The translations under genes were made by a program, and so were the position numbers. Source: Mesostigma viride (lineage: Eukaryota; Streptophyta; Mesostigmatophyceae; Mesostigmatales; Mesostigmataceae). Taken from it: DNA of 64,000 nt. This document shows positions 1-64,000 of this stretch, one piece after another (within the stretch, counting starts at the first letter, position 1; each line of letters opens with the position of its first letter). The stretch lies in the NCBI GenBank assembly GCA_009746045.1, contig RPFO01000082.1, positions 2,478,487 through 2,542,486 on the forward strand. Reading direction: 5' to 3'. The notes below the pieces were generated by a model that had not been told where the DNA came from, did no database searches, and was given only the letters and a program-made list of their open reading frames with translations.

Positions 1-93
1 ACGTATTATAACGTATGAATCATACGCTCAAAGCCAGCGTATTACGTATTATACCGTATTATACCGTATTATACGGCGTATGATTGCACTCTG
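1..93 (-). mobile_element. Terminus of a hAT-like DNA transposon, cut by the window edge
   Basis: Reverse complement of the left end of the hAT-like element at 41818-43431. It carries the same (TATAATACGG)-type subterminal repeats and ends in the same terminal sequence, CAGAGTGCAATC read inward from base 93. The rest of the copy lies outside the window, so its target-site duplication cannot be checked. It shows that this family has at least two copies here. Confidence 0.75.
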
Positions 94-452
94 CTTGATA
101 CTAGATTTAGGGAGGTCCTGTGTTCGTAACTTGCTGGTAGCTACTGTGGTTTCTCATTTTCGGTGTTGTCCGTGGAATCTCATATTTGGGCAGCTAGCCC
201 CATGCACGTTGAGCGCTTACTGACAACAATACAAGATTTAGACGCGTAGGGGGGCAAGAATCAATTGTGCGTCGGCACGGTAGCTTGCATCATTCACGAT
301 TTGTGCGTTTTAATCGAAGGGCATCTACTTAGTTCGGCAGAGCAACGGGGGTTGTTTAGTTAGTAGTTAGTTAGTACTTACTTAGTTAAAATAGTTAGTC
401 AGTTAGTGAGCTAGTGAGCTAGTTAGAACTTGATAGGTAGGTCAGGTAGGTA
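94..452. other. No gene seen; TAGT-rich low-complexity stretch
   Basis: No coding sequence or recognised element. Bases 355-450 are a degenerate (TTAG)n tract. Confidence 0.6.
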
Positions 453-766
453 GGTAATTAATTAATTAACTAATTAGACTCGTGCTCCCGTTGGGGAGTC
501 ACGGAGCCCGAACTGCCTTTCATCCCTTTGTTTGCACAACAGGAAGGAAGGTCATAGACCCCCTTTCTCCTTCATGCTAGAGGCATGCCACAGCTGCGTG
601 ACTCCCAAACGGGAGCACGAGTCTAATTAATTAATTAATTAATGCCACAGCTGCAATCGGACACGCTAAACGATCCTGCAAGATATGTGGGTGCAATGAG
701 ACCCATGTGAGCTTATCATAACAAGGAGCGTGGGCAAGTAATGTGAGCATAGCCAAGACGTAGCAT
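453..766 (-). repeat. SINE-like repeat with TAAT tail, copy 1
   Basis: Read on the minus strand, this repeat ends in a CTCCCCAACGGGAG hairpin followed by a TAAT tail (453-510). That 3' end is shared with LINE-1 (10411-10455), while the body is different. The body matches 29680-29968, except that a 44-bp insertion (598-641) interrupts this copy. A non-coding body with a LINE-type 3' end suggests a SINE mobilised by LINE-1 machinery. I could not place Pol III A or B boxes with confidence. Confidence 0.6.
598..641 (+). mobile_element. Tail-only LINE-1-family insertion, 44 bp
   Basis: Just the terminal hairpin (GTGACTCCCAAACGGGAG) and a TAAT tail, flanked by 13-bp direct repeats ATGCCACAGCTGC (585-597 and 642-654). 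The second SINE-like copy near 29830 has only one version of the flanking sequence and no insert, which is the empty site. This is what extreme 5' truncation during target-primed reverse transcription would leave. Confidence 0.85.
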
Positions 767-848
767 CATTAGATGTACAAGGGAATATTTAATAGCTATC
801 TTGATGTGCGTGGAGGAATAACGGCGAACATGAAATGAAGGAACAAGT

Positions 849-1000
849 ACCCCACAACCAGGAACGTGCATCCCACAACCAGGAACGAGTATCCCACAAC
901 CAGGAACGTGTTTCCCACCACCAGGAACAAGTATCACATAACCAGGAACGACTATCCCACAACTAGGAACGTGTATCCCACAACCAGGAACAAGTATCCT
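849..1000. repeat. 21-bp minisatellite, block 1
   Basis: Tandem units of about 21 bp built on CCCACAACCAGGAACG. The same family forms the longer block 4036-4470. Open frames across it are by-products of the repeat. Confidence 0.9.
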
Positions 1001-2760
1001 CTGCCGGCAGTGCCACCCCATGCAAGACCCCACAAGCCATCCTTGCGTCAAGGGGACATGCAGTCATCACAAGGAGCGGTAACTGCCGGCAGTGCCACGC
1101 CATGCAAGACCCTACAAGCCGTCCTTGCATAAAGGGGACATGCAGTCATCACAAGGAGTGGTAACTGCCGGCAGTGCCACCCCATGCAAGAAGACACAAG
1201 CCGGGGACATGCAGTCATCACAAGGAGTGGTAACTGCCGGCAGTGCCACGCCATGCAAGACCCCACAAGCCATCCTTGCGTCAAGGGGACATGCAGTCAT
1301 CACAAGGAGCGGTAACTGCCGGCAGTTCCACGCCATGCAAGACCCCACAAGCCATCCTTGCGTCAAGGGGACATGCAGTCATCACAAGGAGCGGTAACTG
1401 CCGGCAGTTCCACGCCATGCAAGACCCTACAAGCCGTCCTTGCATAAAGGGGACATGCAGTCATCACAAGGAGTGGTAACTGCCGGCAGTGCCACCCCGG
1501 CCATGCAAGACCCCACAAGCCATCCTTGGGTCAAGGGGACATGCAGTCATCACAAGGAGTGGTAACTGCCGGCAGTTCCACGCCATGCAAGACCCCACAA
1601 GCCATCCTTGCGTCAAGGGGACATGCAGTCATCACAAGGAGTGGTAACTGCCGGCAGTGCCACCCCATGCAAGACCCCACAAGCCATCCTTGCATAAAGG
1701 GGACAAGCAGTCATCACAAGGAGTGGTAACTGCCGGCATTGCCACCCCATGCAAGAACCCATGCACAAGCCATCCTTGGGTCAAGGGGACATGCAGTCAT
1801 CACAAGGAGCGGTAACTGCCGGCAGTTCCACGCCATGCAAGACCCCACAAGCCGTCCTTGCATAAAGGTGACATGCAGTCATCACAAGGAGTGGTAACTG
1901 CCGGCAGTGCCACGCCATGCAAGACCCCACAAGCCATCCTTGCGTCAAGGGGACATGCAGTCATCACAAGGAGTGGTAACTGCCGGCAGTGCCACCCCAT
2001 GCAAGACCCCACAAGCCATCCTTGCATAAAGGGGACATGCAGTCATCACAAGGAGTGGTAACTGCCGGCAGTGCCACCCCATGCAAGAAGACACAAGCCG
2101 GGGACTGTCATGCAGTCATCACAAGGAGTGGTAACTGCCGGCAGTGCCACGCCATGCAAGACCCCACAAGCCATCCTTGCGTCAAGGGGACATGCAGTCA
2201 TCACAAGGAGCGGTAACTGCCGGCAGTGCCACCCCATGCAAGACCCCACAAGCCATCCTTGCATAAAGGGGACATGCAGTCATCACAAGGAGTGGTAACT
2301 GCCGGCAGTGCCACCCCATGCAAGAAGACACAAGCCGGGGACATGCAGTCATCACAAGGAGTGGTAACTGCCGGCAGTGCCACGCCATGCAAGACCCCAC
2401 AAGCCATCCTTGCGTCAAGGGGACATGCAGTCATCACAAGGAGCGGTAACTGCCGGCAGTTCCACGCCATGCAAGACCCTACAAGCCGTCCTTGCATAAA
2501 GGGGACATGCAGTCATCACAAGGAGTGGTAACTGCCGGCAGTGCCACGCCATGCAAGACCCCACAAGCCATCCTTGCATAAAGGGGACATGCAGTCATCA
2601 CAAGGAGTGGTAACTGCCGGCAGTGCCACCCCATGCAAGAACACACAAGCCGGGGACATGCAGTCATCAAGGAGTGGTAACTGCCGGCAGTGCTACCCCA
2701 TGCAAGAACCCACAAGCCAGCCATGCAATCATCACAGGGAGTGGTAACTGCCGGCAGTGC
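1001..2760. repeat. 82-bp tandem satellite with CTGCCGGCAG core
   Basis: About 22 tandem units. The CTGCCGGCAG palindrome recurs at 1001, 1083, 1165, 1234 and 1316, giving an 82-bp unit with occasional 69-bp variants. The variants recur in a larger pattern (for example 1142-1480 resembles 2290-2540), so there is higher-order structure. Open frames follow the repeat and have no coding character. Confidence 0.92.
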
Positions 2761-3214
2761 GCGGCCCTAACGTTAATTCCCACACCCCCTCTGCTAACGT
2801 TAGTTTCCACACCCCTCTTCTAACGTTAGTTTCCACACCCCTCTGCTAACGTTAGTGCCCACCCCCTCGGCTAACGTTAATTCCCACACACCCTCTGTTA
2901 ACGTAAGGTCCCACACCCGTCTGCTAACGTAAGTACGTGCCCCTCCCCCCTCTACTATCGTTAATTCCCTCCCCCCTTTACTAACGGCCCCGGGCAGCCT
3001 CCTGGTTTGTCTGTAATATGGAGGCAGATGGTACGCAAGGATAGATGGCAAGTAGTGATGAAGGATCTACCACCCCCAAGCCTGTGGGGGCTCCGCGTGT
3101 GACCAAGTATGGCATTCATAGCGATTCGGGCCGCGGTGCCCACACCCCTGTAACTAGGACCTAGATAGCTTACACCATCCATTCCATCCCATGTTCCCCT
3201 CCCACTGAGGACTT

Positions 3215-3256
3215 ATGCTCACGTGACGCAGTCACGTGTCTATTAATTAATAAATT
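3215..3256 (+). repeat. R2-family 3' hairpin and tail fragment
   Basis: Contains CACGTGACGCAGTCACGTG followed by TATTAATTAA, the 3' terminus of the R2 repeats at 29146-29535 and 31263-31787. Only the terminus is present. Confidence 0.6.
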
Positions 3257-3337
3257 AATTTACTAACGTTAGTCCACAGCCCCCTCTGCTAACGTAAGTG
3301 CCCTCCCCCCCTGTTATCGTTAATGCCCACCCCCCTT

Positions 3338-3600
3338 AAAAAATTAAATTAAATTAAATTATAACATGCCTCCGTGGGGAGATCATGTAGCACATATTCC
3401 GTGATGGATGGGGTGGAGGAAGCCGCCTGATCGAACTATCCTAACTCTAAGCTATCTAGAAAATACTAACTACACTACTCATCAAAACGCCTCCTCCGCT
3501 TGGGGGGAGGGGGCTTGCCCACAGGGTCGGGCGTGTGCGCCTTGACAATCTTCTTCCGCCGTGTCTTGTCCTGCATGGCAGTCCAAGACGGGAGAGTCCC
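3338..3600 (-). pseudogene. LINE-1b fragment: end of the reverse transcriptase ORF plus 3' UTR
   Basis: On the minus strand, about 3480-3600 encodes a C-terminus with the motif KKIVKAHTPDPVGKPPPP, ending in a stop. This closely matches the end of the LINE-1b ORF at 31834 (QKIVQAHTP..GPVGKPPPP) and more loosely LINE-1 at 10291. The 3' UTR follows and ends in a hairpin bounded by ACATGA and a CATGT arm, then an (AATTT)n tail at 3340-3362. It is a severely 5'-truncated copy. Confidence 0.8.
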
Positions 3601-4035
3601 ACCCCCCTTCACTAACGTTATTCCCCAGCCCCCTCTGCTAACGTTAGTGCCCGCACCCCTTTACAAACTTTAGTGCTCGTGCCCCTCTGCTAACGTTAGT
3701 GCCCGTGCTCCTTTATTAACGTTAGTGCCCCCCCCCTCCCCCCCCTCTGCTAACGTTAGTGCCCGTGCCCCTTCACTAACGTTATTCCCCAGCCCCCTCT
3801 GCTAACGTAAGTGCCCGCGCCCCTTTACAAACTTTAGTGCTCGTGCCCCTCTGCTAACGTTAGTGCCCGTGCTCCTTTACTAACGTTAGTGCCCAGCCCC
3901 CTCTGCTAACGTTAGTGCCCGTGCCCCTTCACTAACGTTAGCGCCCGTGCCCCTTCACTAACGTTAGTGCCCGTGCCCCTCTGCTAACGTTATTCCCCAG
4001 CCCCCTCTGCTATCGCTAATGCCCGTGCCCCTTTA

Positions 4036-4470
4036 TATTTGGACCAGGAACACATCCCACAACTAGGCTCGACTATCCCACAACCAGGAACCCATCCCAC
4101 AACCAGGAACGAGTATCCCACAACTGAACTAGGAACGTGTATCCCACAACCAAGAACAAGTATCCTACAACCAGGAACGTGCATCCCACAACCAGGAACG
4201 TGCATCCCACAACCAGGAACGACTATCCCACAACTAGGAACGTGTATCCCACAACCAGGAACAAGTATCCTACAACCAGGAACGTGTTTCCCACAACCAG
4301 GAACATGTATCCCACAACCACGAACGAATTTCCCACCACCAGGAACAAGTATCCCACAACCAGGAACACATCCCACAACCAGGAAAGTGCATCCCACAAC
4401 CAGGAACAAGTATCCCAAAACAAGGAACACATCCCACAACCAGGAACGTGTATCCCACAACTAGTCGCGC
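4036..4470. repeat. 21-bp minisatellite, block 2
   Basis: About 20 tandem units of CCCACAACCAGGAACG with short variable spacers; same family as 849-1000. Long open frames run on both strands because the unit length is a multiple of three, which is not evidence of coding. Confidence 0.92.
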
Positions 4471-5195
4471 AGTCGGTCTGAATGACTGGCATTATAACGA
4501 GCGTCATATTCGTCTCCGGCTTGGCAGTGCCGTCATCCTGCATACAAAAAGCACATTGGAGCCAGCACTTTCCCGCGGGTTGTAGCCGATATTCCTCCAT
4601 GCAGCGATATTCACCAATGCGCTATCAATAAACAAGTCGACACCATCCGGGTATGTAAAAAAAGCACGCTGCTGGCCACGACGGTCACGGCGATGATGAA
4701 CGACAATAACAAGAACGCCTAATAGCAGGCGTCATACAAACTAGAACAGACTGGAACAACTACTTACCCGGTCGTCTGTGATCTTGACACAGAGCCTGGT
4801 TTACAAGGAAGCGAGGGAAACCGGCCACTATGAGCACCCCTACTTAACCCACATAATGAAGGTTAGGAATCCTCCCCATCATGCTAACCGTAGACTCGGT
4901 GAAACGCCCCATGCTACAAATACGATAGCCCAGCAACGACTACTTGCGGCCATCACCTTGTCCAGTTCTGGCTGGCTGTGCGGCGGTAATTTTACCAAGT
5001 TTAAAAATGTTACGCCGCACCAGTCTGTGCTTTTTTACGTAGTACCAGTGTAGTGTAGAAATCTGCCAAAAGAGCAAACGCCCAAAGCCAACTTCCAAGA
5101 CGCCCAAAGCCAAATTCCAAGACGCCCAAAGCCCAAAGGCGGGCGAGTCTGGCGCGGCGCCGGCCATTGGGCCCCGGAATAAGAAATACCGACTG
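4471..5195. other. No gene seen
   Basis: Unassigned. Bases 5065-5135 hold a short tandem repeat of GACGCCCAAAGCCAA. Confidence 0.5.
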
Positions 5196-5580
5196 GTCCT
5201 GCCTCGTGAGTTGAGTTTATTCCCCCGCCGGTGAACCGACAGGGTTATTAGGACGGCTGGTCCTGCCTTATGGGGTGGCAAACAAACAAGGTGAGAGCGG
5301 TGAGATACTTGACCCCTGCATAGACTAGGCCTAGCTAGCTACGCGGCTACAACTGGTCCTGCCTTATGAGTTGAGTTGAGTTTATTCCCGCGCCTACCTT
5401 TCACCTATCACACCGCTACCCTCAGAGGGTAACCAGCTGGTCGATACGTGGTACCTCTTAACCTAATGATATTCCTATTGGTTAATAAAAATACCCATTT
5501 ACCCGGAAAAGTTTATTCCCGCGCCGCCGGCGCCGGTGAACCGACAAGGTTATGGTGGATCCAACGGCGGGTGGTCCTGC
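5196..5580 (+). repeat. R4 repeat family, three partial copies
   Basis: Three copies of a module combining GGTCCTGCCT, a (GAGTT)n stretch, TTTATTCCCGCGCC and GGTGAACCGACA lie at about 5196-5285, 5350-5398 and 5503-5580. An inverted copy is at 10553-10627. No protein or hallmark end identifies the family. Confidence 0.7.
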
Positions 5581-5582
5581 CT

Positions 5583-5860
5583 CACCACGGCTTATCAAAG
5601 AGACAACCAGCGCAGGCCAGAAATCGGGAGAATCCGGACCATGGTAGCTCGAGCCTGCCGTTATCTTTTCCGCGTTTTCGAGTCGTTCAGGATGATGAAG
5701 ATGAATGGTGATGGAAATGTGTATCCTTGTGCATTGAAATTATGGCTGGCTTACGTGTGGAGCGACTAGATGACCTAGACGGTGGGGCCGGAAACAGCAT
5801 GCTTGATCAGGGCGTGTGTTTCTAGCCTAACTGGCCGGGAGTGTCTAGTGGCTTATGGCC
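5583..5860 (+). repeat. R3 repeat family, long copy
   Basis: Begins near GGAGACAACCAGCGCAGG and continues through CGAGTCGTTCAGGATGATG and GACCTAGACGGTGGGGCC. The whole stretch matches 37486-37750 closely. Other copies are at 18002-18205 (inverted), 18428-18690, 32430-32495 (inverted) and 47838-47888. It is a dispersed non-coding repeat of unknown class, possibly a SINE or MITE. Confidence 0.8.
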
Positions 5861-7251
5861 GGGCGGGGGTGGCAAACAAGACGAGATGAGGGTACTTGAG
5901 CCCTACATAAGAAGTCCTACCACGCGCGTCGGCAGCATATAGTCGTCGTCGGGCCTATCAGCTCAGCTCAGTTGGCGGGCTTTACTGCAAGGCTTGGCGG
6001 GCATGACTCACCGGCTAATTACCGGCTTCCAGCCGTCCGTTCACTGATGACGGCCGGCCGGCTACCGACTACTAGTACAGTGAGTCATAGCCAACATTTC
6101 AGTGATCCTCCGTGGTGTCGCCGCCAAGTATCGCCTGGCTGCCCGCACCCTCCCCACCTTGCCTCCGCGTCGGCAGCTTGCTGTCCACCGTCACGCACCG
6201 ACAGTGGTCGCCGCCAGGCAGATGCTCCGCCGCAACAGAGATCCGATCGCCAAACCTGGGCTGCAAGCAGCTCTGAGGGCCGCCTACGAGCAGGCTGAGA
6301 AGGCAGATGCTCAGCAGATGGTCAAGGACCTGCGCAGCTGCCAGCAGAAGCACGACGGCAAGGGGGCCTGGTTCTGGTACAAGCGCCTCGGGCACCCGGA
6401 CGGCCTCGGCCGGCCCCACCGCCACGACGTCCCCGGCGCCCCAGCCAAGCGGCTTCGTACCTGGGCCACGGCCACGGCCGAGGTCGTGGGGACAGCTGCG
6501 CCGCCCCCACCCCTGCTCCCAGCCGCCGCCGCCCGCCCGGCCGCCCTGGCCGGCCCCGCAGGGCCCCCGGCCCCGCCTAGGTCAGCGGCGGACTACCTAG
6601 TCCCCCCGCTGGTCGGCCCACTTGGCGACCCGTCTGACATGCCCCCTTTCACCTCTCGCGAGGTCACGGAGGCGGTCCAGCGCCTGCGGTATGACGCAGC
6701 CACCGGCTCTGACGAGATTCCGGCCGCAGTTGTAAAACTTGCAGCCGAATTCGAAGACACAGGTGTTATGCTGCTCTTCCGGGACATCTGCAACCGCCTT
6801 CTGCTGTCGTCGCAACCACCTCCAGCGGCCTGGCAACACAGTTTTCGCACGATGCTGTACAAGAACAAGGGGTCGCCTGCCGACCCCGGCAACTACAGAG
6901 GGGTGTGCATTCAAAGTGCCCCCCTCAAGCTTCTTATGCGGCTCATCCTGAACCGCCTGCGCACGGCCCTGGACGGTCACCTCAGCGAGACTCAGCACGG
7001 CTTCCGTTCAGGTCGCAACACAGTACAGGCGCTCTTCGCTACTCGCCGACTGGTGGAGGAACTGCAACGCCTTCAGCCTGGTGAGTCCCCTTTGCACCTT
7101 GTGCTGGTGGACTTCATCAAAGCCTTCGATTCGGTTTTCTGGCCTGCGCTTTGGGACATCCTCGAGTTGTTCCGGATCCCCCGCCCCCTGATTGCTGTCA
7201 TCCGCAACCTGTATGAAGGGTCCACCACTTCGGTGCGCACTTCTTACGGGA

Positions 7252-7775
7252 TGTCTGAGGTTATGCCCACCTCTTGCCGTGTATTTATGCTAGGTAGTCT
7301 AGCCGTGTGCTATTCCAACTTATCGCATCACATTTTATATAGTGGCGAGTGAGATATTTAGTGCCGATGGTCCTATTCCGGCACTGAGCGTGCAATATGT
7401 GTGGCGATAATTAGAGTGGCCGTACCTATGTCCACGTCATGATGCGCCTGCACCTGTGCGCAGTACTTTCTAGAATGTGCACCGTATGCATGCATTCGAC
7501 ACCACTAGTGATGCTGACCTGTCATTTGTGCCAGCCGTTAGATTGTCGCCAAGGGTAGTGCCGACCCCATGCCGCCGTGCATGATTTTAGGGTTGGCAAC
7601 TCCACGAACTCTCCCCTTTTCCTTGCTAGCAAGTGACAATGTAGCAATTTAGGCTAATGGCTGCCCGATGGCAAGGGCAATGCCATAGCCGTGCTGCCAA
7701 TATGCGTTAATTAATTCTAATGAATTACGTCAATTATCATGTTGACCAAGTAACGCATTATACATATTTTAAACA
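7252..7775 (+). repeat. 5' LTR of the non-autonomous element
   Basis: 524 bp with TG...CA ends; matches the copy at 8732-9255 along its length by eye. Confidence 0.95.
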
Positions 7776-7790
7776 TGGTATCGGAGGAAA
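7776..7790 (+). promoter_or_regulatory. Primer binding site, initiator tRNA-Met type
   Basis: TGGTATCGGAG follows the 5' LTR directly. It closely matches the TGGTATCAGAG primer site used by many copia elements, which is complementary to the 3' end of initiator tRNA-Met. Confidence 0.8.
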
Positions 7791-8731
7791 GTTCCGATCT
7801 TTCGACCTTTGCCTGGCGAGCATTATTTTCTTCCCACCTCGAGGACGAGGTGTGCTTGCATCGCCGGCACTTTCGTTGGAGTTTCGCCTTTGCGCGAGTC
7901 TGGCCACGGCCGTTGTAGTCCGCCAAGCCATTTACGAGGACAGCGCAGCTAGCACTTGGTGCCGCTGGCGTTGCTGCCAGCAGACCTGGATTCGGTGTGT
8001 TGCATATATTTGCGTAAAACAGATTCGTGAGCACACCCGCAGCTGCCAGTGTGCATGGTGTGCAAGCGTTGACGCTGGATGCCTGAAGTCCGTGTTTGGT
8101 TCTGGGCGGGGACAGCCAACTTTTTTATTTTTTCGACGACAGCAAATTTATTGTTCCGGATGCTGATTCCGCTGCTGGCACAGTGAGCCGTGAGGATTCA
8201 AGCCCATTTTCGCAGAGTCTACGAGCTGATATCGCCTTCTATGGCAAGCGGCATTGATCCGCTAGACTATTATACTCGACTTTTTATGTCGAGCGCCCAG
8301 TGCCTGCCCGAGAGCCACGTGCCGTGAGCCCAGTGCCGGGAGAGCCCGTAAGAGCCGCTGAGCCAGGAGCCGCCGAGCCAAGGAGCCTAGAGCCAAGAGC
8401 CAGGGGGTGTATGAGCCGAGCGCCTTTTGTCGAGATTTCGTTGATAATCAGTTCGGATTTTTTATGACCTGCCGGCCATTGTTTTTTGTCATAGTTGAGC
8501 TAGTCCTTTGTTGGCCGTTGACCTGAAAGGACCTTCTCCTTGAGGGGGGGTGCCTGATTCCCCATCTTTCTTGCTGGTACTGAGTTTGAACCTCCTTATC
8601 CCCACCATGGTTAGCCGTGTAAGGGGGGTATGCCAGGGTGTTTTGTACCCGGCTATCCTACCTAGTTATTGAGGGGGGAGAGGAAGGAGTGTCATGTTTC
8701 TTTTGAGCACGCATGAGCTGTGCAAGGGGGG
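7791..8731 (+). other. Interior of the non-autonomous LTR element; no pol
   Basis: No gag or pol domain is recognisable. Bases 8320-8405 are a degenerate GAGCC(A/G)-rich repeat. The right end is a polypurine tract, AAGGGGGG, abutting the 3' LTR at 8731. Confidence 0.75.
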
Positions 8732-9255
8732 TGTCTGAGGTTATGCCCACCTCTTGCCGTGTATTTATGCTAGGTAGTCTAGCCGTGTGCTATTCCAACT
8801 TATCGCATCACATTTTATATAGTGGCGAGTGAGATATTTAGTGCCGATGGTCCTATTCCGGCACTGAGCGTGCAATATGTGTGGCGATAATTAGAGTGGC
8901 CGTACCTATGTCCACGTCATGATGCGCCTGCACCTGTGCGCAGTACTTTCTAGAATGTGCACCGTATGCATGCATTCGACACCACTAGTGATGCTGACCT
9001 GTCATTTGTGCCAGCCGTTAGATTGTCGCCAAGGGTAGTGCCGACCCCATGCCGCCGTGCATGATTTTAGGGTTGGCAACTCCACGAACTCTCCCCTTTT
9101 CCTTGCTAGCAAGTGACAATGTAGCAATTTAGGCTAATGGCTGCCCGATGGCAAGGGCAATGCCATAGCCGTGCTGCCAATATGCGTTAATTAATTCTAA
9201 TGAATTACGTCAATTATCATGTTGACCAAGTAACGCATTATACATATTTTAAACA
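8732..9255 (+). repeat. 3' LTR of the non-autonomous element
   Basis: 524 bp, apparently identical to the 5' LTR, which indicates recent insertion. Confidence 0.95.
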
Positions 9256-10407
9256 CGGGACCACGCCCCCATGCCCTTTACAGAAGGGTGTGTGGCAGGG
9301 CTGCGTGCTGTCGCCCTACCTGTTCATTATTGTTGTCGAATACGTGATGATTCAGGCGCGCAAGCGATTTGCCAGCATCGTGGGCAGGGAACCAGGAGTG
9401 CAGGTTGCTAACAAATTCTGGCATGGCGGTGCGGACACGGAGATTCGGCTAGCAGACATCATTTACGCAGACGACACCACCCTCTTCGAGGACACGGAGC
9501 ACGTGCAGACATGGCTTGACTGCCTGGCTCTCGAGGCCCGGGCAGTGGGGCTTGAGGTCAGCAAGAAGACAGAGGCCCTGGCGGTTGGGCTCACCAACCC
9601 AGCGCCGCCCCTCTATCTCCTCGACGGCTCTCGAGTCCCGTATCGGGACCGCGTTAAGCTGCTGGGCAGCCTGCTCCCCAGCTGCGAGGCTGATGTGGAC
9701 CATCGCATCTCCCTCGCCTGGCACGCTTTACGTCAGTACCGGGCCCTGTGGCGCAAGCCCCTGGGCAAGATCGAGAAACAGGACCTGTTCAAGGTCCTCG
9801 TCCTTCCTGTTCTCACGTATGGCGCCGAGACGTGGACCCTCACCGCCGACCTGGCCCGCAAGCTGGACGGCGCGGTCACCAGCATGCTGCGTTCCATTTT
9901 CAGAGTAGGATATGCTGCTCATGTCCGCAATGAGGACCTGTACCAGGGCATGCCCTATATCACCAGCACAATTAAGCAACGCCGCCTGCAGCTTGTAGGG
10001 CACCTAGCTCGCACCAACCAGGTAGACACCTCACGTGGCCCCCCCGCAGGACTGCGACCAGCTCAGCCTGGCCGGCACCTCCTGACGTGGGCTGGGCCTA
10101 GTGATGTTAGACGCCGCAAGGCCCGCACCTTCAAGGAACAGCTAGTAGAGGACATGGGGGGCCTCGGCCTCTCCGTGATTTGGAAGAAGATGATGGACAA
10201 GGCCAAGTGGGCCCAGGTCATAGAGGACAACGAGCCCCCCCCAGTGGGGAAGCGCCCGCGTGTGCAATCCCGCGGGAGGCACGCCAGATAGCTCCCCCTC
10301 GTGCGGCTGCCTAGATAGATGTTGTAGTTAGCATGTTGTTAGATAGATGTAGATAGATTAGACCGGTAGGAATGTTGCACCCATCCATCCATCCATCGGG
10401 GTTAATG

Positions 10408-10455
10408 CTCCGTGACTCCCCAACGGGAGCACGAGTCTAATTAATTAATTAATTA
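10408..10455 (+). other. LINE-1 3'-terminal hairpin and TAAT tail
   Basis: A stem-loop centred on CTCCCCAACGGGAG followed by (TAAT)n. The same terminus occurs at 453-510 (inverted), 598-641, 29680-29735 (inverted) and 48050-48075 (inverted). It is probably the structure recognised by the reverse transcriptase during priming. Confidence 0.75.
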
Positions 10456-10552
10456 ATAGCCAACTGAATGATAGTTGAGACACTGATCAGAACATCAGCA
10501 AAACCGACATGAGTACAACAAGAAACAATACACTCACTAACAGTCGTTAACA

Positions 10553-10627
10553 TGGATCCACTATTAATAACCCTGTCGGTTCACCGGCGCGGGAATAAAC
10601 TCGACTCAACTCAACTCTCAACTCACT
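10553..10627 (-). repeat. R4 repeat, inverted copy
   Basis: Reverse complement of the GGTGAACCGACA plus TTTATTCCCGCGCC module seen at 5196-5580. Confidence 0.7.
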
Positions 10628-11535
10628 AACAGGAGTGCCCGCCCCTGGCAGGGGCCGGGGGCTGGTGAACTGCTGGATTCTCGCCGTCATGTCAACAATT
10701 TGACGGAGGACCGACCGGAGTTACGGCTGGCTATACATCAGTGTTCTAGCCTGCACTGGGGGCAAGGCTTCCAATACAGTCGGGTTGTTGACGATCAGGT
10801 CCCCGCCCCTCCAGCCGAACAACTTGCAAGCTTTGGGGGCCATGGCCCGGGGTCTTGCTCACTATCAGTTCAGTCGGTGTGGCACCAGCGGACTGAGGTA
10901 CTCCGTCCGGCCGGCCCGGCACAGCTACTAGGTCGCCTCGCTGCTGCTGCTGTCAGAGTGGGGCCGGGTCTGGTCGTCATCATCCATCGTACAGCTGGCC
11001 CGCCGGCCCGGGCTCTGTCCAGGTCGTGCAGCCCAGTCTTGCGACGAGCCGAGAGGAACTGCCGCTCATATCCTCTAGGGAGCGGAAGGTGAGAAGGACG
11101 GATTGGCCGGGGAGCCGGCTTGTTTGGCGTGTCCGGGTCGGGTGTGAGGAGGGCGGTGCTGCGCACGCAGCTCTAGCTAGCCGCTCACCTTACGTAGTCG
11201 GTGACACGCCCCTGCATGAGCTATAGGGTAAGAAGAAGTTTGCTCTATAATTGAGCTCGTCCGCAAGAGTATATAGTTGCCGTCTTCCCTGGCTCAGCTG
11301 CAAGGCCTGCATGGGGAACTAGTGAGCACCACTCGGCACTCCGGCGCGGGGCACCGGCGGTCGGTGTGCTCGCGCGTTTCGATCTGCTCGATGTTGGGAT
11401 GCCAGCTCCTGCAGCTTCAGTTCATGGCGATGGCATCCATGGTCGAGGCAGTGGTCGCTGCCATGACCGCAGTACTAGGTCCGGCGGCGTAGTGCGGATC
11501 GTGCGGCGGGACCGGAGGCTGCCATCCGGCCGGCC
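10628..11535. other. No intact gene; contains a WRGGDL-motif coding remnant
   Basis: Mostly unassigned. On the minus strand about 10715-10835 encodes a segment with GWRGGDLIVNNP, related to the YWRGGDL segments at 30636-30740 and 37395-37480. It is probably a LINE coding remnant, but the domain is not identified. Confidence 0.5.
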
Positions 11536-11540
11536 GCGGG

Positions 11541-11756
11541 AGTTATTATAAATAGTGACGGAACCTTTTTTGCCACTTGGGCAATTAGGTCCGTCACTAT
11601 TTATCCGGCGAAAACCACTCGCCGGCATCAATTCCGCGTTAAGTTCACGTGAACGTGGCGCGGAATTGATGCCGGCGAGTGGTTTTCGCCGGATAAATAG
11701 TGACGGACCTAATTGCCCAAGTGGCAAAAAAGGTTCCGTCACTATTTATAATAACT
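11541..11756. repeat. Palindromic module a, 216 bp
   Basis: Self-complementary fold-back with arms reading AGTTATTATAAATAGTGACG inward from each end and a centre at GTTCACGTGAAC. A TATAAATA sequence lies near each end. Could be a fold-back MITE. Confidence 0.9.
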
Positions 11757-11914
11757 AAAACGTCGTAGTGTGGGGGCCGATATCTATCGTACCGCTAATG
11801 CCTACTGCAGTACCGAATCTCGCCTTAACGATATTCCAACCGGGCATATTTTCCCTTCTGGCACTTTCGTTTGGCCTTCTGGTATCAATTCCTTCCGGTA
11901 TTCGGAAATACCCG

Positions 11915-11954
11915 TGTCACCACAGGGATTCGAACCCCCGACTTACGAGGTCTT
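11915..11954 (-). pseudogene. tRNA 3'-half-like sequence, inverted copy
   Basis: Mirror image of 12169-12208; see that entry. Confidence 0.55.
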
Positions 11955-12168
11955 AGTTATTATAAATAGTGACGGAACCTTTTTGCCACTTGGGCAATTA
12001 GGTCCGTCACTATTTATCCGGCGAAAACCACTCGCCGGCATCTATTCCGCGTTAAGTTCACGTGAACTTAACGCGGAATAGATGCCGGCGAGTGGTTTTC
12101 GCCGGATAAATAGTGACGGACCTAATTGCCCAAGTGGCAAAAAGGTTCCGTCACTATTTATAATAACT
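11955..12168. repeat. Palindromic module b, 214 bp
   Basis: Central copy of the fold-back module. Its midpoint is the centre of the whole element (TTCAC|GTGAA). Confidence 0.9.
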
Positions 12169-12208
12169 AAGACCTCGTAAGTCGGGGGTTCGAATCCCTG
12201 TGGTGACA
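12169..12208 (+). pseudogene. tRNA 3'-half-like sequence with perfect B box
   Basis: Contains GGTTCGAATCC (12187-12197), which matches the Pol III B box, in tRNA-like spacing. A 5-base variable region (AAGTC) precedes it. A possible acceptor strand TGGTGAC plus discriminator A follows, and no CCA is encoded. The proposed T stem has a mismatch and a G-T pair. No 5' half is present, and by position the break falls in the anticodon loop, exactly where module b ends. It may be a tRNA gene split by insertion or a tRNA-derived SINE piece. Confidence 0.55.
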
Positions 12209-12366
12209 CGGGTATTTCCGAATACCGGAAGGAATTGATACCAGAAGGCCAAACGAAAGTGCCAGAAGGGAAAATATGCCCGGTTGGAATATCGTTAAGG
12301 CGAGATTCGGTACTGCAGTAGGCATTAGCGGTACGATAGATATCGGCCCCCACACTACGACGTTTT

Positions 12367-12582
12367 AGTTATTATAAATAGTGACGGAACCTTTTTTGCC
12401 ACTTGGGCAATTAGGTCCGTCACTATTTATCCGGCGAAAACCACTCGCCGGCATCAATTCCGCGCCACGTTCACGTGAACTTAACGCGGAATTGATGCCG
12501 GCGAGTGGTTTTCGCCGGATAAATAGTGACGGACCTAATTGCCCAAGTGGCAAAAAAGGTTCCGTCACTATTTATAATAACT
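12367..12582. repeat. Palindromic module c, 216 bp
   Basis: Mirror image of module a, including its slightly asymmetric centre. Confidence 0.9.
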
Positions 12583-12587
12583 GCGGG

Positions 12588-13560
12588 TAGTGGGGTGGGC
12601 AGAGATGCATGGCGGTGGCCGTCTGTGCTGCAATCTCCGGGATCGACCTGAGCGGCCAGGGCCTCGCTCAGTTTGGGCGGTGATGCATGGCGTCCGACAG
12701 TTCTTGACGAAGAGCAGTCCGCACTAGCTTGCCCTATACTATAGCTTGAAATCACCTCGCGAGAAAACAGGGCAGCATGCGCCTCGCGGAAGCCTGCGCG
12801 TCGCGGTTTGCAGCGCTGTGAGCTGAGGTTGAAGTTAATTGTGGGCGACGTATTGCATGGTTGCCGCGTTGCATGGAGACCCGGCCGGCCGGGCCTCCAC
12901 CAACTGTCGGTTGAGCGCCGGATACATGTGGTATATCTCGGCCATGCAAGGGCCACGTCACGTGCTCCTCCGCGGCCAGCACTGCATATATGCGAGGAGG
13001 TCATCCAAGGTTGCAGTGCATGGAAGGGAGCCGGTACGTGCTGCTGCTGCATCAGGCGTGGGGCCGGGCTTAGTAGCTAGCCGCATGCATGGCCGATTGG
13101 CCGCTCGGGTTGCGCAGCGCGCAGCAAAGAGGTCTGCTTCGTTGCATGAGCTGAAAGTAGCTGGTCAGGATCAGCCTAGGCACTGTCATGAGCGGCTCTC
13201 CGGCCCGAGTGGCTGAGTGACGCACAGTCTTGCTAAATGCGTCACCGTGGTCGAAATCGACCCTTCTGTCGATCATGCATAACAATCTTGCGTTCCTGGA
13301 CCAGGTACGGGACGACCTGCAGGGGACACTGTGCCTTGGCTTGGACTGACAGAAATTAGAATTATATAGTAGCTAATCGTATTTATGGAGTAGTGTTTCG
13401 GTTGCCGGCGCGCCAGGGGGCGGCCCAGTTAAAAGCAGCCGCTCCATGCGCAATGCAGGTGGTTGTGGCCGGCCGGCAAGGTTTCAGTTTTAGGATATGT
13501 ATCAGGGGAGGCGCTAATTGCCGATGCATGGGTTGGCGGGTATAATCTAGGCAGCTTCAT
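12588..13560. other. No gene seen
   Basis: GGCCGGCC- and GCATGC-rich unassigned sequence; short open frames on both strands show no recognisable domain. Confidence 0.5.
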
Positions 13561-13643
13561 TACTAAGGCCCGAGAGCAAGGGCGACATATATGTTAAAAA
13601 GCAGCTTCATGAGGCCCGAGAGCAAGGGCGATCGACATATATG

Positions 13644-13705
13644 TTAAAAATATGATTACTTACAGCAGAGTGAAATCACTCAAACCAAAGCAAACGCCCA
13701 GCTAC
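13644..13705 (-). mobile_element. LINE-2 3'-end copy, 62 bp
   Basis: Only the last 60 or so bases of LINE-2 in inverted orientation. The flanks repeat AAGGGCGACATATATG (exact at 13706-13721; 13624-13643 with an extra TCGA), giving a target duplication of about 16 bp. A further CAGCTTCAT...ACATATATGTTAAAAA duplication lies just upstream (about 13550-13600). Confidence 0.85.
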
Positions 13706-13992
13706 AAGGGCGACATATATGGACCTTGAGCAGGCCGGGTGGGCGCGCAGGGAGCCGGAGAGCTCCTTTTTCAAACCGCGTTTATTGAGCTTTCGGAGTC
13801 GTCAACTTGTCATAGCCTGAATCTTGTCACGTCCGTAACTTTTCGATATACTGCGTTTCAGACGTACAACCGATTATACTGCAACGGGTGCGTCGCATAA
13901 TAAGACGCATGGAATGCAAGAGATCTGACTGAATTTCGGGGCCTGGGACGCAAACGTTCTGGGCTCCGTCGTTGACCAGCCATATTATATAT

Positions 13993-14221
13993 TAAAAATA
14001 TAATTACTTACAGCAGAGTGAAATCACTCAAACCAAAGCAAACGCCCAGCTATAAACCTATATACAGAGCCATGTCAAAGCTCTATACTACGATAAGACC
14101 AATGGAAACGCCTAACGGGAGGAACCTAATAGCCCTGCTGCACCGCAAAATCAGCCCGCGTACGGCGGAGCATGATGTCAGCCATGGCCCGAGTCAGCGC
14201 CACCGACAAGCGCTGACGCCA
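13993..14221 (-). mobile_element. LINE-2, 5'-truncated copy of 229 bp
   Basis: Matches the end of the LINE-2 ORF and its 3' UTR at 62560-62793 in inverted orientation. The flanks are ATATTATATAT (13982-13992 and 14222-14232). Compared with the long LINE-2 it has an extra T after GCCATGGC, which keeps the last codons in frame, so the long copy carries a deletion there. Confidence 0.9.
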
Positions 14222-14232
14222 ATATTATATAT

Positions 14233-14789
14233 ACCACCGCGTCAGCCACTATATACTTAATTAACTATAAGGTGTGTTCAGTTACCTACGGCCGGTAACA
14301 CACTACGTATAAACACCTAGCTAGCTATATATAGTCTGTCTCTGCATCATGGTGCGCCCAATTACTGTGGGTGCATGCAATTCTATAATACTAAGGAAGT
14401 AGCATAAGCATTATATTAGCAGATGCAGTAATAAGACTGCCCAACCAGGTTGGCAAATACGCCGTACTGAGCCGAAAAAAAACGGAAATACGGGTACCAA
14501 ACGCCTCGGCGGTACATACGCGTATTTTCGACGGTACATACGGCAACTGGACTTAGAATTTTTGGGGGGTACCAACGGGTGCCTGGCAGCGCGGCGCCTA
14601 GGTTCTCTGGCGCGGCATTTACCTTCCCGTCCGGGGAAAAAACCCGCGAAAAATGCCTTCATCCAAGGAAGTTGGCATGAATAATGCATTTTTTATTTGG
14701 TTGCTTTTGGACTGCTGTGGTTATCGGGCGATCGATGTGCACAAAGGTTTTTATTAAGGTTATATTTGACAGGGACTTAACCCATAGTC
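14233..14789. other. No gene seen
   Basis: Unassigned AT-rich sequence, then a segment with ACGGTACATACG repeats near 14505-14540. Confidence 0.5.
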
Positions 14790-15180
14790 CGGGAATGGGT
14801 TTTTGGCATTTTTAGACCCCTGAAAATGGAAAAAATCATAACTCATAGGCCACAACTCCAAATACCCCCAACCAAGGTGCTAGGAGTATCTACACTTCAA
14901 GGGCTTTCAGAAAATGCAATAATATTCCGAGTCCAGGAAGTGAATTTGCAAGATATTTACTGCCAAAGTTGGACAAAAGACGATCATTTTCAGGCAAGGG
15001 AAATCCCCTTAGTAGTTTACCCCTGCAGGGAGGGTTCTAAAAAATTATTCTGGGGTTGGACAATGTCAATAGATAGTGCCACCATGCTTTCCTTGGGTCA
15101 GACCGCACGGATAGCCCATCTGACCTATATAATGCGCTCACTTACGTGTGTGGGTTACGCGCGCGTAAGCAGCCATCCAT
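14790..15180 (+). repeat. R5 repeat, copy 1
   Basis: Long inverted match to 33085-33540, diverged by substitutions and small indels. Shared anchors include CATAGGCCACAACTCC (GGAGTTGTGGCCTATG in the other copy) and CTTTCCTTGGGTCA. No transposase seen; probably a non-autonomous DNA element. Confidence 0.7.
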
Positions 15181-16607
15181 GAAATGCCACACACTTATGC
15201 ATTGTATGCAGCCACATAGGACTGTAAAAAGTGCTGGGAAACAAAGAAGTGCTAAACCAGCACTAACGGAATGGCATCCTCCAAAGAAACACCACAAACT
15301 GAGCAGATTTGGGGCTAACAGCACTCATACAGCAGGCATGGAAACCTGCTGCAAGAGGCAATGATACACTCGTGTAAAATGGATGTATAAACGACAGATT
15401 CCCGTGCAAACGACATGCAAACACGTTGCCGTACCTGGCTTGATCACGACCTTTCCGGGTTCTGCTGGCCGGGACCCTCATATCTCACACTGGCTAATGC
15501 TTTCCAGGCATAGGCCGCCATAGCCGCATAATGCAAGCATCCGACATGATTACCAGGTTGATGTTCTGTGCAAAGATGACCTATAAACGCATCCGAATTC
15601 ACAGGGACGCTGCTGCGGATGTCCAGTACCAAAACTGGGTGCTCGGGCTGGCGCAGACTGCCGGGCCATAAGAAGAAAATCGAAATATGGCATGCCATTA
15701 CTCATCTGGTACTGACGACCAAGAAAGCAGTAATGTCCACCTGTATTTTACCAATGCTATACATCTGGCCACCCCTGACCTACGAAAATCACGCATCATC
15801 ATTCTGAGCAACATTCTGAACCATTACAAGCCGCGAGACGCAAAATTTCCTTGATAACGGCAAGCTAGCAGCCATATCTTGTTACGCGCGCGCGCGAGTG
15901 AAAATTTCCCGCCAAAGTCACGTGATACTGTCTCAATACACGTTGTATTTACCAGGCTATGGCGAATATTACCCCCAAACCTATGCATCACCTTCGTCCC
16001 TAAGTGTTCCCAGACCCACCGGACAACTTACATCCGTCACGGGTGGCGCGGCGCTCCTGGAATTAAGCGCCGCGCCACCGGGGGTCAAAGTGGGCGATAT
16101 ATCGCCCAGTTTCCGGACTATGGGTTAATAACGTTTGGGATGCTAGCAAACATTTAAAGTCGACCACAAAAATGAAAAAAAATGGACCAGCCCGGCCGGC
16201 AGCCTGCCGGAGGAACGCGGACGCTAGCAAACACTAAATGTACAGAGTGGACCAGTCCGGCCGGCGGCCTCACGGGACGCAAGTTTTATTTCAAGACCAG
16301 TAGTTCACGTACATTACGCCCGACAACATCACCTGCATAACCTACGGTGTGCGCCCTATTTATTCCCGTTTTCTCGTCGCCCCTTGCGTTGGGGCACCTG
16401 CTCCCCATCTGACGGCTCCAAATCCTCCTGGCGCGCCGCAGCAAGGTCCATGTAGCATGTGCGGTACTACAGGCGATTCGACAGCATGCAGCATGCAGCA
16501 TGTCGCCTGTCGGGCCACTGGACTGGGCTATTCGGCTACCACTATGCGGTTTTTCGGCTACCACTACTTGTCGGATCCATCTATGCGGTATGTCTATGCA
16601 GGTTCAC
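15181..16607. other. No gene seen; contains GC-rich hairpins
   Basis: Unassigned. Bases 16041-16080 form a 14-bp hairpin (GGTGGCGCGGCGCT paired with its complement), followed by GGGCGATATATCGCCC. A CCGGCCGGC-containing block is repeated at about 16180-16210 and 16245-16270. Confidence 0.5.
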
Positions 16608-16745
16608 TTTCGGATAACTCTTTGCGGTTTTTCGGATAACTCTTTGCAGTTTTTCGGATAACTCTTTGCGGTTTTCGGATAACTCTTTGCGGTTTTCGGA
16701 TAACTCTTTGCGGTTTTCGGATAACTCTTTGCGGTTTTCGGTTGT
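16608..16745. repeat. About 21-bp tandem repeat upstream of the hAT ORF
   Basis: Six to seven units of TTTCGGATAACTCTTTGCGG. Such arrays near element ends often bind the transposase in hAT elements, and a hAT-type ORF starts about 200 bp downstream. Confidence 0.85.
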
Positions 16746-16951
16746 ACCTGTCCGTCGGTCCGTTGGATTCACACATCTGACGGTCGTACATCGGTGGGAG
16801 AGTAATCGGGCGGGAGAGATGAGCATTCTCATGCACTTGGCAGCATATGCCAGCTGGGCTAGGCGCACAAGGTTCTGACTGCAGTGATTATTGCAAACGA
16901 CGACTTGTGCGATGAGGCCAGTGCGGCAGTGACTTCCGTAGTGTAGCAGCC

Positions 16952-17345
16952 ATGCCGAAGAGGGGTCCAGAATGGGATTATGTGAAGGAGAAGGTAGTAA
17001 CGTACGTAGAGTCGATGAAACTAGCTGGGAAATTGATCTCTGTGACGCATCAGTATTGCTCATTTTGTGCCAACAAGAACTTGTACTCCAAGGGCGAGCC
17101 CATCAGCGCAAGCCGTGTCCGAGCACACTTTGCCGGCATGCATCTTAGGGGAAGGGGCGGCGCCCTGCGACAACATTCCGGGCGACGTACGAATTAAGCT
17201 GTTTCTCATGATCGCCAACCGCAAGAAGACGCAGAGGGCGGATGCCAAGAAGCAGCATGCGCTTTTAGCAGAGCAGTGGCGGAAATGGGAGCTGTGCCTG
17301 CGGCTGCCTCGTCGTCGGCTCCTGTCGACAAGGGCCAGCAGCTGA
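16952..17345 (+). pseudogene. hAT transposase N-terminus with BED-type zinc finger, frameshifted
   Basis: Starts at ATG 16952 (MPKRGPEWDYVK). It has a Cys-x2-Cys pair in YCSFCANK and a His-x4-His pair in RAHFAGMH, the layout of a BED zinc finger, which hAT transposases use to bind DNA. After a one-base frame change near 17150 comes LGEGAAPCDNIPGDVR, which fits the block that commonly follows the BED finger in hAT proteins. No dimerisation domain or catalytic core was found downstream. It is a 5' remnant, possibly with later exons lost. Confidence 0.7.
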
Positions 17346-18001
17346 CTCACAAAGCAAGAAGGGCAAGAGCTTCTTTGGTGTGTTATAATGTTTTATTACA
17401 GCTAGCCTCTATGATAGCTAGTGCTTCATGTCACAACAAGTTACTACGGCCTATAACTCCTAAGGGAGGCTGTGTGGCCCCACGTGACGCGTATATGTGA
17501 ATGGGCATGCAGTGGAGGCTGGAGCTTGTGGGACCCTTTATAGCATGCAAGGTCCTTGTGTTTTATTCTCTCCTGCATTATAGCTAGTGGATGGCTTGAA
17601 CCTTGAATGCTGCTGCAAGCCCCCCTGCATTTAGCAAATCATAAATGAATTATATGTTAACAAAAAAATGAACTATATGTTAACAAATAAATGAATTATA
17701 TGTTAACAAATAATTGCATACATGCATACCATTTCAACAAATAATTGCATACATGCATAGTAACCATTTATTTCAACCATTGAATAGGCATAAACATCAT
17801 GAGTGAGTGTGCTACATGATATTTGGGTGACTATAACTATTTGGAAAACATGGGGAAATAGTAGGCATTTGTTCATAACTACATACATGTATCCATGCTT
17901 GTGTTTTCCAAGCGCAGATGCACACCCTAAACCCCCTTTTTTTTAAAAACGTGTATTTTGGCCCCGCGTATTTTTTTGGAGTCCGAAGTATACATACATA
18001 C
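17346..18001. other. No gene seen; short AT-rich tandem repeat
   Basis: Bases 17638-17760 hold tandem copies of AATGAATTATATGTTAACAA and of AACAAATAATTGCATACATG. Otherwise unassigned. Confidence 0.55.
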
Positions 18002-18205
18002 CCGGCCCCACCGTCTAGGTCATCTAGTCGCTCTACACGTAAGCCAGCCATAATTTCAATGCACAAGGATACACATTTCCATCACCATATTCATCTTCAT
18101 CATCCTGAACGACTCGAACACGCGGACAAGATTACGGCAGGCTAGAGCTACCATGGTCCGGATTCTCCCGATTTCTGGCCTGCGCTGGTTGTCTCCTTGA
18201 TACAT
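18002..18205 (-). repeat. R3 repeat, inverted copy
   Basis: Reverse complement of 5583-5790, from GGAGACAACCAGCGCAGG to GACGGTGGGGCCGG. Confidence 0.85.
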
Positions 18206-18427
18206 ACATACCCGTATTTTGGAGCCCAAAGTATATATCGACTCGCGTACCGTATTTGCCAACCTCAGTGGCTGCCCATGCAATCGCGATCGTCCAGACT
18301 CAGGCTGCAGGTAGGCTTCGTTGGAACTCGATCGATCGATCATGGGCACAGTCACCAATCACCATGCATGCAATGATAATATATCATATATCCGTCGATA
18401 CACGCATGTACGGTTGAGTCGTTAAGT

Positions 18428-18690
18428 ACATCAAGGAGACAACCAGTGCAGGCCACATTTAAATCGGGAGACTCCGGCCGCAAACCATCATTGGTAGCTC
18501 GAGCCTGCCGACGTTATCTTGTCCGCGTTTTCGAGTCGTTCAGGATGATGAGTATGAATGGAGCTAGATGGAAATGTGTAGCCACTGAGCTTGTGAATTG
18601 AAATTATGGCTGGCCGGCTTAATTTCACGTGGCTTGACGGGTAGAGCGACTAGATGATCTAGACGGTATATGATCAATGGCTCCGGGAGA
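18428..18690 (+). repeat. R3 repeat, diverged copy
   Basis: Same order of blocks as 5583-5790 but with several small insertions, so an older copy. Confidence 0.75.
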
Positions 18691-18747
18691 GGCCTTTATC
18701 TAGTATGTATAGTCTCCCACAAAATGAGTTCCAAATGACGCCTCTAC

Positions 18748-18835
18748 ATGAGTGAGTCGAGTCGAGTCGATTCGAGTCAATCGTCGAGTCGAGTTTGAGT
18801 TAATTGAGTTGAGTTCAGTTGAGTTGATTGACTTT
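18748..18835. repeat. GAGTC/GAGTT pentamer tract
   Basis: Degenerate pentanucleotide repeat (GTCGA, then GAGTT). Confidence 0.8.
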
Positions 18836-20283
18836 CAAGCCTATCTATACGTGGCCACTCGATCACTCTGTGGCCAGTGCAGACCACTACCGCGGCAGCC
18901 ATACTGCATCCACTATGCTTTTGCTAATAATATCGAAGCTATAGCTTTAAATTGCACCCGTACTGCATAGGCCGCAGTAGTTGTTGGACTCTCCCAGTGA
19001 GCAGTATTATTTATTAATTAAGGGGACGTGGCGCGCCGAATATTTTCCGCGCCAAAAAATTCGCGGTACCGTCCGTACGGTGTATAATGTGTGCCCGGAC
19101 CGCTCAACCCTCGCGGAGGTGGCCATGGCGGCTTGCCTTCAGGCAATATTAATCGATATGGCATCGAAAAAGCTAGAAAAAATGCATGAATTTCGCAGAA
19201 GATTAGTCTATGACCTCATTTCATGGCGGAACGTTTGCAGTTTGCAATATCGCTAATTTCTCGAACGGCTACGGGCGCGGGGGTCCAGGATATAATTTCT
19301 CTTGCGGATCATGAAATTTAATGCAGGTTTACGGCAGCGATTGTGAGGCAACGTAGGCTCTAAAGAGCGATTATGAGGCTAACTTAATGGTGTTGTCGAC
19401 TTTGTGCCGAGGCTTCCCGGTTTCTTTTACATTTCCGGCATTCAAGGTAAGAACCTACGCAGACCTGCGCATGTCGCCTTCGACGTATTCACGGAAGGCG
19501 CACCTTCCTTGTTCGCCTGATCAATGGATGATGTCTTTTATTGTTCGAGCTTGCGTGCCAGTTTATGCATGAAACATTTCCACGCAGGCAGGTGCATTAA
19601 CGTCGGCCTTTTGCCCTTTTTTTGGGCAGTTTCCCTGCAGGAAGCGCTCCATTTCTTTCGGTTGCATCGTCAGATTCCTAGCAATTTCGTACAATTTCGT
19701 GTAGTTTGTGGCTGGCATGCTTAAGGCGCCGAGGTCAAGTTGTTGGTAATGTGTTGACATTTGTTTTCCATCATCCTTTGGACATGAGCTTGCTCAGACG
19801 CTTTGTTATGTGCCGGATCTGACACGCCTGTTTTAGTAACGACATCCGGCATGTGCCTAGAGGCTAACAAGCTGGCATCAGCTTCTTAGCAAATTGCCAT
19901 ATTGGAAAGGAAGGTGAGAGTGGTTCTTTTGCTGGCCATACTGCATGAGTGGCATTGCATTAGATAGGTGTTTCCATTGCTTTCCTTGAGCTATAACCAT
20001 TAAGACTTCCCTGCTATGTGTGCAGCAAGGCAAGCTGGATAGGATGTGAATGCTTGGCAGACAGCATGTATGATTTGCTGCCAAGTTTGCAGGCTGCAGT
20101 TGCCTCTATTGCTTGGGCATTCTTTCTAAGGTTTTTACACGTATACTTGCTGAGTTCTTGGCATAAATTTACATGGTATAAACCTTGGGCTGAGCATAGT
20201 GTATGCTCTCTTGGTGCGTGTATGCCTAGCGATGGTGTTGCTATGCCCACGCTGCATGGCAAGGCTGGCCATGCTGAGGGCAG
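18836..20283. other. No confirmed gene; possible TTAA element start
   Basis: TTAA at 19018-19021 is followed by GGGGACGTGG and an ATTTTCCGCGCCAAAAAATT block. This resembles the left part of element B (48776), where TTAA precedes CCCC and GATTTTCCGCCAAAAATC follows. GGTGGCCATGGCGGCTTGC at 19118-19136 recurs almost unchanged near 42131 and 49042. No matching right end was found. The rest is unassigned up to the copia insertion. Confidence 0.35.
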
Positions 20284-20805
20284 AGTTATTCTAGGGCTTC
20301 AGGCCTAGACTATCAGTACACGTGGCGTTGTCCCCGTCTCCCAAGTGGGATACGGACATGGACGGTAGTGTAGTACACTGGACATATCTCTACTAGGATT
20401 TAGATCCGCACGTGCCATGATGGGCACGTGGGTGCTAGATATTAGCACTGAGATATGTAGTGCACACGCACGTGGGTATTCACGTGGTAGGGTTTATGAG
20501 CTGTGATGCAGACCACAAGGTGGCTGCAGTGCTAGTCCTGTACGGAGGTCCTAGGGGAGGTCCAGGATCGTCCACGTAGTGCTGTTAGGCAGTCGTTGCC
20601 TGTGGGCATCGTATCAGTCCTAGCTGGAGTAGATCTAGCTGGACGGAGCCAGCACCTCATTGGTTAGCACTAGTACAGGATAGCTAGGTTACCCTAACCT
20701 ACGTGCCCATGCAATCCAGCTTGGCAAGCTTGCATGGGTTGATATTATGCCAGCCATTGCATAATCCAACACACGTTCGCATCCATTTGCACGAGTGCAT
20801 TAACT
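20284..20805 (+). repeat. 5' LTR of the copia element
   Basis: 522 bp starting AGTTATTCTAGGGC and ending GTGCATTAACT. No difference from 27507-28028 seen by eye. The following bases (TGCATTTATAAAACTC) do not start TGG, so the primer is not an ordinary tRNA 3' end. Confidence 0.95.
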
Positions 20806-20849
20806 TGCATTTATAAAACTCTCACAGTTTTCATCTCTATCATTCCAAA

Positions 20850-22121
20850 ATGTCGAACGTTTCTGATCGTGAGGGCTCTTCGGAGTCAAGCCTGTCCCCA
20901 TCGTCCGAAGATTTGGACTACCGGGCGGCAGTGCGGGGCCGGCAGGGGAGGGATGATCACGCTGGCAGCGATGCCGGCAGTGGTCGCTCGTCTTCGGACG
21001 AGGACCCGCGGTTCCTGGATCAGTTGGCGGCAAGGCCGCCGCTATACAATGTATGGCGTCCCAACGCACCACCGGCGGAAGGGCAGCCCACGGCCCCGAG
21101 CTGGTCACGGGGCCGGGGAGGGTGGTGCCGGTATTGGGGGACATCCCGTCAGATGGCTACGACGAGGACGAGGACCTCGTGGATCTCGAGTTGCCGGAGG
21201 ACAGGGAGAAACGCGAGGAGCTGCTCCGCCGAGAGGCAGAGCGCATTCGGCAGGAGGCCCAGCTCCGCAAGGAGCTGGAGCAGCAGCGCGAGCTGGAGGC
21301 TCAGCGCGAGGCTCAGCTGCGGGCGGAGACTGAGATTGACAGAATAGCCCGGGAGCTCGCGGAGCGGCAGCTGGAGCGGGATCGAGTGGCGAGGGCGGGT
21401 CTGCGCGCGGGGCCGACAGGCGCGCGAGAGGCGCCCCCATACGTTCTCCGCAAGAAGAACGAGCTTTACACCTTTGCGCACAGGCGCACAGCGCGCTCCT
21501 TTAGGCGCATGGCTGGAGATGTGCTGCAGGAGACCGACTCGTCGGTGGAGATGCAGCCAGGAGCGCGGGGAGAGGAGCTGGTTTTGATGGACCCGGCCAT
21601 GGTGAGGCAGAGCGTCTGGCCAAGATAGAGTACGCCAGGCATTGCCAGCGGAAGGCCAAGAGGGCAATGGTGCGGTCCATGGCGGAGAACAGTTTGGCTA
21701 GGGAGCGCGCAGCCAGGGAGGCGCAGCATCGGGAGATGAAGCGACTCCGTGCGAAGGCGCACGACGCAGCGGAGAAGACCCGGCGTCACCAGGCGCGGCT
21801 GGACGCAGCGATGAAGAGGTCAGAGGCGACACTGGCAACGATGGTGGGCCCGGCGAGGCGTGAGCAGGAGGCCGGCTGGCGAGGAAGAGCAGGCGGAATG
21901 CACGTGCCCTAGACAGGCGCATGCGCAAGGAGGAGCGGGCTCTGCGCAGGTATCAGGAGGCGGCCAGGACCTGGGCTCTGCAGGGAGAATTCGGAGACGC
22001 AATCCGGTTTGAGCGTGGTCTGGCGCCACATGAGCCGCTGCCGAGGACGCGTATTGGACTTCATGCGTACCCCACAGCCAGCAAGGGCCCAGCGAGGAAC
22101 GGCCTTGTTAAACGCGCGTGA
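20850..22121 (+). pseudogene. Extra 5' ORF of the copia element, coiled-coil protein, frameshifted
   Basis: Starts at ATG 20850 after the LTR with an acidic, Ser-rich N-terminus. A long Glu/Arg/Gln-rich region follows (about 21180-21400; REKREELLRREAERIRQEAQ), typical of a coiled coil, then an Arg/Lys-rich region. Following the coding character requires frame changes near 21100, 21610 and 21890. It ends at 22121, before a separate start at 22188. I do not recognise a family. It may be an additional gag-like or structural protein; coiled coils are common in retrotransposon RNA-binding proteins. Confidence 0.6.
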
Positions 22122-22178
22122 GCGTGTTCGCGCTGGCGCAGACACACCCCACCCCCCACCCCCACACCCAAACACACC

Positions 22179-23620
22179 ATGCAGACCGACACGGACCTGG
22201 AGCTGGACCGCATCGCTGCACTACTCCACCAGGAGCTGGACGCAGCGGAGGCCAACCCGACCAAGCGGGCGCGGGCAGCAGAGGCAATCGAGCAACTGCT
22301 GAGGGCCGCCAAGCGGGTCCGCCAAGGAAAGTGGCAGGAGGGGTGTGGACCATCGTCTACGCCCCAGCGGTCGCATCCAGAGGAGGATGGTGACGAGGGG
22401 AAGGACGGGGGAGCACCAGGGGGAGGGGCACCAGCAAGCACCGGGGGTATGGCGGGCGGCAGCAACGCTGGAGCGACAACCCAGCAGCAGCAGCAGCCAC
22501 AGCATCAGCAGCAGCAGCAGCAGCAGCAGCCGCGGCAGCAACAGCAACAGCAACCGCAGCAGCAGCAGCAGCAGCAGCAACCTCAACCACAAGCGACTGT
22601 CGCTGTACCACAGCGACCCAGGTTTGATGCATCCCGTAGGGAAGATAGGATTACCTTCCCAGGTCTAGCTGAGGGATTTGTGCAGGAGGATGCACTTGAG
22701 TTTCTTTTCAAGATAGAACACTCATGGTCCCATGATAATATCCGTGATTGGTTTCCTGCTCTTAGGGTGTCTAACACGATCCACCAATCTGCACCTAGCA
22801 TAAAACAAATGGTGCAGATGTATGAGAGGAGGGCAGCACGCCTGGGGCAGATGAGGTGCAAATCTTCACAGAATTCATAGCAGACCTAAAAGGGCTGTTG
22901 ACCAAGGGGGAACACCTGCAGGCTCTCAAGGGGTTCACATGGTTGGCTTCATACAAAGTCAACAAGTCTGACTACGTACGGACAACAAACAGTATGTCCT
23001 GTACATAGACAGGGACGAGGAGTTGAAGAAGCTCAACTCTAAGTACCTGATCCATCAGTGGCTCACCAAAGCCGAGTTAGACAAGAACACCAATGCAGTT
23101 CTGCTGGCTGGCCTTAAAGACAAGTGGGATGATTTTAGGGGGGCCATGTTGTTCATTCAGCAGAGCCTAGAACCCTTCTCCACTGTCAAGGAACCCAAGG
23201 TTAACAAAGTCCAAGGGGGGGTAGTCAGGACGGTGCAGGGCCTAGCAGGAAGAAGCTCATCAAGGAGGTGGTAGCTCAGGTCAAGGCGGTGTTCAAGGGT
23301 CCCCAGCAAGGTAAGAAGGCAGGGGGGTCATCCAAGCAGCAGGGAAATCAGACAAGGGGGGAAAGGGGAACACAGGCAGTAAGGCAGGGCCCTCTCAGGG
23401 GCCTAGTCAAAAAGGTAAGCCTCACGACTCCACCCTGTACTGCACCAGGTGCTCATGCAAGGGGCATGAGAGGGATGATTGCTGGAAGGGCAAACCCGAA
23501 CTTGGATCTGATGTGGATGTGTGCCCAGGTTGCTGGGAGCCCCGCCACCCGTTACCTGCAGGGGGACGCTGCAACAAGCCCAGGAAGGGAGCCTCGACGG
23601 GGCGCACCCCAAAACAAGCC
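22179..23620 (+). pseudogene. gag: Copia gag: poly-Gln region, capsid-like domain and CCHC knuckle, frameshifted
   Basis: Structural protein of the virus-like particle. A first block (22188-22470) is followed by a poly-Gln tract (about 22483-22600) and then a capsid-like segment (RITFPGLAEGFVQEDALEFL onward) resembling gag domains that bind the element RNA. A CCHC knuckle of form Cys-x2-Cys-x4-His-x4-Cys is encoded near 23436-23477 (CTRCSCKGHERDDC), followed by a second Cys-rich stretch. The frame changes near 22850, 22985, 23215 and 23412; two of these fall in G or A runs. The true start is probably the ATG at 22179. Confidence 0.75.
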
Positions 23621-24655
23621 AGCACTCAGGACGACTGTAAGTCTCCTGTACCCTGGTTTCTTAATGGCCGTGTACCCTCTATTTGCTCTGTATTGCCTGA
23701 CAGTGAGGACGTGGATTGGGACCTGGCTTATGACATGACGTTAGCACAGGTGGCCCAAGATCCCACTATAGCCTCCTTAGATGCAGCAGCAGATAAGGTT
23801 ATATCCTATGCCAGGTTAGCCCAGCAGCTACACAAGGCAATGGGGCATGAGGCAGTGGCAGAAAGGCTGGCCAATAAAATTGATGGCCGTGACCTGGAAC
23901 AGATGTGCAGGCATGTCAGGAAGCACTGTGAAGCGTGCCAACTGCATGCACCTAAACCCAAGAGATGGCATGTGGCCACCCCACCACTGGCTAGAGGAAA
24001 GCTAGTAGGGGATGTGATACACCTGGTGAAGGACACGGTGTATTACTTGGTCCTAAAAGATGCCTGGTCTAGGTTTGTGGTGATAGAACCCTTGCCAGGC
24101 ATGGCCAATGAACAACTGCACAGAGCCCTGCTGATTGCACTAGCACGGTATCATCCTCAGGAAAAACTAATGCTGGATCAGCAGTTCACGTGGATACAAG
24201 ATTATCCTGATCTGCCCAAGATAGACATTGCTGGGGCTCAAGATCATGAACGCCAGGGGATGATTGAACGTACCATGCGTGCTATCAGGGACCTCATAAA
24301 GAAAAATGAGTCCAGGACAGCAGAGTCTGGGAGCTATGCTGATAGGACAGCGTGGGCAGCTGAGGTGTGCAGAACTCTGAACACCAAACCCCTCATGTCT
24401 TCTCCTTTTGGTGAAATCACATCAATTGGCCTGCAATCAGGTAGCTACTCTCAGGAGGTACTAGACCACTACAACACGCAAAGGCAACACTTGGCCAAGT
24501 TGCTGGCAAAAAAGGATAAAAGTAATGCCAGGCCTGTGTTTGAAGTGGGGGATCAGGTACTCTACTATAGGGAGGGGAAGGGAACAAAGCCCACTCTGGT
24601 AGATGGCATGGTCCAGCTGAAATCATCAGGTTGTCAGAAACAGGTGACACGGTGA
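23621..24655 (+). CDS. Copia integrase
   Basis: Inserts the cDNA copy into host DNA. An HHCC-type zinc domain is visible (HKAMGHE ... HCEACQLH near 23830-23948). The catalytic core follows: an aspartate in GDVIHLV, a second in LMLDQQFTW where most copia elements have SDNG, and the glutamate in GMIERTMRAIRD. The ORF is open from about 23513 to 24655, and the upstream end is continuous with the gag knuckle region. A frame change near 24620 leads to the next ORF. The second aspartate context is unusual, so activity is uncertain. Confidence 0.85.
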   Translation, partial: STQDDCKSPVPWFLNGRVPSICSVLPDSEDVDWDLAYDMTLAQVAQDPTIASLDAAADKVISYARLAQQLHKAMGHEAVAERLANKIDGRDLEQMCRHVRKHCEACQLHAPKPKRWHVATPPLARGKLVGDVIHLVKDTVYYLVLKDAWSRFVVIEPLPGMANEQLHRALLIALARYHPQEKLMLDQQFTWIQDYPDLPKIDIAGAQDHERQGMIERTMRAIRDLIKKNESRTAESGSYADRTAWAAEVCRTLNTKPLMSSPFGEITSIGLQSGSYSQEVLDHYNTQRQHLAKLLAKKDKSNARPVFEVGDQVLYYREGKGTKPTLVDGMVQLKSSGCQKQVTR

Positions 24656-26652
24656 CTATTCAGCATCACAGAGAGCGAATGGTTGGCAAGCATAGACTGA
24701 AGCTTTATTACCCTCCTTTGGCAGACGTGTCAGGGGTAGAATTCTTGGACATGGATTCAGAGCCTCAGTCTGGTGGGTTGGTCTCACCCAGTGAATTGGC
24801 CAGGGACATAGCTGATGCAAGCAACACAACCATAGACGCTCCTGTGTTCCTCAGTGGTGCAGCCCCACCACAGCCCAATGGTCCAACTGGGCAGGAGGAA
24901 CGTGCACTGGATGAGCAGCAGGTCGCTCCTCCCTCATCTCAGGAACAGCCACACGAAGCAGCAGATCCTGTTGTCCCCAGGAATAAATTTGCTGAGGCTC
25001 TAAAAGCTCTACATAGAGCACACACTGCCAAGGCACAAATGGCAGCAGGTGCAGCACAAGTCAATGCTGTGGGTGAATCTAACCAGGATCCCAGTATTCT
25101 GGCAGTAGACACACAGGCACAGGTGAGCATCATCAGTGCACAAGCTGTATCTGGCCTAAGTCTGCAACGCTCGCCCTGGGCTAGAGTGTCAGATTTTTCA
25201 GGCAAAACAAAAATGGCAGTCAAAGGCCAAGTGCTAATTCCCATTCTGGGTGTGCCCACTCCCTTCCAGGTAGTAGAGGGCTACAAGGGGAATGCACTGC
25301 TGGGGGAACCATTTGTCTCATACCCTGGAGTAGTCATCTCAGCTGGGAGGTTGAGTGTGACTGGGGTGGGGCAGGTCACCCTGGACCATTTTAAAATTCC
25401 TTTAACACAGATCAGTGATGGCCTGGAAGCAGCCATCAATGCTGTCAACATAAAATACCTCCCAGGTCAGGAACCCTGTGTTGATTCCCTCATTCATTCT
25501 CAGAAGCTACACCCCTCTGCGTTTGGGCTTGGTAGATGGGACATAGCGTCCATGTCTCCCTTGTCCTATGATGATGTGGTCAAAGACTGTCAAACGCAGA
25601 TTGGTTTTCTGAAATGGATGGAAGCCTTTAACAGGGCTAGAGAGGAATGGGTTTGTCCTGATCCACGTAGCAAGTCCCAGGTACCACCTGTAACACCGAT
25701 TGAGGCACTGCCACAAGGGGCCAGAAAGCTCAGACTGAAGTTTGTCTGCAAGCATAAACCCCAGGCAGATGGGACACCTCCCATTTTTCATGCCAGACCT
25801 TGTGTCACGGAGTTCAGGGGCTCCACTGAGCTAACAGAGGCTGAACTGTATACCCCTGGTATTCAGCAGACGTCTCTTAAGGTCCTGTTGGCCACTTTCC
25901 TTCACCATCTGAATGCTGGTAAGGACTACGTGTGTAAAGCCACTGACATTAAACGAGCCTTCCTTAAAGGCAACCCTGACATAGCCCAAAAGGTGTGGAG
26001 GGGTCAAGTCTATGTGGTAAACACTCCCAAAGTCTGGTCTGGGGACATCAAGGAACCTCATCTAAGGCCTAACTTGGGGGTAGAAGGGCTTCAGTCAGCA
26101 CCTAAAATTTTTAGGCTGTCTGCCCAAGAGGTCTTCCTGAAGCTGGGGGCCCAGTATGATGATATTGACCCTTGTTTCTTCACCATCCCTCATCCTGCTG
26201 GTATGATGATGTTTGTGTGGCATGGGGATGATCAGCTCATTACTGGTCCCAGGGCAGCTGTGGAGGATTTCATTGCTCAAGTGTCTGCTAGCTTTGAATT
26301 AGGCAAGCAGCTGGAGCTGGGGAAAGATCCTGTCAAGTTCTGTGGCATCATTCTGAACCTGTTTAAGGAGCAGAAGGAGTGGGTGTGTTCTCTCAAAGCA
26401 TCCCCTGAGTATGTCATGTCTTGCAAAGATGTTCTTCCCTCTGACATCACTCCTGATCTCTGTCCCACTATTAGGGGTAAGCTAGGTTGGCTGTGTGCCA
26501 CTTGTGCTCCTCACCTGGCAGTGGTCAGCAGAGTGGATGATGATGTCCTCATGGAGGTAGGGTCTAGGGCTATTAAACAGGTGTTACATGATGGCCCTCC
26601 CCTTATTCTTCATGCTTGGATCTGTTCCAACCCATCCACATCACATGCATGA
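24631..26652 (+). CDS. pol: Copia protease-like domain and reverse transcriptase
   Basis: About 670 codons. The N-terminal part has a basic RxxVGKHRLKLYYPP segment. An aspartic-protease-like domain follows near 25090-25400: AVDTQAQVSII, where DTQ replaces the usual D-T/S-G, and a distal ALLGEPFVSYPGVVI segment like the protease hydrophobic-hydrophobic-Gly motif. The reverse transcriptase (25600-26600) shows TDIKRAFLKG, a GLQSAPKIFRL block and a catalytic HGDD in FVWHGDDQLITG in place of YVDD. In canonical copia the protease lies before the integrase. The frame shifts near 26640. Confidence 0.88.
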   Translation: MSETGDTVTIQHHRERMVGKHRLKLYYPPLADVSGVEFLDMDSEPQSGGLVSPSELARDIADASNTTIDAPVFLSGAAPPQPNGPTGQEERALDEQQVAPPSSQEQPHEAADPVVPRNKFAEALKALHRAHTAKAQMAAGAAQVNAVGESNQDPSILAVDTQAQVSIISAQAVSGLSLQRSPWARVSDFSGKTKMAVKGQVLIPILGVPTPFQVVEGYKGNALLGEPFVSYPGVVISAGRLSVTGVGQVTLDHFKIPLTQISDGLEAAINAVNIKYLPGQEPCVDSLIHSQKLHPSAFGLGRWDIASMSPLSYDDVVKDCQTQIGFLKWMEAFNRAREEWVCPDPRSKSQVPPVTPIEALPQGARKLRLKFVCKHKPQADGTPPIFHARPCVTEFRGSTELTEAELYTPGIQQTSLKVLLATFLHHLNAGKDYVCKATDIKRAFLKGNPDIAQKVWRGQVYVVNTPKVWSGDIKEPHLRPNLGVEGLQSAPKIFRLSAQEVFLKLGAQYDDIDPCFFTIPHPAGMMMFVWHGDDQLITGPRAAVEDFIAQVSASFELGKQLELGKDPVKFCGIILNLFKEQKEWVCSLKASPEYVMSCKDVLPSDITPDLCPTIRGKLGWLCATCAPHLAVVSRVDDDVLMEVGSRAIKQVLHDGPPLILHAWICSNPSTSHA

Positions 26653-27132
26653 TGGACAGTTCCATGGAGTCACGGGTAGTCACTAAGGTACAAGCCAGAG
26701 AGGCAGGTCTCTTTATGTTGTCTAACCCCACTGGCAAGCAGTCTTTGGTTTCCTGGTTCAGCAGACTCCACAAGCGCAAGGCAGTCAGCAGCAATGTAGC
26801 TGAATGCCGTGCTGTGGTATCTGCTGTGTTATGCCAGGTACTTGAACCATCTGCTGGTGTGGTTGCAGCATCAGGCTGGTAGTTATGCTGGTGTCAAATC
26901 CCATCTGCTGACTGACAGTCAATCCCTTCTCTCTTTCCTGGACAACCCCTTGGCTGTGCACACCGATTTGGACTGGATTGTCCTCAAGCAGGAGTGTACC
27001 TATCTGGAGTCCAAGACTCACATCCGAGACCCTGACAATGCAGCAGATGCACTCACAAAAGTGCCACAGGCTGCAGGGCCTCAGTACAGAGTCCTATACA
27101 CGCTGATGAACCCATATAATGGCAGAGGGTGA
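26616..27132 (+). pseudogene. Copia RNase H, frameshifted
   Basis: Removes the RNA strand during cDNA synthesis. The first part (26616-26850) has SRLHKRKAVSSNVAECRAVV, matching the conserved S-T/S-AE block. After another frame change near 26840 comes LTDSQSLLSF, with a conserved aspartate, and NAADALTK, the typical copia RNase H end. Stop at 27130-27132. Confidence 0.85.
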
Positions 27133-27506
27133 AGTGCCTCAGCCTAGGGCTATTAGCACCAGATAGGAGGGTGGTCATGGGGTGGCAGGGTCTGAAGTGT
27201 CCCACCCGTAAGACTCTCTTTGCGTCATTAAAGCTTGAGGTCAGAAGGGTCCTCCTTTATTGATGGCTTGTTCTTTGTCAATAAAACGTGTGGTCATATT
27301 TTTCTGGCAATGGTTTTCCCAACACAGGCACCCAACCAGTGGGATGTTGTATCCAACACGGAGGAGCTATGGGCGCTTTTATAAATGCATCTCTTTCAGT
27401 GTCCTGGTTGTCCCTGTGGGGAACCTTGCTTATCAGTAGTGGTTGGCATATGAGTGGGTTGTGGGAAGAGTCTTCCCCTCACTCCCCAAAGAAAAGTAAT
27501 AATGGG
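27133..27506 (+). other. Copia 3' UTR and polypurine tract
   Basis: No ORF of note. The purine-rich stretch AAAGAAAAGTAATAATGGG directly before the 3' LTR is the probable plus-strand primer. Confidence 0.75.
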
Positions 27507-28028
27507 AGTTATTCTAGGGCTTCAGGCCTAGACTATCAGTACACGTGGCGTTGTCCCCGTCTCCCAAGTGGGATACGGACATGGACGGTAGTGTAGTACA
27601 CTGGACATATCTCTACTAGGATTTAGATCCGCACGTGCCATGATGGGCACGTGGGTGCTAGATATTAGCACTGAGATATGTAGTGCACACGCACGTGGGT
27701 ATTCACGTGGTAGGGTTTATGAGCTGTGATGCAGACCACAAGGTGGCTGCAGTGCTAGTCCTGTACGGAGGTCCTAGGGGAGGTCCAGGATCGTCCACGT
27801 AGTGCTGTTAGGCAGTCGTTGCCTGTGGGCATCGTATCAGTCCTAGCTGGAGTAGATCTAGCTGGACGGAGCCAGCACCTCATTGGTTAGCACTAGTACA
27901 GGATAGCTAGGTTACCCTAACCTACGTGCCCATGCAATCCAGCTTGGCAAGCTTGCATGGGTTGATATTATGCCAGCCATTGCATAATCCAACACACGTT
28001 CGCATCCATTTGCACGAGTGCATTAACT
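27507..28028 (+). repeat. 3' LTR of the copia element
   Basis: 522 bp, same as 20284-20805 by eye; GGCAG follows directly. Confidence 0.95.
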
Positions 28029-28033
28029 GGCAG

Positions 28034-28734
28034 GGGAGGGCAGATGAGGTGCCTAGCCTTTTCTTATGTTGTGTGATCGAGTTGGGCATGTTTTTCGGCT
28101 TCTTGGATGGAAAACATCATGTCTAGGTGGCCTTATACACAGAAAAACCTCATTTAGCGCATGTTCAGGATTTAGCACGCAAAACCTTATAACTTGAGCT
28201 AGACTTGTCGGAATGACCTGGGACTTGGAACACAGTTGTCCCCCTGTTAGACGGATTTTTGCTGCAGGAAAAAGTTTTTTTTTGACGTGTTTATAAAAAG
28301 TTATTCCCAATGTCCGGAAAAAAAAGGGTAATTTTGCGGGGAAATTAATAACTGCATGATCGAGGTTTTGCCCTTTTCATGATGTAAATAGCTCAGCAAG
28401 CTACAAACTCAGGGAACTAAAAAACGCTGCAGGCAGTTTTGTAAATAAATGTGTGCATTGGCTGGGGCATACCCAGCCCTATGTAATTAGCGTCTTTTGC
28501 TATTTATTATAGCGCATTATTGGCGTATATATATTCATTGAGAATGATAGATTACGAAGGTGAGATAGGCATGCAACATAAGGAAAAAACCGATGACTGG
28601 GAGAATAACCCTGAAGAAATTAATAGTAATCTGACACAGACATCCAAGGATCACGCCAGCGGCACAAGGTACAACTAACTATACATCACAAAACTACACG
28701 CAGCAACAGCGCTGCCGGCCCACCATGCAGGCCT
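28034..28734. other. No gene seen
   Basis: Continuation of the sequence the copia element entered. AT-rich, unassigned. Confidence 0.5.
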
Positions 28735-28936
28735 GGAAGGAATCTAGACCGCGTGGGTCGCGACAAAGTCGGCCCGGGTGCGGCGGAATAACACATCAGC
28801 CACGGTGCGAGTGAGGGCGAGTGACAGACGCTGCCGCCAATACGAGGACCACGTGCGGGCCGACCACGGGGCGGTCTGACCCTCGAGGTCGAGGCGGTCT
28901 TCACGGCGCTGGCAGCACTCGTGGAAAAACTCCGCT
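28735..28936 (-). pseudogene. Fragment of a LINE-2 relative: C-terminus of the endonuclease ORF
   Basis: The minus strand encodes a continuous stretch with ECCQRREDRLDLEGQ, APWSARTWSSYWRQRLS and RRTRADFV. It aligns to the LINE-2 C-terminus near 62485-62650 (ECCRLREDRLDLEGQ, APWSARTWTSYWRQRLS). The nucleotide sequence differs at many third positions, so it is a related family, not a recent copy. No stop interrupts it. Confidence 0.85.
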
Positions 28937-28972
28937 GGCGTATATATATGGGTAGTCTGTATATATGGCTAG

Positions 28973-29132
28973 ATTTTGCGGTGCAGCAGGGCTATTAGGT
29001 TCCTCCCGTTAGGAGTTTCCATTGGTCTTATCGTAGTATAGAGATTTTACATGGCTCTGTATAGAGGTTTATAGCTGGGCGTTTGCTTTGGTTTGAGTGA
29101 TTTCACTCTGCTGTAAGTAATTATATTATTAA
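28973..29132 (+). mobile_element. LINE-2, 5'-truncated copy of 160 bp
   Basis: Matches 62637-62793 with few changes. Flanked by 13-bp duplications TATATATGGCTAG (28960-28972, 29133-29145). Confidence 0.92.
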
Positions 29133-29145
29133 TATATATGGCTAG

Positions 29146-29535
29146 TTGTCTAGATGGGGGCAACCGATTATGGGATAGCTTAGGCATTACAGCACTTGAA
29201 ACGATATTAGCGCACCGCGTTATAGTACCTTCAATTAGCTCTGGCACCTTGTGGCCATCAGCTTGCGCCTTAATTAGCCGACGTCTTGCGCCCACCTCAC
29301 ATTTGTAGCATAAGCTATGCGTCAGCCTACCTATGGTATTGCACTGGTTGTATTGCACCCACAGTGTTGCGCCCCGGCACCATGCCGTGGAGAGAGCGCT
29401 CTGTGGCCTGCCCACCTGCGGCAGTGAGAGAAGCTAGGGCGCCCTCCCTCCTTCTCGCTGTGTATAAAGGGTTGAAGGTTCCTTTACTCTGTATTGGCAC
29501 CCACGTGACGCAGTCACGTGCTTATTAATTAATAT
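29146..29535 (+). repeat. R2 repeat, near-complete copy
   Basis: From TTGTCTAGATGGGGGCAA to the hairpin CACGTGACGCAGTCACGTG and a TATTAATTAA tail. Non-coding. Other copies: 31263-31787, 37862-38060, 33745-33832 (inverted), 3215-3256 (tail). The hairpin-plus-tail end suggests a SINE. Confidence 0.8.
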
Positions 29536-29679
29536 ATGGGTAGTACCCCCAACAAGTGCATGGACAACTCACTAGAGATGTTATTTAGTGCCCCCAATCA
29601 TAACTTAGGGTTGTGCAAATGAATTTCAAGTGATATTAGCATATGTCAAATTTTAAGGTTTTGGGGGTGCCACCTCCCC

Positions 29680-29968
29680 TTAATTAATTAATTAATTAAT
29701 TAATTAATTAAACATGACGTGCTCCCGTTGGGGAGTCACGGAGCACCGAGGTGCTTTTAATCCCTGTGTGTGCATGCACAACAGGAGAAAGGGCAGAGAC
29801 CCCCATTCTCCTTCATGCCAAAGGCATGACACAGCTGCACTCGGACACGCTAAACGGACACGCTAACGATCCGGCAATCTGTGGGTGCAATACATAAGAC
29901 CCATGCATGTGAGCATAGCATAACAAGGAGCGTGGGCAAGTAATCTGATCATAGCCAGGACGTATCAT
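29680..29968 (-). repeat. SINE-like repeat with TAAT tail, copy 2
   Basis: Same family as 453-766, without the 44-bp insertion. A (TTAA)n tail at 29680-29712 is followed by the CTCCCCAACGGGAG hairpin in inverted orientation. Confidence 0.65.
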
Positions 29969-30635
29969 GGCTGTACGAGGACTAAGCTAAGTCTATGGCT
30001 GGTTGTGTACCGTGCGTTAGCGGTGCACGTGACTATAGGTATGTTGGCACAGTAAGTCGCGGCGGCCTGATTGGGGCGGCCTGATCGTGGAGACGAGATA
30101 CCTGAAACCAGAGCTCCCCAGCGTGTCATTGTGGTTATAGGGTGGAGGTATGAGGATGGGATGGATTGGGGGTGGGATGGATTGGGGGTAGGGTGCCGGA
30201 GACACAAAGATGGGGTGGGATAGGGGTTGGGGGCGACATGTCCTGTCTGCCGCGCGCGTTGTCAAACGATACAGTTTCTTCCTTGCGTGTACTTGCTGCC
30301 CTGGTGCCTACCCACGCCGTGCACCTCTCCCCCTCATTAAATTAATTAACTCTGGTTTGTCCCCGCACTGCCACCTGTCCCCCCGTGCAGGTCCGCGCGT
30401 TCCACCCATCAATCTGTCCATTCATCCATCCATCAAGTTAACCATCCATCCTTGTGCTGCATGCTTGGTCCTCCCGCTACCTCCCTCCCTTGTGCTGCCA
30501 CCTGCCCCCCCCCGTGCAGGTCCGCGCGCGCCAGCTGTGAGGCACCGGCACGTACACAGACGACTCGGACATCGTGGCCGGTGAGACAAGAAGGGTGGAT
30601 TCTAAGCACGCGCATGGCTGCCATAGCAGCAGCGA
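29969..30635. other. No gene seen
   Basis: Unassigned, with short GGGTGGGATGGATTG and CATC repeats at 30140-30230 and 30410-30455. Confidence 0.5.
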
Positions 30636-30740
30636 CTACCAATGGATACGAGCTAGGGCTATTATGCAAGCTATTCTAGCCCACTGGGGCGTCCACATCT
30701 TGTGGTTGATCATCAGGTCCCCGCCCCTCCAGTACACCTT
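30636..30740 (-). pseudogene. Coding remnant with YWRGGDL motif
   Basis: The minus strand encodes NRYRHKQHSEDPQKPKVYWR followed by GGDLMINHKMW. Related segments lie at 10715-10835 and 37395-37480, and a looser one (NRYTYWRPGRDVIHVDHKPW) at 63544-63783. Probably a LINE ORF segment upstream of the reverse transcriptase; domain not identified. Confidence 0.5.
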
Positions 30741-30837
30741 GGGCTTCTGGGGGTCCTCTGAGTGCTGCTTGTGGCGGTATCTATTACCTTGAACCTGTGG
30801 TGCCTGCCAAGCTTTCAAGGCATTGAATGCATGCTAG

Positions 30838-31016
30838 CGCGGGCATTATTTACGCCGACGACACTACCCGGCTCCTTGAGAGTACATACGGCACTGACGT
30901 GCAGACCGGCTCAGTGGCGCTTAATTAATTGACTCAGTGTCTAGCCTTTGAGCTGCAGTGCCCGCGTGGCCGGACTCCGCTATAGATCAGAAAGAAGACA
31001 GAGGCGCCCTATAGCT
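30838..31016 (+). pseudogene. LINE-1-family reverse transcriptase fragment (YADD box)
   Basis: Encodes AGIIYADDTTRLLES and, after damage and an in-frame stop, ISKKTEAP. It matches LINE-1 at about 9448-9580 (DIIYADDTTLFED ... VSKKTEA). Degenerate. Confidence 0.75.
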
Positions 31017-31128
31017 GCATGCATGGCCGGGTGCATGGCCGTATGGGTCACGACAAATGACAAGATTTCCGCCATACCTCTTCCTCGATCCAATTGACGG
31101 CTTAATTGTGTCGACCTTATGTACCAGT

Positions 31129-31262
31129 AAAATTAAATTAAATTAAATTATAACATGACTCCGGGAGCTAGATCATGTAGCACATATTCCTTGCTGAATG
31201 GATGATGGAGGGGGGCGAAGCCGCGGAACCGAACTTAAAGCTAGAGTTAACTCTAAGCTATC
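31129..31262 (-). pseudogene. LINE-1b 3' UTR and (AATTT)n tail
   Basis: Matches 3338-3470: (AATTT)n tail at 31130-31152, then the ACATGA/TCATGT hairpin. The R2 repeat at 31263-31787 separates it from the coding part at 31790. Confidence 0.75.
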
Positions 31263-31391
31263 TAGTCTAGATGGGGGCAATCGATTATGGGATAGCTTAG
31301 GCACTACAGCACTTGAAATGATATTAGCGCACAGCGTTATAGTACCTTCAATTAGCTCTGGCACCTAATTGTGGTCATCAGCTCCGGCGCC

Positions 31392-31443
<52 letters not shown>

Positions 31444-31787
31444 GTCCCACGCCGCACATGGGCAGCAGAGAATCTATAGTGGCCGAGGGCCGGATATATT
31501 TAGTATCCGGCGCCTTAGCCGACGTCTTGAGCCCACCTCTGACACCTTTGTAGCATAAGCTATGCGTCTGCAGCCTACGTCTGTATGGTATTGCACCCAC
31601 AGTGTTGCGCCCCGGCATGCACCATGCTGTGGAGAGAGCGCTCTGTGGCCTGCCCACTTGCGGCAATGAGAGAAGCTAGGGCGCCCTCCCGCCTTCTTGC
31701 TGTGTATATAGGGTTGAAGGCTCCTTTACATTACTCTGTATATTGGCACCCACGCGACGTGCAGTCACGTGCTTATTAATTAATTAA
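31263..31787 (+). repeat. R2 repeat inserted in LINE-1b, with TTG expansion
   Basis: Same body and hairpin tail as 29146-29535, but with a (TTG)n expansion (31393-31442) and about 70 bp of extra sequence after it. It interrupts LINE-1b: the undisturbed junction GCTATCTAGAAAATACTAAC is at 3455-3475. Short CTAG repeats flank the insertion, so the duplication length is unclear. Confidence 0.75.
31393..31442. repeat. (TTG)n microsatellite
   Basis: About 16 uninterrupted TTG units; absent from the R2 copy at 29146. Confidence 0.95.
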
Positions 31788-31789
31788 TT

Positions 31790-32430
31790 AATCTAGGCTA
31801 GAAAACCCTAACTACATATACTCTACTCAGCAATTAAGCGCCCCTAATTCCGCTTGGGGGGGGGGGGGGCTTGCCCACAGGGCCGGCTGGCGTGTGAGCC
31901 TGAACAATCTTCTGCCACCTCTTCTTAACCCATTGTTCTGCATTATATAGCAGTCCAACTGCAAGAGAGAGGGAGTGAATGTGGTGTTCAATTATGTACT
32001 GAGCTGGGACCACTAGATCGGCCAGCAACATCTGTGTGTAGTTCATGGCAGGTTTACCCAGCTTTCTAGGATTAATGTCCTTGGGGCCAGGCCAGGTCAG
32101 GATGTGCCGCCCTGGTTGGCCAAGCCGCTGCAGCCGGCCGGCCACTGCAAGACCAAGTGCGGTATCTACCTGACCGGTGCGAGCAAGATGTCCTACAAAT
32201 ACTATCCTACTACGCTGCCTAATCTCGTCCGAAATGCGAGGCATACCCTGAAGTCCCTGATACAAAGACTCTAATGACCTTTGTGTGGAAAACCCTACAT
32301 TCAGGATCGACCTAGCTGTCGAAGCGTCCTGTAAACCGTGCCGTCCAGCTGCATGCATGGCGGACAGTGTGTCCGTGAGTGTCCGCATGCATATGTACCT
32401 CTGGCTATATACTTGCGGACAAGATAACGG
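31790..32430 (-). pseudogene. LINE-1b: C-terminal part of the reverse transcriptase ORF
   Basis: Minus-strand ORF ending at 31834, continuous for about 190 codons. It shows RSRIVFVGHLARTGQVDTAL and GRHILTWPGPKD, which align with LINE-1 near 9970-10110 (RRLQLVGHLARTNQVDTS, GRHLLTWAGPSD), and a GPVGKPPPP end. Upstream of about 32400 the frame runs into an R3 repeat (32430-32495), so the N-terminal part is missing. Only the thumb and C-terminus of the family are represented. Confidence 0.85.
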
Positions 32431-32495
32431 CATGCAGGCTCGAGCTACCATGGTCCGGATTCTCCCGATTTCTGGCCTGGTTGTCTCCTTGATAT
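32430..32495 (-). repeat. R3 repeat fragment, inverted
   Basis: Reverse complement of the first 65 bases of R3 (GGAGACAACC ... GGTAGCTCGAGCCTGC). Confidence 0.8.
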
Positions 32496-33084
32496 ACTGC
32501 ACAGTGCATAGACAGCCTCAGTGCTCCCCATATGCAGCTGCGCGGCTCATGCCGAGCATCGTGCATCTCCTGATCGCCTGGCACGCGGGCGCTCGATCAG
32601 TCCGCCAAATGCGGATCGAATACCGGTCGAACTGATGGCACTGCGGTGAAACGCTCGCCCGGCCGGCCGCCCATGCCATCAGCCTACCCGCAATATACGG
32701 CTATAATTCCGACGCCGGCTGCAAGCAGTAACAATTGGTCTTGGTTGACGACGTTTATCACAGCCCATGCACATACAGGTCGTGGCCTGGGGGCCTATAA
32801 TTGCGCCGGCCCTTGGGCAGGCATGAGAAGCACGACCTGTCCAAGGTCTTATGGTGGATATGTTAATTAGTGGTAATTGCATTTCGAACTGCCTTCCAGG
32901 CCTGCTCAAGGAAGGGTATTATGTAGCCATTATGTTGCACATGGTTTGTGGCATTTCTTGGGGGATCGATACCGTTCATGCAGTGAGTACGTGCATGGTG
33001 GCTTCATATTTGTATTCTTGACAGCATATTTGGCAGTGTATTGTGGTCAATTATATTGCCTCATTGTGTATATGGCATGGAATA
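32496..33084. other. No gene seen
   Basis: Unassigned. A short plus-strand segment near 32565-32600 (LIAWHA) weakly recalls LINE-1 (SLAWHA at 9715) but is too short to call. Confidence 0.45.
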
Positions 33085-33540
33085 TAGTCATGGTTGTTTG
33101 CGCGCGCAGTAAGCCACACTCGTATTTACGCGGGCATGGTTGGGTCAAATGGGCTATCCGGGTGCATGGTTTGACCCAAGGAAAGCACCATGCATTGGAC
33201 TATCCGACTATATTGTCCAATGTTGGGTTTGAGGTTTCTGACCCTCGATCCCCTGAAAAAAAAGGGGTGGGGGGGTGGGGGGGGCGGTATACTTTTTCTT
33301 GGCACAAAATGATCGTCTTTTGGCTCACTTTATTATTCAAGACTGAAGAAGGAATAATCCAAACTACTAATTAGACTCATGCATGATATTATTATTGCAT
33401 ATTCTGAAAGCCCTTTAAGTGTAGATATACTCCTAGCATCATGGTTGCATGGGGGTTAATTACTATTTGGAGTTGTGGCCTATGAGTTATGGTTTTTGGC
33501 AATTTTAGGGGTCTGAAAGTGCCAAAAATAGCCTGACGGA
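33085..33540 (-). repeat. R5 repeat, copy 2, inverted
   Basis: Inverted match to 14790-15180. It contains a G-rich interruption (33259-33290) with GGGGTGGGGGGG, absent from the other copy. Confidence 0.7.
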
Positions 33541-33744
33541 TGCATGCCACAGATCAAGCGCTCCGACTCTCCACCGCCGCATGCATGACCAGTCACTGCC
33601 GGGGCGCAACACCGTGCATGTGGGTGCATGCGCAGTACTTATACATATATACAATGATGCAATACCGGAAAGCTAGGCCGGAGGCTATAGACACATATAG
33701 CTTAATTATGCTGCAATCATATAGGTGATCGAGCCGGAGGTGGG

Positions 33745-33832
33745 CTCAAGACGTCGGCTAAGGCGCAAGCTGATGCGGGCCAGAGCTAATATAAGGTACT
33801 ATATATAACGCTGTGCGCTAATATATGGCTGG
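33745..33832 (-). repeat. R2 repeat fragment, inverted
   Basis: Reverse complement of the middle of R2 (AGCTCTGGC ... CGACGTCTTGAGCCCACCTC). Confidence 0.75.
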
Positions 33833-35181
33833 ACATCATCATGTGCAGCTATGAGCTACCTGCGCTGCGACGCCGAGGACTTCACCCAGATTGGCTACGC
33901 TGGCCTCAGGAGCCTCCGGCCTGCATCATGAGCGCACTGAGAGACGCGGCTGGGGCAGCCGTACAGCAGCTGCAGCTGATATATCAGTCCTCGCAGAGCG
34001 GCACCTCCCCCAGCACGGACTCCATCCGATCGATCGAACTGCAGTGGTGGAGCAACTGGCCGCGCTGATCGATGGCCGAGCAGCTAGCTCGTCGACCTAG
34101 TGAACCGTGCGCCGGCCTGACGGCCCACTCAACACTCTCTCGGCCGGCCAAGGTCAACATCATTGAAGCCTGCAGCTAGAGTCGCACTTAAGCTCCAGCC
34201 GGCCTCAGTTTACTGCTACGCAAGAGCATATTGTCACCATATGCAAGTTTTCCGATGCACCATGCAGTGCAGCCCGACTGTGACCGCCCGCCTTATAACC
34301 AGGTGGAAGGCCGAGTCGGCCAATTAAGGCACCGTGAAACTTGATTGAGGCAGTTGCTACCAAATGGTAGACGCCCTGGCCACGCAGGTCCCCGAGATCG
34401 CCGAGCGAACGGCCACCACTGATCGCCGCCCAACCTGCTGGTATGTATGTAGGGCTAGCGATGACCTCTCGACTTCAATGCGCGCCTCCTGGACTGACCT
34501 GCTGATCAAGCGCCAGGCAGCGTACCTCGATCGATCTACCACCACCGCCATCACCACCAAGCTCCAGGAGCTCTGGAAGACACGCGTCGCGAGGCCGCTG
34601 CATGACCGCGATCGTCGCCGCTGCCGGGTCATCCTCAGGCGCTTCGACCTGATGCAGCCGGAGGAGACCCCAGACTCTCTAATTCTCGACTGGTAGTAGC
34701 TGAAGAAACAACTCTTGGCCTGCATGGAGCTGCCATGCAGGTGCATGCGACACTGCAGGGCGCCTACTGCCTGCCTCATCCATGCACGTACGGGAAAGGC
34801 TGGGCCCCGGTCCAGTCAATCAAGTTAATTGTAATTGAGTGAGTGAGTGAAAAAAACGGCGGTCCTCACCTTCAGCGACATCACTGTCAGCCCGAGTTCG
34901 GTTCCTCTCTCGCCGCAAGAAGCTGGTGAACTCCTCCTGGTCGCTTGACGACGACCTGACGCCAGCCCAGCAGCAGCAGCAGCAGACAGTGAACAGGCAT
35001 ACGCAATACGCAATCGTACGGGGCCCATGGGTATTGGGTATAATACGCTCGTACGGGGTATTATACGCAAATCGTACGGTGACTCTTGAAAATGCTGTTT
35101 TTTTAATGGTTCATGCAGGGGGAACTTCCTCAACATTCTGACCTATCAGGCATGTTTTCTTTGTGTTCTTGCAATGCACCA
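33833..35181. other. No identified gene; two open stretches and a TACG-rich patch
   Basis: An open frame at 34364-34696 (110 codons, ending LQELWKTRVARPLHDRDRRR ... ILDW) and overlapping frames at 33841-34100 have GC-rich, protein-like composition but no domain I recognise. They could be LINE ORF pieces. Bases 35010-35085 hold ATACGCAA and TCGTACGG repeats that resemble hAT subterminal sequence. Confidence 0.4.
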
Positions 35182-35193
35182 CATGCCTATATG

Positions 35194-35330
35194 TTAATAA
35201 TATAATTACTTACAGCAGAGTGAAATCACTCAAACCAAAGCAAACGCCAAGCTATAAACCTATATACAGAGCCATGTCAAAGCTCTATACTACGATAAGA
35301 CCAATGGAAACGCCTAACGGGAGGAACCTA
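35194..35330 (-). mobile_element. LINE-2, 5'-truncated copy of 137 bp
   Basis: Inverted match to 62660-62793. Flanked by 12-bp duplications ATGCCTATATGT (35182-35193, 35331-35342). Confidence 0.92.
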
Positions 35331-35342
35331 ATGCCTATATGT

Positions 35343-37200
35343 GACACATCATCTCATGACATTGGCATTACCGTTGCTGCTTACAAGTACAAGCATTGTC
35401 CTGTTTAATTGTTAAGTCTCACACAATAACAAAGTTGTATGCACAATCAGTGCACACCTGAAAAGGATAATAACACAAGTAGATATGCATGCGCAATTAC
35501 ACTTGCAGAGGTATAGAGATTGCTGCCACCATTACTGTAGGTTGAACTTAAAACCACGTCATCTCTGGCAGCATGGAATTGCTATATACTAAGACTGAAA
35601 TACAGCACACGGTCAGTTGGCCAACTTGCCAAAAGTAATAAGACATTATGCCAGAAACGGACATCTTGCCTACTCGTGGTAGGCCACCATGCAATATTGA
35701 TCTACATGAAGCAAGAATCCATGCGGGCTGCCAACAATTGATGTGGCTAGCGTGCAGGATACCATGCATGCCAGCAACCTGACCCAGCTTCCCTAAACCA
35801 TTAACACATATGGTACGGTGGCTGGCTAGCAGCAGCCGGCATGGCTAAATAAGGCATTTATGTGCATCGCGAGTCACACCAAATACCCCGCAGCCTGCGA
35901 CGCAATGCCTCCGGCGGCCTCTTGCACTCGCTCACTCTTGCCTCCTTCGCATACGTGGCGCCCATGATATGGCGGGTGCTAGCCTTGCTCGGGTGGTAGC
36001 CTTGCTCGGGTGGTAGAACCCGAGAATTTTGCATCCAAAAGTGTGCACGTCACTGAGCTTTTAGTTACCTGTCGGCTGCCCTTTCTTGTTGAGAGTCTGT
36101 TCTTTCACGATGTGTGTCCAGACAGTCTCGAATACGGCCTGCATCAGTCGTCGGCCCCATCATCATCGTGTTCCATAGACCCGCACCATCACCGTCGCTA
36201 GCCATGGTGCCTGGATGTCAATTGTGCTACGATTAAATGTTAGGTGCCAGATGCGCGCCCTTGTTGGCAGACAACATAACTTCGTCACCTAATTTCCTCG
36301 TCCTTCGTCTCCTAGACCTTAGTCCGACACGCAGCAATCTGCAGCAATGCGCGTAAAAGTACAGTCGTACGCGGCCAGCTTGGCTGGGGGCTTGTGTGTG
36401 TGTGGGGGGGGGGGGCATGGGGATTGCCATGCGCGTGCGCGTGGGCGTCCGCGTGATCCTCTGTTCGTGTACATGTTCATGCATGTGCCATGACGGCACA
36501 ATGCATGTCAGATTCTTGACTTTATCGTGTGTTCCCTAGTGGCAAGTATTACTGCTAAAATTCATTGCAGCATTCCATTCCTTGCATAATGCTTGATTGC
36601 ATGCATCGGTTCATTCTATACTTCGATCATGACCTGAAGTGCTAAAGTATTACCAGACTCTCGCGCAGTGTCAGAATGTCCAATTTTTAGCACACATGCA
36701 TGTTTGCACACCAAAGCCCTCATTCCCATGTTGATAAGGCTAAGTAATACAATTTTTTTTTGTGCGGTGATCCACGAAATGCAGCTGTGAATAACTCTAG
36801 GAGGTCACCAATGGTGGCCAGACCCGTTATTGAGCATTGGGAGACGTTACAGGGGCATCAATCACAGTTACAATTAGTTCAGATGTAGTTCAATTTAGTA
36901 CATTATAGTATAAATGTAGTAGAAAATAGTACAACCTAGTATATTGTAGCATATACTAGTTCAACTACCTCCAGATGAGATCCTGGGGCTATGGGGACAC
37001 TTTTTATGCAAAACTGAACTTGAAACAAGCAAAAAACAGGAAACTTGGAAAATACTCAAAATGTACTTGTGCTGGAGTACATTCTTAACGGCTGGCAGGG
37101 GCACCTGCACGCCCGTTTACTTGTCGCGGAGTTACAGGTCGCCTCAGTCTAGTTCGGGCTCCGCGTGCCGTCCAAAATGATGCCAGAAGCTACTTCGAAC
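35343..37200. other. No gene seen in about 1.9 kb
   Basis: Unassigned. A TAGT-rich patch lies at 36870-36965 and a G13 run near 36403-36415. Confidence 0.5.
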
Positions 37201-37204
37201 ACGG

Positions 37205-37378
37205 TTCATACGCAAAAAAATACGCAAAAAATACGCAATACGCAAAAAATACGCCGTGCGTATTTTTTTGCCCATTTTAATACGCAAATCTTTGAAATCT
37301 CTCTGTTGTCTCTTTGAAATCTTGCGTATGACGTATAATACGCATCGTACGGCGTATTATACGCCGTATGCCTGTACA
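37205..37378. repeat. ATACGC repeat patch with inverted TACG blocks
   Basis: Tandem ATACGCAAAAA units, then CGTATTATACGCCGTATG. The composition matches the subterminal parts of the hAT-like ends at 1-93 and 41818-41950, so it may be a small related element. No clean termini seen. Confidence 0.5.
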
Positions 37379-37394
37379 CTGGCAGCAGCGCCGC

Positions 37395-37480
37395 GATCAG
37401 TGGCCCGACTACATGATTCCGCCACAACTTAGACCAACCCGGCTCGAGAAGGCCCATTAGTGTACTGGCGGGGCGGGGAC
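37395..37480 (+). pseudogene. Coding remnant with YWRGGDL motif
   Basis: Encodes EGPLVYWRGGDL just upstream of an R3 repeat; same motif as 30636-30740. Confidence 0.5.
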
Positions 37481-37485
37481 CTTTA

Positions 37486-37750
37486 TCAAGGAGACAACCA
37501 GCGCAGGCCAGAAATCGGGAGAATCCGGACCATGGTAGCTCGCGAGCCTGCCGTTATCTTGTCCGCGTGTTCGAGTCGTTCAGGATGATGAAGATGAATG
37601 GTGATGGAAATGTGTATCCTTCTGCATTGAAATTATGGCTGGCTTACGTGTAGAGCGACTATCTAGATGACCTAGACGGTGGGGCCGGAAACAGCATGCT
37701 TGATCAGGGCGTGTGTTTCGAGCCTAACTGGCCGGGAGTGTCTAGTGGTG
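37486..37750 (+). repeat. R3 repeat, long copy
   Basis: Very similar to 5590-5855 including the flank AACAGCATGCTTGATCAGGG, so the repeat unit extends at least this far. Confidence 0.85.
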
Positions 37751-37861
37751 AGCACCATTGCTGCGAACGCTCTCCCACCATTTACGAGGAAATACCCTTT
37801 ATGTCAACAAGAAACTGTGGAAGCCCCCCTGGGCTCCCCCGGGATAGAGCACTCAAGCTAG

Positions 37862-38060
37862 TTGTCTCGGATGGGGGCAATCAACTATCATAATCGGGGA
37901 TTATGGGATAGCTTAGGCATTTTACAGCAGTTGAAATGATATTAGCGCACAGCGTTATAGTACCTTCAATTATAGCTCTGGCACCTTGTGGCCATCAGCT
38001 TGCGTCTTAGCCGACGTCTTGAGCCCACAGGTCTCACCTTTAATTGTAGCATAATTAATT
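37862..38060 (+). repeat. R2 repeat, 5' part
   Basis: GATGGGGGCAATC ... CTTAGCCGACGTCTTGAGCCC; lacks the hairpin tail. Confidence 0.75.
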
Positions 38061-38061
38061 T

Positions 38062-38112
38062 ATTATGAACATAACTCCGTTGGGAGTATATTATGTAGCA
38101 CATATCCCTGAG
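38062..38112 (-). repeat. LINE-1b 3' hairpin fragment
   Basis: ATAACTCCGTTGGGAGTATA ... TATGTAGCACATAT matches the LINE-1b 3' end at 3364-3400, diverged. Confidence 0.55.
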
Positions 38113-38643
38113 AAGGGCCGGGGCATATGGCTTTTACTACATTCTAGGCTACTTCCTGCAAGGGTAGCTGGGATGTAAACTACCCCTGCTCTGGGTGCAC
38201 AAAGAGTTAACGTTTTTAAAACGCAATGTATAAGGATATGGTTGCAATGCAGCGATGTGTGAAGGTGGTTGGAACGGAGCTTTGTTAAAATTGGATAATG
38301 TTACAACAGCGCTCACACACTTGAGGCTTATACACGAGTTTGCCAAGTCAAGGCAACACACGTGAGGCGGGCTCGCAAGAGATGCCCAATTGGCACTGGC
38401 CTATTCTTTATATACTTGTGCACTGTGCTTTGCTAGTCCTGAGCAGCCTAGGAGGCCTGCTCAGTATTAACACTCCCGGTACAGTATTCACAACCTGTAC
38501 AGCGCCCAGATCCTATACAGTAGGTCTGCCATACAGGCACAGTGACCACAGAGTACAGTCACCTCAGTGATTATTGCATCTGCACCTAGAAGTCCAGGAC
38601 TAGGCCTGCGGTACCAACAGACCACAGGTTAAGGTTCCTATTT
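38113..38643. other. No gene seen
   Basis: Unassigned, some CAGTA/TACAG alternation at 38470-38570. Confidence 0.5.
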
Positions 38644-39417
38644 AAGATCACTCAGCTCCCAAGAAGACCAGCATTTGATTGAATACAATAAGTGGAGCCC
38701 TGCCACAAATGCAGCAGTTAACAGTGCATGGCCTTAAGGTTTCTCAATCCGCACGCGGAAGCAAGAAGCCTCCAGGGTGGGAGGGAGGGGAAAGAAACAA
38801 TTGCGGATCATTGCCTGCCTAGCTTGCTTAAGGCATGGCCCGCCGACACACAAGCTGACATCATCCTAAATTAATTAACACCGGCATGCGTCACACGCCG
38901 GCCTGAACAGTGCTGAAAACGCCACTACAAACAACGTGGCCACGCACCCCCAGGCTAGTGCGTTAACCGTACAGGTAGTTGTACAAGGTTCCCAAGACTG
39001 ACAAACATAAAACTCACAGATCAGAATAAAACTCGCCCATCGACCCCTTGGGCCGGTCCGAATCCACTATACAATAATTAATCACGACTCACTAAAGAAC
39101 CCAAATCAGCCAAAGATTCGTTAAGCAACCAGCCGACCCTACAGGTCCCCACCTAACCTCAGCTGGTGCAACCAAACACGAATCTTTGCAAGCAAGTCGT
39201 ATAAAACCTACAATTAATTTTCTCGGACCGCTAATTAATAACCACCGACCCTTATAAACAACCGGGTCATCCAAGGAAAATTCGGGCGAGCAGGAAACCC
39301 TTTGTACAGATCGAATTAGTCAGCCCATGTCGCAGACAGCCTTCCACATCCAGGCCAAGGCATGGCGGCCTTATCTTTCCCGCATGCGTTAATTAAACTA
39401 TATTCAGAGAAAACCGA
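38644..39417 (+). repeat. Host repeat unit, copy 1 (short; carries both empty sites)
   Basis: Begins TAAGATCACTCAGCTCCC and ends TATATTCAGAGAAAACCGA, immediately before the same start at 39418. Compared with copy 2 it lacks about 840 bp of the interior (39547-40390). It holds TTAA at 39121-39124 and TTAATTAA at 39389-39396, the undisturbed sites of elements A and B. Confidence 0.9.
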
Positions 39418-40743
39418 TTAAGATCACTCAGCTCCCAAGAAGACCAGCATTTGATTGAATACAATAAGTGGAGCCCTGCCACAAATGCAGCAGTTAACAG
39501 TGGCCTTAAGGTTTCTCAATCCGCACGCGGAAGCAAGAAGCCTCCACCCAATTAACCCCCCCTGGCGCCAACCCCATTGCGCCGATTAAACTCATGACCA
39601 CCGTGCGCGAAAGAGCGTGTCGCAACATCTTAAATGGCAACTCAGCCCGCGCTAGCTAGGCTATATTAACCCCCGCAGGGGCCCGCTGGTTACAATGCGA
39701 CACAAGCCGGTGACCACCCCAAAAGCAAGCCCTCAAAAAGAGCCAGCATTTCGCAATTCCGGAACCGTCCAAAAAGGAAAGAGGTTTTACGACACCATAA
39801 TAGACTGTCAGAGCCGCGCAGCAGGTGCTGAGACGAAAAGGAACGACCAAGGTCTGGCGTGGCCTCGCCTCACTAAGACGCCCTCCCCAACTCGAGTCTC
39901 GCAATAGGGAAATTTCTAGCTTCGGAGCGCAACTCTCGTGCGGCTCCTATTGTCCCCAACCACCCCCCCTCGGCAGGGGCAGCTGGACAACTGACCTGCC
40001 GCCACAAAAAATAATTTATGATAAAAACAGGCCGTTGCTGACAGGAACCTGGTTCAGGACCTTTTGAGTCCAGGTCACGTCCCACGCACCATCGCAAGGT
40101 GGCAAGCCTGCGATGTGACACTAGAGCTGTTTTAGAAACTTATAAACAGCTCCGCCGAAGCTGGCCAAACCGCCGGAGTAGCGCCCCATCCCGTTCGCCC
40201 ACGTCAAAAAGACCCGCAGCCGGGGAAAACGACATGGGGGTAAATTTAAATTTTCTTTCCGTTGCACGACCAACTATACTATGCTTGGTCGAACAACTTA
40301 GCGGTTGTGCCACCATCTGCCTCGGCTACAAGACAGATGCAACCCGCGCTAGAATGTGCAATTTTGCACAGGCGGCCATTGCCGCCATTGGGAAAGAAAC
40401 AATTGCGGATCATTGCCTGCCTAGCTTGCTTAAGGCATGGCCCGCCGACACACAAGCTGACATCATCCTAAATTAATTAACACCGGCATGCGTCACACGC
40501 CGGCCTGAACAGTGCTGAAAACGCCACTACAAACAACGTGGCCACGCACCCCCAGGCTAGTGCGTTAACCGTACAGGTAGTTGTACAAGGTTCCCAAGAC
40601 TGACGAACATAAAACTCGCCCATCGACCCCTTGGGCCGGTCCGAATCCACTATACAATAATTAATCACGACTCACTAAAGAACCCAAATCAGCCAAAGAT
40701 TCGTTAACTGGCTGTCCGCGACACTCCCGGAGCTAGTGTATAC

Positions 40744-40862
40744 CACCCCCCGGGGGGGCATTTTCTGGGGTGGGGGGGTGGGGGGGGTCTTGACCCCCGA
40801 CCCCCCCCCCCCCAGTTTTGGGGGGGGGGGGGGGGGGGGGCGGCCCCCAAAAAATTTATATA
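40744..40862. repeat. Left subterminal G/C-run block of element A
   Basis: Runs of 5-20 G or C separated by ATTTTCTGGGG, GGGTC and CCCAGTTTTGGGG. The same building blocks recur at the right end (48291-48460). High G-quadruplex potential; run lengths may be unreliable in the assembly. Confidence 0.8.
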
Positions 40863-41383
40863 TCCTTAAGTGTACTAAAAAACAACTCTCTGCTTGGGCG
40901 CGGGTAGTTCCGGTGGGGCGCGGGTAGTTCCGGTGGCAAAACGCAGGGGAAGTGGCGCGGGGGGGGGAGCGGCCTCTAATAAGTAAGGAATAGTAAGCGA
41001 AAATGCCACGTAGGGGCACAAAGAGAGAGTGGGCTGAATCGTATTGAGTTGCTGCAAATGAAGGGAAGAAGGGTTTAGGGGAGGGGAATGGAGTAACGAC
41101 GAATCGAATGAACTGGAGACGAAAATGGGTCGTGGGGTGCCCGGAACTGAGCTGTTCGAAGAATCGGCGGTGGGGGAAAAGCTGACGCGTCCGCGTCAGC
41201 TTGATGTGCATAAAATATTCTCTCGGGCGGGAATCATTGTGAGGCGGGAATTCTTGTGCGGCGGGATCGATTCTCCTGCGTGGCTGCGCCGTCACTCAAG
41301 AACTCCACTAAAAGGGGTGCGGAGTGGCCGCCGGTCATCACCCATTGCCACTGCCGGTAACCGATCATCCATCTCTGAAATCC

Positions 41384-44300
41384 ATGTCCGAATCCATGTC
41401 GGCCTCAAGGGCTGTTGACGACGACTACGATCTTGCAGTGCTGCAGGCGGATACTAGCCCGCATCCTGCCAGGATCAGTGATGCGGATGACGGCCACCCC
41501 ACAGGCCGCGTTTGGCTGGAGAGGCGATTGGCAGACTACGAATTTCTGAAAAAGGACGCATGCCGGGTAGATCGCATCATTAAGATCAGATTCGCTTTCA
41601 ACGAAGCTAGCAGCGAGCGCGAGCAATTTTTTATCACCGACCACCCGGATCTCACGTTCAGCATCTTCAAAGGGGTTTTTTTTAGCGAAGCGAATCTCGA
41701 AGAGTCCAGATCCATCTTTGTGAAGTACAAGGATGGTGAGGACTATTTCGTCCTGTCCACACCCAGCGCTTTCCAGACAATGCGCAACACGGAGGGGTGG
41801 CGGGATGGCAAGGCCGTCAGAGTGCAATCATACGCCGTATAATACGGTATAATACGGTATAATACGTAATACGCTGGCTTTGAGCGTATGATTCATACGT
41901 TATAATACGTTTTAGCGTATAATGACGTATAATACCGTATTATACCGTATGATGCCGTGTTTTCCGCGTTTTTTTTACGTTTTGCGCGGCTAGGATGCCA
42001 GAACGACAGGGCAACGATTTGAAGCCACAGATTTCGTATCTCTACTATAAGTACTGACCCGTCTGAACTTTCACAATTCGACGCGATCTTATTTTGACAT
42101 TGTGGTGCACAGTGCGCGCACCGTGCGGAGGTGGCCATGGCGACGTGCGTTCCGTTAAAATATGGCTAATCCGGCGGGCGACAGGCGAAAAAATTAAGCC
42201 GATGGTTAAAAGTGATGTTCTATTATGATGTTTCATAGCAAGATCTGCACTATTTGCAAATTCGCTGCCTTTGTTGGTACAGATTTGCACGGGGGTCTCA
42301 TCCAACAATTTGGCCGCGATGAATAATCTAGCATGTGTGCCTGCGACGGTAGAACTCGATATTCGTGGGTTATTTTGATGCAGCAAGAGCCGTTTAGTAA
42401 CGGACACCATGAAAATAACCTAAGCATCTTCGATCTGCGGCCATTTCCTGTCATTTCTAAAATGATTTCGTTCAGGCCTGCGCGATCCGCGGTTAATCCA
42501 TCCATGGCTGGCTGGCTTTTCTTGCGCGCCTGGGTAGGAAATAATGCCGGCCGTGGTACGTTGATTTGCCGCATGTCACCGCCCAGTCTGTTTGCGCTCT
42601 TAATGAACCTGGCATGAAACTTTTTGCGCCGTTTCTGGGTTTTTCTTGCTATTTTGTTCTCCACTTGTTGCAGTTGTGCTATCAGATTTTCCGCAGCTTT
42701 CAATGGTTTTCCTTACGCTACGTATGCCATGCTTCCTAAAGCTACCCAGAATTGATCGGGCAGTTATCTGGCTTTGCTACGCTTCCTGTATGGAGGTTTT
42801 CACACGGTAGACATTCTATATTGCGTAGTCAAGGACCCTAGCTGCCTGGGAGCGGCATCACCGTTGCAAGGAACTGGCGAGCTCATAGACGCCTGTCATG
42901 CTCTTCAGCCTGCTGGAAAACAAGGTTGTTGTATGGAAGGTGAGAATATGTGAGTTACTTATTATCACATCCCCACCTGTTTAGCCATGTTTAACATGTT
43001 GGCCCCTTGCTGGCCCACTGCACGGTCCCCTAGTTATTGCTGGCCTTTTTGCCATATATAATTACTTGCATCAAAGTGAAGGCACCCAAGTAAACTGATA
43101 ACCAATATAAAGCCACATATATACAGTTATACACATACACACAATTATGCATGCGCACGTTTACACTCTCAGTATTACATGCAATATATCGATCGTGTCC
43201 ACAATATCCACCGTATAGAGTATAGCCGAGGGTAGGGCAACCTTGGATTATGTCCAAAACAGTGTTAAAAACATGTGGATTGATGGTGGGTGTCTTAAAA
43301 TGTGTAAAATCAGAGTATTCTGAGTGTGTCCGTACGAAAACGTATAATACCGTATTATACCGTATTATACCGTATTATACATTATACTCCACCGTGACCG
43401 TATAACGCGTATAACGTACGATTGCACTCTGAAGGCCGTCGACCTCCTGGTTTTCAACGTGAACCCAACTGAGGACAGGCATTCCGCCAGCCGGATCTGG
43501 CAATGGGGCGATTTGGATGCCCAAGAGATGGCGCGTCTGGCCGAGAGGAAGAGGGCGCGACACCTGGAGGCCTGGAACGGTCACCCCCTCTTGAGGCCTA
43601 ACACCGCCATGAATGCCGACCTTGCCAAATTCAAATCCCTTTCCAACCAGGCGCCATGGTACTCGCCGCGCATCCAGGCACTACTGACTGGCCCAGGCGG
43701 GGCCAAGTATAAAGCCGCCACTCCAGCCGTGATGGGTGCCCTCCTGCAAGGCAGGCAGGCCTTGGAGAAGAAGCTGAAAGAGACGTCAGGCCAGGTACTT
43801 GCCGTAGTGGTTTCGTCTCTTTTATTACCTGGTTTTCCTTGAAGTGTGTTGGTTGTTATTCACGTATCTCATTACTTTGCTACTTTATTAATTTTCTTGT
43901 CGCTGTGTTCCCTTTTCATGTATTGGCCCTTAATCATTCAGGTGACAGACATGGTCAAGTGCCACACCAAATGGCACGACGACATCATGGAGTCGTACGC
44001 CACTGTTTCATCCACCACCATCGACTCTGTAACCCGAAAGCACGCCACCTTCACTGCCCGGAATCTGGCGGACCTGCGCGCTAAGATTGCCCCGCTGCGC
44101 ATTCAGGCAGTGACTTTGGGTGATACAGACTATGTTCTGCGTGCCGACGAGATGTCCAGCTTTGTCGCGACATCGGAGACCATCCACCAGATGTTCACTC
44201 AGGCCACCAGTCGAGCGCCGCACTGAAGGCCGCGGTGGTGAGTGTTTGATATACATGGTAGTGTCATGACGTGTGCTCTTTTCATGCATGGCCTTCTATT

Positions 44301-47300
44301 CCGTGCTCGTTGATTTTCAAAATTCTGTGCTCTAGTTTTAAGCATCGGCCGCTTTGCATGCCGTTGTCCTACTATAATAATGTCCTACAGGGGACTGATG
44401 TGGTAAAGTTCTTGTGTGTCGTGTTTTCCATGGCTGCCACCTTGTTTGCATGGTATATACCTGCAGGCTATCTCGACCTATCACTCTGAGGTGAAACTCG
44501 GGGATGACAACATTGTGACAATCCAAGCAGAGCGGGACGATGCCTTGCGTGAGGTGAAGTGGCCAGTCTTGCCGGTGGTCAGAATCTTCCCGGACACCTG
44601 GTACCAGTACCCGCCCTCCACAATCATGAGTTTTCGCACGTGAAGGGTTGGATCAGCCTCTCGTCTGTCCGCCCGTGGAGCCCGATGCACCCTCTTGCAT
44701 GGCACCGCAGTGGCGCACCATGTTCCAGTCATATGCTGTTGAGGGTCATCCGCGCGTCCTAGTGGCGCAGACCCGACTGGATGTGGTGCAGCTGACGTCT
44801 ATTTTACACGAGGTATGCATTTGCCACTCTTTCTTGCCACTATTTCATTTCCTATTGACCTAAGAGTGTAGTGCATCTGTAATGCATTAGATATTTTTAT
44901 TTGCATTTTTCGAGCCAGCTGCTGTCCCTTGGTTATGTTTAGTGAATGAATCAACTTTGGTTAGGCAGATTTATATGCATGGTCGCTACTAAGAGAGTGC
45001 CGGGCCCTAGTTGTTTAACGTGGCAGCCCACAATGTTGCCAGGGCGTTGTTGTTTCACCAAGTTTTGACATGGAGACGGCAACTTGTTGGCTGATTTGCA
45101 CAATGTTTATACGATTGTGTTTGATTGCATTTGCAGATTTCAAAAGGCAAGAAGCCCTTCATCTCCTTGCACTCGTGGCCAGGCTATCAACAAGCTGGCG
45201 ATAATAGATGTCCTGCGAAATCAAGAGGGCGGGCATTGCACGGTACAAGATCTGTCTTTTGCCTTGGTTCCCGAGGGTGGCAAGATGAGGGGCGACAACA
45301 TTTTGGCTTTTTTGCTGCAAGGGGATTTGAGCTTGCCTGTTTTTGTCGGCCTTCCACCTGAGTCCTGTCAACGCTTTGATGGCACCAATTGTTATGTCGC
45401 GTTGCGGGATAATGCTGGCCTTGCACATGTGATGCGTGCTTTGGCAGCCAGCGATGCACGGGTGGCTGACGCAGCTAAACTGTCCACTATCACCAAGGCC
45501 ATACGTGCATGTGGCATTCAGCGGCAGAGTTGTTGGAAGGGCATAGCTTTTGTTCTTAGTGTAGCGATCGGAAAGCAAGCAGCAATGCGCGCTTTGCATT
45601 ACACAGAGGCAACGATAGATGCAGGCATTAGGGAGCTAGAGTATAGTGTAGAGGTGGCACGCCTGGTCCTTGATGAGGCCAAGAGGGTTGAAATGGAGAA
45701 GGCCGGCTTCACCATAGATTCGCCAGAAGTGCGCCAGCACAAATTTAAGTCAGCGGTGCGCCGTAGGGTATACTCCATTTCTTGTGGCATCGAGCTGTTG
45801 GAAACGCAAGTGCATGGCGCAGGTGACTTGCTGCAGCCTCTTAGAGACGAAGCTGTACAGTATGTGTTGGATCACTTCGTTCGACCGTCTGAATTCCAGA
45901 CCCGCAAAGATGCCGAGGGCAACGATGTGCCTTTGGTGTATCTGCTGACCAGCCGAAATGCTATCTACTCATCTTATCGGTTGGAGGGTGGCACCTTGGG
46001 CCGTACCACTTTTTTGAATTGCATGGGTCCAAACATGGTCCCTCTTCCGCAGCGAACGTGCCTGTGTGCTTCGTGCTATGATGGCCGTGGTGCCTTGGGG
46101 GGGTTGGTCGGCCTAGCGGGTAGTGCAGAGTGTTTGAGGTGGGCTCGTGATGCAGGTGAGGGCTACCGGAAAGTGCTTGAGCTCAAGGCTTATTTGCTTT
46201 CAAAGCACCTGCAGGCCATAAAAAAACATGTGAAGGAAGGTGGCTCTTTGGATGATGGTTGTTTGCTGGTAGATGTGGAAAGCGTGTACAACCTCCTGCT
46301 GCCGGACATCGCAGATGACGGTTGTTCATTTGTGGGTGATGAGGGGGTGGAGGCGTACGTGGAACGCCTACAGGTGAACCGAGACCAAGTTTTGCAGTTT
46401 GTGACGCACTTGCGTAACTGGGGCAACCAGGCAGTTCGGTACATGCAGGCGCTAGATGCATTGGAGAGGGGAAGCCTTGTGATTGTGATAGATTTTAAAG
46501 AGAAGATACGTGACAAGCAGACCTTCGCACAGCAGCAGCAAGATTACTTTGGGGGCTCATATGCCTCTTAATTGTTCAACGCCACGGTGTACAGCCGGGA
46601 GGGGGATGGGCAGCTTGTGCGCCATTTTTATGACGTGATTCACCCTGCTGACACCCAGCAGGACTCCTTTTGGGTTGAGTGTGCTTTCAGAATCCTTGTT
46701 GAGAACATTAGTGCTGATTACCCGTACGAGATTGAGAGCCTTTGCGGGTGGTCTGACAATGGCCCGCATTTTCACAATGCTCTCTTCATTTCACGCACGT
46801 TGAGCAAGCTGAAGCTTGCCTTGGGTTGTAAAAAACTGACGTGGAATTTCTTTGAGCCGGGTGAGGCCAAGTCAATTTGCGACTGGCATTTTTCAGTCGT
46901 GTCTGGTTCCATCAAGAGGTTTCTGCAGTCAGGTCGTGACATCACCAATGCCGATGACATTTTTGGCATTATCCGTGGCATTGCAAGTACTACGGTCGAC
47001 TTGAATGTCATTGACAGGAGCCTCGATGACCCTGAGTACCAATCCTTTGTCGACATCTCTTTATTCAAGGAGTTTGTGCTAGATGATGAAGTTACCCCTT
47101 GCGCCTGGCGGGTACGCCAGTTGACCGGGGTCGGTGAGCTACAAGTCCTCAAGGAGGGTCCGGTGATTAGGAGGCAGTTGAGAGGGCAAAGAGTGAGCGG
47201 TGAAGAAGAGTGCCAGTTGTTCATGAATGCCCTTGCCCGAGTCCCTAACGGGTTGTCCATTCAGGGCTACATGTTGGTGAAAGGCAAACTGTGCAACTCC

Positions 47301-47510
47301 TCTAGCCATCTCACCGCTGCTGATGCTGCCATGTGCTTGGATTTTCTGAAAGCAGTTCAGCGGACATACGAGGATAGCATTGTCTACATGACTAGTGGGC
47401 AGAGTGCTAGGAAAGTTCACACGTTGGCCAAGCACATCGTCTTGTGCCAGAAGGCGCAAGAAGCTCATGACAATTTGAGCATAGTGGATGGTGCTGAGGC
47501 TTTTTCATAA
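41384..47510 (+). pseudogene. Element A transposase (DD35E type), introns visible, interrupted
   Basis: Likely starts at ATG 41384 (41324 also possible). Exon 1 is split by the hAT element: codons run from 41817 into 43440 after removing one target copy. GT-AG introns: 43795-43941, about 44238-44466 and 44813-45136. The last exon is open to 46568, has one in-frame TAA (46569-46571) and continues in frame to 47510. Frame changes are needed near 44210, 44640 and 45170. A Cys cluster (RTCLCASCYDG, about 46060) precedes an RNase H-like core: Asp in VIVIDFKEK (46491), Asp in WSDNGPHF (46755) and Glu in PGEAKSICDW (46863), with 35 residues between the last two. I do not know the family. The N-terminal 400 residues have no recognisable domain. 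Confidence 0.8.
41818..43431. mobile_element. hAT-like non-autonomous element in the transposase exon, 1,614 bp
   Basis: Ends CAGAGTGCAATC...GATTGCACTCTG with an 8-bp duplication AAGGCCGT (41810-41817, 43432-43439); 8 bp and CAG-type ends are typical of hAT. (TATAATACGG)-type repeats lie just inside both ends. The interior has minus-strand open frames (42045-42410, 42233-42703) without a hAT domain I recognise. It splits a codon-continuous exon of element A, so it is younger than A. A second copy begins the window (1-93). Confidence 0.92.
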
Positions 47511-47837
47511 CTGTGCAGGTGTCACGCCCTACCCTTGGCCTGCTGGCAGTTCTCTTCCATGGTAATAAAATTTTTCTGGTCTAACTTTATTTGAACTCAG
47601 CTAATTACTATCAAGGACACAAGCAGTGCAGGCCAAAAAGCTGGTGAGTAATGGTAGCCCAGGTGGTAGCACGGTGGCTCGCCAACGGTGTTACTGCCAT
47701 TAATTTATAAACTAAGAACACACTTGTAGGACTGCAGGTCATCTAAACACTTATCTCCTTCTTGATGTAAACACATCCCTGAATCAGGGTATATACATAT
47801 CATCAAACAGACAAGGGCATAAATGTAGTGTCACCTT

Positions 47838-47888
47838 ATCAAGGAGACAACCAGCGCAGGCCAGAAATTGGGAGACTCCGGACGATGC
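47838..47888 (+). repeat. R3 repeat fragment
   Basis: First 50 bases of R3 (GGAGACAACCAGCGCAGG ...), inside element A. A weaker R3-like start is at 47610-47650. Confidence 0.7.
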
Positions 47889-48049
47889 ACTTATGTCTAC
47901 CAATGATCAAGTCTGTTTTAGTTTAATTTTTAAAATCTCCCAACTGAGTAATTAAAGTTTAATTTAATTTTAAATTTTAAAAGGCAGCATGATCATCATG
48001 GAGTTAATTAATCTTATGAGTTAATTAGTCGCGCGGCCGGGTCCAACAT

Positions 48050-48075
48050 TAATTAATTAGACTCGTGCTCCCGTC
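48050..48075 (-). mobile_element. Tail-only LINE-1-family insertion, 26 bp
   Basis: Only part of the terminal hairpin (GACGGGAGCACGAGTC on the minus strand) and a TAAT tail, flanked by 11-bp duplications GGGTCCAACAT (48039-48049, 48076-48086). Inserted in element A. Confidence 0.85.
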
Positions 48076-48290
48076 GGGTCCAACATGATCATGTCAAGGT
48101 ATGAGTTGTCTAATGTGATTGGCTAATACTGAAGTAGGTATTGTATAACCAAGTTAATTCCAATGCCACAAATGGCTGAATTTGGAGGCACGCTGTGCTC
48201 AGCCTACCATCACAGCCATGGCTAGGAGAATGGGTGCGACGGATGTGTTCTTGGACCCGCTCCCTTAGCCAAAATAAAGAATTTGGCTGG

Positions 48291-48460
48291 CGACCCCCCC
48301 CCCCTTTTTTCAGGGGGGGGGGGGCGGTCTGCATCCAAAACCCCCTAACCCCCCCCCTCCCCATTTTCTGGGGGGGGGGAGGGGGGGGGTCCCACCCCTT
48401 ACCCCCCGCCCCCCCAGTTTTGGAGGTGGGGGGGTGGGGGGGGTCTACCCCCCCCCCCCT
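48291..48460. repeat. Right subterminal G/C-run block of element A
   Basis: Tandem blocks of C and G runs with ATTTTCTGGGG and CCCAGTTTTGG, next to the right inverted repeat; counterpart of 40744-40862. Confidence 0.8.
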
Positions 48461-50316
48461 GTATACACTAGCTCCGGGAGTGTCGCGGACAGCCAGTTAA
48501 GCAACCAGCCGACCCTACAGGTCCCCACCTAACCTCAGCTGGTGCAACCAAACACGAATCTTTGCAAGCAAGTCGTATAATAAAACCTACAATTAATTTT
48601 CTCGGACCGCTAATTAATAACCACCGACCCTTATAAACAACCGGGTCATCCAAGGAAAATTCGGGCGAGCAGGAAACCCTTTGTACAGATCGAATTAGTC
48701 AGCCCATGTCGCAGACAGCCTTCCACATCCAGGCCAAGGCATGGCGGCCTTATCTTTCCCGCATGCGTTAATTAACCCCTAAATGGTCTTGCTGCCGATT
48801 TTCCGCCAAAAATCGAGTTCCAGCCGATGCATCGGCCCCTTCTCGGGGGACCAGATGCCGCGAAATCTATTGAGAATTAGGAAAAGTTTAGCTGAGAAGA
48901 TCGAAAGTTTATAAAATTCTTCACAGCATGGTACTAGGGTTTGCATACTTTTGACAAAGTTATAGAGGTGTTCTGGCCGGTCAAAGTACAAGGGGTCAGG
49001 GTACTTTTTCACGTACAACGTGCATTCCGGAAAACGACGACCTGGCCATGGCGGCTTGCGCCCACGCATGGCATTTACGTTTGCGTTCGAATTTTCTGGC
49101 CAAACTTAGGATATTGATTTTAAACGTCATAAAGATCATACAGGCCAATTTTTGGTTCGCGGGAATGCCATTTGATAGGTGTCGGCAGCGTTCTTGCTGG
49201 AAAAAACTGCGATCAGGCCGGACGATAGAAACGTTGACAGCAATGCCTTTCCGGCGTATTTTAAAGGATATATTGGTTTCTTTGTACTTTTTATGATACA
49301 TATTAGTCGTAAACGTGCAAGGGTGGCCAGAAATCGCCGAATCCAGCGGCCATGCTGCACAACTTTGGTGAGCCGAAATGCGCCATTTTGCGGCCACCGC
49401 CTGGGCCAAGGTAACGCCATCCATGCCTGGTAAAGCTTAAGCATCGTTTTCCTATCGATGTTTGACGTTTATATATACGTTCTAGCTTGTGTAGCACATT
49501 CTTTTTGCACTATTCATGCTCTTTCTTGACCCTGGCCTGGCCCCTTTCTAAAACACCCTTCTTAGATGCTTCCCTCAGTCAGTTGACCTGCCACAGGGTG
49601 ATGGTGATAAGTTTTAGAGGGTGTATGGGTTTGAATACCTCCATATATGTTTGTTATACATTTCCCATACACATATTGCATGAGTGTGAGGCAGTTGGCT
49701 GGTCTCTGTGGCATCATCAAGCACGTAGCTGGTGAGTAAAAGCTTCCCATTGACAGCATGTGCCACCAGGTGTGCTGGCCATCACCTGGCAAGCTATAGC
49801 AGCTTAGGCCTAGTTTATCCTTGCTAGGGCAGGCTGAAATAGGCTCAACACCACTAGTTTGTTGGTGGCTGCCTCCTAGAATGCATGCCTTGCGTAGGGT
49901 GTCCGTACCACGTTACCTATGTGCATGGATAAGGTGGCATCTGCACATAGGTGCCATGTAAGGGCAGTGTGATGATGCAGTTATGTTTCCCCATCATTGT
50001 GGAAGGGAAATGTATTGTTTGGCATGGTTGGTGGCCATATTAGGAGGTAGTATGCCCACCCCAACTCCCTTGGTTGCTTTTTACCAACGGTACCCCTATG
50101 GGCTGTACTAGGTGTAACTGCTGGTATACCCACCCAAATGATGACCCCAATGGCTCAAACTGTTCAGCAACTAATTGTTTATCATCCCTGAAGTGGTAGG
50201 TGCCTAGGTCTTATAACATAATTCAAAATGCACATTCTACCAAAAATGAAAACGCTCGTCTTGACCCCCCTGACTTTGACGGCAGTTAAACATGGCCTAC
50301 CCTGCATATATGTGAG

Positions 50317-53300
50317 CTCCAGATTTAAATGCAACGTGCGGTTTGAGGCAGGGGAAAACATGCGTGGACGATAGGAATTATAGCACCGGCGGGCTTCAAA
50401 GTGCCGGACGGCAGGCGGTACCACCATTCCGTGGCAGCTTGGCCCAGTTTGCTACCGGCTGGCACACGTTTTCAGTGAATTTTGGGCTCCAGATTTAAAT
50501 GCAACGTGCGGTTTGAGGCAGGGGAAAACATGCGTGGACGATAGGAATTATAGCACCGGCGGGCTTCAAAGTGCCGGACGGCAGGCGGTACCACCATTCC
50601 GTGGCAGCTTGGCCCAGTTTGCTACCGGCTGGCACACGTTTTCAGTGAATTTTGGGCTCCAGATTTAAATGCAACGTGCGGTTTGAGGCAGGGGAAAACA
50701 TGCGTGGACGATAGGAATTATAGCACCGGCGGGCTTCAAAGTGCCGGACGGCAGGCGGTACCACCATTCCGTGGCAGCTTGGCCCAGTTTGCTACCGGCT
50801 GGCACACGTTTTCAGTGAATTTTGGGCTCCAGATTTAAATGCAACGTGCGGTTTGAGGCAGGGGAAAACATGCGTGGACGATAGGAATTATAGCACCGGC
50901 GGGCTTCAAAGTGCCGGACGGCAGGCGGTACCACCATTCCGTGGCAGCTTGGCCCAGTTTGCTACCGGCTGGCACACGTTTTCAGTGAATTTTGGGCTCC
51001 AGATTTAAATGCAACGTGCGGTTTGAGGCAGGGGAAAACATGCGTGGACGATAGGAATTATAGCACCGGCGGGCTTCAAAGTGCCGGACGGCAGGCGGTA
51101 CCACCATTCCGTGGCAGCTTGGCCCAGTTTGCTACCGGCTGGCACACGTTTTCAGTGAATTTTGGGCTCCAGATTTAAATGCAACGTGCGGTTTGAGGCA
51201 GGGGAAAACATGCGTGGACGATAGGAATTATAGCACCGGCGGGCTTCAAAGTGCCGGACGGCAGGCGGTACCACCATTCCGTGGCAGCTTGGCCCAGTTT
51301 GCTACCGGCTGGCACACGTTTTCAGTGAATTTTGGGCTCCAGATTTAAATGCAACGTGCGGTTTGAGGCAGGGGAAAACATGCGTGGACGATAGGAATTA
51401 TAGCACCGGCGGGCTTCAAAGTGCCGGACGGCAGGCGGTACCACCATTCCGTGGCAGCTTGGCCCAGTTTGCTACCGGCTGGCACACGTTTTCAGTGAAT
51501 TTTGGGCTCCAGATTTAAATGCAACGTGCGGTTTGAGGCAGGGGAAAACATGCGTGGACGATAGGAATTATAGCACCGGCGGGCTTCAAAGTGCCGGACG
51601 GCAGGCGGTACCACCATTCCGTGGCAGCTTGGCCCAGTTTGCTACCGGCTGGCACACGTTTTCAGTGAATTTTGGGCTCCAGATTTAAATGCAACGTGCG
51701 GTTTGAGGCAGGGGAAAACATGCGTGGACGATAGGAATTATAGCACCGGCGGGCTTCAAAGTGCCGGACGGCAGGCGGTACCACCATTCCGTGGCAGCTT
51801 GGCCCAGTTTGCTACCGGCTGGCACACGTTTTCAGTGAATTTTGGGCTCCAGATTTAAATGCAACGTGCGGTTTGAGGCAGGGGAAAACATGCGTGGACG
51901 ATAGGAATTATAGCACCGGCGGGCTTCAAAGTGCCGGACGGCAGGCGGTACCACCATTCCGTGGCAGCTTGGCCCAGTTTGCTACCGGCTGGCACACGTT
52001 TTCAGTGAATTTTGGGCTCCAGATTTAAATGCAACGTGCGGTTTGAGGCAGGGGAAAACATGCGTGGACGATAGGAATTATAGCACCGGCGGGCTTCAAA
52101 GTGCCGGACGGCAGGCGGTACCACCATTCCGTGGCAGCTTGGCCCAGTTTGCTACCGGCTGGCACACGTTTTCAGTGAATTTTGGGCTCCAGATTTAAAT
52201 GCAACGTGCGGTTTGAGGCAGGGGAAAACATGCGTGGACGATAGGAATTATAGCACCGGCGGGCTTCAAAGTGCCGGACGGCAGGCGGTACCACCATTCC
52301 GTGGCAGCTTGGCCCAGTTTGCTACCGGCTGGCACACGTTTTCAGTGAATTTTGGGCTCCAGATTTAAATGCAACGTGCGGTTTGAGGCAGGGGAAAACA
52401 TGCGTGGACGATAGGAATTATAGCACCGGCGGGCTTCAAAGTGCCGGACGGCAGGCGGTACCACCATTCCGTGGCAGCTTGGCCCAGTTTGCTACCGGCT
52501 GGCACACGTTTTCAGTGAATTTTGGGCTCCAGATTTAAATGCAACGTGCGGTTTGAGGCAGGGGAAAACATGCGTGGACGATAGGAATTATAGCACCGGC
52601 GGGCTTCAAAGTGCCGGACGGCAGGCGGTACCACCATTCCGTGGCAGCTTGGCCCAGTTTGCTACCGGCTGGCACACGTTTTCAGTGAATTTTGGGCTCC
52701 AGATTTAAATGCAACGTGCGGTTTGAGGCAGGGGAAAACATGCGTGGACGATAGGAATTATAGCACCGGCGGGCTTCAAAGTGCCGGACGGCAGGCGGTA
52801 CCACCATTCCGTGGCAGCTTGGCCCAGTTTGCTACCGGCTGGCACACGTTTTCAGTGAATTTTGGGCTCCAGATTTAAATGCAACGTGCGGTTTGAGGCA
52901 GGGGAAAACATGCGTGGACGATAGGAATTATAGCACCGGCGGGCTTCAAAGTGCCGGACGGCAGGCGGTACCACCATTCCGTGGCAGCTTGGCCCAGTTT
53001 GCTACCGGCTGGCACACGTTTTCAGTGAATTTTGGGCTCCAGATTTAAATGCAACGTGCGGTTTGAGGCAGGGGAAAACATGCGTGGACGATAGGAATTA
53101 TAGCACCGGCGGGCTTCAAAGTGCCGGACGGCAGGCGGTACCACCATTCCGTGGCAGCTTGGCCCAGTTTGCTACCGGCTGGCACACGTTTTCAGTGAAT
53201 TTTGGGCTCCAGATTTAAATGCAACGTGCGGTTTGAGGCAGGGGAAAACATGCGTGGACGATAGGAATTATAGCACCGGCGGGCTTCAAAGTGCCGGACG

Positions 53301-56300
53301 GCAGGCGGTACCACCATTCCGTGGCAGCTTGGCCCAGTTTGCTACCGGCTGGCACACGTTTTCAGTGAATTTTGGGCTCCAGATTTAAATGCAACGTGCG
53401 GTTTGAGGCAGGGGAAAACATGCGTGGACGATAGGAATTATAGCACCGGCGGGCTTCAAAGTGCCGGACGGCAGGCGGTACCACCATTCCGTGGCAGCTT
53501 GGCCCAGTTTGCTACCGGCTGGCACACGTTTTCAGTGAATTTTGGGCTCCAGATTTAAATGCAACGTGCGGTTTGAGGCAGGGGAAAACATGCGTGGACG
53601 ATAGGAATTATAGCACCGGCGGGCTTCAAAGTGCCGGACGGCAGGCGGTACCACCATTCCGTGGCAGCTTGGCCCAGTTTGCTACCGGCTGGCACACGTT
53701 TTCAGTGAATTTTGGGCTCCAGATTTAAATGCAACGTGCGGTTTGAGGCAGGGGAAAACATGCGTGGACGATAGGAATTATAGCACCGGCGGGCTTCAAA
53801 GTGCCGGACGGCAGGCGGTACCACCATTCCGTGGCAGCTTGGCCCAGTTTGCTACCGGCTGGCACACGTTTTCAGTGAATTTTGGGCTCCAGATTTAAAT
53901 GCAACGTGCGGTTTGAGGCAGGGGAAAACATGCGTGGACGATAGGAATTATAGCACCGGCGGGCTTCAAAGTGCCGGACGGCAGGCGGTACCACCATTCC
54001 GTGGCAGCTTGGCCCAGTTTGCTACCGGCTGGCACACGTTTTCAGTGAATTTTGGGCTCCAGATTTAAATGCAACGTGCGGTTTGAGGCAGGGGAAAACA
54101 TGCGTGGACGATAGGAATTATAGCACCGGCGGGCTTCAAAGTGCCGGACGGCAGGCGGTACCACCATTCCGTGGCAGCTTGGCCCAGTTTGCTACCGGCT
54201 GGCACACGTTTTCAGTGAATTTTGGGCTCCAGATTTAAATGCAACGTGCGGTTTGAGGCAGGGGAAAACATGCGTGGACGATAGGAATTATAGCACCGGC
54301 GGGCTTCAAAGTGCCGGACGGCAGGCGGTACCACCATTCCGTGGCAGCTTGGCCCAGTTTGCTACCGGCTGGCACACGTTTTCAGTGAATTTTGGGCTCC
54401 AGATTTAAATGCAACGTGCGGTTTGAGGCAGGGGAAAACATGCGTGGACGATAGGAATTATAGCACCGGCGGGCTTCAAAGTGCCGGACGGCAGGCGGTA
54501 CCACCATTCCGTGGCAGCTTGGCCCAGTTTGCTACCGGCTGGCACACGTTTTCAGTGAATTTTGGGCTCCAGATTTAAATGCAACGTGCGGTTTGAGGCA
54601 GGGGAAAACATGCGTGGACGATAGGAATTATAGCACCGGCGGGCTTCAAAGTGCCGGACGGCAGGCGGTACCACCATTCCGTGGCAGCTTGGCCCAGTTT
54701 GCTACCGGCTGGCACACGTTTTCAGTGAATTTTGGGCTCCAGATTTAAATGCAACGTGCGGTTTGAGGCAGGGGAAAACATGCGTGGACGATAGGAATTA
54801 TAGCACCGGCGGGCTTCAAAGTGCCGGACGGCAGGCGGTACCACCATTCCGTGGCAGCTTGGCCCAGTTTGCTACCGGCTGGCACACGTTTTCAGTGAAT
54901 TTTGGGCTCCAGATTTAAATGCAACGTGCGGTTTGAGGCAGGGGAAAACATGCGTGGACGATAGGAATTATAGCACCGGCGGGCTTCAAAGTGCCGGACG
55001 GCAGGCGGTACCACCATTCCGTGGCAGCTTGGCCCAGTTTGCTACCGGCTGGCACACGTTTTCAGTGAATTTTGGGCTCCAGATTTAAATGCAACGTGCG
55101 GTTTGAGGCAGGGGAAAACATGCGTGGACGATAGGAATTATAGCACCGGCGGGCTTCAAAGTGCCGGACGGCAGGCGGTACCACCATTCCGTGGCAGCTT
55201 GGCCCAGTTTGCTACCGGCTGGCACACGTTTTCAGTGAATTTTGGGCTCCAGATTTAAATGCAACGTGCGGTTTGAGGCAGGGGAAAACATGCGTGGACG
55301 ATAGGAATTATAGCACCGGCGGGCTTCAAAGTGCCGGACGGCAGGCGGTACCACCATTCCGTGGCAGCTTGGCCCAGTTTGCTACCGGCTGGCACACGTT
55401 TTCAGTGAATTTTGGGCTCCAGATTTAAATGCAACGTGCGGTTTGAGGCAGGGGAAAACATGCGTGGACGATAGGAATTATAGCACCGGCGGGCTTCAAA
55501 GTGCCGGACGGCAGGCGGTACCACCATTCCGTGGCAGCTTGGCCCAGTTTGCTACCGGCTGGCACACGTTTTCAGTGAATTTTGGGCTCCAGATTTAAAT
55601 GCAACGTGCGGTTTGAGGCAGGGGAAAACATGCGTGGACGATAGGAATTATAGCACCGGCGGGCTTCAAAGTGCCGGACGGCAGGCGGTACCACCATTCC
55701 GTGGCAGCTTGGCCCAGTTTGCTACCGGCTGGCACACGTTTTCAGTGAATTTTGGGCTCCAGATTTAAATGCAACGTGCGGTTTGAGGCAGGGGAAAACA
55801 TGCGTGGACGATAGGAATTATAGCACCGGCGGGCTTCAAAGTGCCGGACGGCAGGCGGTACCACCATTCCGTGGCAGCTTGGCCCAGTTTGCTACCGGCT
55901 GGCACACGTTTTCAGTGAATTTTGGGCTCCAGATTTAAATGCAACGTGCGGTTTGAGGCAGGGGAAAACATGCGTGGACGATAGGAATTATAGCACCGGC
56001 GGGCTTCAAAGTGCCGGACGGCAGGCGGTACCACCATTCCGTGGCAGCTTGGCCCAGTTTGCTACCGGCTGGCACACGTTTTCAGTGAATTTTGGGCTCC
56101 AGATTTAAATGCAACGTGCGGTTTGAGGCAGGGGAAAACATGCGTGGACGATAGGAATTATAGCACCGGCGGGCTTCAAAGTGCCGGACGGCAGGCGGTA
56201 CCACCATTCCGTGGCAGCTTGGCCCAGTTTGCTACCGGCTGGCACACGTTTTCAGTGAATTTTGGGCTCCAGATTTAAATGCAACGTGCGGTTTGAGGCA

Positions 56301-57391
56301 GGGGAAAACATGCGTGGACGATAGGAATTATAGCACCGGCGGGCTTCAAAGTGCCGGACGGCAGGCGGTACCACCATTCCGTGGCAGCTTGGCCCAGTTT
56401 GCTACCGGCTGGCACACGTTTTCAGTGAATTTTGGGCTCCAGATTTAAATGCAACGTGCGGTTTGAGGCAGGGGAAAACATGCGTGGACGATAGGAATTA
56501 TAGCACCGGCGGGCTTCAAAGTGCCGGACGGCAGGCGGTACCACCATTCCGTGGCAGCTTGGCCCAGTTTGCTACCGGCTGGCACACGTTTTCAGTGAAT
56601 TTTGGGCTCCAGATTTAAATGCAACGTGCGGTTTGAGGCAGGGGAAAACATGCGTGGACGATAGGAATTATAGCACCGGCGGGCTTCAAAGTGCCGGACG
56701 GCAGGCGGTACCACCATTCCGTGGCAGCTTGGCCCAGTTTGCTACCGGCTGGCACACGTTTTCAGTGAATTTTGGGCTCCAGATTTAAATGCAACGTGCG
56801 GTTTGAGGCAGGGGAAAACATGCGTGGACGATAGGAATTATAGCACCGGCGGGCTTCAAAGTGCCGGACGGCAGGCGGTACCACCATTCCGTGGCAGCTT
56901 GGCCCAGTTTGCTACCGGCTGGCACACGTTTTCAGTGAATTTTGGGCTCCAGATTTAAATGCAACGTGCGGTTTGAGGCAGGGGAAAACATGCGTGGACG
57001 ATAGGAATTATAGCACCGGCGGGCTTCAAAGTGCCGGACGGCAGGCGGTACCACCATTCCGTGGCAGCTTGGCCCAGTTTGCTACCGGCTGGCACACGTT
57101 TTCAGTGAATTTTGGGCTCCAGATTTAAATGCAACGTGCGGTTTGAGGCAGGGGAAAACATGCGTGGACGATAGGAATTATAGCACCGGCGGGCTTCAAA
57201 GTGCCGGACGGCAGGCGGTACCACCATTCCGTGGCAGCTTGGCCCAGTTTGCTACCGGCTGGCACACGTTTTCAGTGAATTTTGGGCTCCAGATTTAAAT
57301 GCAACGTGCGGTTTGAGGCAGGGGAAAACATGCGTGGACGATAGGAATTATAGCACCGGCGGGCTTCAAAGTGCCGGACGGCAGGCGGTAC
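50317..57391 (+). repeat. 170-bp tandem monomer array: 41 full units plus a 101-bp partial
   Basis: AGATTTAAAT recurs every 170 bp from 50321 to 57291, giving 41 full periods and one partial unit ending GGCAGGCGGTACC at 57391. I saw no substitution or indel between full units. The first unit starts inside the repeat (GAGCTCC against GGGCTCC elsewhere). The last merges into the LINE-2 leader. Each unit contains TTTAAAT and a GGCACACG...CCGGACGGCAGG region, and no ORF runs through. Confidence 0.97.
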
Positions 57392-57506
57392 CGCGACCGC
57401 AGCGCGTTGGGGGGCTGCCGCCCCCCAAACCCCCCGCGTGGGGGGCTCCGCCCCCCACACCCCCCGCCCCCCCCCTCGGTGGCTGCCACGCCTGCCCTGA
57501 TTGTTC

Positions 57507-60500
57507 ATGGACGACCCACGACCCCCTTCGCCCAACGGCTCCCCCGCTCCCCGGTTGGCGCCTCGGCGGTCCTCTCGGCTTGCGGCCCTTCTTGCGGAGG
57601 TGGGCGACCCGGCTGCGGGGGGCTCGGGCGCCCCGGTCTCCCCCTCCTTGGTCTGCGAGGTCTGCCGGAGCGGGCACCGCGGGCACCACATGTTAGTTTG
57701 TGATGCTTGCAATTCCGGGTGGCACTTGCAGTGTCTTACTCCCCGGCTCTACCGGGTCCCGCCGGGCTCCTGGACGTGCCCGCGCTGTCCCCCCGGCGGG
57801 CCCCCGGGCTGCCCTCCCCGCTGGGTGCTCCGGCCCCCTGCCCCGTGTGCCCCCCTGCCGAGGCCCTCGGGGCGGGCCGTGGCCTGCCCGATGGGGCCGC
57901 CGTTGCTCGGGCCCTGGCGCCCTCGGCCCCGGGGCCCCACCCGTCGCCTGGCCCCGCCGACGGGGGCGCGGCGCTGTCGCCTGGGCTGGCCCGGCCGACC
58001 CCCGGCGGGCCTGGCGACCCCGGCGCCCGCCCCCGGCCCCTCGCTCCCCGACGCTCTGGCCTCCCTTCCCCCGGCCGCGGTTGGCCACCCAGCCGCCACC
58101 CCCGTCCTTGCCGCGTGGGACGGCGGCCCCCGGGCCCACGCGTTCACCTCGTGGCCGCCCTCGCACATTGTCGGCGTGGTGGGCCGCGCCACCTTTTCTT
58201 GGGCGTACTGCCCTTTGTTGCTGGACGCGGTCGGGCTCCAGGCCGCCTTCCCCTCGCTCCCTAGGCCCCCGGCCTTCCTGGCCCTAGTTGCGCAGGTGCG
58301 GGCGACATTTCTTTCCGCCGCCCCCCGGTGACGGCCTCGACTCTTTGGGGGTATGTCTTGGAAGGATATCACGCCGGCTGCCGGCTGCCGTGGCATCTCC
58401 CGGCCGCCCGGCAGGAAGAGCTGCTTTCCCTGGACGAGCGGGTGGGTCAGGAGGTGGTCGAGTTCGTCACGGCGGTGGCTCGAGACGCACAGGTCTCGGT
58501 GCGGGCGGCCTACCTCGCGGGCGGCGCCGACCTGGGCCTCATGTCCCCGCGGCAGCTTCGCCTCTTCTTGGACGCCCAGGCCCCGCCTCCCGGCCCGGTT
58601 GCCAGTGGGGGCTTTCTCATCACCTCCCTCAGCCTGGCGCAGGCCGCCATGCTGCGTGTGGAGTTCGGGGCCCCCATCGCGGTTCAGGGCGGCCAGGCCA
58701 TCTTGGTGGACTCGGCCGGGCGCGCCCAGCCCCTAACCGCGGGGACGCCTGTTTCTGCCTTCCTCCACGACATCCTGGAGTTGGCAGGCATCCCGCACGA
58801 ATGGCACCCCGCGGCTGACCAACCGGTCGGCATCCTCTCGCGCGCCCAGATTGCTGCCTCCCGGGTTGCTGGGAGGCCGGCTGGGACCCGCCCCCCCTCA
58901 TGTCCGGTCCCTTCTGGAGGGGGACGACCCCGAGTCGGGCTCCTGTGCCATCTGCCTTGAGCCCTTCCGGCCGGGGGATGGCTTGTGTCGCCTGCCCGCG
59001 TGCGGCCACACATTCCATCAAGCGTGCATCGCGCGCAGCTTGCTCCACTCCGTGCCGCGCTGCCCGTTGTGCCGGGCTGTTGTGCCGCCCCCTGGGACTG
59101 CGCTTCCTCTCGGCCCGCCCCCGGTCTCGCTGGGTCCCCTGCCGGGTCCCCACCGGGCCCCGGGGCCAGCTGCCTCCCCGACCCCTCGGCCTCCGCCCCC
59201 GGCCTCGTTGCCGGGGCCTGGGGTGGTCGCGGGCGCGCTGGCGAGTCCCCCTGGGAGGGGCGCCGGCGTTCTCGATCCCCCTCCGCTGGGGGTCTCCCCG
59301 GTGGGCACTGCCTCCTCCGTGGCCCCGGCGGGCCTGCCGGGCGCTGGTCGGGTCGTGGTGCGCGCGCCTGCCGGCCCGGCTGGGGAGACGCCGCAGGCCC
59401 CACGTCCTGCCTTTGCTGGCGCCGCTCCCCGCCACTCAGCGCCCGCCGACGGCCTTCACCGGTGTGCCGTGCTGCTTCCCACGGGGTCCCCGTGTGCGGG
59501 TGTGTTCCACAACCGTAACCTCCTCTGCCAGCACCTTCGCGCTGTGCACCCCGATCTCGGCGCGGCGGATCTGCAGGCCATGAGCTGTTACCGGTGCCCG
59601 GAAGCTCACTGCCAGCGGGTGTACTCCATTCACGGGCGCGCTCAGCACGCGCGCGCCTGTGTTGCTCAACGGCCCCTCAACCGGCCAGCAGTCCCGGCCC
59701 CCTCCCCCCTCCCGCCTCGGCTCCCCCGGCTCCCAGCCCCCGCCGCCCGACTACTCGGCCAGTTGGCGTTGGCTTGACACGGTTCCCTGGGATGCATGCG
59801 CCATCAACCCGACGTCTACCCTGACCGACCTCCCCCACCGCGCGCGTAGCCTTTTCGCGCAATGTGCAATCGTTTCTCTCCGGCGCATGCACGCCGCTCC
59901 GGACGACCCGCTGGGCTTTAAACTGCACATGGTGACCCCCCGCCTGCTCCTCACCCCTCTCGGGCGTGGTGTGCGCGGCCTCCAGGGTGCGGTTATTGCC
60001 CGTTGCCGACGCTTTCTGCAGGGGGACTGGGAGGGGCTGTTTGGCGTGCCGCCCCCGCGCACGGCCCGGCTGTCGGGGGAGGTCAACTTCGAGCGGGTGG
60101 CCGCCGACGTCATCCGCCTCGTCCGCGAGGGGCAGCTCAGCCGGGCCATGACCCGCTTGGAAATGGCCAAGCTCGCCCCCGCCAATGCGGCTACCCTGGC
60201 GGCCTTGGAGGCTCTTCACCCTGCGGAGCCCGGATTCCAGCTGCCCGTGCCGGACCCCCTGCCGGCCCCCCTCCGGCTGGACCGCGACTGCTTCCTGGAG
60301 GTGATGCGTGCGGTCCCGCGGGCTTCCTCTACCGGGCCGTCGGGCTGGCGCTACGAGCACTTGGAGGTCCTGGTGGGGCATGGGGGCGAGGACATTCTCT
60401 TTGACACCCTCATTGACCTGGCGGCTGGTCGCGTTCCTCCCGCTGCGCGCGAGTGGTTAGCGGGCGCTCGCCTCCTCGCTCTGCTCAAGGGTGTCTTGCC

Positions 60501-62661
60501 CCCCCCGAGGGCAAGGTGCGCCCGATCGCCTGCGGTGAGGTGCTCCGCAAGCTCGTGGGCAAAGTGATCTGCCGCCAAAAGGCGCCCGAGCTCCGTGCCT
60601 TTTTCTGCCCGCCCCTCGCAGCGGGTGAGACCTCGGTGGCGGCCCAGCTGGGGGTGACGACTCCAGGCGGGGCGGATATCCTCATCCATTCGGTGCAGGC
60701 CTACCTCGAGGCCCACCCCACCCACGCTGTCGTCAAGGTCGACTGCCACAACGCGTTCAACAGTCTGTCCCGCGCCAGCATGTTTGCGGCCGTCATGGAG
60801 TCCTTCGAGGACTTGTACGCTTGGACAGCCGTGTGCTACGGCCAGCCCGGCCAACTGGTTCACATCATGGAGGACGGCACTCGCGGCGGCCTGCTGTCGC
60901 GGTCGGGCACCCAGCAAGGGGACCCCCTGGGACCCCTGTACTTTGCCGCCCCCCTCCAGGGTTGCCTCCAAGCGGTCCATGCTGCCCACCCGGCGGTCGC
61001 TATTCAGGCCTACTTGGATGATATCTACCTTCTGGGCCCTGTGCCGGACACCACCGCGGCTCTGCTGGCACTGCAGACCGCGGTGGCCGACATCAACCTC
61101 CAGTTGACCCTGGCCAAGTGCGCGGTGTACTCGCCCCAAGGTGATTGCTCCGGCTTTCCGCCCCAGCTCTTGGGCCGGGACGAGCGCCTCCATGGGTTGG
61201 ATGTCCTCGGCGTTCCGGTTGGCGACCCCGCGTTTGTCATCGATGCTCTGCGGGCCGCCCTCGAGGCACGCACTGAGGTACTGCCCTTGATTGCGCGCCT
61301 TCATGATTCGCAGACCAAGGGTCTGCTTCTGTGGTTTTGCGCTCACCCTCGCGTCGTTCACTGGCTCCGGGGCGCTCTTCCGGCTCAGGTCCGGCTGGCC
61401 GCCGAGGGCCACGACGAACGCATCCAGTCGGCCTTGGCGCAGCTGGTCCCGGGCCCCGACCTCCCGCCACATGCTATTCGCATTGCCTCCCTGCCTGCAC
61501 GGATGGGTGGCTGCGGTCTGACTCGTGCCGCCCGGCTGGCCCCAGCAGCCTTTTTGGGCTCCGTCGCTCAGTCGTGGGCGGAAAGCTGCCGGCTCCTGCC
61601 CCTTTTGGCAACGGCAGCGCCTGACCTCCTGGACCCCAGCAGCCCTTTGCCCTTCGTCACCGCCATCCAGGAGGCCTATGCTGAGATCCAGCAGGCCTGT
61701 TCTCCCGTCCGTGCCGCTCAGGCGGTACAGCGCCACCTCCCTCGCGGCACTCCCTCGGTCGCCTCCGTTCAATCTCCCGCCGCATTCCCTGCTCGCGTCA
61801 TCGATAAACACCAGAAAACCTACGCGGGTATTCTGCACACGGCTGATTGGATTGCTCTTTTCGCGGACCTCAACGCCCAGGGACGTGCGTGGCTGTTCTC
61901 GCTTTCCTTGCGGAGTGTGGGCTCGGCGTACCTTCGTGCTCTTCCCATGGCCCCCCCATTCGCCTTGGCTCCCAGCCACTACTCGGTGGCGCTCCGGCAC
62001 CAGCTATTTGCCCCGCAGCCTCTTGTTCCGGCCGGGCGGCCTTGTGGTAGCTGTGGGCAGCCGCTGGATCCCACGGGGACTCACTACCTTGCCTGCATGG
62101 GGGGCCAACAGAATCAGAATTGGTATTTGTATTTGCACACTGTCCTCCTGACGGTGGTGCTCGCCATGATTCGGTCGGTTTTCCCCCACGCGAACATCCG
62201 GTCCGAGGATGCGGATGGCGCTGCCTTCTATTCCCCAACCACCGGCCTGACATCGTGGTGCTGGACTTTGAGGGGGGTGGCCGGCATCTGCTTATTGACG
62301 TTTCGGTGGCGCGGCCCTTGGCTCTTAGCCACGTGGCTGGGGCCTCCCTCACGGCAGGTTACACGGCGGACCGGGCGGAGCGGGCCAAGCTCCTGGCCTA
62401 CGGCGACGTCGGGCACCATCGTGTGGTGCCCTTTGTCCTGGAGGAGTTTGGGGCCATGGGGCCCCTGACCTCCGCCTTCTTCAAGGAGTGTTGCCGGCTC
62501 CGGGAGGACCGGCTGGACCTGGAGGGCCAGCGGGCCCCATGGTCGGCGCGGACCTGGACGTCATATTGGCGTCAGCGCTTGTCGGTGGCGCTGACTCGGG
62601 CCATGGCGACATCATGCTCCGCCGTACGCGGGCTGATTTTGCGGTGCAGCAGGGCTATTAG
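57507..62661 (+). pseudogene. LINE-2 polyprotein: PHD, RING-H2, C2H2, reverse transcriptase, restriction-like endonuclease
   Basis: Starts at ATG 57507. PHD finger at about residues 50-94 (C-x2-C-x11-C-x2-C-x4-H-x2-C-x14-C-x2-C; 57654-57790). RING-H2 at 58944-59072 with C-x-H-x2-H-x2-C (ACGHTFHQAC). Two C2H2-like fingers at 59460-59660. The RT core runs 60300-61200, with VDCHNAFNSLSR and the catalytic YLDD box in AYLDDIYLL. A C-terminal CCHC (CGSCGQPLDPTGTHYLAC, about 62045) and a PD-(D/E)xK-like block (RPDIVVLD ... LLIDVSVARP, 62245-62315) mark a restriction-like endonuclease, as in R2-type LINEs. Frame changes near 58320, 58885, 59705, 60500, 62235 and 62595; the first four lie in C runs. 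True stop TAG 62659-62661. Confidence 0.85.
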
Positions 62662-62962
62662 GTTCCTCCCGTTAGGCGTTTCCATTGGTCTTATCGTAGT
62701 ATAGAGCTTTGACATGGCTCTGTATATAGGTTTATAGCTGGGCGTTTGCTTTGGTTTGAGTGATTTCACTCTGCTGTAAGTAATTATATTTTAATATATG
62801 TTGAGGTTGTGATATACCAACCCGAAGGGCAACTCATGGACACGCTTTGCAAGCCCCCAGGGACAGCCATGGGATATGGGTAAGGTTGGATGGCATCTGG
62901 TTTGCAAAATTGTGAAGATCCAGCGATTTACTCGGCTGGATCTCAGACCATTTAGGGGTTAA

Positions 62963-64000
62963 ACTATATTCAGAGAAAACCGAATTCCTGCGTACGACGT
63001 ATTAATCCAATACCCGCCGTAGGTTCAGCACCTAATTCCTGTCAGCCCAGGAATTACTGTCGACCCATATATGTCGTCGGCAAATATTCACGCCCGACTT
63101 AGAAGAACAGCCGGCTCGCGCTCGGCGCCGCGCCGGATCGGAACGCCATAACTTTCTTGATACTTGTCGGAATGAACTCGTTCCGGGTGCCGCCGGAATC
63201 GCAGAGATATGCCGAACAGGAACATGCAATGCGCTTGGCGTTAACTCAAAGGGCACCTGCACACCATGCACTGTATTCAGGCACCTATAGGGGTGCCGAC
63301 AGAGGTGCATGCATGGGAAGATCATCATGGCTATACATTTTAGGCCAGGGCAATGGCTTCTCTCGACAGAGCTAGAGTGACTCTCTGCATAGACAGAGCT
63401 TTGGCTAAATTCTTCATCCATTGGAAGTCCCATTATAGGCAGGGCATGGCTATAATTCTTAAAGGCATCATCCATGGGGGCGTACGTAGCCGGCCACGTC
63501 GTGCTAGGCTAAGCCTTACTAATCTACACAACTGCTATATCTCCTAGACTGGGTTTGCTGGGGTGGCAGGGGGTGCCTGCCAGGGCTTGTGGTCGACGTG
63601 GATGACGTCCCGCCCCGGCCTCCAGTACGTATACCGGTTTCCCCCCTGCGCTCTGCCGGAGCTGGAGGTATGTAGGTCGGCCACAGCTCCCGGCCGTCGC
63701 CGTTGTTGCTGGGCCAGGGTCAAGTCTCGTCCAGCGTGAAGCGAGTCCGATCGAGAGGCCTTCTTTGCGGTGCTGGTGCCCATTTAAGGAGCGACATATG
63801 CAGCTTATCCGCCATGTACTTACAAGGTGAGGAGCCCCGGGAGCCCCGGGCCAGCCTTACCCAGCGCGCGGGGGAGGCGGGCATGCAGCCGACATCCGCA
63901 GCTCACCAGTGAGTTGCATGGGGCAATAATGTCGTGCTTAATGCCGTGAGAAGAGTCGCGAGTCTTCATCTGTCGGCTGGTCGAAGTGCTTGACGATGAC
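62963..64000. other. No intact gene; possible LINE coding remnant on the minus strand
   Basis: After the end of host unit 2 (62981) the sequence is unassigned. The minus-strand frame 63544-63783 contains NRYTYWRPGRDVIHVDHKPW, weakly like the YWRGGDL remnants (30636-30740). Confidence 0.4.

Follow-up and report, generated by a model that had tools for sequence, protein, structure and literature searches.

The window, a 64,000-bp stretch of the Mesostigma viride genome, contains a LINE on its forward strand that is preceded by a long tandem array. The maximal exact run of period 170 extends from 50316 to 57392 (7,077 bp, 41.63 copies); it comprises 41 full monomers of 170 bp (50316-57285), with no differences between them, and a 107-bp partial monomer (57286-57392) which adjoins a GC-rich, non-monomeric leader, or "tether" (57393-57506). 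The first-pass annotation of this DNA had described identical units running directly into the leader of a LINE, and this proves correct, except that it began the array at 50314 where the true start is 50316. The leader is followed by the ORF region of the LINE (57507-62661), in which the frame is broken, and by the 3' UTR and 3' terminus (62662-62793), which ends in ...TGTAAGTAATTATATTTTAA. This terminus has one T fewer than 18 other full-length 3' ends (the one-T-short variant has 24 matches), and one-base indels relative to other copies are seen in the LINE. A direct repeat, ATATATGT, read as the target-site duplication of the element, is present at 50306-50313 and 62794-62801, so that array and LINE together do lie between repeats, as annotated. 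No monomer 12-mer occurs in the rest of the window, including beyond the LINE 3' end, where the annotation had likewise noted that the satellite does not resume.

The reading frame of the ORF region shifts about six times. Domains were assigned by Pfam scan, by eye and with a profile of 25 homologues, the first row of which (P0001) is 48-62% identical to the ORF pieces of the window; P0001 in turn shares 22-49% identity with the remaining rows. The region encodes a PHD finger, a RING finger and a reverse transcriptase, together with a C2H2-like finger recognised by eye; a CCHC knuckle and a restriction-like endonuclease were placed via the profile. Compared with solved structures, the profile matches R2 proteins best (1e-43, versus 2e-18 for LINE-1 ORF2p). 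Against R2 structure 9nl3 the reverse transcriptase aligns at 9.3e-33 and a second stretch, CCHC/endonuclease, at 1.8e-7; P0001 by itself gave no solved-structure match, and the R2 match appeared only with the profile. In the homologue profile an R2-type reverse transcriptase is thus followed by a CCHC knuckle and a PD...D endonuclease, the arrangement of an R2-like LINE. Members of the L1 clade have an APE-type endonuclease. Membership of that clade was rejected, as R2 proteins outscore LINE-1 ORF2p, an R2-type endonuclease stretch is present and a Pfam scan of six ORF pieces revealed no APE-type domain. Judged from its predicted protein, the element is an R2-related LINE with a putative restriction-like endonuclease, a class that is not known to have monomers. 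The name "LINE-2" was the first-pass annotation's own label and fails as a clade name; the element is not of the L2 clade. For the N-terminal half no homologue was obtained at E 0.001 among 7,991 scored sequences (with words from the first 500 residues), and no relatives were found in viral contigs, plasmids or a prokaryote genome collection, sets that may omit entries close to the genome of the window.

Four 5'-truncated copies elsewhere in the window define the 3' end of the LINE. They lie at 13995-14225 (reverse strand, 99.6% identical, target-site duplication ATATATAATAT), 28967-29127 (forward, 96.9%, TATATATGGCTAG), 35199-35332 (reverse, 99.3%, ACATATAGGCAT) and 13647-13707 (reverse, 96.7%, CATATATGTCG), and their matches end at the equivalents of 62790-62792. 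A fifth candidate copy, a 34-bp match of 82%, is doubtful. Of 20 full-length 3' ends fetched, 18 were found, every one with the same terminus followed by an ATATA-type flank; the four truncated copies have this terminus and this type of flank as well. R2 proper, which inserts into 28S rDNA, was rejected on these flanks, and an Rfam search, which bears on insertion into 28S rDNA, gave no match in the window.

The M. viride genome (439.9 Mb) was then searched for the junction between monomers and leader. The first-pass annotation had proposed counting monomers upstream of other 5' ends, with full-length copies that lack them as the contrary case. Monomers lie directly upstream, with an identical junction, at 30/30 LINE 5' ends fetched (window included); these were drawn from 40 scored of 363 candidates and are not a random sample. 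Among the matches listed, the exact junction is present in 96 of 98 comparable leaders, the two others being C311:3756 and C1322:9655. Genome-wide, there are 169 occurrences of the exact junction (control 0) and 5,183 of the exact monomer word, or about 31 per exact junction; a 38-mer from the 3' end has 2,346 exact copies. One candidate 5' end, L073, proved not to be one. Arrays without a LINE were the annotation's second contrary case. Eight arrays are among the matches listed on contig C1: five have the exact junction, one has the junction with a small leader deletion, one abuts an inverted ORF piece of the same LINE and one ends at a run of N. None of the eight is clearly free, and the array ending at N allows either reading.

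Array lengths vary widely between loci. Twenty-one complete arrays range from 1.67 to 53.54 monomers (median 11.5), with 11 of them exceeding 10 monomers; a further seven reach a contig end or the sequence limit, so their lengths are lower bounds, and three of these have at least 58 monomers. (L046 and L047, which have a flank in common with L035 and L042, were excluded from the length and phase counts.) The arrays begin at scattered monomer phases without clustering (Rayleigh p 0.82; p 0.13 for the best 12-bp window); a fixed transcription start was considered for apparent clusters near 89-96 and 14-23 and rejected, as these are not significant.

Direct repeats around array and LINE were examined at 17 loci and the window, of which 16 were counted once L040 and L046 had been dropped; L015 (contig ends after 15 bp) and L039 and L050 (3' end not where expected) were left out. 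Repeats of at least 10 bp occur at 7/16 loci and repeats of at least 8 bp at 10/16. In 300 mismatched left/right pairs the corresponding proportions are 5.7% (p 1.4e-5) and 31% (p 0.01), the second being high because the target is AT-rich. No direct repeat of at least 8 bp was present within 20 bp of the array at L002, L013, L031, L034, L038 and L047 (6/16). For the window, a match of at least 8 arises at 91 of 51,251 other positions, or at 75 of 14,157 in equally or more AT-rich places. In what is apparently a second assembled contig of the window locus (L040/L057) the flanking repeat is 11 bp, ATATATGTGAG; the window version may therefore carry a one-base assembly indel in this repeat. Some loci are compound, since their 5' flanks hold pieces of the same LINE, inverted at L011, L037, L043 and L044 and forward at L047. 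Adjoining such an inverted piece, the first four have flank blocks in common, and they were treated as separate loci because they differ from one another in array length, phase and direct repeat.

The common junction, the variable length and phase and the direct repeats enclosing array plus LINE identify the array as the 5' portion of an R2-related LINE with ATATA(T) insertion sites, truncated within the array. The mid-monomer 5' border of the window array, which the annotation had attributed to 5' truncation, agrees with the scattered phases and with the direct repeats found at mid-monomer ends.

A sister family has a 231-bp monomer array joined to a related leader at two loci, with the start of a PHD-coding ORF at one of them. 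Over 75 bp the window leader is 90.7% identical to that of the sister family, and the 231-bp and 170-bp monomers are unrelated. The exact junction of the sister family occurs 96 times and its exact monomer word 1,959 times, about 20 words per junction. Seven of its arrays on C1 have at least two exact units (1903200-1912982 being counted as one); among the five looked at, three have the exact junction, one a junction with one base changed and one no leader where expected. In C1:1903200-1911585 the units are spaced at 232 bp almost everywhere, in C1:261550-264123 at 231 bp throughout, and unit-length variants occur inside a sister-family array.

How the arrays attained their length is a separate matter. 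The truncation rate derived from 169/2,346, if memoryless, predicts about 2 kb of array, compared with about 5 kb seen; the lengths therefore need either growth after insertion or a processive class of events. In the four informative arrays the variant monomers are at the LINE-distal end; in one array they are the last two of 24 full monomers (post hoc chance 1/276), in another the last two of 36 (1/630). This comparison excludes L033 and L049, whose differences from a perfect array sit at contig ends, and L013 and L029, with one full monomer each, are uninformative. The distal position of the variants suggests that arrays grow next to the LINE. It could then be argued that only a few monomers were present in the RNA and that the long arrays grew as DNA after insertion, by slippage or unequal exchange, with no promoter role necessary. 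The excess over the predicted length fits this, as does the difference of exactly two monomers between L035 and L046, apparently two contigs of one locus; the distal variants and the array-specific sister spacing likewise point to local amplification. However, direct repeats at mid-monomer 5' ends show that reverse transcription stopped within a monomer and hence that monomers were in the RNA, and the window locus and its apparent second contig both have 41.63 copies. As a full account, growth after insertion is possible but rather unlikely; mainly it adds to the reading of the array as a LINE 5' end and does not replace it.

If the assembly is the one described in PMC6947507, it was made from PacBio RSII reads polished with short reads, a procedure that can homogenise arrays and miscount copies. 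Exact unit identity and copy number could thus be partly an assembly effect. In keeping with this, 21/29 arrays are perfect over the whole length obtained, and beyond the one-base indels of the window LINE, many loci have indel columns at identical positions, pointing to an imperfect consensus. That short or diverse arrays were simply inflated and homogenised during assembly and polishing is nevertheless improbable, given that the arrays are found on many contigs with differing lengths, phases and flanks, that variants are kept in several of them, as are unit-length variants within a sister array, and that the two contigs of the window locus concur on 7,077 bp.

Less probable still is insertion of the LINE into a pre-existing 170-bp satellite or at its border, or a switch of the LINE reverse transcriptase to satellite RNA that produced a chimeric retrocopy. 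LINE template switching, and chimeras with flanking direct repeats, are known from what is reported in PMC2104539 and PMC8857657; moreover, blastn gives no match between monomer and LINE, and the GC content of the monomer (0.55) is closer to that of the remaining window sequence (0.52) than to that of the LINE ORF (0.70). Independent events would not be expected to join at the same base at every fetched locus and in nearly all comparable listed leaders, nor does satellite continue past the LINE 3' end or stand clearly free among the arrays listed on C1. The annotation had already judged a landing in satellite the poorer fit; since the junction is common to many loci, it is refuted for the window locus, and such a landing or chimeric event may instead describe a single founding event.

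No mark of function was found in the monomer, since no Rfam RNA or tRNA was matched in it and its RNA folds worse than shuffled sequences. Two Rfam matches in the leader (blv_FSE and mir-H20) lie far under their gathering scores, on G/C runs, and were discarded; an origin from an intron circle was also rejected, AGGT being absent from the circular unit. Retrozymes form tandem units. It is hardly credible, though, that a small self-cleaving circular RNA of this kind was made into tandem units by the LINE machinery, when a stretch with three units had no Rfam match up to E 10, the monomer has no hammerhead core word, its folding is poor and the monomers are attached to an autonomous-type LINE; the retrozymes of animals are described as non-LTR elements that are non-autonomous and carry self-cleaving ribozymes (PMC7229834).

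The window LINE thus very probably belongs to a young family of a Mesostigma-type streptophyte alga in which tandem 170-bp monomers make up the 5' end, meet a short leader and one long R2-like ORF region at a constant position and are cut short at arbitrary places by truncation. The fixed junction, the variable number and phase, the direct repeats at most tested loci and the second family with other monomers are shown by the data. By homology and from the flanks, the LINE enzyme would cut ATATA(T)-type sites and copy its RNA by target-primed reverse transcription. Most copies would end inside the LINE body, with roughly 7% (from exact-match counts) extending into the monomers and stopping at an arbitrary point, so that each new copy would receive an arbitrary number. 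If each monomer is a promoter unit, as we infer by analogy with mouse L1, copies truncated in the array would remain transcribable. Monomer number might then be restored by LINE-proximal amplification, through DNA slippage, unequal exchange or slippage of the reverse transcriptase, which would account for perfect arrays as long as 58 units and more. It is about an even chance that 5' ends which regenerate monomers arose outside L1 and can be exchanged between R2-like sister LINEs, and that LINE-proximal monomer production seeds satellites, with homogeneous arrays of nearly 10 kb at ATATA(T) sites. The annotation's link between a LINE promoter and satellite formation is borne out in structure; as to satellite formation, the 170-bp arrays seen remain attached to LINEs. 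The structure illustrates concretely how the 5' end of a LINE can lead to arrays as long as satellites, and with two young families, many near-identical copies and variants that mark position, monomer gain, loss and replacement are directly testable.

Among known systems, R2 and other LINEs with restriction-like endonucleases are closest in protein, with both the reverse transcriptase and the CCHC/endonuclease stretch in the homologue profile aligning best with R2; unlike R2, the algal LINE has ATATA(T)-type flanks instead of 28S rDNA, N-terminal PHD and RING fingers and 5' monomer arrays. Plant satellites of retrotransposon origin, as far as PMC7004042 describes them, are likewise long, retroelement-linked tandem repeats, whereas the 170-bp arrays examined here are still on the LINE 5' end, with one junction. 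The nearest parallel in organisation is mouse L1 (A, Gf and Tf), which according to the accounts in PMC9022269 and PMC6454616 has monomers in tandem and, between them and the ORF, a non-monomeric tether, along with a mid-monomer 5' border, variable monomer number and related families with different monomers. In the alga, too, monomers lie directly 5' of a fixed tether and ORF (30/30 fetched loci, 169 exact junctions), and number and 5' phase vary, with a border repeat of at least 8 bp at 10/16 loci and none at 6/16. The core monomers of mouse L1 are given as 180-220 bp, their mean number as 2.7-3.1 (PMC6454616), and the youngest groups have 3-4, with 7/5,765 loci above 10 (PMC9022269); how promoter monomers are recovered after truncating insertions is described as unclear (PMC6454616). 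In contrast, the algal units are 170 or 231 bp, each exact junction being matched by about 31 or 20 exact monomer words, respectively, and stand on an R2-like LINE with a putative restriction-like endonuclease. The range of monomer number is much larger than in mouse L1, different monomers are found on a related leader, and with arrays about ten-fold larger the alga is the extreme case that the first-pass annotation had supposed.

In the window the element begins with a perfect run of period 170 (50316-57392), made up, as assembled, of 41 full identical units and a further 107 bp; directly 3' of this array lies a GC-rich leader (57393-57506), which is followed by the ORF region and then by a short AT-rich 3' UTR. 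The genome in which the window lies (at C557:2478487-2542486; 439.9 Mb in 2,243 contigs) was searched using the leader and ORF start as query, and 40 of the 363 candidates were scored, all 99-100% identical. Thirty loci were fetched, of which L005 is the window locus and L017 a second contig of it, and in every case monomers were found directly upstream of the leader, with an identical break at monomer base 107. Counts of exact matches across the genome gave 5,183 monomer words, 169 junctions and 164 leaders, with 0 for the controls; among the matches listed, the exact junction was present at 96 of 98 comparable leaders. The array belongs to the LINE, and the suggestion of the first-pass annotation that it forms the 5' end is borne out by this shared junction. 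Arrays free of the LINE were also sought: among the matches listed on contig C1, 8 arrays were seen, of which 6 are joined to a leader, one abuts an inverted ORF piece and one ends at N.

In pieces of the ORF region Pfam recognises a reverse transcriptase together with PHD and RING fingers, and the region changes frame around six times in the window. P0005, a protein predicted elsewhere, continues across two of the frame changes, and the residues on either side are identical. Across 30 genomic heads of around 2 kb each, 13 indel columns recur between loci and substitutions relative to the majority number 0-5 per head, and a single head reads open through all 631 codons covered. Given the recurrent indels, the few substitutions and the read-through in P0005, the frame breaks are at least in part consensus errors; intact copies of the LINE may exist.

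Four short copies of the LINE 3' end in the window have a common terminus and lie between 11-13-bp direct repeats at ATATA-containing sites. The full element is flanked on both sides by ATATATGT, and on the second contig of this locus the direct repeat is 11 bp; the frequency of such a match is 0.18% at other window positions and 0.5% at AT-matched places. Direct repeats of at least 10 bp enclose array and LINE together at 7 of the 16 loci and occur in 5.7% of mismatched pairs; for repeats of at least 8 bp the figures are 10 of 16 and 31%. At the remaining 6 loci there was no direct repeat of 8 bp or more. Of 20 full-length 3' ends fetched, 18 were located, and all 18 end alike, with an ATATA-type flank next to the shared terminus. 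The 5' phases of 21 complete arrays are scattered. The scattered phases, direct repeats and common 3' terminus fit with target-primed reverse transcription of a monomer-containing RNA, in which truncation would fall within the array. The exact LINE 3' end occurs in 2,346 copies genome-wide, of which around 7% extend into monomers, provided that both exact counts lose copies equally.

Several arrangements of neighbouring copies were also seen. At four loci (L011, L037, L043 and L044) the 5' end of the array adjoins a 5'-truncated, inverted piece of this LINE, whereas at L035/L046 the array lies head to head with a sister-family copy, 5' end beside 5' end. Tail-to-tail copies also occur: exact LINE 3' ends face each other within around 10 bp at C1:2076829-2076912 and within around 40 bp at C1:13157417-13157532. 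The ATATA(T) site seems to have been used more than once, and a near-palindromic ATATAT target may serve repeatedly or on both strands. On contig C125, two full copies around 15 kb apart (L042 and L047) have the same 3' flank, and at L047 a LINE ORF piece in forward orientation, 89% identical, comes before the array; this arrangement is a duplication or a misassembly.

Of the arrays in the initial upstream stretches from the 30 loci, 9 come to an end within 1.5 kb and the other 21 run off; longer stretches from 20 loci contained complete arrays of up to 53.5 monomers, and at least 58 in three. The mean length allowing for run-offs, around 31.5 monomers, agrees with the ratio of exact counts (5,183/169 = 30.7). 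Compared base by base, 21 of 29 arrays are perfect, and two others (L033 and L049) deviate at contig ends in a manner suggestive of error. Four further arrays contain at least two full monomers (L002, L037, L043 and L044), and their variants are confined to the 2-4 LINE-distal full monomers; L013 and L029 have a single full monomer each, carrying such a variant. Variants at positions 83 and 163 of the monomer are common to L002 and L037, and yet 3 perfect monomers in L002 and 22 in L037 separate them from the leader piece. The distal variants and the differing perfect runs suggest that arrays gain perfect monomers at the end next to the LINE. Alternatively, polishing could have preserved variants solely near unique flanks, but a sister-family array retains unit variants in its interior. 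The M. viride NIES-296 assembly was built from PacBio RSII reads with Canu and Pilon (2,363 scaffolds; 48.6 Gb at 113-fold), according to PMC6947507. The arrays of L035 and L046, which look like a single locus assembled as two contigs, have a length difference of exactly two monomers.

The sister family is marked by the predicted protein P0009, which has 105 scored places at 100% identity in the same genome. Two of three upstream stretches fetched contain a 231-bp monomer, in at least 6.5 copies (L071) and at least 5.0 copies (L072); the third, L073, was rejected since its upstream stretch is not a 5' end. L072 extends to an ORF start with a PHD motif, identified by eye, and L071 stops short of the ORF. 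The leader is 90.7% identical to that of the first family over 75 bp, and blastn (word 7, E up to 10) found no match between the 231-bp and 170-bp monomers. Exact counts genome-wide were 1,959 monomer words and 96 junctions, and on C1 the leader was at the expected place in 4 of the 5 arrays looked at, of 7. It is absent from that place at C1:1895233-1897121 (L078), a candidate detached array.

Elsewhere in the window, an LTR retrotransposon (20283-28032; 527-bp LTRs, 99.8% identical) has an RVT_2 reverse transcriptase whose frame is broken despite the young LTRs, a further hint of consensus indels. Another LINE-type reverse transcriptase (6102-10291), downstream of several minisatellites with 21-, 26- and 82-bp units (839-4461), is interrupted by what seems to be a short LTR element, an insertion whose direct repeats are 531 bp long (7248-7778 and 8728-9258; 99.6%). 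The 1,042 bp at 11541-12582 equal their own reverse complement, which could reflect either an element with long inverted repeats or a fold-back artefact of the assembly. At 45084-47510 a single stop codon separates two long ORFs that are in frame with each other; the first, the one scanned, had no Pfam match.

Among openly accessible titles and abstracts there was no published monomeric 5' end in algae or other non-mammalian LINEs, which is no proof of absence. Judged by its sequence the enzyme is R2-like, so the LINE is not an L1. The first-pass annotation, which drew the likeness to mouse L1, was right on structure: this LINE's 5' end works like that of a mouse L1, with a putative promoter role for the monomers.
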